A program made the translations under genes and the position numbers. A stretch of DNA of 64,000 nucleotides from Leucocoprinus leucothites (Eukaryota; Basidiomycota; Agaricomycetes; Agaricales; Agaricaceae). The DNA lies in contig JAACJO010000038.1 of the NCBI GenBank assembly GCA_013368445.1, positions 62,001-126,000 on the forward strand, given 5' to 3'. Numbering within the stretch: the first letter of the stretch is position 1; each line of letters opens with the position of its first letter. Positions 1 to 64,000 of this stretch are shown piece after piece. The notes under the pieces are model-generated. The model made no database searches. It saw only the letters and a list, made by a program, of their open reading frames with translations, and was not told the DNA's origin.

Positions 1-2704
1 CGGTGCGTGATTCGGCGGCTTTGTTTGAATGCCAGGCTCAGTTGAACCTGTTCCTCCAGAATGGACATTTGGTGTCATTTGCATGATGATCACCTTTGCA
101 GTTCAGGCATTTGAAGTTCTCCAGGTGAGGACATGGGGTGCCCTCAGGAGTGGCATCATGGGGGGGATTGGATTTGGGGTTGGCCTTACAACACCAGGCC
201 ATGGATCGGTGGTTTTCAACTCGATGAGGGCCACCACAAATTTGACAGTGTGTGCCAAGGGCATGACATGCATGAGTGGGATGACCCCAGCGCCAGCAGT
301 TCCTGCACTGAGCAATGCCGGGGTGCATACTAGTAGCACGGATGGTACCGATATGTTGGCCAAAGTTAATAGTATGGTTGACCAACATCTTGGCCTTAGT
401 ACCATTTTGGGAGTCCCAGATGTTGAACCACACAACAGCAGTGTCCGATTTTGGGGAGGCTTTCATGACACGAGGATGTGCGACAAGGATAATGTTCTCA
501 AACAAAGATGATTGCCCGAGGGCTTGTTCAACAAATGCTGGAGAGAGAGGGTTGGAAGAGTTGGCCACCCAGTAAGGGACACCGACAATTTTGAGGAACG
601 ATTTGGATTGTGGCAGATGAGGCTCGATAGGGATGGCGTCTCCTAATTGCCAGGCTTTCTTGAGCCAGGATTTGATGGTTTCAAGGTCAGCAGGGGAAGC
701 GACGCCTGATGTAGGGATCAATATGCCGTTGTATGATTCGTGAACCGATTCGATGCGAAGTTTGGACTGAGCGGCAGTAAGACCACAATTACAGAATTCG
801 GCTACTTTGTTAAAATCTTTAATTCAGTCAGCGATGATATTTCCCTTGAAAGGGATAAGGACTTGACGACGGGTGGGCCCGTGTGTAGTCATTTTGGGTT
901 TAGCATGTTGAGCGCCTGAGGATGTTGATTCGGGGGCCTGCGGTTGGGCGCTCCCAAAACCTGCCTTGTACATAGCAAGGACTTTGTTGTAAGATAATTC
1001 AGGGAAGGCAAGTATCATTTCTCGTATCTTAACCCCATCAATACTAGAGGAGGAGTTGGAAGAGGAAGTCACTGGCTGGACACCCCGTTGGGCGGCATCA
1101 GCAAATGACACATTCTTCTTGTTGAAATGTTCCGTAAGGGGTTTGGTGGATGCCTTACGGTCAGGAGGGGGAATGGGGGGTGGCATATCAAAGGCGCCCT
1201 TGGGGTTAGGTTTTGATGGCTGAGGCTGGCCATCAGAGGAAGGGCGCCCAACTGAGTGCTTGAAGTTTCCATTTCCGTTCCTTGGGATCACATGATTGGA
1301 AGGAGGAGGAGGGGCCCAGGAGACACGAATAGGACTGGAGGGCTTGGAAGACATGACGTCATTCTTTGCCTTCAGGGAGCCTGACACAGACAAAACATCA
1401 CGTGCCTTACCAGAAGATGTAAAGTCATTCTGGGGGAGGGGAGAGGTGCCCTCACCGGGAGGGGCTTGATCAATGTTCATTTGGTCGTCATCAATGCGAT
1501 CTGTAGGATTAGTTTGCCCAACGACAATGCCAGGCGGAAATATGGGGGTAGGGATGGTAGATGGGGACAGTTTATGTGCCTTTTTTCCTTTCCCCTTACC
1601 CTTAGGAGGGGGGGAAGAGTCCGTCATGGGAATATCCGAGGGAGGACTATAATAGTGCCTCAATGCTTCTGTGATCATGAGTCCGCTTTCACCGTTAATA
1701 GGTAGGCGGTCCTATCCTGACTCAAACATAGTAGTGAGCAGACAATAGATTGGTTCCCCCATTTGAGGAAACCTTGGGTCTTTCTCACCAGGCTGCAACC
1801 CAAGAGCGGCGCGATGTCTGAAAAAATTTGTGACATATTTAAGCACCTCGAGCGCTTTGAAGGCAGCTTCACCGACAATAACAGTTTCTTCGGTGGCTGT
1901 GTTGGATTGATCCTTGAGATCCGGGAGGTGTGACTGTGCAGGCCTAGGCTCCTGCGGCTGTGCAGTGATGTCACCAGTGACATCATGTGTGACATCAGGT
2001 GTGACGTCATTAGAGTTAGAAGAACCAGCAAAAAAGGTTGCCGGAGTGCCAGATGGCACAGCATCTGCTGACTCAGCAGATCCATGGATTGCATGAGGCA
2101 GCCTTGAGGTGGGTGGAGGTCCAAAGAACCTATTGGTAGGTACCCCATTGTCAAATACCCCATCCTCTCGGTCGCCCCATGCGTCCCCACGAGAGTCCAA
2201 GTTAAGAGGATCCAGTGGTTGAAGCTCACCTACAAATCCCTCCCCAAAAGGGCGGAAAGGGATAGGCAAATTGAAACCATCATATGCGCTCATCGACACA
2301 GTTCTTGAGATGGCCTTGGGAGTGGTATCCAATCCTTGACGAATATCATGAGTGCGAGCTCGCTTAGTACATGACGAGGGAGGAGGAGGGGTTCTAAGGG
2401 AGGAATATGATGCTGCACGAGAGAGTACAGCAGGGGCACATGTAGGAGAAGAAGGTGTTGAGGACTCAGACGAATCAGATTCACTCTCACCGCTTTCTTC
2501 TTCGTCAGAGCCAGCCCTAGACGAAGCAGCAGACTTGGCATCGTCATGTACAGAATGTCTTGTCAATTTGATAGAGAGCGCGGGCAAATTAGAGCAATCG
2601 CGCTTGTAGGCTGAGACACGTGTTTCAGTGTCGACAATATTGATTGGGTCCGAAGACAGCGGAGGGGTACCCTTAAGGTCCACCCAGTACAATGGTGCAG
2701 TCAT
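1..2704 (-). pseudogene. LINE-A ORF1 (gag-like, zinc knuckle), copy A1
   Basis: This encodes the RNA-binding ORF1 protein of LINE-A, which would coat the element RNA in a ribonucleoprotein. I take the ATG at 2704 (MTAPLYWVDLKG) as the start because this block is conserved in A3 and A4. The frame runs through an acidic/serine- and proline-rich N-terminal half, a DVT repeat, a PPPIPPPDRK stretch, a globular KSFLKIVGVPYW region (about 540-460) and CCHC knuckles of the type CRNCWRWGHPTHAC. Three in-frame stops break it: TAG at 1712-1714 (Trp in sister copies), and TGA at 824-826 and 38-40 (both Arg in sisters). The last codons are cut by the window edge. Confidence 0.9.
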
Positions 2705-2783
2705 AGTGGTATAATTCGTAGTCAGTATGTATGTGGACACCGTCAAAGAAATCGATGATGGTGGTTAGAGGGAAAGGAGGATG
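1..2783 (-). mobile_element. LINE-A copy A1 (5' half; continues beyond the left edge)
   Basis: This is the 5' part of a non-LTR retrotransposon on the minus strand. The 5' terminus is at about 2782, where the CTCTTACCACCA-type leader shared by all complete A and B copies ends in CATCC and the copia gag reading frame begins at once. The insertion therefore interrupts a copia gag. The ORF2 half and poly-A end lie left of the window, so the TSD cannot be checked. Confidence 0.88.
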
Positions 2784-3763
2784 TCGAGGGTTCACTTCAC
2801 TGATAGGGATGATCCTGTCAAGATGTGGACAGATTTGCAAGCTGTGCACCTCCAGAGGCGTCCTGGCACTTGTTTTAATGCCTATGATGACCTCTTCAAC
2901 ATCAGGAAGGCTGAGGACGAGTCCCTGCAGTCCCTCATCAACAGAGTTGAGGAGAGCATGAAGCAGATCCAAAATCTTCACCCTGATGACTTTGACCTCA
3001 AAGGCCTGGATGAGGAGCTCACTTCTATGGCTTTAATCCGAGCCCTGCCCACTGAGGAGTACTCCTCTTTCATTTCCTCCCTCCTAAAGGACAAACTTGA
3101 CAAGGCTGCTATACATCAGGCCTTTGTCACTGAGGATACCCAACATCGCAGGAGGGCCATAGACCTTCCCTCTTCCTCCTCTGCACTTCCTGCTGCCTCC
3201 AGAGGCCTCAAAATGGCGAAATCGACCGATCCATGTAGCTGGTGTCACAAAACCGGTCATACAGAGGCCAAATGCTGAAGAAAAGACAAGGGTCACCTCA
3301 AGGCCCAGGAGGACACTCAGAATGCTCCCCCCTGGTCCAAACAATGTGGAAATTGTGCCAACAAGGCCCAGGAGGACTCTGACGGCTCCCCTGCCCCCCC
3401 AGCATCTGGAGAAGCAAGCAGAGTCACAGAATTCGCTGGAAATGCAAGTACAAGCTTCCCCTCCACTCCTATTGCTTCCCCCACTTCCCCAGCCTCTTCC
3501 CCACCCCTCCAGCTCAATGCTGACTTCCATTGGATTGCAGACACAAGTGCTACGTCACATATGACCCCACACTGTCATTGGTTCAAGAAATATACCCCCT
3601 GTCGCATACCAATCAGATTAGCAGACAACTCTGTCATATATTTAGCTGGGATGGGTTCAGTGGTCTTTCAGCCTGTTATGGGCAGAAAAATGGCTGGAGC
3701 GGTCGAGTTTTCATGTGTACTGCATGTTCCGGACCTCTGGAGTAATCTCCTGTCTTGTCTATA
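2784..3763 (+). pseudogene. Ty1/copia gag to protease (piece 1 of one dispersed element)
   Basis: This is the gag and protease part of a Ty1/copia polyprotein. Gag matches the copia retrotransposon gag pattern (VKMWTDLQ, then ALIRALPTEEYSSFISSL) and ends in a zinc knuckle, CSWCHKTGHTEAKC. The next codon, Trp in the usual CWR context, is TGA (3276-3278). The frame continues through a Pro/Ser linker to an aspartic protease motif, ADTSATSHM (about 3538-3564), where DSGAT is more usual. The piece begins inside gag because A1 inserted there, and stops at 3763 where a Tc1 element inserted at TA. It is in frame with the next piece at 5356. Confidence 0.9.
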
Positions 3764-3973
3764 CAGTGGCTCAAAAAACTGTCCCAATGTTTTCGCATTT
3801 TGGACATATTTGCTAATACCAGGGCAGATATATGGCCTAGCATCCTGAAAATATTCACACAGGTACCTTGACATATTGGGAGCATATATTCCCATGATCA
3901 CATGACCTTGTCCATCAATGAATTAGTAATGAATTATTAAAAATATCTACTCATTGGGACAGTTTTTTGACCC
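3764..3973 (+). repeat. Tc1 left terminal inverted repeat
   Basis: The repeat is nearly identical to the reverse complement of 5146-5355. The word AAAAAACTGTCCCAATG occurs at its outer end (about 3773-3789) and again, inverted, at its inner end (about 3954-3970). This gives a paired arrangement like the double transposase sites of IR/DR-type Tc1 elements. Confidence 0.93.
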
Positions 3974-4110
3974 CCTGTCAGCCTCCCAGTATCTATCTTG
4001 TAACATGCCAGGGGAGCATCAGGGCAGGTGTGGGAGTAGTAAACAAGATCATGTGACCTTGGTTGACATGTTGAGATGGCTACAACTGTCTTTCTTCCTG
4101 CCACTACATC

Positions 4111-5129
4111 ATGAAAGCTATCTCCTCTACCTAATACTCCCAAGTCACTTCTCTTCTCAAAGATGGCTATTCCTTGTGCCATATTGAACATAAAACTAGT
4201 CTAGGCAAGTCTACTGTTGGGAGGATCAATAAAGAAGTTGATGGGGACAAGGAAAACAACAAGGGAGGACGTCCTTCCAAGCTTTCTCCTCATGATAAAA
4301 AAGCAATAATTCACCAAATAACCTCTGGAAAGCTAGATAATGCTGTCCAGGCTACAAATTTCATTAACTCTACTCTGTCTGACCCTGTCACACCCCAAAC
4401 TGTCAGAAATACCCTTCAGGATAATGGATTTTGCTCTGTAACCAAGATCAAATGACCTCTACTCAAAAAGCAACATTGTGAGGAATGCCTTGACTCTGCA
4501 CATGAACATAGGAATTGGACAGTGGAGGACTGGAAGAGGGTGTTGTGGACAGATGAAACAAAGATCAACAGGATTGGGTCAGATGGAAAGGTGTATACCT
4601 GGAAGGAGAGGGGGGAACCACTGTCAGATAGGACCACTCTCCCTACTGTCAAACATGGAGGAGGTGGTAACATGATGGTGTGGGGGTGTATGGGGTGGAA
4701 TGGGGTAGGAAAGCTGATTGAGGTTCAAGGGAATATGGATGCAGTGAAATACTGCGAGATTTTGGACAATGGGGTGGTGGAAAGCTTTGAAAAGTTGGAG
4801 ATGGAGGAGGAGGAGAGGATATTCCAGCAGGATAATGACCCAAAACACACCTCAAAACTGGGACAACAATGGTTTGTGGACAACAACATTCAAGTTCTAT
4901 CATGCCCTGCACAATCCCCTGACCTAAATCCCATTGAACACCTCTGGACCTACCTGAAGGACCAGCTGAAGGCATATGAAAGACCACCTAAGGAGTATTT
5001 GAATTGTGGGAGAGGCTAGTAGAGGAGTGGAATAAGATTCCAGCAGAAAGGTGCCAAAGGCTGATAGAAACCATGCCCAGAAGGATTGAGGCAGTTGTCA
5101 GGGCAAGAGGAGGTCATACAAAGTATTGA
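4111..5129 (+). pseudogene. Tc1-family DD34E transposase, broken
   Basis: This is a transposase that would bind the terminal repeats and excise and insert the element. An N-terminal helix-turn-helix region (KDGYSL, then STVGRINKE, then GGRPSKLSPHDKKAI, 4150-4320) is followed by the catalytic domain: WTDETKIN (first Asp, about 4549), QQDNDPKHTS (second Asp, about 4834) and SPDLNPIEHLW (Glu, about 4936). The spacing fits DD34E. I chose the ATG at 4111 because it is in frame. Three lesions inactivate it: TAA at 4132, TGA at 4453, and a one-base shift near 4990-4995, after which the usual C-terminus (LWERLVEEWNKIP to the TGA at 5127) is in another frame. Confidence 0.92.
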
Positions 5130-5145
5130 GTAGGTAGATAACAGA

Positions 5146-5355
5146 GGGTCAAAAAACTGTCCCAATGAGTAGATATTTTCGATAATTCATTAATAATTCA
5201 TTGATGGACAAGGTCATGTGATCATGGGAATATATGCTCCCAATATGTCAAGGTACCTGTGTGAATATTTTCAGGATGCTAGGCCATATATCTGCCCTGG
5301 TATTAGCAAATATGTCCAAAATGCGAAAACATTGGGACAGTTTTTTGAGCCACTG
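5146..5355 (-). repeat. Tc1 right terminal inverted repeat
   Basis: This is the mirror of 3764-3973, with the same inner and outer AAAAAACTGTCCCAATG words. It ends GAGCCACTG next to the TA at 5356. Confidence 0.93.
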
Positions 5356-5901
5356 TACCTCACACGAAATAAGGGGTTCAATATATCGATTTCTTCGCAT
5401 TCTATGGCCTTTAGACTGAAGGGAGAGACTCTCTTCACTGCCTCCATTGATTCCACCAACTCTGCTGTCCTCAATGGCACTACCATTGCTTCTGAGACTG
5501 CTTTTAGCATCTCCACACTTCCTGCTGACCTCTCACTCTGGCACTGTCACTTTGCACACCATAATTATGCTGATGTGAAGAAGATGATACAGCAGGAACT
5601 GGTTACTGGGCTTAAAATCAACTCCTCAGCTCAGCCTGATGCAGTTTGCAAGCCCTGCCTTGCTGGAAAGATGCACTCCCTTCTTTTCCTGCCCTCAGCC
5701 AACCACAATTGCTCTCCACTCGAGTTGGTGCACTCAGACCTCCATGGACCGCTCCCAGTGCCTACCCACAGTGGCTACAAGTACTGGATGATGTTTATTG
5801 ATGATTCTACACGTTTTCGAGCTGTCTACCTGCTTAGGGCCAAGTCAGAAGCCTTTGAAGCATTCAAGGAGTACAAGGCTTGGGCAGAGAACTAGCTAGG
5901 A
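5356..5901 (+). pseudogene. copia GAG-pre-integrase and integrase, N-terminal part (piece 2)
   Basis: This continues the copia polyprotein after the Tc1 element. It contains the GAG-pre-integrase block with its zinc-binding His/Cys pattern (LWHCHFAHHNYADV, then CKPCLAGKMH, 5535-5670) and the start of the integrase core (HSDLHGPLPVPT, then MFIDDSTRFRAVYLLR, with the first catalytic Asp near 5800). The stop at 5893-5895 (AEN-stop) is TAG where the duplicated target at 15757 still reads CAG. The piece is cut by A2. The target AGAACTAGCTAGGA is at 5888-5901 and repeats, with one mismatch, at 15757-15770. Confidence 0.92.
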
Positions 5902-6001
5902 CTATTATGAGAGGTTTTTCCCCCTCAAACTCAAATCTTGTCGTTGTGGCCATCGCTTGGAATCATGACATCATATCTTGTGTTATTGCCTCCTATATCC
6001 C

Positions 6002-6037
<36 letters not shown>

Positions 6038-6213
6038 GTGAATTTATATAGCGGTGCTCAATCGCAGTCTGCTTTCAACTAAATATTACAAACAGACGGT
6101 ACACTACAGCAAGCTGGGGTACATGAAGCAGTCTTCGACCGCTTAAGACAGAGACTATACATGATTAGTCCAGCAACATAGATAAGACTCGAGAGAGACT
6201 ATAGAACGAGGTG

Positions 6214-7020
6214 TCATACACAGAGATCGGACTCAAAGGAAAAGAAGAAAGATGAAATAAGAGAGTATAGTTCACCTTCATTTGGTTCGGCGGGCACAGG
6301 GGCTTGAAGCAGCGGTGGACGTGTGTCATGATTAGCAAAAGCAAATGCGGCCGGGTTCTTTTTCAAGAACTCGACAATGAACTCGTACTGAGGGAAAGCG
6401 CACTGCACCCATTGAGTGCGGAACGGGTAGAGGGGGCAATAGCACAGAATGTGATGTCGTGTTTCCAGGCGATGGCCACAATGACAGGATTTGGGTTCAA
6501 GGGGGAAGAACCTCTCACAATAAGTTCCAATAGGAGCATGGTTGAGGATGGCACGTGTCATACGCGCACATAATGATGGCGATTCATTGGCTAAGGGAAG
6601 CCAGGTGCCCCCTTTGATGTAGGTGGGGATGAGGAACTTGTGATTCTTTTTTGAAAGAAGGAAACCGCTGCCGCGGTACCTCTTCTTCCAGAAAGTGGAC
6701 TCCCAGGACTTCTGGCAGTCGTTGGTGATTTTGCGTCGCAAGAAATCAAGAGTAGCATCTAATCGAGGGGGGGCGTGTATGCGTGTGGAAGTGACGTCTT
6801 TGTGAACTTTAAGATGGGGCTTCCAGCGCCATTTGGAAGGGACGTCCCAGAAGTCGATAGAACGAGAGGGTTTAGCCATGAGCCAGTCGGATAGGAGCCG
6901 GCAGACTTGGATGGAGTGAGATTGGCTCAAATGTATAGATGGATCGACTGCCAGCTTGGCTGCTGGGAGACAGTCGGTGATAAGGATGATGTGATTGCAC
7001 TGAAGAGAGATGGCCTTGGC
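6214..7020 (-). pseudogene. LINE-A ORF2, C-terminal piece (copy A3)
   Basis: This is the end of ORF2, separated from the rest by B1. It includes the last RNase H block (ILITDCLPAAKLAVDPS, the conserved Asp of the third acidic position), a basic region (KSWESTFWKKRYRGSGF) and a C-terminal cysteine/histidine motif, CHCGHRLETRHHILCYCPLY, then FESDLCV and TGA at 6214-6216. When B1 and one TSD copy are removed (2316 bp, a multiple of 3), this piece is in frame with 9337-12483. Confidence 0.93.
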
Positions 7021-9321
7021 CATCCCTCCTTGTCCTCTTACCACCACCATCGAAAGTTGGTGTTTGTTCTGAGGCATTCTTACATCGTCTATCTACAGTA
7101 ATATGGGTAGGTGCAAGTCTAAAGCTACTGCCAACCAGTTTGCCGCGTTCGAATCCGAGTCCGCCGTCTCTGACGATGAGCTCAACATCGCCAAGATGGC
7201 CGAAGACGACCACCTCAACCCCTACAACAACCCACTCAATGTGCGTGGGTTCTTTGGTCCCCCCCAGGCTGACATTTCGTCGCCTGGCCCCTCCCAACCG
7301 ACTGCTGACGTTCCATCGCCATCGGTTGCTCCTCCAGTGGCTGATGTTCTGTCGCCACTCAAACCCTTCACAGCCGGTGGAACCACCTTCTACCCTGTCG
7401 ACGCTCCCCCTGCCATGCCCGAATCAGTGACCTCCTCCAAGGGAAAGAAGAAGGAGCTCACCCTGAAGCGCGCTCTCTCAAGCCTCCATACATTCCTCAA
7501 GTGGTTAGAGGATTGTGCCGAATCCCACTCTTCCATCGCGGAAGAGGATGCTTCTGCGGCCGTCACCTGCCTCGCTAAGGCGGCCTTTGTCATCGTCGAC
7601 GAGCTGGAACTCGACGCCACCCCCCTCTCCTCACACTCGCTCAGCTCTTGCAGGCTGACTGATTTTGGGGATGTAATGTACGACCTCGGGCACAAGTGTG
7701 GGCTGCCCGAGACCGGCCCTAAAGCAACGCGCATCGTCCATGAGGCGACCCATGGATCTGCTGACTCAGCAGGTCCACGTGACATCGACATGGGTTCCCC
7801 AAAGGTGCCCACCTTACCACCCCCGGATCGTCGGCCCGCCCCGGCCCGTCCCTCCCTACCGCCCAAGCCGGCGCCTGCAAAGGCCCGTGCTAGTGGCAAA
7901 GCGCCCATCCAAGCGCCCCCCGCTCCTAAGGTTAGGTCTGATGGCCAAGCCCGGCGAGCACCCATCCCACCCTCAGCGGCTAAGAAGTTGTTTGCTGAGG
8001 TAGCCCGTACCCCGGCCTCTGCGGCAGCGCTTATCAAGCTAGCCCAGTCCCACCCCACCCTCGAGCCCGATCGCGTCGCTGTGATGCATCAGGCCGCCCT
8101 CGCTGATGTGCCTTCTGCGAAGAAGCCCCGCATGACCACGTCGGGCCCCACCCGACACCAACTCTTCCTCAACTTCACTGGCAATTCCAGTGACATCACC
8201 TACCTCCACCACAAGGCCATGCGCCTTCTCAATGATTCCCTCACTCGTGCAAAGAGTTCACTTCACGTTGAGAACATTGCTCGGGCGTACGACACCATAT
8301 CGTTGTACACCAATTCCGTTGCCACTGATGCCGATGCATTGGTGATTGAATCCTCCCTCTCTTCAGCCTTCACTGCCCCGTTTGAGCTGAAGACCAAGCA
8401 CCCCAGGTCCAGGTCTTACCTCAAGATCCTGGATGTCCCTTACTACACGAGTGGCATCCGCACCACTCCGCAACACATCACCGACCCTATGCGTCTGTCT
8501 CCCTTCAAGGAGATATTCGCTAACGTATCCTCCATGTGCATCATGCGCAACTCTGCCAAAGCCGACACTGCCACCGTTTGGGTCAACCTTTGGGATTCTC
8601 AGTCCGGTGCTAATGCTAAGCGCCTGGTCGGCAAATACCTCAACTTCGACGGCGTGCAGTCCATGATCAAGGCCGCGCGCGCTCACCCCAGGACCCCCCA
8701 GTGTCAACGATGCTGGCGTTGGGGCCACACTACCACCACCTGTCGCAACCGTGCGCTCAGGTGCTCACAATGTGGTGGGCCACATCGGTCTGAGAATCAC
8801 TGCACCACCTCCTCCTGCTGTAAGGGATTGCCAAAGGCTAACCCCCCCATTCAGCCCACACCCACTGGGGAACCCTGTCCCCATATCAAGTGTGTCAATT
8901 GCGGCAAGGAACATGCTGCTACTGACCACAAGTGCGTGTTCTGGCGCCACCGGTTTGATCGGGATTGGCTGCAAAGTCATTCTGGTTCTGCTGGTCGGCC
9001 CTGGGCCTAGGGGGAGCTCCCTAGTGTCAACGTATCATCCCCCATCCATCGCCGGATGCCGGATAGGCTCCCACCAACCACAAGGCCTGCCATCAGATGC
9101 AGTGATATCGGTATATGTCTCGCTTCTTTGTATTTGTTACATACCTAGCCCCCTTCTGCTGTCGTCTCGCGTATTGTCTCGGACAGGACTATTATGTATT
9201 CCCAGTTGTTTGCTCTTGCGTAGTCGGTAGTGGTATCGGTTCCCTGTAGTAGATAGTTGGGCGCAGACTGCTATCACGCACTGCGTTATAAATTACTTGA
9301 TTATAAAAAAAAAAAAAAAAA
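7021..9321 (+). mobile_element. LINE-B copy B1: complete ORF1-only retroelement
   Basis: This is a 2301-bp element flanked by a perfect 15-bp TSD, AGAGATGGCCTTGGC (7006-7020 and 9322-9336), and ending in A17. It has an 82-bp leader, one intact ORF (7103-9010), a 3' UTR of about 295 bp and no RT, endonuclease or RNase H. The leader matches the LINE-A leader over its first 33 bases or so, and the 3' end shares the GCAGACTGC/TATAAATT block. It is a non-autonomous half-LINE inserted into A3. Confidence 0.95.
7103..9010 (+). CDS. LINE-B ORF1 protein, intact (635 aa)
   Basis: This is a gag-like nucleic-acid-binding protein with a full reading frame. The start is the ATG at 7103 (MGRCKSKA), which is conserved in B3 and similar in B2 and B4. 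The N-terminal half is rich in Pro, Ala and Ser and contains SADELNI/NVRGFFGPPQAD-type blocks. At about residues 435-525 lies a globular region (RSYLKILDVPYY, then VWVNLWDSQSG), the counterpart of KSFLKIVGVPYW, then WFDIWDSQNG, in LINE-A ORF1. Three zinc knuckles follow: CQRCWRWGHTTTTC (about 533), CSQCGGPHRSENH (about 553) and CVNCGKEHAATDHKC (about 596). The stop TAG is at 9008, with no second ORF after it. Family knowledge suggests RNA binding and chaperone activity; the role in mobilisation is inference. Confidence 0.93.
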   Translation: MGRCKSKATANQFAAFESESAVSDDELNIAKMAEDDHLNPYNNPLNVRGFFGPPQADISSPGPSQPTADVPSPSVAPPVADVLSPLKPFTAGGTTFYPVDAPPAMPESVTSSKGKKKELTLKRALSSLHTFLKWLEDCAESHSSIAEEDASAAVTCLAKAAFVIVDELELDATPLSSHSLSSCRLTDFGDVMYDLGHKCGLPETGPKATRIVHEATHGSADSAGPRDIDMGSPKVPTLPPPDRRPAPARPSLPPKPAPAKARASGKAPIQAPPAPKVRSDGQARRAPIPPSAAKKLFAEVARTPASAAALIKLAQSHPTLEPDRVAVMHQAALADVPSAKKPRMTTSGPTRHQLFLNFTGNSSDITYLHHKAMRLLNDSLTRAKSSLHVENIARAYDTISLYTNSVATDADALVIESSLSSAFTAPFELKTKHPRSRSYLKILDVPYYTSGIRTTPQHITDPMRLSPFKEIFANVSSMCIMRNSAKADTATVWVNLWDSQSGANAKRLVGKYLNFDGVQSMIKAARAHPRTPQCQRCWRWGHTTTTCRNRALRCSQCGGPHRSENHCTTSSCCKGLPKANPPIQPTPTGEPCPHIKCVNCGKEHAATDHKCVFWRHRFDRDWLQSHSGSAGRPWA

Positions 9322-12300
9322 AGAGATGGCCTTGGCGATGCCAATACGGATAGAGTAAAGTTCGGCGTCAGTAGACGACGCTCGACCGCTAGCCTGTTTT
9401 GCATGGGACACTTGCCATCTGCTGCGATATAAATGTGCTGCCAAAACCGCCTGAAGGGAACCTACAAGTGGAACAGAAGCATCAGTAACAACCGAAATAC
9501 AGTTACAATCGGAAGAAGAAGAGGAAAAAGCTGAATCGAGAGACGATACATGTTTATACATTTTGTGTTTATCCGAGCGATTGCAGGGGTGAAAGTGAAT
9601 AGAATCAGGAAAGATGTCCATAAGACGAGATCCAGGCTTTGATTCAGGAGCGAATGGAGAGAAGGATTCAGAAAGATGAGAAAGAGAACTATCTACATCG
9701 ATAAGAGGGCCTTTGACTTTAGCTTTTTTGGCCGGAGTGAGAAGGCAAAGCGATTGGGGATGAGGGGAGGAGTTAAGAGAGAAACTATCAGATAGAAGAG
9801 ATCGTAATGCATGATTAGGGGGTAAAGTAGAGACTCGATACAACGAACGAATGGCTAATTTACGAAGATGAAGGTGAATTGGAATAAGTCCAGCAATGCT
9901 TTCAATGCCGCCTGAAGGGGAGGTATGGAAGGCGCCTGTGATCCAAAGAGCTGCGTGTCTTTGCATAGATGATAAGGACTTTAAAAGCGCCTTGTTGCGA
10001 GTGCCTTCAAAGTACCAGAGTCGGAAACCATATGTGGCCACGGGGACAACGCATGACCTGTAGAGCAGACGTTTTTGTAGAGGGAGGAGGCCTCGGGAGG
10101 AATTGCCTAGCATATACATAGCTTTCACTGTGGATAATGCTTTGGTGGAGTAATACCGGACGTGTTCTTGAAAAGATAGTCGACAGTCAAAATAGAAGCC
10201 CAAGTACTGCCATACACATTTGGGATACAGTAGAGGGCCACCGACATCAGATAAATCAAGGGGGGGATTAGAATCGTTATGTTGTTGGGAGAAGTGAAAG
10301 ACCTCAGATTTATCGTGTTCGACGATAAGCCCGAGATTGGTGCAAATGGAGTTAATGATGGAGTAAGCTGATTTGAGGGAAGAGATAGTGTTAGTATAAT
10401 TCTTTGCCTGAGAGATACAAAGCCCATCATCAACAAATGATAAAAGAGATGAAGGGATAGACTGTAAACGAGAGCGTTGATCAAACATGAACATGAGGGG
10501 TGCTAGATAGAGCGCGGATAGAATGGGTGATAGAGCAGAACCTTGCCCAACGCCTACATCTGCGTCATGGGTGTCGGATAGAAAAGTGTTCCACATGAAT
10601 TGAGTGGATCAACCTATGAGGTAGTGTGAAAAGAAGTTAATGAGTTCTGGGGCGAACCCCTGTCGTCGTAGAATGTTAGCAAGTATTTCATGATTTAGGG
10701 AGGGGAAGAATTGGGCGATATCAAAAGCACAGACGCTAGTAATCATACCTTTGGCCCATCCAGCTCGAATAATATGAGTGAGGAATACTCCTGCATCCTC
10801 AGTGGATCGTTGGATAACTCCGCCCATTTGATTAGGATGGAGAACATCTAGAGACACCGCTTCATACTGCATGCAGCGAGCAATCATCTTCTCGATTAAT
10901 TTACCTAAAGTGTTTAGTAGAACAATGGGACGAAACACTTTTGGTGTATCATAGGCCGGTTTATTCGGCTTGGGAATGATGATAGAGACCGAGTCCTTGA
11001 AGTGACTCAGCCAGTAAGAGAGACATACGCATGTGTTAGCAATGAGTATTATGTTTTTGAGGCATTCATTGTGGGTGACAATGGACTTTAGATGTTTCCA
11101 GGAGACGTGATTGGGCCCGGGCGCTGAAGAGTTAGCACATGAAGAAAGGGATTCGGTGAGTTCAAGGACGGAGAAGTTTGCCCAGGAACGAGGGGGAAGG
11201 GATTTCATTTCATTCAGGATGTTGGGGCTTACCGGTCGGCCGGATGCTGAGTTGTATGATGAATGGAGTGCATTCCATAGATCTGGAAGATCATTGCAAG
11301 GGCGTCCTTGAAAGTGGATTCCCTCAACGGCAGGGAGTTTGCGTTGTTTTACCCATTCCATAAGGTCCCAGGGTCGTTTGGTGGTTGACGCAATTTCATG
11401 GATGTGTGCATCAAAGAAAGAACGTTTAGCAGCTCGAATGGCCGCTCTGAATGCCCGCCAGTCTTTATGGTCCTTCGTTCTTCTGTAGGTAAGAAGAGTC
11501 TCAGAGCAGTGGGGGTTCCACCATTCTTTCGACCGGTTAGTAATCCATACAATCTTAGAGTTCGTGTTCCATGATTCGTTAATGATACGAGAAATGGAGT
11601 CAGAGATGTCATTCAAACGAGAAGTAGAGTGAATGTTTGAGCAGTCAAGGGCTGCTAGATGCTCGGAGACTTGGGAAGTGAAAGCCATCTCTTCATCGCT
11701 ATCTTTCGGTATTACGCGTTTTTTATAATTAATGTAATCTGGACGGATTGGAAGGTCCATAATTAAAGGTGCATGATCCGACGGAAGCCTCGAATTAACA
11801 TCAATAATATGGGGGGTGGAAATGTTAGCACAAAAAATGAGATCGATAACCGAATTGTCATGACTTTCGATGGAAGAGAAATGAGTCGGAGATAATGAGG
11901 TCGGTAAAGACCTTGTAAGATTGAAGCCATCTGCCAACTCCGTTAGAGTTATAGCTGACATAGGGACATAAGTAGCTGAAGAGTCCCATTCTGGAGATCG
12001 GCAATTAAAATCTCCTCCCATATAAATAATATTAGGGATGTCGATGAAGTTCGTTGAAAGGAAATTGATCGCTGATGAGGATGAGTCAGAGTATATGTTA
12101 AGTAGATGAATATAGTTACCCTGGTTGAATAGTCCCAAGATTTGTATGTCGCGGTGGTTGACCCACTCTTGTTGAAGAATAGGTCTCATGCGAAGCAAGC
12201 GTCTGTGAACATACGTCAGAGTACGGGGTCGGGGTTCATTGGGCTTGGTAGAGCGGACCATACACAGCCACTCGGGGTGAATAGGAGCACCAATGACATC

Positions 12301-12483
12301 ATCCCCTTCAGGGTTAGTCGTAGAAGGTGCTTTTCGAATGTGATTCCATGGGGGTTCTTGTAGAAAAATGATTTCGAAGTCCAGCTTCTTGGACTCGAGT
12401 ATAGTATCAACCAGGGTATAAGAGCGTCCCACATTTTGCGAATAGATACGAACAGAAGAAATGGGTTTGTTCTTACCAGACAT
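9322..12483 (-). pseudogene. LINE-A ORF2, endonuclease and RT part (copy A3)
   Basis: This encodes the replication enzyme of LINE-A. From the ATG at 12483 (MSGKNKPISS) come an AP-type endonuclease (IYSQNVGRSY, FLQEPPW, YMGGDFNCRSPEWD, SDHAPLIMD), a linker, the RT (FRPIVLLNTLGKLIEKM, CAFDIAQFFPSLNH, GQGSALSPILSALYL, catalytic FVDDG) and the first RNase H blocks (VVTDASVP, TDAELYSI). The order EN-RT-RNase H is that of I/Tad-group LINEs. The only stop is TGA at 10609-10611 after HYLIG, where sister copies have CGA or CAA. ORF2 starts two bases after the ORF1 stop. Confidence 0.93.
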
Positions 12484-12488
12484 ATTTA
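12481..12488 (-). promoter_or_regulatory. ORF1 stop / ORF2 start junction (TAAATATG)
   Basis: In element orientation the ORF1 stop TAA is followed by AT and then the ORF2 ATG. The same eight bases are kept at 19199-19206, 21504-21511, 38907-38914, 44454-44461 and 56526-56533. The spacing suggests that ORF2 is made by termination-reinitiation on the bicistronic RNA. The mechanism is inference from LINEs with similarly tight junctions. Confidence 0.7.
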
Positions 12489-15231
12489 AACAGCAACTCC
12501 GCCACCGGAGCAATTGGAATTGGCGTGAATGGCACGTGCAGTGTGTGATTCAGCGGCTTTGTTAGAGTGCCAAGTTCGGTTGAACCTGTTCCTCCAGAAT
12601 GGACATTTGGTGTCATTTGCGTGATGATTACCTTTGCAGTTCAGGCATTTAAAGTTATCCAGGTGAGGACATGGGGTGCCCTCAGGAGTGGCATCACGGG
12701 GGGGGATTGGATTTAGGGTTGGCCTTACAGCACCAGGCCATGGATCGATGGTTTTCAACACGATGAGGGCCACCACAAATTTGACAGTGTGCGCCAAGGG
12801 CGCAACACGCATGAGTGGGGTGACCCCAGCGCCAACAGTTTCTGCACTGTGCAACACCCGGGTGCATACTGGTAGCATGGATAGTTCTGATGTGTTGACC
12901 GAAGTTGATAGTACGGTTGACCAACGTCTTGGCCTTAGTACCATTCTGGGAGTCCCATATGTCGAACCACATGACAGCTGTGTCCGATTTTGGGGAGGCT
13001 TTCATAATGCGAGGGCGGGCGGCAAGGATAACATTTTCGAACAAAGTAGATTGTCTGAGGGCTTGTTCAACGAATGCAGGGGAAAGGGGGTTGGAGGAAT
13101 TGGCTACCCAATAAGGGACGCCGACAATTTTAAGGAACAATTTAGATTGTGGGAGACGAGGCTCAACGGGGATGGTGTCTCCTAGTTGCCAGGCTTTTTT
13201 AAGCCAGGACTTGATGATTTCAAGGTTGGCAGGAGAAGCGACGCCTGAAGTAGCGATTGATATGCCGTTATACGATTCACGAACTGATTCGACTCGGAGT
13301 TTGGACTGGGCGGCAATGAGACCGCGATTGCAAAATTCTGCTGCCTTGTTAAAGTCCTTAATCCGGTCAGCGATGATGTTTCCCTCGAAAGGGATAAGGA
13401 CTTGACAATGGGTAGGTCCGTGTGTGGTCATTTTAGGTTTAGCACGTGGGGCGCTTGCGGTTGAAGGTTCGGGTGCTTGAGGTTGGGCGCCTCCAAAGCC
13501 TGCCTTGTACATAGCAAGGACTTTATCGTATGATAATTCAGGGAAGGCGAGTATCATTTCTCGCATTTTAACCCCATCAATATTGGGAGAGGAGTTGGAA
13601 GAGGAAGTCGTCGGCTGGACACCCGGTCGGGCGGCATCAGCGAACGACACATTCTTCTTGTTGAAGTGTTCCGTAAGGGGTTTGGTGGATGCCTTACGGT
13701 CGGGAGGGGGAATAGGAGGCGGCATGTCAGAGGCGCTCTTGGGGTTAGGTTTTGATGGCTGAGCCTGGCCATCAAAAGAGGGACGCCCAACTGAGCACTC
13801 GAAGTTTCCATTCCCGTTCATTGGGGTCACGTGATTGGAAGGAGGAGGGGGGGCCCGGGAGACGCAGATAGGACTGGAGGGCTTGGAAGACGTAACGTCA
13901 TTCCTTGCCTTCAGGGAGCCTGACATGGACGAAACGTCACGTGCCTTACCAGAAGACTTAACATCATCCTGGGGGAGGGAGGGGGTGCCCTCGCTGGGAG
14001 GGGCTTGATCGATATTCATTTGGTCATCCTTGATGTGACCTGTAGGATTAGTTTGCCCAACGACAATGCTGGGCGGGAATAGGGGGGTAGGGATGGTGGA
14101 CGGAGAAGGTTTGCGTACCTTTTTTCCCTTCCCTTTGCCCTTAGGAGGGGGGGAAGAGTCTGTCATGGGGATGTCGGAGGGAGGACCGTAGTAATGTCTT
14201 AGCGCATCAATGATGGTGAGACCGCTTTCACCATTAATGGGAAGACGATCCCAGCCTGTTTTGAACATAGTGGAGAGTAAACAATATATTGGTTCCCCCA
14301 TCTGGGGAACCCTTGGGTCTTTTCTGCCAGGCTGTAATCCTAGCGCAGCACGGTGCTTAAAGAAAGTTGTAGCATATTTAAGCGCCTCCAGCGCTTTGAA
14401 AGTAGCTTCACCGACAACAACAGTCTCTTCGGTGGCAGTGTTCAATGGATCCTTAAGATCCGGTAGATGTGGCTGTGCAGGCCTAGGCTCCTGCGGCTGT
14501 GCAGTGATGTTACCAGTGACATCATGTGTGACGTCATTAGTATTAGATGAGCCGGCAAAGAAGGTAGCCGGAGTGCCGGTTGGCACAGCATTTGCTGACT
14601 CAGCGGATCCATGGATTGCATGAGGCAGCCTTGAGGTGGGTGGGGGTCCAAAGAGCCGAATGGCAGGTTCCCCGTTCTTGATAATCCCATCCTCTTGGTC
14701 GCTCCATGCGTCCCCGCGAGAGTGCAAGTTCAGAGGGTCAGGTTTGTTGAGCTCACCAAGAAATCCCTCGCCGAATGGATGGAAGGGAATGGGTGACTTG
14801 AAACCGTTGTATGCGCTCATTGACGTGGTTCTTGAGATGGCTTTGGGTGTAGACTCCAATCCTCTACGGACATCTCGAGCATGGGCCCGTTTGGAACGCA
14901 ATGATGGAGGAGGAGGAGTTCTGAGGGAGGAGTGTGAGGCTGCACGGGAAAGTGCAGCATGTACATTTATGGGAGAGGAAGGGGTTGAAGATCCAGACGA
15001 ATCGGAATCACTCTCACCACTTTCTTCGATGTCAGATCCTGCTCTGGATGAGGCGGCCGACTTGGCATCATTGCAAGCAGAATGTTTAGTTGATTTGATA
15101 GAAAGTGCGGGCGAAATAGAGCGGTCGCGCTTGTAGATAGAGACACGTGTTTCAGTGTTGACGAGGTTGATGGGGTCCGAAGATGGTGGAGGTGTACCCT
15201 TAAGGTCCACCCAATGTAATGGTGCAGTCAT
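12486..15231 (-). pseudogene. LINE-A ORF1 (copy A3), single homopolymer frameshift
   Basis: This is the near-intact gag-like ORF1, about 915 codons from the ATG at 15231 (MTAPLHWVDLKGTPP) to the TAA at 12486. Order: Ser/Glu-rich N-terminus, HPFGEGFLGELNKPD block, DVT repeat, Pro-rich middle with PPPIPPPDRKASTKPL, conserved MREMILAFPELSYDKVLAMYKAGFG, globular KLFLKIVGVPYW to WFDIWDSQNGTKAK, then three CCHC-type knuckles. The frame breaks once, at a run of eight G (12698-12705) where the A5 copy has seven bases, shifting the last 70 codons or so. This could be a real mutation or a base-calling error. Confidence 0.92.
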
Positions 15232-15756
15232 ATCGATAGAATTCGTAGTCAGATTGTATGTAGACACCGTCAAAGAAATCGATGATGGTGGTAAGAGGGA
15301 AAGGAGGATGTGGTTGACACTCTTCTTGTCCTATATCCCTTCTGCACTCAATGGGTACAATGCACTTTCCCTCAGTATGAGTTCCTTGTCAAGTTCTTGA
15401 AAAAGAACCCAGCTGCTTTTGCCTTTACCAATCATGATATGCGTCCACCACTGCCTCAGCTTCTGTGCCTGCCAAATCAAATGAAGGTGAACTATACTCT
15501 TTCATTTTATCTTTTATCTTTTCCTTTGAGTCCGATCTCTGTGTATGACACCTTATTCAATAGTCTCTTTCGAGTCTTTCTTATGTTGCTGGACTAATTG
15601 TGTATAGTCTCTGTCTTAAGCGGTCTTTGACCGCTTTGTGTACCCTAGCTTGCTGTAGCGTACCGTCTGCCTGTAATATTTAGTTGAAAGCGGACTGCAA
15701 TCGAGCACTGCTATATAAATTCATTGATTTAAAAAATAAATAAATAAATAAAAAAA

Positions 15757-16558
15757 AGAACCAGCTAGGAGCGAAAATTCGTGCTCTACAGGATGATAAA
15801 GGTGGTGAATACACGTCCAATGCATTTTTGCAGTTTACCAAGGACTGTGGCATTGAGAGGCATCATTCCACTTGCAATAGGCCCCAGCAGAATGGCATAG
15901 CTAAGAGAGCCAACAGGACTATGGGGGAATGCATTACAGCCATGTTAGCAGAGTCTGGACTCCCTCCCTCATTCTGGGGCCACTGTATTGCTTCTATGGT
16001 CCATGTGTGGAAAAGACTTCCTACAGCTCCTCTCCCCAACACTACACCCTTCCAGGCATTTTTCAAGCGCAAACTGGATGTTTCCCACCCCAGGGTATGG
16101 GGGTGCACTGCCTATGTGCATATACAGTGAGATAAGTGCAATTCCTTACAGCCTCATATTGAAAAATGCGTTTTTATTGGTTATCCAACTGGCTACAAGG
16201 GCTGGCTCTTTTACAACCCCACCACTCGCCAAATTCGCATTTCTGAGCGAGCTGACTTTGATGAGAGGTACTTTCCATGTCTCACAGGGTCCAAACGCGA
16301 CGATGTGCTGTCTTTTGTGCCCCCTGGACCTCCAGCACCTCCTCAATCTTCAAGTAGCTTTTCTCCACCTTTTCCTCCATTTCCTCCATCCTCTGGCTTT
16401 CCACCGCTCTCAGATGAAGGGGGTGATGTTGACCAGCCTCTAGAACGTTGATCTGAGGCTCCTGAGCCACCTAGAGTGCCAGCTCAGCCCCAGCAGCCTC
16501 CAGAGTCTCCCAGTCATGCTCCCAAGTCTGAGGAGTGATCCCTGCCTCCCAGTCCATC
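15757..16558 (+). pseudogene. copia integrase C-terminal part and linker (piece 3)
   Basis: The copia polyprotein resumes after A2. It has the second catalytic Asp of integrase (LQDDKGGEYTSNAF, about 15793) and the region that should hold the catalytic Glu (PQQNGIAKRANRT, about 15880-15918). In copia integrases this reads VAERxNRT; here Lys stands at the Glu position, so the core would be dead even without the stops. There is a TGA at 16128 (HIQ-stop-DKCNS), then the C-terminal CVFIGYPTGYKGW block and a long Pro/Ser linker. The frame ends at the poly-T of E1. Confidence 0.9.
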
Positions 16559-16878
16559 TTTTTTTTTTTTTTTTTTTTTTATATCAAGTGCGACCCCGGA
16601 GGGGTCACCAATTTATAACGTGGTGCGTGATAGCAGTCCGCGCCCAACTACTACAACATGCAGAAAGTACCGCTACCAACCACACATCTACATATGTAGC
16701 TAGGTATAAATACGAGTCCGAAGTCTGCCTAGTACAAACGACATCTTCACGCAGTGGTACATAGTTCGAAATGAAAGCATACTACAATACAAGTCAGGTT
16801 GTTCTGTTTTACCGGCGGATGGAAATGCACGGCATGGATATCTAGGCCCACCACGTAAGGCGCGGGGGTGGACAATGC
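16559..16878 (-). mobile_element. LINE-E copy E1: 3' end of a B-like retroelement
   Basis: This has poly-T 16559-16580, then a 3' UTR in minus orientation whose terminal part (GTTGGGCGCGGACTGCTATCACGCACC, given here in two parts by position 16608-16650) matches LINE-B. A GACCCC/GGGGTC hairpin (16592-16606) lies next to the tail. Upstream of about 16660 it no longer resembles B1 or B2, so it is another subfamily. No coding part is left. The copia LTR follows at 16879 without TSDs on either side. Confidence 0.75.
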
Positions 16879-17180
16879 TGTCAGATGTGCTCTGGACAGT
16901 CTACAAGTATTTGTGATTGATTTGTTGATGTGTGAAGTTAGAGTTGATGCAGAGGTTGCTTAGTCAGTTGTAGATCACCTGACTGGATGTTCAACTCTCC
17001 TGTGGACACTTTCTTGACTCTCAGTCATTTACAGTTGTCCACAGGTGAGTACAAGTCTCTATCTTGTTAATACAGTCATTTACAGTTGTCCACAGATTCC
17101 TGTGTGAGTTGTGAGCTCCCTGGGCAATTTCTCTGGTTTCTAGGACCTCCCACACGTCCCCTGTGTGTCACCTTTTAACA
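16879..17180 (+). repeat. copia LTR (302 bp) at a rearranged junction
   Basis: It begins TGTCAGATGTGC and ends CCTTTTAACA. It matches the LTRs at 36168-36418 and 50343-50660, but includes a second copy of GTCATTTACAGTTGTCCACAG that the 36168 LTR lacks. The flanking 5-mers (AATGC and GAAAT) do not match and the flanks are two different LINEs, so this is not a simple solo LTR. Ectopic recombination or deletion is the likeliest cause. Confidence 0.82.
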
Positions 17181-19201
17181 GAAATAGACTGTAGGTGAAC
17201 ACATTGAACAAACATGAACATGAGAGGCACTAAATAGAGTGTGGATAGTATGGGGGATAAAGTGGAGCCTTGCCCTACACCAACATCTGCGTCATGAGCA
17301 TCGGATAGGAACGTGTCCCACATGAACTGGGTGGATCAACCTATAAGGTAATACGAAAAGAAGTTCATGAGTTCTGGGGTGAACCCCTGGCATTGTAGGA
17401 TGTTAATAAGAATTTCATGATTCAGAGAGGGGAAGAATTGGGCAATATCAAAAGCACAGACACTAGTGATCATACCTTTAGCCCATCCAGCCCAAATAAT
17501 GTGAGTAAGGAATACTCCTGTGTCTTCAGTAGATCGTTGGATAACTCCGCCCATTTGGTTGGGGTGAAGGACGTCTAGAGATACCGCCTCATACTGCATG
17601 CGGCGAGCGATCATTTTCTCGATTAGTTTTCCTAAAGTATTTAGTAGGACAATGGGACGAAATGCTTTTGGTGTATCATAGGCCAGTTTATTCAGCTTGG
17701 GAATGATAATAGAGACTGAGTCCTTGAAATGACTCGGCCAATGAGAGAGATGTACGCACGCATTAGCAATGAGTAGTATGTTTTTGAGACATTCATTGTG
17801 GGCAACGATAGACTTCAAATGTTTCCAGGAGACATGATCAGGCCCAGGTGCTGAAGAATTAGCACATGAAGAGAGAGATTCGGTAAGTTCAAGGGCAGAA
17901 AAGTTAGCCCAAGAGCGGGGGGGAAGGGATTTCATTTCATTCAGAATGTTGGAGCTTACCGGTCAACTGGATGCTGAGTTATACGATGAATGGAGTGCAT
18001 TCCATAGATCCAGAAGGTCATTACAAGGTCATCCTTGGTAGCGGATACCTTCAATGGCAGGGAGTTTGCGTTGTTTGACCCATTCCATAAGGTCCCAGGG
18101 TTGTTTGTTTGTTGAAGTGATTTCATGAATACATTCATCGAAGAAAGAGCATTTGGCAGCTCGAGTAGCTGCTCTGAATGCTTGCCAGTCTTTTCGATCC
18201 TTTGTTCTTCTGTAAGTAAGAAGAGTCTCAGAACAGTGGGGGGACCACCATTCTTTCAACCAGTTAGTAATCCATACAGTTTTAGAATTAATATTCCAAG
18301 ATTCAGAAAAGATTTGAGAAATGGAGTCAGAGATATTGTTCAGACAAGAGGTGGAATGAATGTTCGAACAATCAAGAGCCGCTAGATGCTCAGAGACTTG
18401 AGAAATAAAAGCTGTCTCTTCATTGCTATCTTTTGGCAATACACGTTTTTTATTATTAATAAAATATGGACAAATTGAAAGGTCCATAATCAATGGTGCA
18501 TGATCTGAAGGAAGTCTCAAATTGGCATCAATGACATGGGAGATAGAATTATTGGCACAGAAAATGAGATCAATAACTGAGTTATCATGACTTTTGATGG
18601 GAGAGAAATGGGTTGGAGAAAACATGGTCGGTAATGACCTATTGAGATTATAACAATCTACTAACTCCGTTAGAGTTAACGCAGATAGAGGCACATGAGT
18701 GGTTGAGGGATCCCATTCTGGAGATCGACAATTGAAGTCGCCTCCCATATATACAATGTTAGGAATGTCGATGAAGTTTGTCAAAAGAAAGTTAATCGCC
18801 GACAATGATGAGTCGGAGTATATGTGGATATAGTTACCCTTGTTAAATAATCCCAAGATTTGTATGTCCCAATGATTAACCCATTCCTGTCGAAGGATGG
18901 GTCTCATGTGAAGTAGACGCCTGTGGACATAAGTCATAGTACAGGGTCAGGGGTTGTTAGGCTTGGTAGGTCAAACCATACACAGCCACTCCGGATGAAT
19001 AGGGGCACCTATGACATCATCCCCTTCAGGGTTAGTCATAGAAGATGCTTTGCGTATATGGTTCCAAGGAGGTTCCTGTATAAAAATTATGTCAAAGTCC
19101 AGCTTTTTGGATTCAAGAAAAATGTCAACCAGGAAGTAAGATCGTCCCATGTTTTGTGAATAGATACGAACAGAGGAGATCTGATTGTTCTTACCAGACA
19201 T
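17181..19201 (-). pseudogene. LINE-A ORF2, endonuclease and partial RT (copy A4)
   Basis: This starts at the ATG 19201 (MSGKNNQISS) and runs through the endonuclease (YMGGDFNCRSPEWD, SDHAPLIMD) into the RT (CAFDIAQFFPSLNH). It ends shortly before the FVDD motif at the LTR. Stops include TGA 17336-17338 (after HYLIG) and TGA near 18027 (after YQG, where sisters have Arg-Pro). It cannot make a protein. Confidence 0.88.
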
Positions 19202-19203
19202 AT

Positions 19204-20034
19204 TTAAACCGCAACTCTGCCACCGGAGTGATTGGAATTGGCACGGACAGCATGTGCAGTGCGTGATTTAGCAGCTTTGTTAGAGTGGCAGGTCCAGTCG
19301 AACCTGTTCCTCCAAAATGGACATTTAGTATTGTTTGCATAATGATCACCGTTACAATTAAGGCACTTGAAGTTCTCGAGGTGAGGACATGGGATGCCAT
19401 CAGGGGTAGCATCACGAGGGGGGTTGGATTTGGGGTTGGCCTTGCAACACCAGGCCATGGATCGATGATTCTCGACATGGTGAGGGCCACCACAAATTTG
19501 ACAGCATGCACTGAGGGTGTGACACACATGAGTGGGGTGACCCCACCGCCAGCAGTTCCTGCACTGTGCAACACCAGGATGCATACTGGTAGCATGAATA
19601 GTTCCGATATGTTGGCCGAAGTTAATAGTATGGTTGACCAACGTCTTGGCTTTGGTACCATTTTGGGAGTCCCAGATGTCAAACCACACAACAGCAGTGT
19701 CCGACTTTGGGGAGGCTTTCATGACGTGAGGGCAGGCAGCAAGGATAACATTTTCAAAAAGCAATGACTGGCCAAGGGCTTGTTCGACAAATGCCGGGGA
19801 GAGAGGGTTGGAGGAGTTGGCTACCCAATATGGGATGCCGACGATTTTGAGGAATGATTTAGATTGTGGGAGACGGGGCTCAATAAGGATGGCGTCTCCT
19901 AATTGCCAGGCTTTTTTCAGCCATGATTTGATGGTGTCGAGGTCTGAGGGAGTGGCGACACCCGAGGTGGCGATGGAGATGCCGTTGTATGATTCGTGGA
20001 CAGACTCAACACGAAGTTTAGATTGGGCAGCAGT
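19204..20034 (-). pseudogene. LINE-A ORF1, C-terminal piece (copy A4)
   Basis: This is the last 277 codons of ORF1, from SKLRVESVHESYNG through KSFLKIVGIPYW, WFDIWDSQNGTKAK and the knuckles CRNCWRWGHPTHVC, CQICGGPHHVENH and CLNCNGDHYANNTKC to the TAA at 19204. This part is open. The upstream part of the same ORF is at 28213-30150, on the far side of A5. Confidence 0.9.
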
Positions 20035-20040
20035 CGTCTT

Positions 20041-21506
20041 CTGGTAAGGCACGTGACGTTTCGTCTGTGTCAGGCTCTCTGAAGGCAAAGAATGACATTA
20101 CGTCTTCTAAGCCCGCCCGTCCTATCCGCGTTTCCCGGGCCCCTCCTCCACCTTCCAATCACGTGACCCCAAGGAATGGGAATGGAAACTTCGAGCGCTC
20201 AGTTGGGCGTCCCTCCTCTGATGGCCAGGCTCAGCCATCAAAACCTAACCCCAAGGGCGCCTATGACATGCCGCCTCCCATTCCCCCTCCTGACCATAAG
20301 GCATCCACCAAACCCCTTATGGAACATTTTAACAAGAAGAATGTGTCATTCACTGACACCGCCTGACGGGGTGGCCAGCAGGCAGCTTCCTCTTCCAACT
20401 CATCCTCCAACATCAATGGGGTTAAGATGTGAGAAATGATACTCGCCTTCCCTGAATTATCGTATGACAAAGTCCTTGCCATGTACAAGGCAGGTTTTGG
20501 AGGTGCTCAATCTCAAGTGCCTGAACCTTCAACCACAAGCGTCCCACATGCTAAACCTAAAATGACTACACACGGACCTACCTGTCATCAAGTCCTTATC
20601 CCTTTCGAGGGAAATATCATTGCTGATCGAATTAAAGACTTTAATAAGACAGCCGAATTCTGTAATCGCAGTCTTACTGCCGCTCAGTCCAAACTTTGTG
20701 TCAAATCAGTTCGCGAATCATATAATGGCATATCGATTGCTACCTCAGGTGTCACTTCTCCCGCTGACCTTGAAACCATTAAATCCTGGCTTAAAAAAGC
20801 CTGGCAATTAGGAGACGCCATCCCTATTGAGCCTCGTCTCCCACAATCCAAATCGTTCCTTAAAATTGTTGGCGTCCCTTACTGGGTAGCCAATTCTTCC
20901 AACCCTCTCTCTCCAGCATTTGTTGAACAAGCTCTCGGACAATCATCATTGTTTGAAAACATTATCCTTGCTGCCCACCCTCGCGTCATGAAAGCCTCCC
21001 CAAAGTCGGACACTGCTGTTGTGTGGTTCGACATCTGGGACTCCCAAAATGGTACCAAAGCCAAGACGTTGGTCAACCGTACTATTAACTTCGGCCGACA
21101 TATCGGAACTATCCGTGCTACTAGTATGCACCCTGGCATTACACAGTGCAGGAACTGCTGGCGCTGGGGTCATCCCACTCATGCATGTCATGCCCTCGGC
21201 ACATGCTGTCAAATTTGTGGTGGCCCTCACTGCATTGAGAACCATCGATCCATGGCCTGGTGTTGTAAGGCCAACCCCAAATCCAATCCCCCCCGCGATG
21301 CCACTCCTGATGGCACCCCATGTCCTCACCTTGAGAACTTCAAATGCCTGAACTGCAAAGGCAATCATCACGCAAATGACACCAAATGTCCATTCTGGAG
21401 GAACAGGTTCAACCGAACCTGGCATTCTAACAAAGCTGCCAAATCACGCACTGCACGTGCCATTCGCACCAATTCCAATTGCTCCAGTGGTGGAGTTGCT
21501 GTTTAA
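20041..21506 (+). pseudogene. LINE-A ORF1, C-terminal half (copy A5)
   Basis: This is the 5'-truncated ORF1 of A5. It covers the Pro-rich middle, the MILAFPELSYDKVLAMYKAGFG block, the globular domain and the three knuckles, ending GGVAV-TAA at 21504-21506. Two TGA codons (20364-20366 and near 20430) replace Arg codons seen in other copies. From 20436 to the end the frame is open. Confidence 0.9.
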
Positions 21507-21508
21507 AT

Positions 21509-24500
21509 ATGTCTGGTAAGAACAAACCTATCTCTTCTGTTTGTATCTATTCGCAAAACGTGGGATGCTCTTATGCCCTGGTTGATACTATACTTGAGTC
21601 CAAAAAGCTGGACTTCGATATCATTTTTCTACAGGAACCTCCATGGAATCATATTCGAAAAGCACCTTCTACGACTAACCCTGAAGGGGATGACATCATA
21701 GGTGCTCCTATTCACCCTGAGTGGCTGTGTATGGTTCGCCCTACCAAGCCTAACAAACCCCGACCCCGTACTCTGACTTATGTTCACAGACGCCTACTTC
21801 GCATGAGACCTATTCTTCGACAAGAGTGGGTCAACCATTGTGACATACAAATCTTGGGTTTATTCAACCAGGGTAACTATGTTCACTTGCTTAACATATA
21901 CTCTGATTCGTCTTCATTGGCGATTAATTTCCTCTCAACAAACTTCATCGACATCCCTAATATTATTTATATGGGAGGTGATTTTAATTGTTGATCTCCA
22001 GAATGGGACCCTTCAGCTACTTACATCCCTATGTCCACAATAACTCTAACGGAGTTGGTGGACAGCTTCAATCTCACAAGGTCTTCACTGACCGTAATAT
22101 CCCCTACTCATTTCTCTTCCATTGAAAGTCATGACAATTCAGTTATCGATCTCATTTTTTGCACTAACAACTCCACCTCCCACATTATTGATGTTAATTC
22201 GAGGCTTCCATCAGATCACACACCATTGATTATGGATCTTCCAATCCGCCCAGATTATATTAATTATAAAAAACATGTACTACTGAAAGATAGCAATGAA
22301 GAGACGGCTTTCACTTCCCAAGTCTCTGAGTATCTAGCAGCCCTTGACTGTTCAAACATTCATTCCACCTCTTGTCTGAACAATATCTCTGACTCCATTT
22401 CTCGAATCTTTAATGAATCTTGGAATACGAACTCTAAAACTGTATGGATTACTAACCGGTCAAAGGAATGGTGGAACCCCCACTGTTCTAAGACTCTTCT
22501 TACCTACAGAAGAACAAAGGATCGAAAAGACTGGCGAGCATTCAGAGTGGCTACCAGAGCCGCCAAACGCTCTTTCTTCAATAAATGTATTCATGAAATT
22601 GCTTCAACAAACAAATGACCCTGGGACCTTATGGAATGGGTAAAACAATGCAAACTCCCTGCCATTGAGGGTATCCGCTATCAAGGACAACCTTGCAATG
22701 ATCTTCCGGACCTATGGAACGCACTCCATTCATCATACAACTCAGCATCCGGTTGACCGGTAAGCTCTAACATTCTGAATGAAATGAAATCCCTTCCCCC
22801 CCATTCCTGGGCAAACTTCTCTGCCCTTGAACTCACCGAATCCCTCTCTTCATGTGCTAACTCTTCAGCACCCGGGCCTGATCATGTCTTCTGGAAACAT
22901 TTAAAGTCTATTGTTGCCCACAATGAATGCCTCAAAAACATAATACTCATTGCTAACGCATGCGTACGTCTCTCTCACTGGCCGAGTCACTTCAAGGACT
23001 TGGTCTCTATCATCATTCCCAAGCCGAATAAACCAGCCTATGATACACCAAAAGCATTTCGTCCCATTGTTCTACTAAACACTTTAGGTAAATTAATCGA
23101 GAAGATGATTGCTTGCTGCATGCAGTATGAAGCGGTATCTCTAGATGTCCTCCACCCTAACCAAATGGGTGGAGTTATCCAACGATCTACTGAAGATGCA
23201 GGAGTATTCCTCACTCATATTATTTGGGCTGGATGGGCTAAAGGTATGATTACCAGTGTCTGTGCTTTTGATATCGCCCAATTCTTCCCCTCCCTGAACC
23301 ATGAAATCCTTACTAACATTCTACGATGACAGGGGTTCGCCCCAGAACTCGTCAACTTCTTTTCACACTACCTCATAGGTCAATCCACACAATTCATGTG
23401 GAACACTTTCCTATCCGATGCCCATGACGCGGATGTTGGTGTAGGGCAAGGCTCTGCTTTATCACCCATTCTATCCACACTTTATCTAGTGCCCCTCATG
23501 TTCATGTTCAATCAACGTGCTCATTTGCAATCCATTCCCTCTTCCCTTCTATCCTTTGTTGACGATGGGCTTTGTATATCTCAAGTGAAGAACTACTCTG
23601 ACACAATTTCTTTCCTCAAACTAGCCTATTCCATCATTAACTCCATTTGCACCGATCTTGGACTTGTCGTTGAACATGACAAATCTGAGGTCTTTCATTT
23701 CTCCCAACGTCACAATGACTCTAATCCCCCCCTCAATCTATCCAACATTGGCGGCCCTCTACTGCATCCTAAATGCGTCTGGCGGTACCTGGGTTTCTAC
23801 TTTGACCATCAACTATCATTTCAAGAACACATCCGGTATTATTCTACCAAAGCATTATCCATGGTGAAAGCTATGGGTATGCTAGGCAACTCCACCCAAG
23901 GCCTCCTCCCTCTACAGAAATGTCTGCTCTATAGGTCATGCATTGTCCCCATGGCTATGTATGGATTCCGACTTTGGTACTTTGAAGGCGCTCGTAACAA
24001 GGCACTTCTCAAGTCCTTATCATCTATGCAAAGATGCGCGGCTCTCTGGATCACAGGTGCCTTCCATACTTCCCCATCAGGTGGCGCTGAAAGTATTGCT
24101 GGACTTATTCCAATCCACCTCCATCTTTGTAAATTAGCTATTCGCTCGTTGTATCGAGTCTCTACTTTACCCTCTAATCATGCGTTACGTTCTCTTTTAT
24201 CTGACGATTTCTCTCTTAACTCCTCCCCTCATCCCCAATCGCTTCGCCTTCTCACTCCGGCCAAAAAAGCTAAAGTCAAAGGCCCCCTTATTGATGTAGA
24301 TAGTTCTCTTTCTCATCTCTCTGACTCCTTTTCTCCATTCGCTCCTGAATCAAAGCCTGGATCTCGTCTTATGGACATCTTTCCTGATTCTATTCACTTT
24401 CACCCCTGCAATTGCTTGGATAAACACGAAATGTATAAACATGTATCGTCTCTCGAATCAGTTTTTTCCTCTTCTTCTTCCAATCGTAATTGTATTTCAG

Positions 24501-25283
24501 TTGTTACTGATGCTTCTGTCCCACTTGTAGGTTCCCTTCAGGTGGTTTCGGCAGCACATCTATATTGTGGCAGATGGCAAGTGTCCCATGCAAAACAAGC
24601 TAGCAGTCAGGTATCATCTACTGACGCCGAACTCTATTCCATTCGTATTGGCATCACCAAGGCCATTTCCCTTCATTGCGACCACATCATCCTCATCACC
24701 GACTGTCTCCCAGCAGCCAAGCTAGCAGTCGATCCCTCTATACACTCGAGCCAATCACACTCTATCCAAGTCTGCCAACTCTTATCCAACTGGCTCACGG
24801 CCAAACCTTCTCGTTATATTGACTTCTGGGACGTCCCTTCCAAATGGCGCTGGAAGCCTCACCTTAAAGTTCACACTGACATCACCACCACATGCATACA
24901 CAGCCCCCCTTGTTTAGGCGCCACTCTTGACTTCTTGCGACACAAAATCACCAATGACTGCCAGAAATCCTGGGAGTCCACTTTCTGGAAGAAGAAGTAC
25001 TGCGGCAGCAGTTTCCTTCTTTCAAAAAAAAATCGCAAATTCCTCATCCCCACTTATGTCAAAGGGGGCACCTGGCTTCCATTAGCCAATGAATTGCCAT
25101 CACTATGTGCACATATGACTTGTGCCATCCTCAATCACGCTCCTATTGGAACTTATTGCAAGAGGTTTTTCCCCCTCGAACCCAAATCATGTCGTTGTGG
25201 CCATCACCTGGAATCACGACATCATATCTTGTGTTATTGCCCCCTCTATCCTGTTCGCACTCAGTGGGTGCAATGTGCTTTCC
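21509..25283 (+). pseudogene. LINE-A ORF2, most of the protein (copy A5)
   Basis: This is ORF2 from the ATG at 21509. It contains all three enzymatic domains: endonuclease (FLQEPPW, YMGGDFN), RT (FRPIVLLNTLGKLIEKM, CAFDIAQFFPSLNH, FVDDGLCIS at about 23560) and RNase H (VVTDASVP, TDAELYSI, ITDCLPAAKLA). All four stops I find are TGA at Arg positions: 21992, 22616, 22754 and 23327. The codon after HYLIG is CAA (23381). From about 23330 to the A6 insertion the frame is open. The tail continues at 27833. Confidence 0.92.
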
Positions 25284-27817
25284 TTTTTTTTTTTTTTTTT
25301 TTTAAATCAATGAATTTATATAGTGGTGCTCGATTGCAGTCCGCTTTCAACTAAATATTACAAACAGATGGTACACTACAGCAAGCTGGGGTACATGAAG
25401 CGGTCGAAGACCACTTAAGACAGAGACTATACACAATTAGTCCAGCAAAATAGAAAAGACTCGATAGAGACTATTGAACAAGGTGTCATACACAGAGATC
25501 AGACTCAAAGGAAAAGAAGAGAGATGAAATAAAAGAGTATAGTTCACCTTCATTTGGTTTGGCAGGCACAGGAGCTTGGGGCGGCGGTGGATGCGTGTCG
25601 TGATTAGTAAAAGCAAAGGCAGCCGGGTTCTTTTTTAGGAACTTGATGAGGAACTTGTACTGAGGGAAAGCGCATTGTACCCATTGAGTGTGGAAGGGAT
25701 AGAGGGGGCAGTAACACAGGATATGATGTCGTGTTTCCAGGCGATGGCCACAGCGACAGGACTTGGGCTCGAGGGGGAAGAACCTCTCGCAATAGACTCC
25801 AATAGGTGCATGATTGAGGATGGCACAGGACATACGCGCACATAATGATGGTGATTCATTGGCTAAGGGAAGCCAGGTGCCCCCCTTGATATAAGTAGGG
25901 GTGAGGAACTTGCGGTTCTTTTTTGAAAGAAGGAAACCGCTGCCGCGGTACCTCTTCTTCCAGAAAGTGGACTCCCAGGACTTCTGGCAGTCGTTGGTGA
26001 TTTTGCGTCGCAAGAAGTCAAGAGTAGCACCTAATCGAGGGGGGGCGTGTATGCGTGTGGAAGTGACATCTTTGTGGACTTTAAGGTGGGGCTTCCAGCG
26101 CCATTTGGAAGGGACGTCCCAGAAGTCGATAGAACGAGAGGGTTTAGCCATGAGCCAATCGGATAGGAGCCGGCAGACTTGGATAGAGTGTGATTGGCTC
26201 GAGTGTATAGAGGGATCGACTGCCAGCTTGGCTGCTGGGAGACAGTCGGTGATAAGGATGATGTGGTTGCAATGAAGGGAAATGGCCTTGGCGATGCCAA
26301 TACGGATGGAGTAGAGTTCGGCGTCAGTAGATGATGCTCAACCGCTAGCCTGTTTTGCATGGGACACTTGCCGTCCGCCGCGATATAAATGTGCTGCCGA
26401 AACCGCCTGAAGGGAACCTACAAGTGGAACAGAAGCATCAGTAACAACCGAAATACAATTACGATTGGAAGAAGAAGAGGAAAAAGCTGAATCGAGAGAT
26501 GATACATGTTTATACATTTCGTGTTTATCTGAGCGATTGCAGGGGTGAAAGTGAACAGAATCAGGAAAGATGTCCATCAGACGAGATCCAGGCTTTGATT
26601 CAGGAGCGAATGGAGAAAAGGAGTCAGAGAGATGAGAAAGAGAACTATCTACATCGATAAGAGGGCCTTTGACTTTAGCTTTTTTGGCCGGAGTGAGAAG
26701 GTGAAGCGATTGGGGATGAGGGGGGGAGTTAAGAGAGAAACTATCAGATAAAAGAGATCGTAGCACATGATTAGAGGGTAAAGTAGAGACTCAATATGAC
26801 GAATGAATGGCTAATTTATGAAGATGTAGGTGAATTGGAATAAGACCAGCAATGCTTTCAGCACCACCTGATGGGGAAGTACGGAAGGCGCCTGTGATCC
26901 AGAGAGCCGCGCGTCTCTGCATAGATGATAAGGACTTGAGAAGTGCCTTGTTATGAGCGCCTTCAAAGTACCAGAGTCGGAATCCATATGTGGCCACGGG
27001 GACGATGCATGACCTATATAGCAGACGTTTTTGTAAAGGGAGGAGGCCTTGGGTGGAGTTGCCTAGCATACTCATAGCTTTCACCATGGATAAGGCTTTG
27101 GTAGAGTAATACCGAACGTGTTCTTGAAATGATAGTCGACGGTCGAAGTAGAAGCCTAAGTAATGCCAAACACGTTTGGGATGTAGTAGAGGACCACCAA
27201 CGTTGGATAGATCAAGGGGGGGATTAGAATCGTTATGTCGTCGGGAAAAATGAAAGACCTCAGATTTATCGTGTTCAATGACAAGCCCGAGATCTGTGCA
27301 GATGGAGTTAATAATGGAGTAAGCTGATTTGAGGGAAGAAATAGTATCAGTGTAGTTCTTCGCTTGAGATATACAAAGCCCATCATCGACAAATGATAAA
27401 AGGGAAGAAGGGATAGACTGTAGTCGAGCACATTGGTTGAACATGAACATGAGGGGCGCTAGATAGAGCACGGATAGAATGGGTGATAAAGCGGAGCCTT
27501 GCCCTACGCCAACATCCACGTCATGGGTGTCAGATAGGAAAGTGTTCCACATGAATTGAGTGGATCAACCTATGAGGTAATGTGAAAAGAAGTTAATGAG
27601 TTCTGGGGTGAACCCCTGTCGTCATAAAATGTTAGTAAGTATTTCGTGATTTAGGGAGGGGAAAAATTGGGCAATATCAAAAGCACAGATGCTGGTAATC
27701 ATACCTTTAGCCCATCCTGCCCGAATGATATGAGTGAGGAATACTCCTGCATCCTCAGTGGATTGTTGGATAACTCCGCCCATTTGATTGGGATGGAGAA
27801 TATCTAGAGATACCGCT
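25284..27817 (-). mobile_element. LINE-A copy A6 (5'-truncated) inside A5
   Basis: This is a 2.5-kb minus-strand 3' fragment: poly-T 25284-25302, the 3' UTR, and ORF2 from its C-terminus (stop 25486) up to the RT block SLDILHPNQMGG. A 15-bp TSD in the A5 ORF2 tail flanks it. Confidence 0.93.
25486..27814 (-). pseudogene. LINE-A ORF2, RT to C-terminus (copy A6)
   Basis: This encodes the RT palm (CAFDIAQFFPSLNH, GQGSALSPILSVLYL, FVDDGLCIS near 27380), RNase H and the Cys/His tail (CRCGHRLETRHHILCYCPLYPF). TGA at 27565-27567 (after HYLIG) and at 26338-26340 (Arg in SGRASSTDAEL) are visible stops. It has no start of its own because the copy is 5'-truncated. Confidence 0.9.
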
Positions 27818-27832
27818 TGCAATGTGCTTTCC

Positions 27833-28011
27833 CTCAATATGAGTTCCTCATTGAGTTCTTAAAAAAGAACCTGGCTGCTTTTGCCTTCACCAATCATGAC
27901 ACGCATTCACCACCGCCTCAAGCTCCTGTGCCCGCCAAACCAAATGAAGGTGAACTATATTCTTTCATCTCATTTCATTTCTTTTCCTTTGAGTCCGATC
28001 TCTGTGTATAA
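27833..28011 (+). pseudogene. LINE-A ORF2 C-terminal tail (copy A5, after A6)
   Basis: This is the last 59 codons of A5 ORF2 (PQYEFLIEFLKKN to FESDLCV, TGA 28009). The A5 3' UTR and poly-A follow. Confidence 0.9.
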
Positions 28012-28212
28012 CACCTTGTTTTATAGTCTCTCTCGAGTCTTTTCTATTTCACTGGACTAATCGTATATAGTCTTTGTCTTAAGCAGTCTTCGACTGCTTT
28101 GTGTACCCCAGCTTGCTGTAGTGTACTGTCTATTTGTAATATTTAGTTGAAAGTGGACTGCAATCGAGCACCGCTATATAAATTCATTGATTTAAAAAAA
28201 AAAAAAAAAAAA

Positions 28213-30150
28213 AGATTGGGCAGCAGTGAGGCCGCGGTTACAGAATTCTGCTGCCTTATTGAAATCTTTAATACAGTCAGTGATGATGTTGCCCTTGAAG
28301 GGGATGAGGACTTGATGGCAGGTAGGTCTGTGCATAGTCATTTTGGGTTTAGCCCACTGAGCGCTTGTGGTTGATGATTCAGGCACCTGGGATTGGGTGC
28401 TTCCAAAACCTGCCTTGTACATGGCAAGGACTTTGTCGTAAGATAGATTGGGGAAGGTGAGTATCATTTCACGCATCTTGACCCCATCAATATTGGAGGA
28501 GGGGTTAGGAGAGGAAGTCACCTGCTGGACACCCCATCGGGTGGCATCAGCGAACGACACATTCCTCTTGTTGAAATGTTCCGTAAGGGGTTTGGTGGAT
28601 GCCTTACGGTTAGGAGGGGGAATGGGGGACAGCATATCAGAGGCGCCCTTAGCGTTAGGTTTGGACAGCTAAGCCTGGCCATCAGAAGAAGGGTGCCCAA
28701 CTGATCGCTCAAAGTTTCCATTCCCGTTCCTTGGGGTCACGTGATTGGAAGGTGGAGGAGGGGCCTGGGAAATTTGAATAGGACCAGCAGGCTTAGAAGA
28801 CGTAACATCATTCCTTGCCTGTAGGGAGCTTGACACGGATGGAATGTCATGTGCCTTACCAGAAGACGTAAAGTCATTCTGGGGGAGAGGAAGGGTGCCC
28901 TCAGCAGGAGGGGCTTGGTTGATGTTCATTCATTCGTCATCAATCCGAGCTGTGGGGTTAGTTTGCCCGACGACAATGCCAGGTGGAAATATGGGGGTAG
29001 GGATGAAAGATGGGGACGGTTTATGTGCCTTTTTTCCCTTCCCTTTACCCTTAGGAGGGGGGGAAGAGTCCATCATGGGAATATCGGAAGGAGGGCTGTA
29101 GTAGTGCCTCAATGCTTTGGTGATCATGAGACTGCTTTCTCTGTTAATAGGTAAGCAGTCCCATCCTGACTCAAACATAGTTGTGAGCAGACAATAAATC
29201 AGTTCCCCCATTTGGGGAAGCCTCGGGTCTTTCTCACCAGGCTGCAATCCAAGAGCGGCTCGATGTTTAAAAAAGTTAGTAACATATTTAAGCGCCTTGA
29301 GCGCTTTGAAGACAGCTTCACTGACAATAACGGTTTCTTCAGTGGCTGTGTTTGATGGATCCTTGAGATCCGGAAGATGTGGCAGTGCAGGCCTAGGCTC
29401 CTGCGGCTGTGCAGTGATGTTACCAGTGACATCATGTGTGACGTCAGGTGTGACGTCATTTGTATCAGAAGAGCCGGCAAAGAAAGTAGCTGGAGTGCCG
29501 GTTGGCACAGCATTCGCTGACTCAGTGGATCCATGGATCGCATGAGGCAGCCCTGAGGTGGGTGGGGGTCCAAAGAACCGAGTGGTAGGTTCCCCATTTC
29601 TGAGAATCCCATCCTCTTGGTCACTCCACGCATCCCCATGAGAGTTCAAATTAAGAGGATCAGGGGGATTTAACTCACCTACGAATCCCTCACCAAATGG
29701 ATGGAAAGGAATAGGTGATTTGAAGCCATCGTATGCGCTCATTGATGCTGTTCTTGATATGGCTTTAGGTGTAATGTCCAGTCGGCGAGCATCACGAGCA
29801 CAAGCTCACTTAGCACATGATGAAGGTGGAGGAGGAGTTCTAAGGGAAGAGTGCGATGCTGCATATGAGAGCACAACAGGAGTGATGGTAGGGGATGGTG
29901 GGGTTGAGGCTTTAGACAAATCAGAGTCACTCTCACCACTTTCTTCTTCATTAGAACCAGCTCTGGACGAGGCAGCGGACTTGGCATTGTCAAGGAATGA
30001 GTGCTTGGACAATTTGATAGAGAGTGATGGTGATAAAGAGTGGTTGTGCTTGTTGAATGAGACACATGTTTCGGTGTCAGCAATGTTCATAGGGTCCGAA
30101 GACAGTAGTGGAGTACCCTTAAGGTCCACCCAATACGCAGGTGCAGTCAT
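28213..30150 (-). pseudogene. LINE-A ORF1, N-terminal part (copy A4)
   Basis: This is the upstream part of A4 ORF1, from the ATG at 30150 (MTAPAYWVDLKGTP) through the Ser-rich N-terminus, the NDVTPDVTHDVTGN repeat, the PPPKGKGKGKKAHKPSPS basic stretch and the Pro-rich middle to the A5 insertion. Several stops and a short duplication near 28926 (an extra ATGA) break it. Confidence 0.88.
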
Positions 30151-30229
30151 ATTGGTAGAATTCATATTCAATGTAGTAGTAGACACCATCAAAGAAATTA
30201 ATGATGGTGGTTAGAGGGAAAGAAGGATG

Positions 30230-31939
30230 TTGCCTGCACTGTCTATGAATTCGAGATGAGCGGGCATGGGAGTACACACATTTCCATGGGTAAACAGTGG
30301 GCCAGCCATGGCTGGACCACCTTTCACTCCTTCATGCAGGGCTTTACCTGGTTCAATGAGCTGGAAGCCTCCCCTAAAGACACATGCGTCATCCATGAGG
30401 TGACCCATGGATCCGCTGACAAAGCGGAACCATGTGACATCAACATGGGCTCCCCCAAGGCACCCAAGCAAACGCCCAAGGCCCCATGGCCTGCCCCAGC
30501 CCATCCCCCTGTACCGCCCAAGCAAGCACCCCCTAAGACATGTGCTAGTGGCCCCCCTCAAGCACCCACAAAGGCACCCATCCCCACTTCTGCTCTGGTG
30601 CCTCGTCAGCGCTCGTTTGCAGAAGCCACCCATTCTGGCACTTCGGCGCCGCCTGTGTCACTCATCAAGCTGGCACAGGCAAACCCCTCCCTTGACCCTG
30701 ATCGTGTTGCCGTGATGCATCAGGCCATCACTGCCACCACCAGCTCTGCCAAGAAGCTGCGCATGACTACTGCTGAGCCCACCTGCCACCAACTGTTCCT
30801 TGATTTCACTGGGGATGCCAGTGAGAACACCTATCTCCACCACAAGGCCATGCACCTCCTCAATGACGCCCTCTCACATGCAAAGTCTTCCTTGCACATT
30901 GAGAATATCACCAAGGCGTACAGCACTATCGCACTGTATACCTCTGCCGTACCCTCAGACTCCGACATCACCATCATTGAGTCTGCTATCCCCTCCGTCT
31001 TCACTGCCCCATTCGAGCTGAAGATGCGCCGCCCCAGGTCAAGGTCTTATCTGAAGATCCTCAATGTCCCCTTCCACGTGAATGGTGTCTGTATTACGCC
31101 AGTTCAGATCACTGATCGCATGTGATTGTCTCCATTCAAGGACACCTTTGCAGACATTTCATCCATGCACATTATGCACAACTCCCCCAAGGCTGACACC
31201 ACAACCGTTTGGTTTGACCTATGGGACTCTCAGTCAGGAGCTGGTGCCAAGAAGCTCCTCAACAAGTACCTCAACTTCAACAGTATGTAGGCTGTCATCA
31301 AGCCTGCCTGTGCCCACCCCGGTGTCCCTCAGTGCCAGCACTGCTGGTGCTTTGGTCACTCTACCCCCACCTGCCACAACCGTGCACTCAGGTGTTCCCA
31401 GTGTGGTGGCCCTCACCATAGTGAGAACCATCACTCCACATCGTCATGCTGTAAGGGGAGTCTGAAGGCAAACCCCCCCATCCTGCCCACACCCACCAGG
31501 GAGCCCTGTCCCCACATCTCATGTATCAACTGCAAGGGTGACCATACAGCTGATGATCGAAAGTGCCCATTCTGGCACCACCAGTTCAACTGTGATTGGC
31601 TCAGCTGTCACAAGGAGGACAATAGGAGGCCCCAGTAGTAGGTCGTGTACCTGCTTCAACACATCTTCCAACCCTGTCGGTACATTGCTAGGGCCACACG
31701 TGCATGTAAGCTTACTGTTAGAGGTCTGCAAGTTGGACTTTAGTTTCATCTCTTTGTTACTATGCCACATCTCTTTGCCATTGAGTAGTGTACTATATTC
31801 AGACAGGACTTTATCTATTCTCATCTTTGTGGTATCTGGTTTAGGTAGCGTTACTTAGGCCCTATATTATGTTGGCGAGCGCGGACTGCGACTGGGCACC
31901 ACGTAATAAATCATTGATTAAAAAAAAAAAAAAAAAAAA
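30230..31939 (+). mobile_element. LINE-C copy C1 (5'-truncated ORF1-only retroelement)
   Basis: This is a relative of LINE-B with its own ORF1 and a 3' UTR of about 280 bp that ends in A20 (31920-31939). The terminus reads GCGGACTGCGACTGGGCACC, then TAATAAATCATTGATT, which is alignable to LINE-A and B ends. The 5' part is missing at the A4 junction. No ORF2 follows ORF1. No TSD is evident between 16558 and 31940. Confidence 0.85.
30231..31638 (+). pseudogene. LINE-C ORF1, broken (copy C1)
   Basis: This is gag-like ORF1 of a third lineage. The visible parts are HEVTHGSADKAEPCDINMGSPKAP (30395-30465), the Pro-rich middle, the globular RSYLKILNVPFHVNG to WFDLWDSQSGAGAK, and the knuckles CQHCWCFGHSTPTC, CSQCGGPHHSENH and CINCKGDHTADDRKC. 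It ends at TAG 31636. TGA at 31123 and TAG at 31288 interrupt the frame. The length would be similar to LINE-B ORF1 if its 5' part were present. Confidence 0.88.
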
Positions 31940-32213
31940 GATCTGGTGACTCCCCATTGGACTCTGATGATTCTGACATCTTCTATGCCACTCCTATTGG
32001 TCCAGCACCTCCCAGAACACCTCCTCAGGTTCCTACACTGCTTGCGCAGCCCCCACGGCCTCAGCGACACTCCACACGACCTCCAGCACCCAGGACAGCC
32101 TACTGGCTACTGGGGAAACCTCTGCTCTTCCCTCCAAAGGACTAGGAGTGAGGAAACTATGTTGATGCTGACTATGAGGTTGTAGAGTTTGCTGGAAGTG
32201 TTTCTGGGCCTTG
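31940..32213 (+). pseudogene. copia linker between integrase and RT (piece 4)
   Basis: This is copia polyprotein after C1: an acidic DSDDSDIFYATPIG stretch, a Pro-rich PPRTPPQVPTLL region and APRTAYWLLGKPLLFPPKD, ending VVEFAGSVSGP. It stands where the low-complexity linker of copia elements precedes the RT. A7 replaces what follows. Confidence 0.82.
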
Positions 32214-32420
32214 TTTTTTTTTTTTTTTTTTTAAAAAAAATCAATGAATTTATATAGTGGTGCTCGATCACAGTCTGCTTTCAACTAAATATTACAAACA
32301 GATGGTACACTACAGCAAGCTGGGGTACACAAAGCGGTTCGAGACCACTTAAGACAGAGACTATACACGATTAGTCTAGCAAGGTAGACAAGACTCGATA
32401 GAGACTATTGAACAAGGTGT
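32214..32420 (-). mobile_element. LINE-A copy A7, 207-bp 3' fragment
   Basis: This has poly-T 32214-32232 followed by the LINE-A 3' UTR in minus orientation, truncated before ORF2. No TSD is visible. Most of the copia RT (fingers and palm before the DD motif) is missing across this site, so the insertion came with, or was followed by, a deletion. Confidence 0.88.
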
Positions 32421-32510
32421 GAAGTCAAGGTCATAGTGCCTGTTTTCATTGATGATATCACCCTTGTTTCAAAGAATGATGCTGCCATGGATGTGTTGAA
32501 GCAGCAACGG
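32421..32510 (+). pseudogene. copia RT remnant with the catalytic DD motif (piece 5)
   Basis: This is a 30-codon remnant (VKVIVPVFIDDITLVSKNDAAMD, split here at its FIDD motif near 32449-32460). FIDD takes the place of the YVDD signature of copia RTs. It is followed by the unclassified insert. Confidence 0.83.
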
Positions 32511-32851
32511 GGAGTGTAGCGGTGAAGGTAGACGACGTAGTTGAGACTCACTTTTACTAGGCAGTAACTGTTATGGGATTTTGTATAAGAGTAGTAGTTG
32601 CGACTGAGAGTGTAGAATTGACTGTAGAATATTGAAGAAAATACAAGGTATTTATACTAGAATGTCCGAATAATATCTACCATATAGAGGACATTACACC
32701 ATTGTTTCGAGGTGGTAAAGGGTACAAGTAAAACATGTATCGTCCGCATGAAGTATCGGTGCGTAAACATAATGGTATCTAATAATAGAATGCATATGTC
32801 ATAATTGAGAGTGAACACTTAACATAGCAGCGTATAAACGTGCACGTGATT
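32511..32851. other. 341-bp AT-rich insert in the copia RT, unclassified
   Basis: This is non-coding sequence with no similarity to other parts of the window that I can see. It is flanked by CAACGG (32505-32510) and CAACAG (32852-32857), a possible 6-bp duplication with one mismatch that would leave the copia frame intact when removed. A solo LTR of another family is possible, but the ends are not a clean TG...CA. Confidence 0.5.
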
Positions 32852-33778
32852 CAACAGGATGCCACAGTGCTGGAGCTGCAGAAACACTTCAAATTGCACA
32901 ATTTGGGAGCTACTACATTCCTCCTCTCTGTCCAGGTCAAGCAGGACCTTGAAGCCCACACTATTTTGCTTTCCCAGTCCCACTATGTCCAGGAGCTCCT
33001 GAACAGATTCAACATGTCTGACTGCAATTCTGTGAAGACTCTGCTCTCTCCTGGCACAGAACTCTCCACACTTGTTCCCACTCCTTCCCAGTAAGAGGAA
33101 ATGCGATCCATTCCCTACCTCTCTGCTGTAGGCTCCCTGCAGTATCTAGCCACCATGACTTGCCCAGATATCGCTTATGCAGTCTCCTACCTTGGGAGAT
33201 TCAACCACAACCCTCATCCTGAGCACTGGGCTGCTATGAAGCATCTCCTGCGCTATCTGAAGGGCATGAGTGATTACAAGCTTGTTTACAAGGGCTGTGA
33301 AGCTGAGGAGCTCTTTCTGACCTACACAGATGCTTCCCATGGTGGTTGTAAGCAAACTGGTCGCTCTACAGGTGGATATGTGACTCTGGTGTGTGGTGGA
33401 GCTGTGGAATGGTCCTCCAAGTGTCAGCCCTTTGTTACTCTCTCTTCTACAGAGGCTGAGTATGTGGCTGCAGTTGAGGCTGGCAAGGAGATCATGTGGA
33501 TGAGGAACATCCTGACAGAGTTTGGCTATTCCCCTTCCTATGCCTCCACTCTCCTGATTGACAACAAGTCTGGGATTGATGTTTCCAAGAATCCTGAGCA
33601 TCATGGTCACATGAAGCACCTGGATCTGTGGTTCTACTGGCTCCGGGATGCTGTACAGTCTGCTTTCATTGCTCCAGAGTACATCCCCACCAGCCAGAAT
33701 GTGGCAGACTTGTTTACCAAGGCTGTTCAGCCCAAGATGGTGGAGTTTGCAGTTCCCATGCTAGGATTGACTCACTAG
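32852..33778 (+). pseudogene. copia RT C-terminus and RNase H (piece 6)
   Basis: This is the last part of the copia polyprotein. The RT connection (HFKLHNLGATTFLLSV, then SQSHYVQELLNRF) is followed by IPYLSAVGSLQYLATMTCPDIAYAV and RNase H with its acidic residues (LTYTDASHGG near 33325, SSTEAEYVAAVE near 33447, LLIDNKSGI near 33555). It ends NVADLFTKAV to TAG 33776. One in-frame TAA at 33092-33094 breaks it. LINE-B copy B2 is inserted just at the stop codon. Confidence 0.92.
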
Positions 33779-33793
33779 AGAGTATAGGTGCTC

Positions 33794-36104
33794 CATCCCT
33801 CCTTGACCTCTTACCACCACCATCGAAAGTTGGTGTGTTATAAGACATCTAGTTTACATTGTTATTCTACCTATTCTACATGGGTAAACAAAGATCCAAG
33901 TCTAACAAGCCTCCCTGCCAAACAACCGAGTCCGCTGAAGCCTCTGCTGATGAGCTCAACATTGCCGAGATGTCCAAGGATGAACATCTCGACCCCTATG
34001 ATGACCCCCGCAATGTCCGTGGGTTCTTTGGTCCTCCCCAGGCTGACGTTTTGTTGCCCAGTCCCTCCTCCCTGCCTGCTGCTGATGTTCCATCGCAGCC
34101 AGTAGCGCCACTCATGGCTGACGTTCCGTCGCCATCTCCAAAGCCCTTCACTGCTGGTGGACAAATGTTCTACCCCATGAAGAACCTACTCCCCCCAGCA
34201 CCGCCGTCCGCTGTCTCCTCCAGGTCAACTGAGGAGTCTGTTGAGACTCGGGCTCTTGCTGGGCTCCACTACTTCACCTGCTTCGTCAGGTCAGTCCCCC
34301 AAGGCCCCCTACCCGAGGCCACTATCACTGTACTCACTCCGACCCTTGTTGGGCTTGTTGCAGAAGTCTTCAACTGTGGCCAAGGCGACACGGCCCTCAC
34401 CAGCAAGCAAATGTGTGCCCAGGGATGGGACACATTCATGAGTTTCATCCAGGATTGTGCCACCGGAGTTCTGGAGGCTGGCCCTAATTGTATGCGCATT
34501 GTCCATGAGGCGACCCATGGATCTGCTGACAAAGCAGATCCACGTGACATTGACATGGGCTCCCCCAAGGTGCCCAAGCAAATGCCCAAGGCACCGTGGC
34601 CCACCGTGGCCCACCCCTCCCTACCGCCCAAGCCGGTACCTGCGAAGGTGCGTGCTAGTGGCAAAGCGCCCATTCAAGCGCCCCCTGCTCCTAAGGCTAG
34701 GTCTGGTGGCCAAGCCCGGCGAGCGCCCATCCCACCCTCGGCAGCTAATAAGTTGTTCACTGAGGTAGCCCGTACCCTGGCGTCTGCAGCAGCGCTTATC
34801 AAGCTAGCCCAGTCCCACCCCACCCTCGAGCCCGATCGTGTTGCTGCGATGCATCAGGCTGCCCTTGCTGATGCACCTTCTGCGAAGAAGCCCCGCATGA
34901 CCACGTCGGGCCCCACCCGATGCCAACTCTTCCTCGATTTCACTGGCAGTGCCGGTGACATCACTTATCTCCACCACAAGGCCATGCACCTTCTCAACGA
35001 CTCCCTCACTCACACAAAGAGTTCACTTCATGTTGAGAACATCGCTCGGGCGTATGACACCATCTCGTTGTACACCAATTCCATTGCCACTGATGCCAAT
35101 GCATCAGTGATCAAATCCTCCCTCTCTTCGGCCTTCACCGCCCCGTTTGAGCTGAAGACCAAGTGCCCCAGGTCCAGGTCTTACCTTAAGATCCTGGACA
35201 TCCCTTATTACACGAGTGGCATCTGCACCACTCCGCAACACGTCACCGACCGTATGCATCTGTCTCCCTTCAAGGAGACATTCACTAATGTATCCTCCAT
35301 GCGCATCATGCACAACTCCGCCAAAGCCAACACTGCCACCATTTGGGTTGACCTTTGGAATTCTCAGTCCAGCGCTAATGCTAAGCGCCTGGTCGGCAAA
35401 TACCTCAACTTCGACATTGTCCAGTCTATGATCAAGGCTGCATGCACTCACCCTGGGACCCCCCAGTGTCAACGATGCTGGCGGTGGGGCCACACTACCA
35501 CCACCTGTTGCAACCATGCGCTCAGGTGCTCACAATGTGGTGGGCCACATCGGTCCGAGAATCACTGCACCACCTCCTCCTGCTGTAAGGGATTGCCAAA
35601 GGCAAACCCCCCCATCCAGCCCACACCCGCCGGGGAACCCTGTCCCCATATCAAGTGTGTCAATTGCGGCAAGGAACATGCTGCTACTGACCACAAGTGC
35701 GCATTCTGGCACCGCTGGTTTGATCGGGATTGGCTGCAAAGTCATTCTGGTTCTGCTGGTCGGCCCCGGGCCTAGGGGGAGCTCCCTAGTGTCAATGCAT
35801 CATCCCCCATCCATTGCCAGTTGCTAGATGGGCTCCCACCAACCACAAGGCCTGCCATCAGATGCAGTGATATTGGTATATGTTTCATTCCTTGTATTTT
35901 GTTACATGCCTAGCCCCCTTCTGCTGTCATTTCGTGTATTGTCTCAGACAGGACTATTATATATTCCCGGTTGTTTACTCCTGTGTAGTTGGTAGCAGTA
36001 TCGGTTCCCTGTAGTAGATAGTTGGGCATGGACTGCTATTGTGCACCATGTTATAAATTTGGACCCCTTTGGGGTCCACTGACCTTAAAAAAAAAAAAAA
36101 AAAA
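33794..36104 (+). mobile_element. LINE-B copy B2: complete ORF1-only retroelement
   Basis: This is the second complete B element, about 2.3 kb, with TSD GAGAGTATAGGTG (33778-33790 and 36105-36117) and A18 (36087-36104). Three extra bases (CTC) lie between the left TSD and the usual CATCCCTCC 5' end. The 3' end differs from B1 by a perfect GGACCCC/GGGGTCC hairpin (36061-36077) next to the tail. Confidence 0.95.
33880..35775 (+). CDS. LINE-B ORF1 protein, intact (631 aa)
   Basis: This is the full gag-like frame from the ATG at 33880 (MGKQRSKSNK) to the TAG at 35773. Same order as B1: ESAEASADELNI and NVRGFFGPPQAD at the N-terminus, a Pro/Ala-rich middle, globular RSYLKILDIPYY to WVDLWNSQSS, and three knuckles (CQRCWRWGHTTTTC, CSQCGGPHRSENH, CVNCGKEHAATDHKC). 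A central segment (about residues 115-205) differs strongly from B1 while both ends are close, so B1 and B2 belong to different subfamilies or recombined. That two copies at different positions stay open suggests recent activity. Confidence 0.93.
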   Translation: MGKQRSKSNKPPCQTTESAEASADELNIAEMSKDEHLDPYDDPRNVRGFFGPPQADVLLPSPSSLPAADVPSQPVAPLMADVPSPSPKPFTAGGQMFYPMKNLLPPAPPSAVSSRSTEESVETRALAGLHYFTCFVRSVPQGPLPEATITVLTPTLVGLVAEVFNCGQGDTALTSKQMCAQGWDTFMSFIQDCATGVLEAGPNCMRIVHEATHGSADKADPRDIDMGSPKVPKQMPKAPWPTVAHPSLPPKPVPAKVRASGKAPIQAPPAPKARSGGQARRAPIPPSAANKLFTEVARTLASAAALIKLAQSHPTLEPDRVAAMHQAALADAPSAKKPRMTTSGPTRCQLFLDFTGSAGDITYLHHKAMHLLNDSLTHTKSSLHVENIARAYDTISLYTNSIATDANASVIKSSLSSAFTAPFELKTKCPRSRSYLKILDIPYYTSGICTTPQHVTDRMHLSPFKETFTNVSSMRIMHNSAKANTATIWVDLWNSQSSANAKRLVGKYLNFDIVQSMIKAACTHPGTPQCQRCWRWGHTTTTCCNHALRCSQCGGPHRSENHCTTSSCCKGLPKANPPIQPTPAGEPCPHIKCVNCGKEHAATDHKCAFWHRWFDRDWLQSHSGSAGRPRA

Positions 36105-36156
36105 GAGAGTATAGGTGTTGATTTTGGTGTTTCCGATGACTTGTGGACTTGTCAGA

Positions 36157-36167
36157 TCAAGGGGGTG
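36157..36167 (+). promoter_or_regulatory. copia polypurine tract
   Basis: The sequence ATCAAGGGGGTG lies directly before the TGTCAG start of the 3' LTR. It is the expected primer site for plus-strand DNA synthesis and confirms that this LTR belongs to the dispersed copia. Confidence 0.75.
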
Positions 36168-36418
36168 TGTCAGATGTGCTCTGGACAGTCTACAAGTATT
36201 TGTGATTGATTTGTTGATATGTGAAGTTAGAGTAGATGCAGAGCTTGCTTAGTCAGTTGTAGATCACCTGACTGGATGTTCAACTCTCCTGTGGATGCTT
36301 TCTTGACTCTCAGTCATTTACAGTTGTCCACAGATTTCTGTGTGAGTTGTGAGCTTCCTGGGTGATTTCTCTGGTTTTTAGGACCTCCTACATGTCCCCT
36401 GTGCATCACCTTCTAACA
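36168..36418 (+). repeat. copia 3' LTR (251 bp)
   Basis: It runs TGTCAGATGTGC to CACCTTCTAACA. It lacks a 51-bp unit between two GTCATTTACAGTTGTCCACAG repeats that is present in the 302-bp LTR at 16879. It marks the right end of the copia; LINE-A (A8) resumes at 36419. Confidence 0.9.
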
Positions 36419-38909
36419 GTGTCATGGGCATCGGATAGGAACGTGTTCCACATAAACTGGGTGGATTGACCTATAAGGTAATGAGAGAAGAAGTTCACAA
36501 GTTCTGGGGCGAACCCCTGGCGTTGTAGGATGTTAGTAAGAATCTCATAGTTCAGGGAGGGGAAGAATTGGGTGATATTGAAGGCACAAACACTAGTGAT
36601 CATACCTTTAGCCCATCTGGCTCGAATAATGTGGGTAAGGAATACTCCTGCATCCTCAGTAGAACATTGGATCACTCCACCCATTTGGTTGGGGTGAAGA
36701 ACTTCTAGAGATACTGTTTCATACTGCATGCGTCGCATGATCATCTTCTCAATTAGTTTTCCTAGAGTGTTTAGTAGGACAATAGGACAAAATGCTTTCA
36801 GGGTATCATAGGCTGGTTTATTCAGCTTAGGTATGATGATAGAGACCAAGTCCTTGAAGTGACTCGGCCAATGAGAGAGACGTATGCATGCATTAGCAAT
36901 GAGTAATATGTTCTTGAGGCAATCGTTATGAGCAACAATAGACTTCAGATGTCTTCAGGAGATGTGATCAGGCCCGGGTGCTGAGGAGTTAGTACATGAA
37001 GAGAGAGATTCAGTGAGTTCAAGGGTGGAGAAATTAGCCCAGGAGCAGGTAGGGAGGGATTTCATTTCATTTAAAATGTTAGGGCTTACCAGTTGACTGG
37101 ATGCTGAATTATATGATGAATGGAGTGCATTCCACAAGTTCAGGAGATCATTACAGGGTCGCCCTTGATAGCAAATGCCCTTGATGGCAGGGAGTTTGTG
37201 TTGTTTGACCCATTCCATGAGATCCCAGGGTTGTTTGTTGGTTGATGCAATCTCATGAATGCATTCGTCAAAGAAAGAACATTTGGTGGCTCGAGTAGCT
37301 GCTCTGAATGCCTGCCAATCTTTGCGATCCTTTGTTCTTCTGTAAGTGAGAAGAGTCTCAGAACAGTGGGGGGACCACCATTCCTTCGACCTGTTAGTAA
37401 TCCATACAGTTTTAGAGTCCGTATTCCACGATTCAGAGAAGATTCGAGAGATAGAGTCAGAGATATTGTTCAGACAAGCAGTAGACTGAATGTTTGAACA
37501 ATCAAGAGCCATGCTCCTATTGGAGCTTATCATGAGAGGTTCTTCCCCCTCGAGCACAAGTCCTGTTGTTGTGGCCATCGCCTGGAAACATGCCATCATA
37601 TCCTGTGTTACTGCCCCCTCTATCCCTTCTGCACTCAATGGGTGCAATGCACTTTTCCTCAGTACAAGTTCCTCGTCAAGTTCTTGAAAATTGTCAAGTT
37701 CTTGAAAAAGAACCCGGCCGCTTTTGCCTTCACCAATCATGACATGCGTCCACTGCTGCCTCAAGCTCCTGTGCCCACCAAACCAAATGAAGGTGAACTA
37801 TATTCTTTCATTTCATCTCTTCTCTTTTCCTTTGAGTCCGATCTCTGTGTATGACACCTTGTTCAATAGTCTCTACTGAGTCTTATCTATGTTGCTGGAC
37901 TAATCATGTATAGTCTCTGTCTTAAGCGGTCTTCGACCGCTTTGTGTACCCCAGCTTGCTGTAGTGTACCATCTGTTTGTACTATTTAGTTGAAAGCAGA
38001 CTGCAATTGAGCACTGCTATATAAATTCATTGATTTTAAAAAAATAAAATAAAATAAAATAAAAAAACAATCAAGAGCCACTAGATGCTCTGAGACCTGG
38101 GAAATGAAAGTGGTCTCTTCATCACTATCTTTTGGCAGTACACATTTTTTATAATTAATATAATCCAGGCAAATTGGAAGGTCAATAATCAAAGGAGCAT
38201 GATCCGAAGGTAGTCTCGAATTAACATCAATGATGTGGGGAGTAGAGTTATTGGCACAGAATATTAGATCAATAACTGAGTTGTCATGATCTCTTATGGG
38301 AGAAAAATGGGTTGGAGAGAAGTTAGTCGGTGTAGACCTTGTAAGATTGAAGCATTCCACTAGCTCTGTTAGAGTTATGGTGGATTGAGGGGTGTGGGAT
38401 ATTGAGGGATCCCACTCTGGAGAGCGACAGTTAAAGTCGCCTCCCATATATACGATATTTGGGATGTCAATGAAGTTTGATGAGAGAAAGTTGATCACTG
38501 ACAAGGACGAGTTAGAATATATGTTTAGCAGATGGATATAGTTACCCTGGTTGAATAGTCCCAAGATTTGTATGTCATGATGGTTGACCTACTCCTGTCG
38601 AAGGATGGGTCTCATGCGAAGTAGTTGTCTGTGAACATAAGTCAGAGTATGGAGTCAAGGGTCGTTAGGCTTAGTAGGGTGGACCATACACAGCCACTCG
38701 GGGTGAAGAGGAGCACCTATGACATCATCCCCTTCAGGGCTAGTCGTAGAAGGTGCTTTTCAGATATGATTCCAAGGAGGTTCCTGTAGAAAAAAGATGT
38801 CAAAGTCCAACTTTTTGGACTCAAGAATAGTGTCAACCAGGGCATAAGATCGTCCCATGTTTTGTGAATAGATATGAAAAGAAGAAATAGGATTGTTCTT
38901 ACCAGACAT
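36419..38909 (-). pseudogene. LINE-A ORF2, endonuclease to RT middle (copy A8), split by A9
   Basis: This is ORF2 from the ATG at 38909 through the endonuclease (YMGGDFNCRSPEWD, SDHAPLIID) and, beyond A9, the linker and RT (LLNTLGKLIEKM, CAFNITQFFPSLNY). The Asp of CAFDI is changed to Asn here. The Trp after GPDHIS is TGA at about 36958. The codon after HYLIG is CAA (36466-36468). It is not functional. Confidence 0.88.
37511..38065 (+). mobile_element. LINE-A copy A9, 555-bp 3' fragment
   Basis: This is a 5'-truncated plus-strand copy: ORF2 tail from HAPIGAYHERFFPLE, 3' UTR, and an A-rich tail with TAAA repeats. It contains a 21-bp tandem duplication around TCAAGTTCTTGAAAA (37677-37710). The 14-bp TSD is clear. 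Confidence 0.93.
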
Positions 38910-38911
38910 AT

Positions 38912-41665
38912 TTAAACTGCAACTCCGCTGCCAGAGTGATTGGAATTAGCGCAGACAGCACGTGCAGTGTGTGACTCGGCAGCTTTATTAGAGTGCCAGG
39001 TCCAGTCAAACCTGTTTCTCCAAAATGGACATTTGGTGTCGTTAGCATGATGATCGCCTCTGCAGTTGAGGCATTTAAAGTTCTCGAGATGAGGACATGG
39101 GATACCATCGGGAGTGGCGTCACAAAGGGGGTTTGATTTAGGATTGGCCTTACAACACCAGGCCATGGATTGGTGGTTCTCAACACAATGAGGGCCACCA
39201 CAGATTTGACAGTGTGCGCCAAGGGCATAGCATGCATGAGTGGGGTGACCCCACTGCCAGCAATTCCTACACTGTGCCACACCCGGATGCATACTGGTTG
39301 CATGGATGGTGCCGATATGATGACCAAAGTTGATAGTTCGGTTAACCAATGTCTTGGCCTTGGTACTGTTTTGGGAGTCCCAGATGTCAAACCACACCAC
39401 AGCTGTGTCAGACTTAGGGGAAGCTTTCATGATGCAAGGATGAGCAGCAAGGATAACATTCTTGAAGAGCGGTGATTGGCCAAGGGCCTGCTCCACAAAA
39501 GCGAGGGAGAGAGGGTTGGAGGAATTGGCTACCCAATAGGGGATGCTGACAATTTTAAGGAAGGATTTGGATTGTGGGAGACAGGGCTCAATAGGAATGG
39601 CATCTCCTAATTGCCAGGCTTTTTTCAGCCAAGATTTAATGGTATTGAGATCATTGGGAGTGGCAACTCCCAAGGTGGCAATGGAGATGCCGTTGTACGA
39701 TTCGCAGACAGATTTGATGTGAAGTTTGGATTGAGCAGCAATAAGACCGTGATTACAAAATTCAGCTTCCTTGTTGAAATCTTTGATTCAGTCAGTGATG
39801 ATGTTTCCCTCGAAAGGGATGAGAACTTGATGACGGGTGGGCCCATGTGTTGTCATTTTGGGTTTAGCGTGTTGAGCACCTGTGGTTGTAGGTTTGGGGG
39901 CCTGAGGTTGGGCACTCCCAAAACCTGCCTTGTACATAGCAAGGACTTTGTTGTAGGATAGTTCAGGGAAGGCAAGTATCATTTCTCGCATCTTAACCCC
40001 ATCAATGTTGGAGGAGTGAGAAGAGAAAGTCACCAGCTGGACACCCCATCAGGCAGCATCAGCGAATAACACATTCTTCTTGTTAAAATGTTCCGTAAGG
40101 GGTTTGGTGGATGCCTTACGGTCAGAAGGGGGAATGGGGGGCAGCATATCAGAGGTGCCCTTGGGATTAGGTTTTGATGGCTGAGCCTGGCCATCAGAAG
40201 AAGGGAGCCCAACTGAACTCTCGAAGTTTCCATTCCCGTTCCTTGGAGTCACGTGATTGGAAGGTGGAGGGGGGGCCTTGGAGATGCAAATAGGGCTGGC
40301 TGGTTTGGAAGATGCAATGTCATTCCTTGCCTTCTGGAAGCCTGACACAGACAAAACGTCACGTGCCTTATCAGAAGATGAAACATCATTCTGGGGGAGA
40401 GGAAGGGTGCCCTCAACAGGAGGGGCTTGGTCGATGTTCATGTGGTCATCATTGATATGAGCTATAGGGTTAGTTTGCCCAACGACAATGCCAGGTGGAA
40501 ATAGGGGGGTAGGGATTATAGACGGAGAAGGTTTATGTGCCTTTTTTCCCTTCCCTTTGCCCTTAGGAGGGGGGGAAGAGTCTGTCATGGGAATGTTGGA
40601 AGGAGGGCTGTAGTAATACCTCAATGCTTCAGTGATCATGAGTCTACTTTCACCATTGATGGGTAAGTGGTCCCATCCTGACTCAAACATAGTTGTGAGC
40701 AAACAATAAATTGGTTCCCCCATTTGGGGAAACCTTGGGTCTTTCTCACTGGGCCACAATCCAAGAGCAGTGCGATGTTTGAAAAAGTTTGTAACATATT
40801 TAAGCACCTCAAGCACTTTGAAGGCAGCTTCACCGATAATAACAGTTTCTTCGGTGGCTGTGTTTGATGGATCCTTTAGATCTGGAAGATGTGGCTGTGC
40901 AGGCTTAGGCTCCTGCGGCTGTGTAGTGATGTCGTCAGTGACACCATGTGTGACGTCATGTATGACGACATTAGTATTGGATAATCCAGCAAAGAAAGTA
41001 GCTGGGGTGCCAGATGGCACAGCATTTGCTGACTCAGCGGATCCATGGATCGCATGAGGCAGCCTTGAGGTGGGTGGGGGTCCAAAGAACTGAGTGGCAG
41101 GTTCCCCATTCTTGAGAATCCCATCCTCTAAGTCACTCCATGCATCCCCGTGAGAGTTCAGATTGAGAGGATCAGGAAGATTTAACTCACCTAGGAATCC
41201 CTTACCAAACGGTCAGAAAGGAATAGGTGACTTGAAGCCATCATATGCGGCTCATCAACGCAGTTCTTGAGATGGCTTTAGGTGTGGTGTCCAATCCTCG
41301 ACAGACGTCACAAGCATGGGCTCGCTTGGTACGCAATGAGGGAGGGGGGGGAGTTCTAAGGGAAGAATGTGATGCTGCACGGGAGAGTGCAACAGGAGTG
41401 TTTATAGGGGAGGGAGGGGTTGAAGATTCAGATGAGTCCGAGTCACTCTCACCACTTCCTTCTTCATCAGAACCAGCTCTGGATGGAGCAGCAGACTTGG
41501 CATCATCATGAACAGAGTGCCTAATAGCTTTGACAGAGAGCACAGGCAATTCAGAACAGTCGCACTTGTAGGTTGAGATACGTGTTTCAGTGTTGGTGAT
41601 GTTCATAGGTCTGAAGACAGCAGAGGGGTACCCTTAAGGTCCACCCAATGCGATGGTGCAGTCAT
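38912..41665 (-). pseudogene. LINE-A ORF1 (copy A8)
   Basis: This is full-length ORF1 in minus orientation with the domain order of A3, from the conserved MTAP start near 41665 to the TAA at 38912. Lesions: a deletion near 41610 (SSDP region) that shifts the frame, a shift near 41230, stops near 40045, and TGA at 39788-39790 in the Asp-Arg-Ile codon block, the same codon that is TGA in A1. The C-terminal knuckles (CRNCWQWGHPTHAC, CQICGGPHCVENH, CLNCRGDHHANDTKC) are intact. Confidence 0.88.
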
Positions 41666-41744
41666 AACAGTGGTATTTGTAGTCAATGTAGTAGTAGACA
41701 CCATCAAAGAAATCGATGATGGTGGTAAGAGGGAAAGGAGGATG

Positions 41745-42768
41745 TTTGCACCTTCTAACACTCCTCTCCATCAACTACTCCTTCCCTCCAAGACATGGCC
41801 ACCAGGTTCATCACCCTGGCTGAAGTCTTCTCTCAGCCTAAGTGGGGCAACCTGCCAGCTGACCCTGAGGATCCCAACAACCAGAGAACAGTCGCTGAGG
41901 CACTCTGCACTCTCTTTGCCAACCCCCAAGGCAACATAGACACTGATATGAGGGACATGACACCTGGTCCTGGGCAGGCCCTTGTGCCCACCCAGCCTGC
42001 ACCCCCTCCCCCCTCCTCCTCCAGACCTGCAGCACCCTGTATGCCCAGGGCCACTGACCCGGCCCCTCCCCTGAGGGCTAGGACAGCTGGACAGGGATCC
42101 TCCACTGTGCCTCCCAAGCCAGCCAATAAGGGCAAACACCCTGCTAGGTCTGCTAATGTCTCCATGATGGAGGCTACTCTTAACCCCAAGTTGACCCCTG
42201 CCAAGCACTCTTTCGCTCAGGTGGTGGTAACCTCTTCTTCCTGTGCAGTGCTGAAGGCCCAGCAGGGCTCTGGGGACTTGTCCCTGGTTCTGCTTGCTTG
42301 TGCCTTCCCTCACCTCTCCCCTGACAAGCTCCTTCACCTTCACAAGCAAGGATCATTACCCAGTGGCAGGGCAGACAACTTCCCCAGGAAGTGTCCTTGC
42401 ACCACTACCTCAGGGCCATCCCATAAGGTGGTCCTCCTTACAACTGACAATTCCTCATTGCAGTTGAACCCTGATGAGGCAATGTGCCAAGTCAACCATT
42501 ACCTCTCCAAGAAGAAGAACCATCTTTGCCTTCAGAGCAGTATCATCACCTATCATGGATGGTCTTTCCAGACCAATGTTGTTCCCAATCCTGCTCAGCT
42601 GGAACTCATTTGCAAGGACTTCACTCAGTGTGTCTGGCCTACAGTCAACTGCCAGGTTAACATGGCCATCCCCCAGTCACAATCTTTCCTCAAGATTGTC
42701 AACATCCTGCACTTCACCTCTAGTGGTACTACAACAGGTGCTAACATCATGGAAGAGGCAATGCATCA
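41745..42768 (+). pseudogene. LINE-D ORF1, N-terminal part (copy D1)
   Basis: This is a gag-like ORF from the ATG at 41795 (MATRFITLAEVFSQPKWG). It is Pro/Ala-rich (APPPPSSSRPAAPC), followed by SLVLLACAFPHLSPDKLLHLHKQG, which parallels the LAFPELSYDKVLAMYKAG block of LINE-A. A globular QSQSFLKIVNILHFTSSG region follows. The frame is open until B3 splits it at 42768. The 5' end of its element is not seen: the 16 bp at 41745-41760 end in CACCTTCTAACA, identical to the copia LTR end. The rest of the ORF is at 51708-51998. Confidence 0.85.
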
Positions 42769-42848
42769 TCCCTCCTTGTCCTCTTACCACCACCATTGAA
42801 AGTTGGTGTTTGTTCTAAGGCATTCTTACATTGTCTATCTATATTACT

Positions 42849-44183
42849 ATGGGTAGGTGCAAGTCTAAAGCTACTGCCAATCAGTTTGCCATGTTTGAAT
42901 CTGAGTCTGCCATGTCCGATGATAAGCTCAACATCACCAAGATGGCCGAAGATGACCACCTCGACCCCTACGACAACCCACTCAATGTGCCTGGGTTCTT
43001 TGGCCCCCCCCAGGCTGACGTCTCATTGCCTGGCCCCACTCAACTGACAGCTGATGTTCCATCACCATTGGTTGCTCCTCCAGTGGCTGATGTATTGTCG
43101 CCACTCAAACCCTTCACAGCCGGTGGAACCACCTTCTACCCTGTTGATGCTCCCCCTGTCATGCCTGCATCAGTGACCTCCTCCAAGGGAAAGAAGAAGG
43201 AGCTCACCCTAAAGTGCACCCTCAACAACCTCATATCCTTCCTTAAGTGGTTGGATACCATCAAAGACCCCACCAATATTGTGGTTCAAGATGCGCAGTC
43301 CATGGTTACCTGTTTAGCCAAGGCCTCGCATGCCATAGCCAGTGAGCTAAAGATGAGCAGCATGCTAATCACCCCTAACTCTCTCAACGCCGCTGGCTGG
43401 GAGACATTTGGAGATTTTCTGGGGGACTTCGGTCATAGATTCTCGACTGAGGCCTCCCCTAAAGCGACGTGCGTCGTCCATGAGGCGACCCATGGATCCG
43501 CTGAGTCAGCGGGTCCACGTGACATCAACATGGGTTCCCCCAAGGTGCCCACTTTACCACCCCCAGATCGTTGGCCTGCCCTGGCCCATCCCTCCCTACT
43601 GCCCAAGCCAGCACCTGCAAAGGCCTGCGCTAGTGGCAAAGTGCCCATTCAAGTGCCCCCCGCTCCTAAGGTTAGGTCTGATGGCCAAGCCTGGCAAGCG
43701 CCCATCCCACCCTCAGTGGCTAAGAAGTCGTTCACTGAGGTCACCTGCACCCCAGCATCTGCGGCAGCACTTATCAAGCTTGCCCAGTCCCACCCCACCC
43801 TTGAGCCTGACTGCATTGCCATGATGCATCAGGCTGCCCTCACTGATGTGCCTTCTGCAAAGAAGCCCCACATGACCACATTGGGCCCCACCCAATACCA
43901 ACTCTTCCTTGATTTCACTGGCAATGCTAGTGATATCACCTACCTCCACCATAAGGCCATACACCTTCTTAATGACTTCCTCACTCACATGAAGAGTTTG
44001 CTTCGCATTGAGAACATCACCTGAGCATACGACACCATCTCATTGTACACCAACACTGTCGCCACTGATGCAGATGCATTAGTGATCAAATCCTCCCTCT
44101 CTTCAGCCTTCACAGCCCTGTTTGAGCTGAAGACCAAATGTCCCAGGTCCAGGTCTTACCTTAAGATCCTGGATGTCCCTTAC
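42849..44183 (+). pseudogene. LINE-B ORF1, N-terminal two thirds (copy B3)
   Basis: It runs from the ATG at 42849 (MGRCKSKATANQ) through the SDDKLNI, NVPGFFGPPQAD and Pro-rich parts to RSYLKILDVPY, where B4 is inserted. There is a TGA at 44022-44024 in ENIT-stop-AYDTIS (Ala-Arg-Ala in B1). The middle segment (LNNLISFLKWLDTIKDPTN) differs from both B1 and B2. Confidence 0.9.
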
Positions 44184-44399
44184 TTTTTTTTTTTTTTTAA
44201 ATTAGTGGACCCTGAAGGGGTCCAAATTTATAATGCAGTGTGCAATAGCAGTCCATGCCCGACTATCTACTACAGGGAACTGATACCACTACTGACTATG
44301 CAAGAGTAAACAACCAGGAATATATAAAAGTCCTGTCCAAGACAATATGCGAAATGACAGCAGAAGAGGGCTAGGCATGTGACGAAATACAAAGAGATG

Positions 44400-47300
44400 C
44401 TGCACGTGCTGTCTGCGCCAACTCCAATCACTCCAGTGGTGGAGTTGCAGCTTAAATATGTCTGGTAAGAACAAAGCTATTGTTTCTGTTCATATCTATT
44501 CGCAAAATGTGGGATGTTCTTATGTCCTGGCTGACACTATTCTTGAGTCCAAGAAATTGGACTTTGACATCATTTTCCTACAAGAACCCCCTTGGAATCA
44601 TATCCATAAAGCACCCTCTACGACTAACCCTGAAGGGGATGATGTCATAGGTGCTCCTATTCACCCTGAATGGCTGTGTATGGTTCAACCTACCAAGCCC
44701 AACGATCCCTACCCCCATACTTTGACTTAGGTTAACAGATGACTACTTCGCATGAGACCTATTCTTAGACAGGAATGGGTTAATCACTGCGATATCCAGG
44801 TCTTAGGACTATTCAACCAGGGTAATTATATTCATTTTTTAAACATATACTCTGACTCGTCATCTTCGGTGATAAACTTTCTTTCAACTAACTTCATTGA
44901 CATTCCCAATATTGTGTATATGGGAGGCAACTTCAATTGTCATCCTCCAGAATGGGATCCCTCAGCTACCCATATCCCTCAATCCATGATAACTCTAACA
45001 GAGTTAGTGGATTGTTTCAATCTCACTAGGTTGATACCGACCGCATTTTCTCCTACCCATTTCTCTCCCATTGAAAGTCATGATAATTCGGTTATCGATC
45101 TCATTTTTTGTGTGAACAATTCCACTTCTCACGTCATTGATGCAAATTTGAGACTGCCTTTGGATCACACACCTTTGCTCATTGATCTCCTGATTCGCCT
45201 GGACTATATTAATTACAAAAAGCATGTATTGCCTAAAGACAGTGATGAAGAGGCTGCTTTCACTTCTCAGGTCTCAGAGCATCTAGCGGCCCTTGATTGC
45301 TCAGACATTCATTCCACCTCACGCTTGAACAATATTTCTGATTCATTGTCTCACATATTATCTGATTCATGGAATACGAACTCTAAAGTTGTATGGATTA
45401 CTAACTGGTCAAAAGAATGGTGGACCCCCCACTGTTCTGAGACCTTACTCATTTACAGAAGAACAAAATATTGGAAAGACTGGTGAGCATTCAGAGTGGC
45501 TACTCGGGCTGCCAAATGCTCTTTCTTTGATGAATGCATTCATGAAATTGCATCAACCAACAAACAGCCCTGGGACCTCATGGAATGGGTCAAACAACGA
45601 AAACTCCCCACTATCGAGGGCATTTGATTTCAAGGATGACCTTGTAATGACCTACCAGACTTATGGAATGCGCTTCATTCATCATACAATTCCACTTCCA
45701 GAAGACTGGTAAGTCCAGAAAGTTTGAATGAAATGAATTCCCTCCCTCCCTGTTCTTGGATAAATTTCTCTGCCCTTGAACTCACTGAATCTCTCGCTTC
45801 CTGTACTAACTCCTCAGCACCCGGACCCAATCACGTCTCCTGGAAACATCTCAAATCCATTGTGGCCCACAACAAATGCCTCAAAAATGTTATACTCATT
45901 GCTAATGCATGTGTACATCTTTCTCATTGGCTGAGTCACTTCAAAGACTCAGTCTCTATCATCATTCCCAAGCCAAACAAACTGGCCTATGATACGCCTA
46001 AAGTGTTTTGTCCCATTGTCCTACTAAACACTTTAAGTAAACTTATTGAGAAGATGATTGCTCGTCGCATGCAATTTGAGGCAGTATCCTCAGGCACTCT
46101 TCACCCTAACCAGATGGGAGGAGTTATCCAACACTCTACTGAAGATGCAGGTGTCTTCCTTACTCATATTATTTGAGCTGGATGGGCCAAAGGTATGATC
46201 ACTAGTGTCTGTGCCTTTGATATCGCCCAATTGTTCCCCTCCCTTAATCACAAAATTCTTACTAATATCCTACAACATCAGAGGTTTGCCCCAGAACTCA
46301 TGAATTTCTTTTCTCATTACCTTATAGGTCGATCCACCCAATTTATGTGGAACACTTTCTTGTCTGATGCCCATGATGCAGATGTTGGCATAGGGCAAGG
46401 TTCAGCTCTATTACCCATATTGTCAGCACTCTACTTAGCGCCTCTTATGTTCATGTTTGACCAGCGTGCCCATTTACAATCCATTCCCTCCTCTCTCTTA
46501 TCTTTTGTCAATGATGGGCTTTGTATATCCTAAGCAAAGAACTACACTGACACTATTTCTTCCCTTAAATCAGCATATTCCATTATTAATTCCATATGCA
46601 CCGACCTCAGGCTAGTTGTTGAACACAATAAATCCGAGGTCTTCCACTTCTCTCAACATCACAATGACTCCAATCCCCCACTTGACCTTTCCAATGTTGG
46701 TGGCCCTCTCCTTCATCCTAAATGCTTTTGGCAGTACCTCAGCTTTTACTTTGACCGACGACTCTCATTCCAAGAGCACGTTCGATACTACTCTACCAAA
46801 GCATTATCTACAGTGAAAGCTATGGGTATGCTAGGTAACTCAACCCAAGGCCTCCTTCCCCTTCAAAAACATCTCTTATATAGATCATGCATTGTCCCTG
46901 TGGCAATGTATGGCTATTGACTCTGGTATTTTGAGGGTGCCCGCAATAAAGCACTTCTCAAGTCCTTATCTTCCATGCAAAGATGCGCGGCTCTATGGAT
47001 CACTGGCACCTTCCACACCTCTCCTTCTGGTGGCATTGAAAGTATTGCTGGTCTCATTCCAATTCATCTCCATCTTCATAAATTAGCTATTCATTCATCA
47101 TACTGAGTTTCTACTTTACCCTCTAATCATGCATTACATTCTCTTTTGTCAGACTGTTTCTATCTTGATTCCTCCCCTCATCCTCAATCTCAGCTAAAGT
47201 CAAAGGCCCCATTCTTGATGTAGATAGCTCTCTCTCTCATCTTTCTGATTCCTTTTCTCCTTTTGTCCCTGAATCCAAACCTGGGTCTCGTCTCATGGAC

Positions 47301-48580
47301 ATCTTTCCCGATTCTATTCATTTTCACCCTTGTAATCATTTGGACAAGCATGAAATGTATAAACATGTATTGTCTCTGAATTCTGTTTTCTCTTCCTCTT
47401 CTTCTGATCTTAATTGTATATCAGTTGTTACTGACACTTCTGTTCCCCTTGTAGGTTCCCTTCAGGCAGTTTTGGCAGCACACTTATATCGCAGCAGACA
47501 TCAAGTGTCCCATGCAAAACAGGCTAGCAGCCAGGCATCCTCCACAGACGCTGAACTGTATTCCATCCACATTGGTATCGCCAAGGCCATCTCCCTCCAG
47601 TGTGATTGCATCATTCTCATCACCGACTGTCTCACAGCAGCCAAGCTGGCAGTTGATCCTTCTATCCACTCAAGCCAGTCACACTCTATCCAAGTCTGTC
47701 GACTTCTATCCAACTGGCTTGTGGCCAAACCATCTTGCTCCATTGACTTCTGGGACGTCCCTTCCAAGTGGTGCTGGAAGCCCCATCTCAAAGTCCACAA
47801 TGACATCACTACCACATGCATACATGCCTCTCCTCATACAGGTGCCACTCTTGACTTCTTGTGACACAAAGCCACCAATGACTGCCAGAAATCCTGGGAG
47901 TCCACATTCTGGAAGAAGAAGTACTGCGGCAATGGTTTCCTTCTCTCAAAAAAGAACTGCAAGTTCCTTATCCCTACTTATGTCAAAGGGGGCACCTGGA
48001 TTCCCCTAGCCAATGAGTCCATGTCATTATGCACACACATGACTCGTGCTATTCTCAATCACGCTCCTATTGGAGCTTATCATGAGAGGTTCTTCCCCCT
48101 TGAGCCCAAATCCTGTCGCTATGGCCATCGCCTGGAAACACGACATCATATCCTGTGTTACTGTCCCCTTTATCCCATTCGCACTCAATGGGTACAATGC
48201 GCCTTCCCTCAGTACGAGTTCCTCATCAAGTTCTTGAAAAAGAACCCGGCTGCTTTTGCCTTCACCAATCATGACACACATCCACCACCGCCTCAAGTTC
48301 CTGTGCCCGCCAAACCAAATGAAGGTGAACTATATTCTTTCATTTCATCCCTTCTCTTTTCCTTTGAGTCCGATCTCTGTGTATGACACCTCGTTCAATA
48401 GTCTCTCTTGAGTCTCTTCTATTTTGCTGGACTAATCATGTATAGTCTTTGTCTTAAGCAGTCTTCGACCACTTCGTGTACCCCAGCTTGCTGTAGTGTA
48501 CCCTCTGTTTGTAATATTTAGTTGAAAGTGGACTGCGATCGAGCACTGCTATATAAATTCATTGATTTAAAAAAATAAAA
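44400..48580 (+). mobile_element. LINE-A copy A10 (5'-truncated just before ORF2)
   Basis: This is a 4.18-kb plus-strand copy starting in the last 18 codons of ORF1, holding all of ORF2 and the 3' UTR, and ending in an A-rich tail (48569-48580). TSD AATACAAAGAGATG at 44386-44399 and 48581-48594. Confidence 0.95.
44458..48386 (+). pseudogene. LINE-A ORF2, full length but heavily mutated (copy A10)
   Basis: This shows the whole ORF2 plan in about 1310 codons: endonuclease (YSQNVGCSY near residue 15, FLQEPPW 40, MGGNFN 155), RT (FCPIVLLNTLSKLIEKM 515, CAFDIAQLFPSLNH 585, GQGSALLPILSALYL 646, catalytic motif 683), RNase H (VVTDTSVP about 990, TDAELYSI about 1030) and the Cys/His tail (about 1220). 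Ten in-frame stops: TAG 44728, TAA 46531, and TGA at 44740, 45484, 45625, 45637, 46174, 46918, 47104 and 47862. All eight TGA are at Arg positions of sister copies. The catalytic FVDD reads FVND, and a deletion near 47190 shifts the frame. Confidence 0.95.
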
Positions 48581-48706
48581 AATACAAAGAGATGAAACAT
48601 AAACCAATATCACTGCATCTGGAATGGCAGGCCTTGAGGTTGGTAGGAGCCCATCCAGCAACTGGCGATGGATGGGGGATGATGCATTGGCACTAGGGAG
48701 CTCCCC

Positions 48707-50931
48707 CTAGACCCAGGGCTGACCAGCAGAACCAGAATGACTTTGCAGCCAATCCCGATCAAACTGGTGGTGCCAGAACGCGCACTTGTGGTCAATAGCA
48801 GCATGTTCTTTGCCACAATTGATGCACTTGATATGGGGACAGGGTTCCCCAGCAGGTGTGGGCTGGATGGGGGGGTTGGCCTTTGGCAATTCCTTACAGC
48901 AGGAGGAGGTAGTGCAGTGATTCTCGGACCAATATGGCCCACTGCATTGTGAGCACCTGAGCGCACAGTTGCGACAGGTGGTGGTAGTGTGGCCCCAATG
49001 CCAGCATCGTTGACACTGGGGGGTCCCGGGGTGAGCAGGCACAGCCTTGATCAAGGTCTGCATGCCATCGAAGTTGAGGTATTTGCTGACCAGGTGCTTA
49101 GCGTTAGCGCTGGACTGAGAATCCCAAAGGTCTACCCAAATGGTGGCAGTGTCGGCTTTGGTGGAGTTGCGCATGATGCACACGGAGGATATATTGGCAA
49201 ATATCTCCTTGAAGGGAGACAAATGCATATGGTTGGAAACATGTTGTGGGGTGGTGCAGATGCCACTCGTGTAGTAAGGGACGTCCAGGATCTTAAGGTA
49301 AGACCTGGACCTGGGATGTTTGGTCTTCAGCTCAAACAGGGCTGTGAAGGCTGAAGAGAGGGAGGATTCAATCACTAATGCATCTGCATCAGTGGCGACG
49401 GTGTTGGTGTACAACGAGATGGTGTTGTACACTTGGGCAATGTTCTCGATGCGAAGCGAACTCTTCGCATGAGTGAGGGAGTCATTAAGAAGGTGTATGG
49501 CCTTATGGTGGAGGTAGGTGATATAACTAGCATTGCCAGTGAAATCAAGGAAGAGTTGGTGTCGGGTGGGGCCCAACATGGTCATGCAGGACTTCTCTGC
49601 AGAAGGTGCATCAGCAAGGGTGGCCTGATGCATCGCAGCAATGTGGTCAGGCTCAAGGGTGGGGTGGGACTGGGCAAGCTTGATAAGTGCTGCCGCAGAC
49701 GCTGGAGTGCAGGCAACCTCAGCGAACGACTTCTTAGCCGCTGAGGGTGGGATGGGCACTTGCCGGGCTTGGCCATCAGACCTAACCTTAGGAGTGGGGG
49801 GCGCTTGAATGGGCACTTTACCACTAGCGCGGGCCTTTGCAGGTGCTAGCTTGGGCAGTAGGGAGGAATGGGCCAGGGCAGGCCAACGATCTGGGGGTGG
49901 TAAAGTGGGCACCTTGGGGGAACCCATGTTGATGTCACATGGACCCACTGACTCAGTGGATCCATGGGTCACCTTGTGGACAATGCATGTTGCTTTAGGG
50001 GAGGCCTCGGTTGAGAATCTATGACTGAAGCCCCCCAGAAAATCTCCAAATGTCTCCTAGCCAGTGGCGTTGAGAGAGTTAGAGGTGATCAGCATACTGC
50101 TCATCTTCAGCTTACTGGCTATAGTGTGTGAGGCCTTGGCTAAACAGGTAACCATGGACTGCGCATCTTGAACCACAATATCAGTGGGGTCTTTGATGGT
50201 ATCCAACCACTTAAGGAAGGATATGAGGTTGTTGAGGGCATACTTTGGGGTGAGCTCCTTCTTCTTTCCCTTGGAGGAGGTCACTGATGTGGGCACGACA
50301 GGGGGAGCATTGACAGGGTAGAAGGTGGTTCCACTGGCTACATGTCAGATGTGCTCTGTGTTAGATATGCTCTGGACAGTCTACAAGTATTTGTGATTGA
50401 TTTGTTGATGTGTGAACTTAGAGTTGATGCAGAGCTTGCTTAGTCAGTTGTAGATCACCTGACTGGATGTTCAACTCTCCTGTTGATGCTTTCTTGACTC
50501 TCAGTCATTTACAGTTGTCCACAGGTGAGTACAAGTCTCTATCTTGTTAATAAAGTCATTTACAGTTGTCCACAGATTCCTGTGTGAGTTGTGAGCTCCC
50601 TGGGTGATTTCTCTGGTTTCTAGGACCTCCTACATGTCCCCTGTGCGTCACCTTCTAACACTACAAAGGGTTTGAGTGGTGACAAAATGTCAGCCACTGG
50701 GGGAGCAACTGACAGTGACAGAATGCCAGCAGTCAGTTGGGAGGGGCCAGGTGATGAAACATCAACCTGGGGGGAGCCGAAGAACCCTCGCACATTGAGA
50801 GAGTTGTCATAGGGGTCGAGGTGGTCGTCTTTGGCCATCTCAGCAATGTTGAGCTTGTTGTCAGAGATGGCAGACTCGGATTCGAATGTGGCAAACTGGT
50901 TTGCAGTAGCTTTAGACTTGTGCTTACCCAT
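48707..50931 (-). pseudogene. LINE-B ORF1 (copy B4), split by a solo LTR
   Basis: This is ORF1 in minus orientation from the ATG at 50931 (MGKHKSKATANQFATFESE) to the TAG at 48707, with the same plan as B1. The LTR at 50343-50660 is inserted in the Pro-rich N-terminal part. TAG near 50057 (Trp in B3) and a shift in a C-run near 50030 break it. The C-terminal third with the knuckles (CQRCWHWGHTTTTC, CSQCSGPYWSENH, CINCGKEHAAIDHKC) is open. Confidence 0.9.
50343..50660 (+). repeat. copia solo LTR (318 bp)
   Basis: This is the same LTR family as 16879 and 36168, flanked by a perfect 5-bp TSD, CTACA (50338-50342 and 50661-50665). The first 16 bases appear twice with small changes (TGTCAGATGTGCTCTG, then TGTTAGATATGCTCTG), which accounts for the extra length over the 302-bp form. 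It is the product of recombination between two LTRs of a copia that once sat in B4. Confidence 0.92.
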
Positions 50932-51015
50932 AGTAACATAGATAGATGATGTAAGAATGCCTCAGAACAAACACCAACTTTCAATGGTGGTGGTAAGAGG
51001 ACAAGGAAGGGATGT

Positions 51016-51673
51016 GGACGTCCCTTACTACACAAGTGGCATCTGTACCACACCGCAACATGTTTCCGACTGTATGCATTTGTCTCCCTTCAAGGAGATA
51101 TTTACCGACATATCCTCCATGCACATCATGCGCAACTCTGCCAAAGCCGACACCACCACCATTTGGGTTGACCTTTGGGATTCTCAGTCTGGCGCTAACA
51201 CTCAGTGTCTGGTCAGTAAATACCCCAACTTCGACAGCATGCAGACCATGATCAATGCTGCACACACTCACTCCAGGACCCCCCAGTGTCAACGATGCTG
51301 GCATTGGGGCCACACTACCACCACCTGTCACAACCGTGTGCTCAGGTGCTCACAATGTGGTGGGCCACATTGGTCTGAGAATCACTGCACCTCCTCCTGC
51401 TGTAAGGGATCAGATGGGCTCCTACCAACCTCAAGACCTGCCATTCCAGATGCAGTGATATCAGTTTATGTTTCATCTCTTTGTATTTCGTCACATGCCT
51501 AGCCCCCCTTCTGCTGTTGTTTCACGTATTGTCTTGGACAGGACTTTTATATATTTCTGGTTGTTTACTCTTGTGTAGTCGGTAGCGGTATCAGTTCCCT
51601 GTAGTAGATAGTCAGGCACGGACTGCTATCGCGCACCGCATTATAAATTTGGACCCCTTTGGGGTCCACTGAT

Positions 51674-51707
<34 letters not shown>
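51016..51707 (+). pseudogene. LINE-B ORF1 remnant and 3' UTR (copy B3, after B4)
   Basis: It resumes at DVPYYTSGICTTPQHV and covers the globular domain and the first two knuckles. It then jumps at about 51409, straight after SSCCKG, into the 3' UTR (GATGGGCTCCTACCAACC). The third knuckle and the stop codon of B1 and B2 are deleted. The 3' UTR and poly-A are complete. Confidence 0.9.
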
Positions 51708-51712
<5 letters not shown>

Positions 51713-51998
51713 CAATGCATCAGTCTGCCCATCGTCACCTCTCTGCTCTGGAAAGGGCTCCACACATTCTTCCCCCTACTTGCAGATCTGACACTGTCAC
51801 CTGCTTCTTCAAGGTCTGGGATTCCAAAGCTGGGTCCCAGGCCAAGAGCCTCATTGGTAAGGCTCTCTATATTGGCCAGCATCCTTGTCATATCCACAAG
51901 GCACAGGCCTGCCCAGGTGTCCCTGTCTGCCAGCATTGCTGGCAATGCAGCCACGAGACCCCTCTGTGCAAACAGATGAACCCCAAGTGCCCTCAGTG
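51708..51998 (+). pseudogene. LINE-D ORF1, C-terminal part (copy D1)
   Basis: This continues the D1 frame after B3: EEAMHQSAHRHLS, then FFKVWDSKAGSQAKSLIG (the WFDIWDSQNG counterpart) and a first knuckle, CQHCWQCSHETPLC, followed by CPQC. A11 cuts it there, so the 3' end of LINE-D is unknown. Confidence 0.87.
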
Positions 51999-52202
51999 TT
52001 TTTTTTTCTCTTTTTAAAAAAATCAATGAATTTATATAGTAGTGCTCAATCACAGTCCACTTTGCAACTAAATATTACAAACAGATGGTACACTACGGCA
52101 AGCTGGGGTACACTAAGCGGTCGAAGACCACTTGAGACAAAGACTATATACAATTAGTCCAGTGAAATAGAGAAGACTCGAGAGAGACTATAGAGCAAGG
52201 TG

Positions 52203-55200
52203 TTATACACAGAGATTGGACTCAAAGGAGAATAGGAAAGATGAGATGAAAAAGTATAGTTCACCTTCATTGGGTTTGGTGGGCACAGGAGCTTGAGGTG
52301 GTAGTGGACGCGTGTCATGATTGGTGAAGGCAAAGGCGGCCAGGTTCTTTTTCAAGAACTTGATGAGGAACTCATATTGAGGGAATGCACATTGCACCCA
52401 CTGAGTGCGGATGGGGTAGAGGGGCAATAGCACAGAATGTGATATCGTGTTTCCAGGTGATGGCCACAACGACAGGATTTGGGCTCGAGGGGGAAGAACC
52501 TCTCACAATAAGCTCCAATTGGAGCATGGTTGAGGACAGCTCAAGTCATGCATGCACATAATGTTGGTGACTCATTAGCTAAGGGAAGCCAAGTGCTCCC
52601 TTTGATGTAAGTGGGGATGAGGAACTTGCAATTCTCTTTGGAGAGAAGGAAACCATTGCCGTGGTACTTCTTCTTCCAGAATGTGGACTCCCAGGATTTC
52701 TGGCAGTCGTTGGTAGCTTTGCATCACAAGAAGTCAAGGGTGGTGCCCATAAGGGAAGGGGCATGGATGCGTGTGGTAATGACATCATTGTGGACTTTAA
52801 GATGGGGCTTCCAATGCCACTTGGATGGAATGTCCCAGAAGTCAATGGAACGAGATGGTTTGGCAGCTAGCCAGTCAGATAGGAGTTGACAAACTTGGAT
52901 AGAATGTGACTGGCTCGAGTGGATGGAGGGATTGACTGCCAGCTTGGCTGCTGGGAGACAGTCGGTGATGAGAATAATGTGATTGCACTGGGGGGAGATG
53001 GCCTTTGCGATACCAATATGGATGGAATAGAGTTCAGCGTCTGTGGAAGATGCCCGGCTGCTAGCCTGTTTTGCATGGGACACTTGTTGTCCACCACGAT
53101 ATAAATGTGCTACTGAAACTGCCTGAAGGGAACCTACAAGGGGAATGGAAGCATCAGTAACAACTGATATACAATTATGATCAGAAGAGGAAGAAGAGAA
53201 AACAGAGTCGAGAGACAATACATGTTTATACATCTTGTGTTTGTCCAAGCAATTACAAGGATGAAAATGAATAGAATCAGGAAAGATATCCATGAGATGA
53301 GACCCAGGTTTGGATTCAGGAGTGAAGGGAGAAAAGGAATCAGAAAGATGAGAGAGAGACCTATCTACATCAAGAATAGGGCCTTTGACTTTGGCTCTTT
53401 TGGCCAGAGTGAGAAGGCAAAGAGATTGGGGATGAGGGGATGAATCAAAAGAAAAACAGTCTGACAAAAGAGAACGTAGTGTATGGTTAGAGGGTAAAGT
53501 AGAAACTCGGTACGATGAACAAATAGCTAGTTTATGGAGATGGAGGTGAATTGGGATAAGACCAGCGATGCTTTCAACACCACCAGAAGGAGAGGTGTGG
53601 AAGGCACCGGTAATCCATAGAGCCGCATGCCTTTGCATGGAGGATAAGGACTTGAGGAGTGCTTTGTTGTGAGCACCCTCATAATACCAGAGGTGATAGC
53701 CATATGTTGCCACAGGGATGATGCATGATCTATATAGGAGTCGTTTTTGAAGGGGGAGAAGACCTCAGGTTGAATTACCTAGCATACCCATAGCTTTTAC
53801 TGTGGATAATGCTTTGGTAGAGTAGTATCAGACATGCTCTTGAAACGAGAGTCATCGGTTGAAATAAAAACCCAGGTACTGCCAAAAGCATTTTGGATGA
53901 AGGAGAGGGCCACCAATGTTGGAAAGGTCAAGAGGGGGATTTGAGTCATTGTGACATTGAGAGAAATGGAAGACCTCGGATTTATCATGTTCAATGACTA
54001 ACCCAAGGTCAGTGCATATGGAGTTAATGATGGAATATGCTGATTTAAGGGAAGAAATAGTGTCAGTGTAATTCTTCACTTGAGATATACAAAGCCCATC
54101 ATCGACAAAGGATAATAGAGAGGAAGGAATGGATTGTAGCTGGGCACATTGGTCAAACATGAACATGAGGGGTGCTAAGTAAAGCACTGACAATATGGGT
54201 GATAAAGCGGAGCCTTGCCCTACACCAACATCCGCATCATGGGCATCAGACAAGAAAGTGTTCCACAAAAATTTGGTGGATCAACCTATAAGGTAGTGAG
54301 AAAAGAAATTTACAAGTTCTGGAGTGAACCCCTGATGTCGTAAGATGTTAGTGAGAATATTGTGGTTAAGGGAGGGGAAAAATTGGGTGATATTGAAGGC
54401 ACAGACACTGGTGATCATACCTTTGGCCCATCCGGCCTGAATAATATGAGTAAGGAAGACACCTGCATCCTCAGTAGAACATTGGATAACTCCTCCCATC
54501 TGGTTAGGGTGAAGAGCACCTGAGGATACTGCCTCAAATTGCATACAATGAGCAATCATCTTCTCGATAAGTTTACCTAAAGTGTTTAGTAGGACAATGG
54601 GACGAAATTCTTTAGAAGTGTCATAGGCTGGTTTGTTTGGCTTGGGGATAATGATAGAGACCGAGTCTTTGAAGTGACTCAGCCAATGAGAAAGATGTAC
54701 ACACACATTAGCAACGAGTATAATGTTTTTGAGGCATTTGTCATGGGCGACAATGGATTTAAGATGTTTCCAGGAGATGTGATCAGGTCCAGGTGCTGAG
54801 GAGTTAGTACAAGAAGTGAGAGATTCAGTGAGTTCAAGGGCGGAGAAGTTTGCCCAGGAGTGGGGAGGGAGGGATTTCATAAATGCATTCATCAAAGAAA
54901 GAGCGTTTGGTGGCTCAAGTAGCTGCTCTGAATGCTCACCAGTCTTTCTGATCTTTTGTTCTTCTGTAAATGAGTAAGGTCTCAGAACAGTGGGGGGTCC
55001 TGTTAAGCGCACAAACGCTACGGATGGGGAGCCGACGTCTAGGACAGGATGGACAGAGGTGGGACAGAGGTAAGGCAGAAACCGATCGTCGGACGTGGAA
55101 GCGGGTCGTGGCCTCAACTTATGTGTTGTGCCAACTACTGACGCTTGACCCGGATTTCAGACAAGATAAGAGAGCAGAGGATGAACAGAGAGCAGAGGAA

Positions 55201-56528
55201 AGTAGCGTATCACTAAGTTGATTATCAGACTGAGGAACCCAAGTACAAAGTCGTGCTACTTATATACGATGCGGAATATAGGATCGGATAAGGAAAACAA
55301 ACAAAGTAATAAATGGAGAAATAATCAAAGTGGAGTCCGCAAATTTTACAAGGCTAGAAGATATAAAATTTACTATTAAACGGTTGTCAGAAAATTTCGA
55401 CAAGGCGGTATGAATTAATAACATGGAAGATGTCAGAATAAGTCCGAAGGCGAAAGACCGATAAAAACCGAAGTAACCGATATGTGAAAGCGGCTAGGAG
55501 TTCATGAAAATAATACCAAGTTCAAACCGTCAGCCGTTCTTGAGGCCCGGCTCATGACAGGTCCACCATTCTTTTGACTGGTTAGTAATCCATACAACTT
55601 TAGAGTTCATATTCCATGAATCAGATAATATGCAAGACAAAGAATCAGAAATATTGTCTAAGCATGATGTGGAATGAATGTTCAAACAATCAAGGGCTGC
55701 TAGATGCTCTGAGACCTGAGAAATAAAAGTGGTCTCTTCATCACTATCTTTTGGCAATACGCGCTTTTTATAGTTAATATAATCTGGGTGAATCAGGAGG
55801 TCAATGAGCAAAGGTGTGTGGTCCAAAGGCAGTCTCAAATTTACATCAATGACATGAGGAGTAGAATTGTTAGCACAAAATATGAGGTTGATAACTGAAT
55901 TGTCATGATTTTCAATGGGAGAAAAATGAGTTGGAGAGAACGTGGTCAGTATTGACCTAGTGAGGTTGAAACAATCCACTAACTCCATTAGAGTTATCGC
56001 GGAATGAGGGATGTGAGTAGCTGAAGGATCCCATTCAGGAGAGCGACAGTTGAAGTTGCCACCCATATACACAATATTAGGAATGTTGATGAAATTTGAT
56101 GAAAGAAAGTTGATTGCTGAGGATGATGAATCAGAGTATACATTAAGAAAGTGAATATAGTTACCCTGGTTAAACAATCCTAAGGCTTGGATATTACAGT
56201 GATTAACCCACTCCTGTCGAAGGATAGGTCTCATATGAAGAAGACATCTGAGAACATAAGTCAAAGTGCGTGGATGGGGATCATTGGGCTTGGTAGGGCA
56301 AACCATATACAGCCACTCGGGGTGGATAGGGGCTCCTATGACATCATCTCCTTCAGGGTTAGTCATGGAGGGTGCTTTGTGGATGTGATTCCACAGGGGT
56401 TCCTGTAGAAAAATAATATCGAAGTCCAGTTTCTTGGACTCAAGAATGGTGTCAACCAGGACATAAGAACGCCCCATGTTTTGCGAATAGATATGGACAG
56501 ATGAAATAATATTGTTCTTACCAGGCAT
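52203..56528 (-). pseudogene. LINE-A ORF2 (copy A11), with deletion and LTR insertion
   Basis: ORF2 from the ATG at 56528 (MPGKNNIISS) has the endonuclease (55530-56500), then a solo LTR, then a deletion near 54881 that joins MNAFMK directly to SLPPHSWANFS. After it come the RT (FVDDGLCIS near 54105), RNase H and tail. TGA at 54281-54283 after HYLIG; another TGA and a frameshift lie near 53830-53850. The removed segment is the linker between endonuclease and RT. It is not functional. Confidence 0.9.
55001..55559. repeat. Solo LTR of an unassigned LTR retrotransposon (559 bp)
   Basis: It starts TGTTAAGCGC, ends GGCTCATGACA, and is flanked by the perfect 5-bp duplication GGTCC (54996-55000 and 55560-55564). 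Removing it with one GGTCC restores the LINE-A ORF2 sequence (EWW, then TPHCSE). It has no similarity to the copia LTR. The family is not determinable because no internal part remains here. Confidence 0.9.
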
Positions 56529-56530
56529 AT

Positions 56531-57914
56531 TTAAATTCCAACTCTGCCACCAGAGCAATTGGAATTGGTGCAGACAGCACATGCAGTATGTGACTCGGTG
56601 GCTTTGTTAGAATGCCAGGTTTGGTTGAACATGTTTCTCCAAAATGGACATCTGGTGTCATTGGCATGGTGATTGCCTTTACAGTTAAGGCATTTGAAGT
56701 TCTTGAGATGAGGACATGGGATGCCATCAGGAGTGGCATCATGAGGAGGATTTGATTTGGGATTGGCCTTGCAGCACCAGGCCATGGAACAATGATTCTC
56801 CACGTGATGAGGACCACCACAAATTTGACAGCGAGCTCCCAGAGCATGTCATGACACACATGAGTGGGGTGGCCCCACCACCAGCAGTTTCTGTAATGTG
56901 CAATACCAGGGTGCATACTGGTAGCTCTAATAGTGCTAACATGAGGGCCAAAATTTATAGTATGGTTAACCAATGTCTTGGCTTTAGTACTGTTTTGTGA
57001 ATCCCAGATGTCAAACCATATGACAGTGGTGTCCGACTTAGGGGAGGCCTTCATGACACAAGGTCGGGCGGCGAGGATGACATTTTTGAAAAGGGGTGAT
57101 TGGCTGAGGGCCTGCTCAATGAAAGCGGGGGAGAGAGGGTTAGAGGAGTTGGCTACCCAATAAGGGACGCTGACAATTTTTAGAAATGATTTAGATTGTG
57201 GGAGACAGGGCTCAACAGGAATAGTGTCTCCGAGTTGCCAGGCTTTCTTTAACCAGGATTTGATGGTATCGAGATCAGAAGTAGAGGTGACACCTGAGGT
57301 GGTAATGGATATGCTATTGTATGATTTACGTACAGATTCAACGCGAAGTTTGGATTGGGTGGCGATGAGACCGTGGTTACAGAATTCAGTTGCTTTGTTA
57401 AAATCTTTGATACAGTCAGCAATAATGTTTCCCTCGAAGGGGATGAGGACTTGACAATGAGTTGGACTGTGTGGCGTCATTTTTGGTGTAGCGCATTGAG
57501 CGCTAGAGGTTGCATGTTCAGGTGCCTTAGACTGGGCGTTACCAAAGCCTGCCTTGTACATGGCGAGGACTTTGTCATAAGAGAGTTTGGGGAAGGCAAG
57601 TATCATTTCCCGCATCTTAACCCCATTGATAGAAGGAGAGGATGAAGAGGAAGTTGAAGGCTGGACACCCCATTGGGCGGCATCAGCAAATGACACATTC
57701 TTCTTGTTGAAGTGTTCCGTAAGGGGTTTGGTGGATGCCTTACGGTCAGGAGGGGGAATAGGAGGCAGCATATCAGAAGCACCCTTAGAGTTGGGTTTAG
57801 ATGGCTGAGCTTGGCCATCAAGAGAAGGGCACCCGATTGAGCACTCAAGATTTCCATTCCTGTTCCTTAGAGTCACATGATAGGAATGTGGAGGGGGGGC
57901 CCATGATACGTGGA
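56531..57914 (-). pseudogene. LINE-A ORF1, C-terminal half (copy A11)
   Basis: ORF1 from PPPSYHVTLRNRNGN to the TAA at 56531 covers the Pro-rich middle, the MILAFPKLSYDKVLAMYKAGFG block, the globular domain and the knuckles. A small insertion near 56850 (CATGTCATGAC) shifts the frame inside the first knuckle region. The end reads GGRVGI instead of GGVAV. Confidence 0.87.
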
Positions 57915-59097
57915 TTTTTATTTATTTAAAAAAAATCAATGATTTATTACACGGTGCCCAGTTGCAGTCTGCGCTTGCCAACATAATACAGGGCCTAAGT
58001 ACTGCTACCTAAACCAAATACTACAAAGACGAGAATAGATAAAGTCCTGTCTGAATATAGTACACTACTTGATGGCAAAGAGACGTGGCATAGTAACAAA
58101 GAGATGAAACTAAAGTCCAACTTACAGACCTCTAACAGTAAGCTTACATGGGCGTGTAGCCCTAGTGACATACCAACGGGGTTGGAAGATGTGTTGAAGC
58201 AGGTACATGACCTACTACTGGGGCCTCCTATTGTCCTCCTTGTGATGGCTAAGCCAATCATGGTCGAACCAGTGGCACCAGAACAGGCACTTTTGATCAT
58301 CAGCTGCATGGTCGCCCTTGCAATTGATATATGAGATATGGGGACAGGGCTCCCCAGCAGATGTGGGCAGGATAGGGGGGTTTGCCTTTGGACTCCCCTT
58401 ACAGCATGACAATGTGGAGTGATGGTTCTCACTACAGTAAGGACCACTACACTGGGAACACCTGAGTGCACAGTTGTGGCAGGTGGGAGTAGAGTGACCA
58501 AAGTGCCAGCAGTGCTGGCACTGAGGGACACTGGGGTGGGCATGGGTGGGCTTGATGACAGCCTGCATACTGTTGAAGTCAAGGTACTTGTTGAGGAGCT
58601 TCTTGGTACCAGCTCCTGACTGAGAGTCCCATAGGTTGAACCAAATGGTTGCAGTGTTGGCCTTGGGGGAGTTATGTATAATGTGCATGGATGAAACGTT
58701 GGCGAAAGTGTTCTTGAATGGAGACAGTTGCATGCAATCAGTGATCTGAACTGGCGTAATACAGACACCATTCATGTGGAAGGGGACATCAAGGATCTTA
58801 AGATAAGACCTTGACCTGGGGCAGCATGTCTTCAGCTCGAACAGGGCAGTGAAGACAGAGGGGATAGCAGACTTGATGACAGTGATGTCGGAGTCTGAGG
58901 GTATGGCGGAGGTATACAGCACAATAGTGCTGTATGCCTTGGTGATATTCTCAACATACAAGGAAGACTTTGCATGCAAGAGGGCATCATTGAGAAGGTG
59001 CATAGCCTTGTGGTGGAGATAGGTGATCTCACTGGCATCCCCAGTGAAATCAAGGAACAGTTGGCGGCAGGTGGGCCCAGCGGTGGTCATGCACGGG
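57915..59097 (-). mobile_element. LINE-C copy C2 (5'-truncated)
   Basis: This is a minus-strand LINE-C with a T-rich end (57915-57927), the 3' UTR of C1 type and the C-terminal half of ORF1. No ORF2 lies between ORF1 and the tail, which supports C being an ORF1-only element. Its right edge joins the gypsy LTR through the shared octamer AGAAGCCC. Confidence 0.88.
58215..59090 (-). pseudogene. LINE-C ORF1, C-terminal half, open frame (copy C2)
   Basis: About 291 codons are open from MTTAGPTCRQLFLDFTGDAS to HHKEDNRRPQ-stop. It has the globular region (RSYLKILDVPFHMNG to WFNLWDSQSGAGTK) and the knuckles CQHCWHFGHSTPTC, CSQCSGPYCSENH and CKGDHAADDQKC. The N-terminal half is missing at the gypsy junction. 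Confidence 0.9.
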
Positions 59098-59459
59098 GCT
59101 TCTAATGAAAGAAGAGAAGCATACAGCTTCCTTAATGCTAATTAAACTATATAAGACACAATTTGTCAAAGAAGCTTTAGAAGTTCTTCTAAAGAAGTTC
59201 TTCTTTGATCATCTGATTGATCACAAGGTAAGTCTAAATATAGCACAGCTATATTTAACAATCACATGTCATCAAAATATAAACAAACTAAACAAGTCAT
59301 CACAAGTTATAACAAGACAAAAGTAAATGAGTCAAAACAAACTAGAAAATACAAGAACAAATAAGATGAAAACATAATTGCGATATTACTTAAGTAAAGC
59401 TAATATTGACTTTGTATTGTAGATAGAAGAAATACTAGATATAATCAATATACATAACA
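59098..59459 (-). repeat. gypsy LTR fragment in inverted orientation
   Basis: This is the reverse complement of 61832-62190, with moderate divergence. Its LTR start (TGTTATGTATATTG) is at 59459, directly against the integrase fragment. Normal LTRs are direct repeats, so this one was placed here by rearrangement. Confidence 0.85.
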
Positions 59460-59463
59460 TACA

Positions 59464-60241
59464 GCATATCATCCACAGACAGATGGTACTACTGAAAGGT
59501 ACAACCAAGAAATCGAATTTTACTTAGCAGTTTACACATCACAAAATCTGACCATATGGAAACGAGCACTTCCCATGATTGAATTCATACACAATATGGA
59601 ACTCCATTCTAGAAGAAAATACTCACCATACGAATTAATACTAGGATATAACCCACAAGTGTTCATCTCAGATAAAGAGACAGACACACCTTCTATCAAT
59701 GAGAAGTCCTTATTCTTAGAACAAGTTTGAGAAGCAGCCCTAGAGGCACCTGAATGAACATGTCTCATGATGGCTCAACAAAAGAACCAACCATGGACAC
59801 CATTTAAAGTAGGAGACCGAGTTTGGTTAGATCCAAAATCTCCTCTTGCCCTATGCTTCTAAGAAGCTCAACCAAAGAAAAGAAGGACCATTTACTATTA
59901 TTAGAAAGACCTCTCCAGTCAATTACAAACTCAAACTACCACCAAAGTGGAAAATTCACAACAAGTTCCATACTTCACTTCTCATGCCAGTAACTGAGAA
60001 TGACATTTATGGGAAACACAACCCTAAACCACCACCTGTTCTTATCTCAGGAGAAGAACCATACAAAGTCAAAGCAGTCCTAAATCATAGAACTCGCAGA
60101 CTACGCTCAGGAACAAAAATAGAATACCTAATTCGATGGAAAGGATACGGGCCTACCAAAGACTCATGGGAACCAGAGAAAAATCTTGAAAATTCAAAAG
60201 AAATAATTCAAGAGTATAAAACCCAACACAATCTCTCCTAA
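59464..60241 (+). pseudogene. Ty3/gypsy integrase C-terminus with chromodomain
   Basis: This is the end of a chromovirus polyprotein. It begins in the integrase core at AYHPQTDGTTERYNQEIE, with the catalytic Glu in TERYNQ. It continues PMIEFIHNMELHSRRKYSPYELILGY and FKVGDRVWLD, then a GPF/Y-type block (KKLNQRKEGPFTIIRK, PPKWKIHNKFHTSLLMP) and a chromodomain (YLIRWKGYGPTKDSWEPEKNLENS, 60128-60200) that would target integration to histone marks. Stops are TGA 59728 and 59755, with a one-base shift near 59847. The chromodomain part is open to the TAA at 60239. Confidence 0.92.
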
Positions 60242-60256
60242 CATTCCCCAGCTTCA

Positions 60257-61617
60257 ATGACTACTCCAGAAGTCAGTGAACAACCAGCAGTACCAGTCTT
60301 TAGAACTATTTATTTGCAAATCACCCTCACCTCTTACCCCTCCTACTACACCAACCAACACCATCAACAATGTGAACAAGGTTGAAGAAAGTCCTGGTCT
60401 TGCCACATTGCAAGAACAAGGCACCACTTCCCCTGCTGGAGATAGTGCAGGCAGAGACACTAGCAGTGAAAACTCTTCACCCTATAAAGAGAATGCCACC
60501 CTACAATGCACATTTCTTCAAGAACAGACAGCCATTGACTTTCTGTCTGCCTACAGCAGCAATCCTAGACTCACTTCATATGTCTACAACATCAGGAATT
60601 GCCTTGATGCTCTCGCTTCTGCAAGAAGTGAATACAAGCATCTCCAGGAAGAAATGGACTTCCATCTTAGTAACCTGGCATGCCATATCCCTTGGGGTCC
60701 CTATACTCAGAACATTATCCGATGTATCAAATGCACCAACCCAGATGGAGATTACTTCACTACACTCAAGCGTCAACAAGCTCCAGAGTGACGTGCACAG
60801 GATTCTGAGCATACCCCAGCTGATGACAAAGGAAAAACTTCCACACCTAGTGTCAAACCTCAGCAATGTCATGATGTGGCTGCATACAATGCCATATTAC
60901 TGTGTACACCCCCTTCAATGCCTACTAACAAGCCTCCTTGAAATACCAATCGAGACACAACTTGGCCTGGACATACTAGTCAAACCTACAACACATGTCA
61001 CAGAATGGGTCATATCAAGACGCTTTGCCTGGGATATCATTGTACCTGGTGCAATACTTTTGCCCCCAGCCATTTCACCAAGTATTGTTCCCAAAATCCT
61101 TATAAAGGAATTGCTCAATGGGATCTACCCCCAGTCACCCTGGCAGCACTTTCCATTACCAAGGGAGTCAATACTGCCAAGGCTCTTGTGTTGAAGGGAC
61201 TCAATGCTGGGTGAACACAGTGGTATTGGAGGGCAAACGAGCAGGGTACAGAAATGTAGACTACAGGTATATATATATAAAACCATAGTAACAATAATAT
61301 ATGAAATTTAAACTCAGAATAATTCATGAGGATAATCCTCAGATTGCTATTCTAACATCTTGCTCTGCAGTCCATCTCTGAGTCTGCCAGAGTACAGCCC
61401 TGCCAGTCCAGTGTACCAACCAGCAATCATGGTGCCCCCATCACCAATGTTGACAGACTTCAATCTGAATGACATAATCCAATATCCACAGCTGTTAACA
61501 CCACCACTCTCGGCCCCACCTACAACCCTCCTTTTACACCACAATGAGGCTGTAAACCCACACCATGAGGAAGACAGTATGGTTGTCTCCAGACCTCAGT
61601 CCATTCCTCCCATCTAA
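60257..61617 (+). pseudogene. Extra ORF between gypsy pol and the LTR, function unknown
   Basis: This is coding-like sequence starting at an ATG 15 bases after the pol stop (MTTPEVSEQPAVPVF), which shifts frame near 60300. It then runs through a Pro/Ser/Thr-rich part and a LQEQTAIDFLSAYSSNPRL to SEYKHLQEEMDFHLSNLACH helical region. A Cys/His cluster follows, CHRMGHIKTLC, then CTWCNTFAPSHFTKYC (60996-61089), resembling a zinc knuckle with a second finger. TGA at 60789 and about 60938 break the frame. A further Pro-rich open segment continues to 61617. Standard Ty3 elements end with pol. I do not recognise the family. Confidence 0.55.
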
Positions 61618-61831
61618 ACCATTGAGGATGCAGTCCGAATGGATGCCCCAATCATGGTCAAACTTCTCACATCTATGAAGGAGACCACCCCCTTACACCC
61701 CCATATGAAGATGGCAATTACAAATCTCATTACAATGATGAAGCCAACTTCAACATAGATGGTGAAGGTAATTTACCTTAGTGACTTAGATAGTTACTAA
61801 GATGTGGATATCTTAGCTAGGGAAGGGATAA
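61618..61831. other. Region before the gypsy 3' LTR
   Basis: I see no further clear reading frame here. It ends in the purine-rich CTAGGGAAGGGATAA (61817-61831) immediately before TGTTATG, which fits a polypurine tract. Confidence 0.5.
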
Positions 61832-62482
61832 TGTTATGTATATTGATTATATCTAGCATTTGTTTCCTATACAATACAAAGTCAATATTAGCTTTACTTA
61901 AGTAATATTGCAATTATGTTTTCATTTTATTTGTTCTTGTATTCTTCTATTTTACTTTGTCTCATTATAACTTGTTATAACTTGTTTGGTTTTGTTTATG
62001 TTTTGATGACATGTGATTGTTAAATATAGCTGTTCTATATTTGGACTATCTTGTGATTTAGTCAGATAATCAAAGAAGAACTTTTTTAGAAGAACTTCTA
62101 AAGCTTCTTTGACAGATCACATCTTATATAGTTTAATTAGCATTAAGGAAGCTGTACACTTCTCTTCTTTCATTAGAAGCCCTTAGCCCTAGTTAATAAT
62201 AGATACAGACTTGTATTGTATATAAGTCATCAACATCTACCAAGGAGAAACATTGTTTCTTCTTGGTTAGGTGGAGACTCAATACAAGCCTTTATCTATA
62301 CAAAGTTGGATTGAACTTAAGCTCTAAGATCTCAATTACTAAAGTCTTTACTCTTATAATCACCATATTATAACTCTGACTTTGTAAATGACTTTGTCAC
62401 TTACTGAGAAGGAGTCTCCTTTGATAAGATCAAGTTGATACTTATTGTGCCAGCTTAGGACCAGGCCAGTGTCACTATAACA
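61832..62482 (+). repeat. gypsy 3' LTR (651 bp)
   Basis: It starts TGTTATGTAT and ends CACTATAACA, so the ends form TGTTAT/ATAACA. It is preceded by a polypurine tract. Its first 360 bp or so match the inverted fragment at 59098-59459. The following 5 bp are CAAGG; the partner TSD is not available because the left end is rearranged. Confidence 0.85.
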
Positions 62483-62483
62483 C

Positions 62484-62909
62484 AAGGTGCCTCATGAACA
62501 GATGCATGATTTGATCATTGAGACACATGTGACTTGGATGGTCATGACTGAGTTGGTGGCAGAGGTGCGTGAGTTGTGGGCTGAGCTTGGTGGTTAGCAG
62601 GAGTGGGTGATGAGATTGATGCAAAGGGGGAATGAGCAGCAGCATGAGTTGGTGGAGGAATTCAAGGCATTTTTCAAACGCTGTATGTGGCAAGGTTTGT
62701 TGATGAGCGACAATGTGTATGAGAAGGCTAAGGAGCAGGAGGAGGAGGAGTGGAAGAAGAAGGCAGCTATGGTGGCAACATTGGGTGGGGAATTGTCAGA
62801 AGCCACGGCATCAGGATTGGGTCTTTCCAAGGGAGCTGAGGGAGATGAGGAAGGTGATGGAGAAGAGGAGGATGATGGGGAGGGTGCAGGTGAGAGTGGG
62901 AAAGAGTGA
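62484..62909 (+). pseudogene. Orphan coiled-coil fragment
   Basis: The plus frame reads PHEQMHDLIIETHV, then TELVAEVRELWAELGG, TAG at 62595, and QEWVMRLMQRGNEQQHELVEEFKAFFKR, with hydrophobic spacing typical of a coiled coil. A Glu/Gly-rich acidic tail follows (GDEEGDGEEEDDGEG), with TGA at 62907. The 5' part is cut by the gypsy LTR. Retrotransposon gag N-terminus or host gene remnant cannot be distinguished. Confidence 0.5.
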
Positions 62910-63231
62910 TTAGCCATTTCATCGTTCCAGGTCATCTTCTTGGACTTTGTGTATTTCAGCATATTTTTGGACTTGTGCTTTGTTGATAGCTATTAATGAT
63001 GATGCCCATTCCCACGCCTTGCAGTTGAGAGTGACCCTAAGATGGAAATTGGGTAAGAGAGTAAAAAGTGAGAGTTTATAAGTCCAAGCAGCCGAACAGG
63101 ATATACAGGATGACTATGAGTCAAAATGAGAAGATGAGTAGAAAAAGAATGTGGAAATAAAGAAGTGTTTGACAAAAGATGATTAGTCCAGTCAGAAGAG
63201 AGGGAAAGAATAACGACAGCCAATGGTATAT
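62910..63231. other. Non-coding stretch
   Basis: I see no convincing gene, repeat or LTR end in these 320 bases. By position it is the region downstream of the second chromovirus pol (minus strand). Confidence 0.5.
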
Positions 63232-64000
63232 CTAGGATAAAGGAAGTGGACTAGGCTTGTGAGGATAAGTGGCATGGAAATCAGCTATGAGTTCAGCCGC
63301 ATGCATGAGCTTGGTTGTGGGTAGCCAAGAAGACTCTTCTTCAGTGTCTTTGTAGCCTGACCAAAAGACCTTGTACAGGAGTTTACAAGCACAATGGTGA
63401 TCGATTTTAGAGTTGATGATGTGGTCAATTTTGTATTCTGGTTCACCGTTGATGACAACAGGTGTGGGAGCCAGTTCTGTATGATCAGAAAAGGTGTTAG
63501 GTGTAGACAGTTTGAGCATGGACACATGGAAGACTGGGTGAACAGCACACATGGAATCAGGAAGGTGAAGGGTGAATGAGTGAGAACCAGGCTGAGCAAT
63601 GATTTTGTATAGACCGAGGTAATGTTCAGAAAGCTTCTTGGAGGGGCAAGTGGTGTGGAAGAACTGAGCTTTCATGAAGACTTTCTAGCTGATCTGGAAG
63701 TTGGGAGCTGGTAACTGTTTTGCATCTGCAGATTGTTGATACCATTTCTGTGCCTTGGATATTTCAGCTTTGAGTGTGGTGTGTAGGTCATCGAGATTGA
63801 CTGTGAAGTCATGGGCATGAGCTGGCACAATATTGCACTCCAGATAGACTGTGAGGTTGGGGTGGTAACCCTTGTTGGTGAAGAAGGGGGAGATTCTGGT
63901 GGTAGCACTGGGGGTGTTATTGTAGGCAAATTCTGCAAGTGGGAGGAGGTCAAACCAGTTATCTTGCTGGTAATTGCAGTAAACACAAAGATATTGCTCC
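63232..64000 (-). pseudogene. Second chromovirus (Ty3/gypsy) integrase C-terminus and chromodomain
   Basis: This is minus-strand pol of a Tf/chromovirus type, cut by the window edge: the integrase core end (DNWFDLLPLAEFAYNNTPSA, then ISPFFTNKGYHP), a stop TAG near 63687 (FQIS-stop-KVF, a Gly/Asp position in relatives), the GPF/Y-like block (SKKLSEHYLGLYKIIAQPGS, HPVFHVSMLK) and a chromodomain (LLYKVFWSGYKDTEEESSWLP, 63330-63390), ending LPLS at 63232. It differs clearly from the chromodomain at 60128, so two chromovirus lineages are present. Confidence 0.9.

What the first reader, a model, noticed from the sequence alone, without database searches (positions are those of the whole stretch)
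7021..9321. Intact ORF1-only retroelements (LINE-B): a fungal counterpart of half-LINEs
B1 (7021-9321) and B2 (33794-36104) are complete: 5' end, one open ORF1 of 635/631 aa with three zinc knuckles, a 3' UTR of about 300 bp, poly-A and 13-15 bp TSDs. B3 and B4 have the same plan. None of the four carries endonuclease or RT, while no LINE-A copy in the window has an undamaged ORF2. Keeping ORF1 open without ORF2 implies selection on, or recent amplification of, an ORF1-only parasite, as known for mammalian HAL1. I know of no named fungal example.
Basis: partly seen in the sequence, partly recalled or inferred. Interest (0 to 1): 0.85.

Follow-up and report, generated by a model that had tools for sequence, protein, structure and literature searches.

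The report
ORF1-only LINE parasite in a mushroom
A mushroom genome carries many copies of a short jumping gene that kept only the RNA-binding protein of its parent family and probably borrows the copying enzyme of a related full-length element whose RNA ends it shares; elements built this way are known in mammals and flies and probably already in fungi.

Summary
B1 and B2 are full-length, ~2.3 kb, poly-A-tailed, TSD-flanked elements encoding only a 631-635 aa ORF1. Of 71 best-scoring ORF1 matches (1294 candidates), 25 are full-length and stop-free. All 40 scored B 3'UTRs (258 candidates) follow B ORF1; no ORF2-bearing B was found. A ~70%-identical lineage (B') is also ORF1-only. Deep comparisons show purifying selection even on transversions; changes among closer copies look near-neutral. 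A full-length relative, LINE-A, has copies with an open ORF2 elsewhere in the genome and shares 5' and 3' ends with B and B', including a 3' stem-loop with paired changes between families. Best reading: a long-lived ORF1-encoding LINE parasite moved in trans by LINE-A, working like HAL1 and HeT-A. The claim that no fungal example is named is doubtful: "HaTad-type" elements are reported as exclusive to the one large, putatively centromeric repeat cluster of each Agaricus bisporus chromosome, and the A/B matches listed here also form one block per large contig. A feature I did not see in the papers looked at: the centre of ORF1 exists in four versions (21-44% identical) exchanged among copies whose flanks are much more alike.

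The parts
7006..7020 (+). 5' target-site duplication of B1 (AGAGATGGCCTTGGC); second copy at 9322-9336
7021..9322 (+). B1, complete ORF1-only element with poly-A
7021..7053 (+). 5'-terminal motif (CATCCCTCCTT...CTCTTACCACCACCATC) shared with B2, B' and, slightly altered, LINE-A
7103..9010 (+). B1 ORF1, 635 aa, open
7454..7720 (+). Central ORF1 module (codons 118-206), type I of four exchanged types; helical in a low-confidence model
8132..9007 (+). Conserved C-terminal part of ORF1 (RRM-like strand/helix order in a low-confidence model, then three Cys/His knuckles), homologous to LINE-A ORF1
9011..9304 (+). B1 3'UTR
9262..9285 (+). 3'-terminal stem-loop at the same place in A, B and B'
33794..36104 (+). 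B2, complete ORF1-only element; ORF1 33880-35775 (631 aa), central module type III
42767..44184 (+). B fragment (B1 positions 1-1424), central module type II
48576..51014 (-). Broken B copy or copies (B1 positions 1-2119 with gaps)
30250..31938 (+). B' element (5' part missing), ORF1-only, own 3'UTR and poly-A
57915..59103 (-). Second B' copy in the window, 5' part missing
9323..15311 (-). LINE-A copy A1, 5' part (ORF1, EN, RT; damaged), interrupted by B1
6002..7020 (-). LINE-A copy A1, 3' part (ORF2 C-terminus, 3'UTR with the shared stem-loop)

Best explanation
B (with its sister B') is a non-autonomous LINE lineage that encodes only an ORF1 RNA-binding protein. Inferred cycle: B RNA is translated; ORF1p binds the RNA it came from and forms an RNP; the EN-RT protein of LINE-A recognises the shared 3' stem-loop and poly-A and inserts B by target-primed reverse transcription, largely into LINE blocks that look like centromeres. 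Shown: anatomy, TSDs and poly-A; absence of ORF2 at every scored B 3'UTR; LINE-A copies with an open ORF2 in the genome; shared 5' and 3' ends with paired changes; purifying selection between deep B lineages. Inferred: that A is the helper, that selection on ORF1 acts through cis preference, and that the blocks are centromeres.
For: ORF1-only: 40 of 40 scored B 3'UTR places (of 258 candidates) have B ORF1 directly upstream (one shows only 17 nt of ORF1 end before another insertion); of 62 B ORF1 matches that reach the C-terminus 50 are followed by a B-type 3'UTR, 12 were not read, none is known to be followed by ORF2; B': 36 of 40 main matches run from ORF1 at least 210 nt into the B' 3'UTR. 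Open frames: 25 of 71 ORF1 matches full-length and stop-free (69 of 1294 candidates scored). Helper: 4 of 71 scored A matches have a 1329-aa ORF2 frame without stops; one of these read in full has a 1317-aa ORF2 from its ATG and a 14-bp TSD. Shared ends: 5'; 3': 201 of 225 outer-stem cells paired, shuffle mean 186.1, 0 of 2000 shuffles as high, slid versions 32-116; outermost pair A-U in all 6 A rows, C-G, U-G or U-A in 28 of 32 B rows, C-G or U-A in 6 of 7 B' rows. Selection: single-pair transversions at 4-fold vs 0-fold sites 15/213 vs 6/790 (L001-L067, p=8e-7) and 34/132 vs 76/771 (L001-L062, p=2e-6); group NG86 dN/dS 0.16 and 0.22.
Against: No expression or transposition data. Searches score only the best 40-71 of 258-1294 candidates, so a rare ORF2-bearing B could be missed. 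The A copy read in full has an ORF1 frame (829 aa) that stops before the last knuckle, so a fully intact A was not shown. Among 35 alignable B copies private changes look neutral (omega: transitions 0.84, transversions 1.38); shared changes give 0.54 for transitions but 11 N: 2 S for transversions. Type I vs III transversion ratio is 0.57, L004-L074 p=0.11, and the two B' copies show 0 four-fold and 4 zero-fold transversions. Alifold finds the shared stem in the 6 A ends and in all 45 ends, but prefers a shifted helix for the 32 B ends alone and a weak one (-2.57) for the 7 B' ends; both B' ends folded singly fold otherwise; the shuffles do not allow for relatedness.
Confidence: 0.72

Rival explanations
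1. B is repeatedly produced by a rare autonomous B-type LINE (ORF1+ORF2) that was not scored or assembled; selection on ORF1 acts on that parent and the ORF1-only copies are its deletion derivatives.
For: Searches are capped (40 of 258 and of 518 candidates), 12 of 62 ORF1 ends were not read, and many LINE blocks lie on small contigs and may be incomplete.
Against: All 40 scored 3'UTRs have ORF1 upstream; junction queries gave 40 of 41 and 40 of 40 matches spanning ORF1 end into 3'UTR (the best-scoring matches favour spanning ones); B and B', ~70% identical, are both ORF1-only with open copies, so two hidden parents would be needed.
Confidence: 0.15
2. B is a dead deletion derivative amplified recently; its ORF1 is open only because copies are young.
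For: Private and shared transversions among B copies are near neutral and most variation is transitions.
Against: Transversion constraint between deep lineages and stop-free ORF1 in copies 65-75% identical to B1 in protein.
Confidence: 0.07
3. B ORF1 has taken a host or chromosome role, for example at centromeres, and is kept for that reason rather than for its own spread.
For: The listed matches fall in one block per large contig.
Against: High copy number, many broken copies, poly-A and TSDs: the signature of a selfish element; LINE-A has the same distribution.
Confidence: 0.04

Closest known systems
HaTad-type elements of Agaricus bisporus large repeat clusters (Sonnenberg et al. 2020, PMC7473861)
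   Same: Same family Agaricaceae; non-LTR; four families found only in, and in all, the single 110-280 kb repeat cluster per chromosome taken as the centromere. Here the listed A and B matches also form one block per large contig.
   Different: The parts I read do not state HaTad ORF content, and no sequence could be compared here. That HaTad means half-Tad (ORF1-only) is inferred from the name and from the entry 'Tad1-24_BG (HaTad1-3, 1-5)' in a table of PMC3747384.
HAL1 (half-L1) of mammals
   Same: Encodes only ORF1p; non-autonomous; thought likely to use the machinery of L1 (PMC5753468 and PMC4161310, passages).
   Different: An L1 derivative; here the relative is a fungal LINE with EN, RT and an RNase H-like match, and B ORF1 is only 31-39% identical to its ORF1. 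No comparison with L1 ORF1 was run.
HeT-A of Drosophila
   Same: Gag-encoding non-LTR element lacking pol; TART Pol proposed as supplier; confined to a special chromosome region (PMC4467039, passages).
   Different: Telomeric; B lies in blocks that on most large contigs are internal, and B copies have TSDs.
MoTeR2 of Magnaporthe oryzae
   Same: Fungal RT-less element sharing 5' and 3' ends with an RT-encoding partner (PMC7367193, passages).
   Different: MoTeR2 keeps 860 bp and 77 bp of shared ends around unrelated sequence and lies in telomeres; B keeps a diverged ORF1 under selection and only short shared ends.

Membership tests
ORF1-only non-autonomous LINE (HAL1-like organisation) | Encodes ORF1 but no EN/RT | tested here: met
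ORF1-only non-autonomous LINE (HAL1-like organisation) | Mobilised as RNA: poly-A tails and TSDs | tested here: met
   TSD of 9 bp or more in 19 of 28 fetched copies in which the script found an A-run
ORF1-only non-autonomous LINE (HAL1-like organisation) | Shares ends with an autonomous partner | tested here: met
   note that L1-driven elements are thought to rely on poly-A (PMC3747384, passages)
ORF1-only non-autonomous LINE (HAL1-like organisation) | Transposes with the partner's RT | not testable with these tools
   needs an assay
HAL1 proper | ORF1 derived from L1 | not tested
   no comparison with L1 ORF1 was run; the nearest ORF1 seen is that of fungal LINE-A
HaTad-type (Agaricus bisporus) | Confined to one large repeat cluster per chromosome | tested here: inconclusive
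   On 11 contigs of 1 Mb or more every place listed lies in one block per contig (~1.3 of 27.7 Mb, tallied by eye; C3 has one place), but the lists hold only best-scoring candidates, so exclusivity is not shown; methylation and centromere identity not testable
HaTad-type (Agaricus bisporus) | Sequence relationship to the named families | not testable with these tools
   Repbase and the A. bisporus genome are not held
Tad clade (for LINE-A, the presumed helper) | Zinc-knuckle ORF1; ORF2 with EN, RT and RNase H (features recalled) | tested here: inconclusive
   EN and RT above Pfam cut-offs; RNase H-like RVT_3 at E=5e-4, 20.4 bits against a cut-off of 21.6; no clade tree made
HeT-A-like telomeric element | Located at chromosome ends | tested here: not met
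   Blocks on C1, C2, C4, C5, C7, C9, C10 are internal; those on C6, C8 and C13 lie within ~200 kb of a contig end; the TTAGGG arrays listed for C2, C4 and C6 are at the far ends from, or away from, the blocks

The most novel reading that the evidence does not exclude
B and B' form an old, self-sustaining ORF1-only LINE lineage of putative mushroom centromeres that lives on the RT of LINE-A, and its ORF1 evolves by swapping a ~90-residue helical cassette among four versions (21-44% identical) while, in the clearest pairs, both flanks stay 80-96% identical, possibly to escape host control or to set oligomerisation specificity.
Probability: 0.43. Interest if true: 0.7.

Novelty: new member of a known kind. 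Interest (0 to 1): 0.5.

Why it matters
If right, it is a case in which an ORF1-only LINE lineage kept its protein under selection across deep divergence without an RT of its own, beside a candidate helper with the same RNA ends. That makes two questions testable: what ORF1 does in cis, and how LINE RTs choose templates. The exchanged central cassette offers a natural set of domain swaps, and the one-block-per-contig distribution ties the parasite to putative centromeres of mushrooms.

Tried and rejected
Telomeric (HeT-A-like) placement: rejected, since most blocks on large contigs are internal. B as a recent internal deletion of LINE-A: rejected, ORF1 identity 31-39%. P0001 as an independent-species homologue: rejected; its contig length 2,355,037 equals C7 of this genome, and by eye it joins an EN-like fragment to a B ORF1 fragment. 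A protein search with B' ORF1 found nothing at E 0.001. Naive dN/dS between close copies: not relied on, because variation is mostly transitions. That singleton/shared test leaves out sites with more than two alleles, sites whose minor allele is in exactly two copies, and columns absent from B1; four copies (L018, L029, L069, L073) were dropped before it. The dN/dS and transversion counts use only copies chosen for an open frame. AlphaFold of ORF1 from 12 sequences: mean pLDDT 46, only hints; no fold search was made. In the 3'-end set 47 of 52 sources were used (45 distinct); A_15k, L008, L018, L026 and L029 did not match the pattern.

Full report
Identity of the genome. The window is C38:62001-126000 of a 47.0 Mb, 110-contig assembly.

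Observation. B1 (7021-9322) and B2 (33794-36104) are as described: short 5'UTR, one open ORF1, ~300 nt 3'UTR, poly-A, TSDs of about 14-15 bp. B1 interrupts a LINE-A copy. Pfam recognises no domain above cut-off in ORF1 but finds EN and RT in LINE-A ORF2. The other B pieces in the window are broken.

Copies in the genome. DNA search with B1 gave 98 matches with 40 of 518 candidates scored; 25 besides B1 are full length. With the ORF1 protein, 25 of 71 matches are full-length and stop-free (69 of 1294 candidates scored, so the share is that of the best matches). Of 30 fetched copies the script found an A-run in 28, and 19 of those have a TSD of 9 bp or more, most often 15 bp (10 of 19). A second lineage, B' (window 30250-31938 and 57915-59103), has 40 main matches (561 candidates), 36 of which run from ORF1 at least 210 nt into the B' 3'UTR; of six B' stretches fetched, one (L062) has a 643-aa ORF1 between a CATCCCTCCTT start and an A-rich tail, the others shorter frames.

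What follows ORF1. All 40 scored B 3'UTR places (258 candidates) have B ORF1 directly before them: 18 by coordinates, 16 by reading up to 171 nt upstream, 5 by contiguous matches, and one (L078) shows 17 nt of ORF1 end next to what looks like another inserted element. Of 62 ORF1 matches reaching the C-terminus, 50 are followed by a B-type 3'UTR: 18, 24 in stretches held (in L069 cut off by an A insertion; in L073 diverged, with the B-like terminal stem-loop), 8 by matches. Twelve were not read. No B ORF1 or B 3'UTR was seen next to an ORF2 of its own.

The likely helper. LINE-A is ~7 kb with an ORF1 and a 1317-1329 aa ORF2. Of 71 scored A matches (528 candidates) 4 have a 1329-aa frame without stops, all on C28. 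One of them was read in full (L075): ORF2 1317 aa from its ATG, a 14-bp TSD inside a B 3'UTR, but an ORF1 frame of 829 aa that stops before the last knuckle, so a fully intact A was not shown. ORF2 relatives include Agaricales proteins of Cyclocybe, Candolleomyces, Psilocybe, Agaricus bisporus and L. birnbaumii. A ORF1 and B ORF1 align best in the C-terminal half, at 31-39% identity overall.

Shared ends. The first ~30 nt are alike in A, B and B'. The 3' ends share, without gaps, a 24-nt stem-loop followed in A and B by TATAAATT and in B' by TAATAAATC. Over 45 distinct ends the 5-bp outer stem is paired in 201 of 225 cells (shuffle mean 186.1, none of 2000 as high; slid versions 32-116); the outer pair is A-U in all 6 A ends, C-G, U-G or U-A in 28 of 32 B ends and C-G or U-A in 6 of 7 B' ends; the inner 3-bp stem pairs in 45, 44 and 40 of 45. 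Against it: the shuffles do not allow for relatedness, alifold of the 32 B ends alone prefers a shifted helix, that of the 7 B' ends is weak, and two B' ends folded singly fold otherwise. Two B ends (L020, L021) end in the very CATTGATT tail of LINE-A; 30 of 34 B ends carry a G+C-rich hairpin there instead. LINE RTs of the stringent type recognise 3' structures (PMC3747384, passages seen). This is why I take A as the helper; it is an inference.

Selection. NG86 dN/dS from residue 218 to the end is 0.25 within type I copies, 0.16 against C28 copies and 0.22 against B'. Because most changes are transitions, I repeated it with transversions at 4-fold and 0-fold sites: 0.068 vs 0.009 (type I vs C28) and 0.267 vs 0.099 (type I vs B'). 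Of 11 single pairs tested, 9 give p from 9e-5 to 5e-7, L001-L004 6e-4, and L004-L074 0.11. Against this, the type I vs III ratio is only 0.57 and comparisons with A are saturated, and 35 alignable B copies show near-neutral private changes, 0.54 for shared transitions and 11 N: 2 S for shared transversions. Reading: copies decay neutrally after insertion, while the lineages that keep producing copies have a constrained ORF1. The ORF1-only plan on both sides of the B/B' split suggests that this happened without an own ORF2.

Exchanged centre of ORF1. Copies 90-96% identical to B1 up to codon ~120 drop to 40-60% over codons ~120-200 and return to 83-98% (L017, L021); two C28 copies 80-100% alike elsewhere are 28-58% alike there. 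Four versions of the centre (21-44% aa identity among the reference modules; types I and II, at 44%, are recognisably related) are carried by 23, 12, 6 and 6 of 47 copies. On a tree of the rest of ORF1 the versions need 9 changes where 3 is the minimum; one-clade trees are rejected for types II (p 0.00016), III (0.009) and I (0.022) (L073, of type I, is a long branch, and supports within the shallow clade are modest). The module is modelled as helices at low confidence. Template switching or gene conversion would produce this; the cause is unknown.

Place in the genome. On the 11 contigs of 1 Mb or more that have matches, all places listed fall in one block per contig (up to ~233 kb; about 1.3 of 27.7 Mb, tallied by eye; C3 has a single place; the lists hold best-scoring candidates only). 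Blocks on C6, C8 and C13 lie near a contig end, the others are internal. In Agaricus bisporus each chromosome has one 110-280 kb heavily methylated repeat cluster, likely the centromere, and four HaTad-type families are exclusive to these clusters (PMC7473861; abstract, passages and section 8 read). I infer that these are the same kind of block.

Known or new. ORF1-only LINEs are a known kind: HAL1 (PMC5753468, passages) and HeT-A (PMC4467039, passages). In fungi, MoTeR2 lacks RT (PMC7367193, passages), and HaTad is a named type; its name, and its listing beside a Tad1 LINE of Blumeria in a table of SINE/LINE tail pairs (PMC3747384, passage), suggest half-Tad elements. In the listings and passages of ten paper searches I saw no description of HaTad ORF content and none of exchanged ORF1 modules in such elements, but no search was aimed at the latter. 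I therefore file B as a new member of a known kind, with the cassette exchange as its most unusual feature. Confidence figures were lowered slightly on re-checking, because the A copy read has an incomplete ORF1 and the B-only and B' structure predictions are weaker than first written.

Noticed in passing
window 41795-42799 (+): Open frame of 334 aa that reads like an ORF1 of another LINE family; no Pfam hit.
   Followed up: no
window 2781-5895 and 33101-33778: Frames that read like Ty1/copia gag-integrase and RT-RNase H fragments (by eye); not tested with a family search.
   Followed up: no
G000:C28 (471 kb): All four scored LINE-A matches with a stop-free 1329-aa ORF2 frame and a supported B subgroup lie on this one contig.
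   Followed up: partly
A ORF2 matches: Premature stops are mostly TGA (by eye), as expected from C-to-T decay of CGA codons.
   Followed up: no
G000:C2:3107124-3107237: An internal TTAGGG array ~40 kb from the contig end; the exact four-repeat pattern occurs 180 times forward and 0 times reverse.
   Followed up: no
B 3' ends: 30 of 34 B ends carry a G+C-rich hairpin where LINE-A and two B copies (L020, L021) have CATTGATT.
   Followed up: partly
P0001 (D9756_004290): Public gene model that joins an EN-like fragment to a B ORF1 fragment; likely an annotation of nested insertions.
   Followed up: partly
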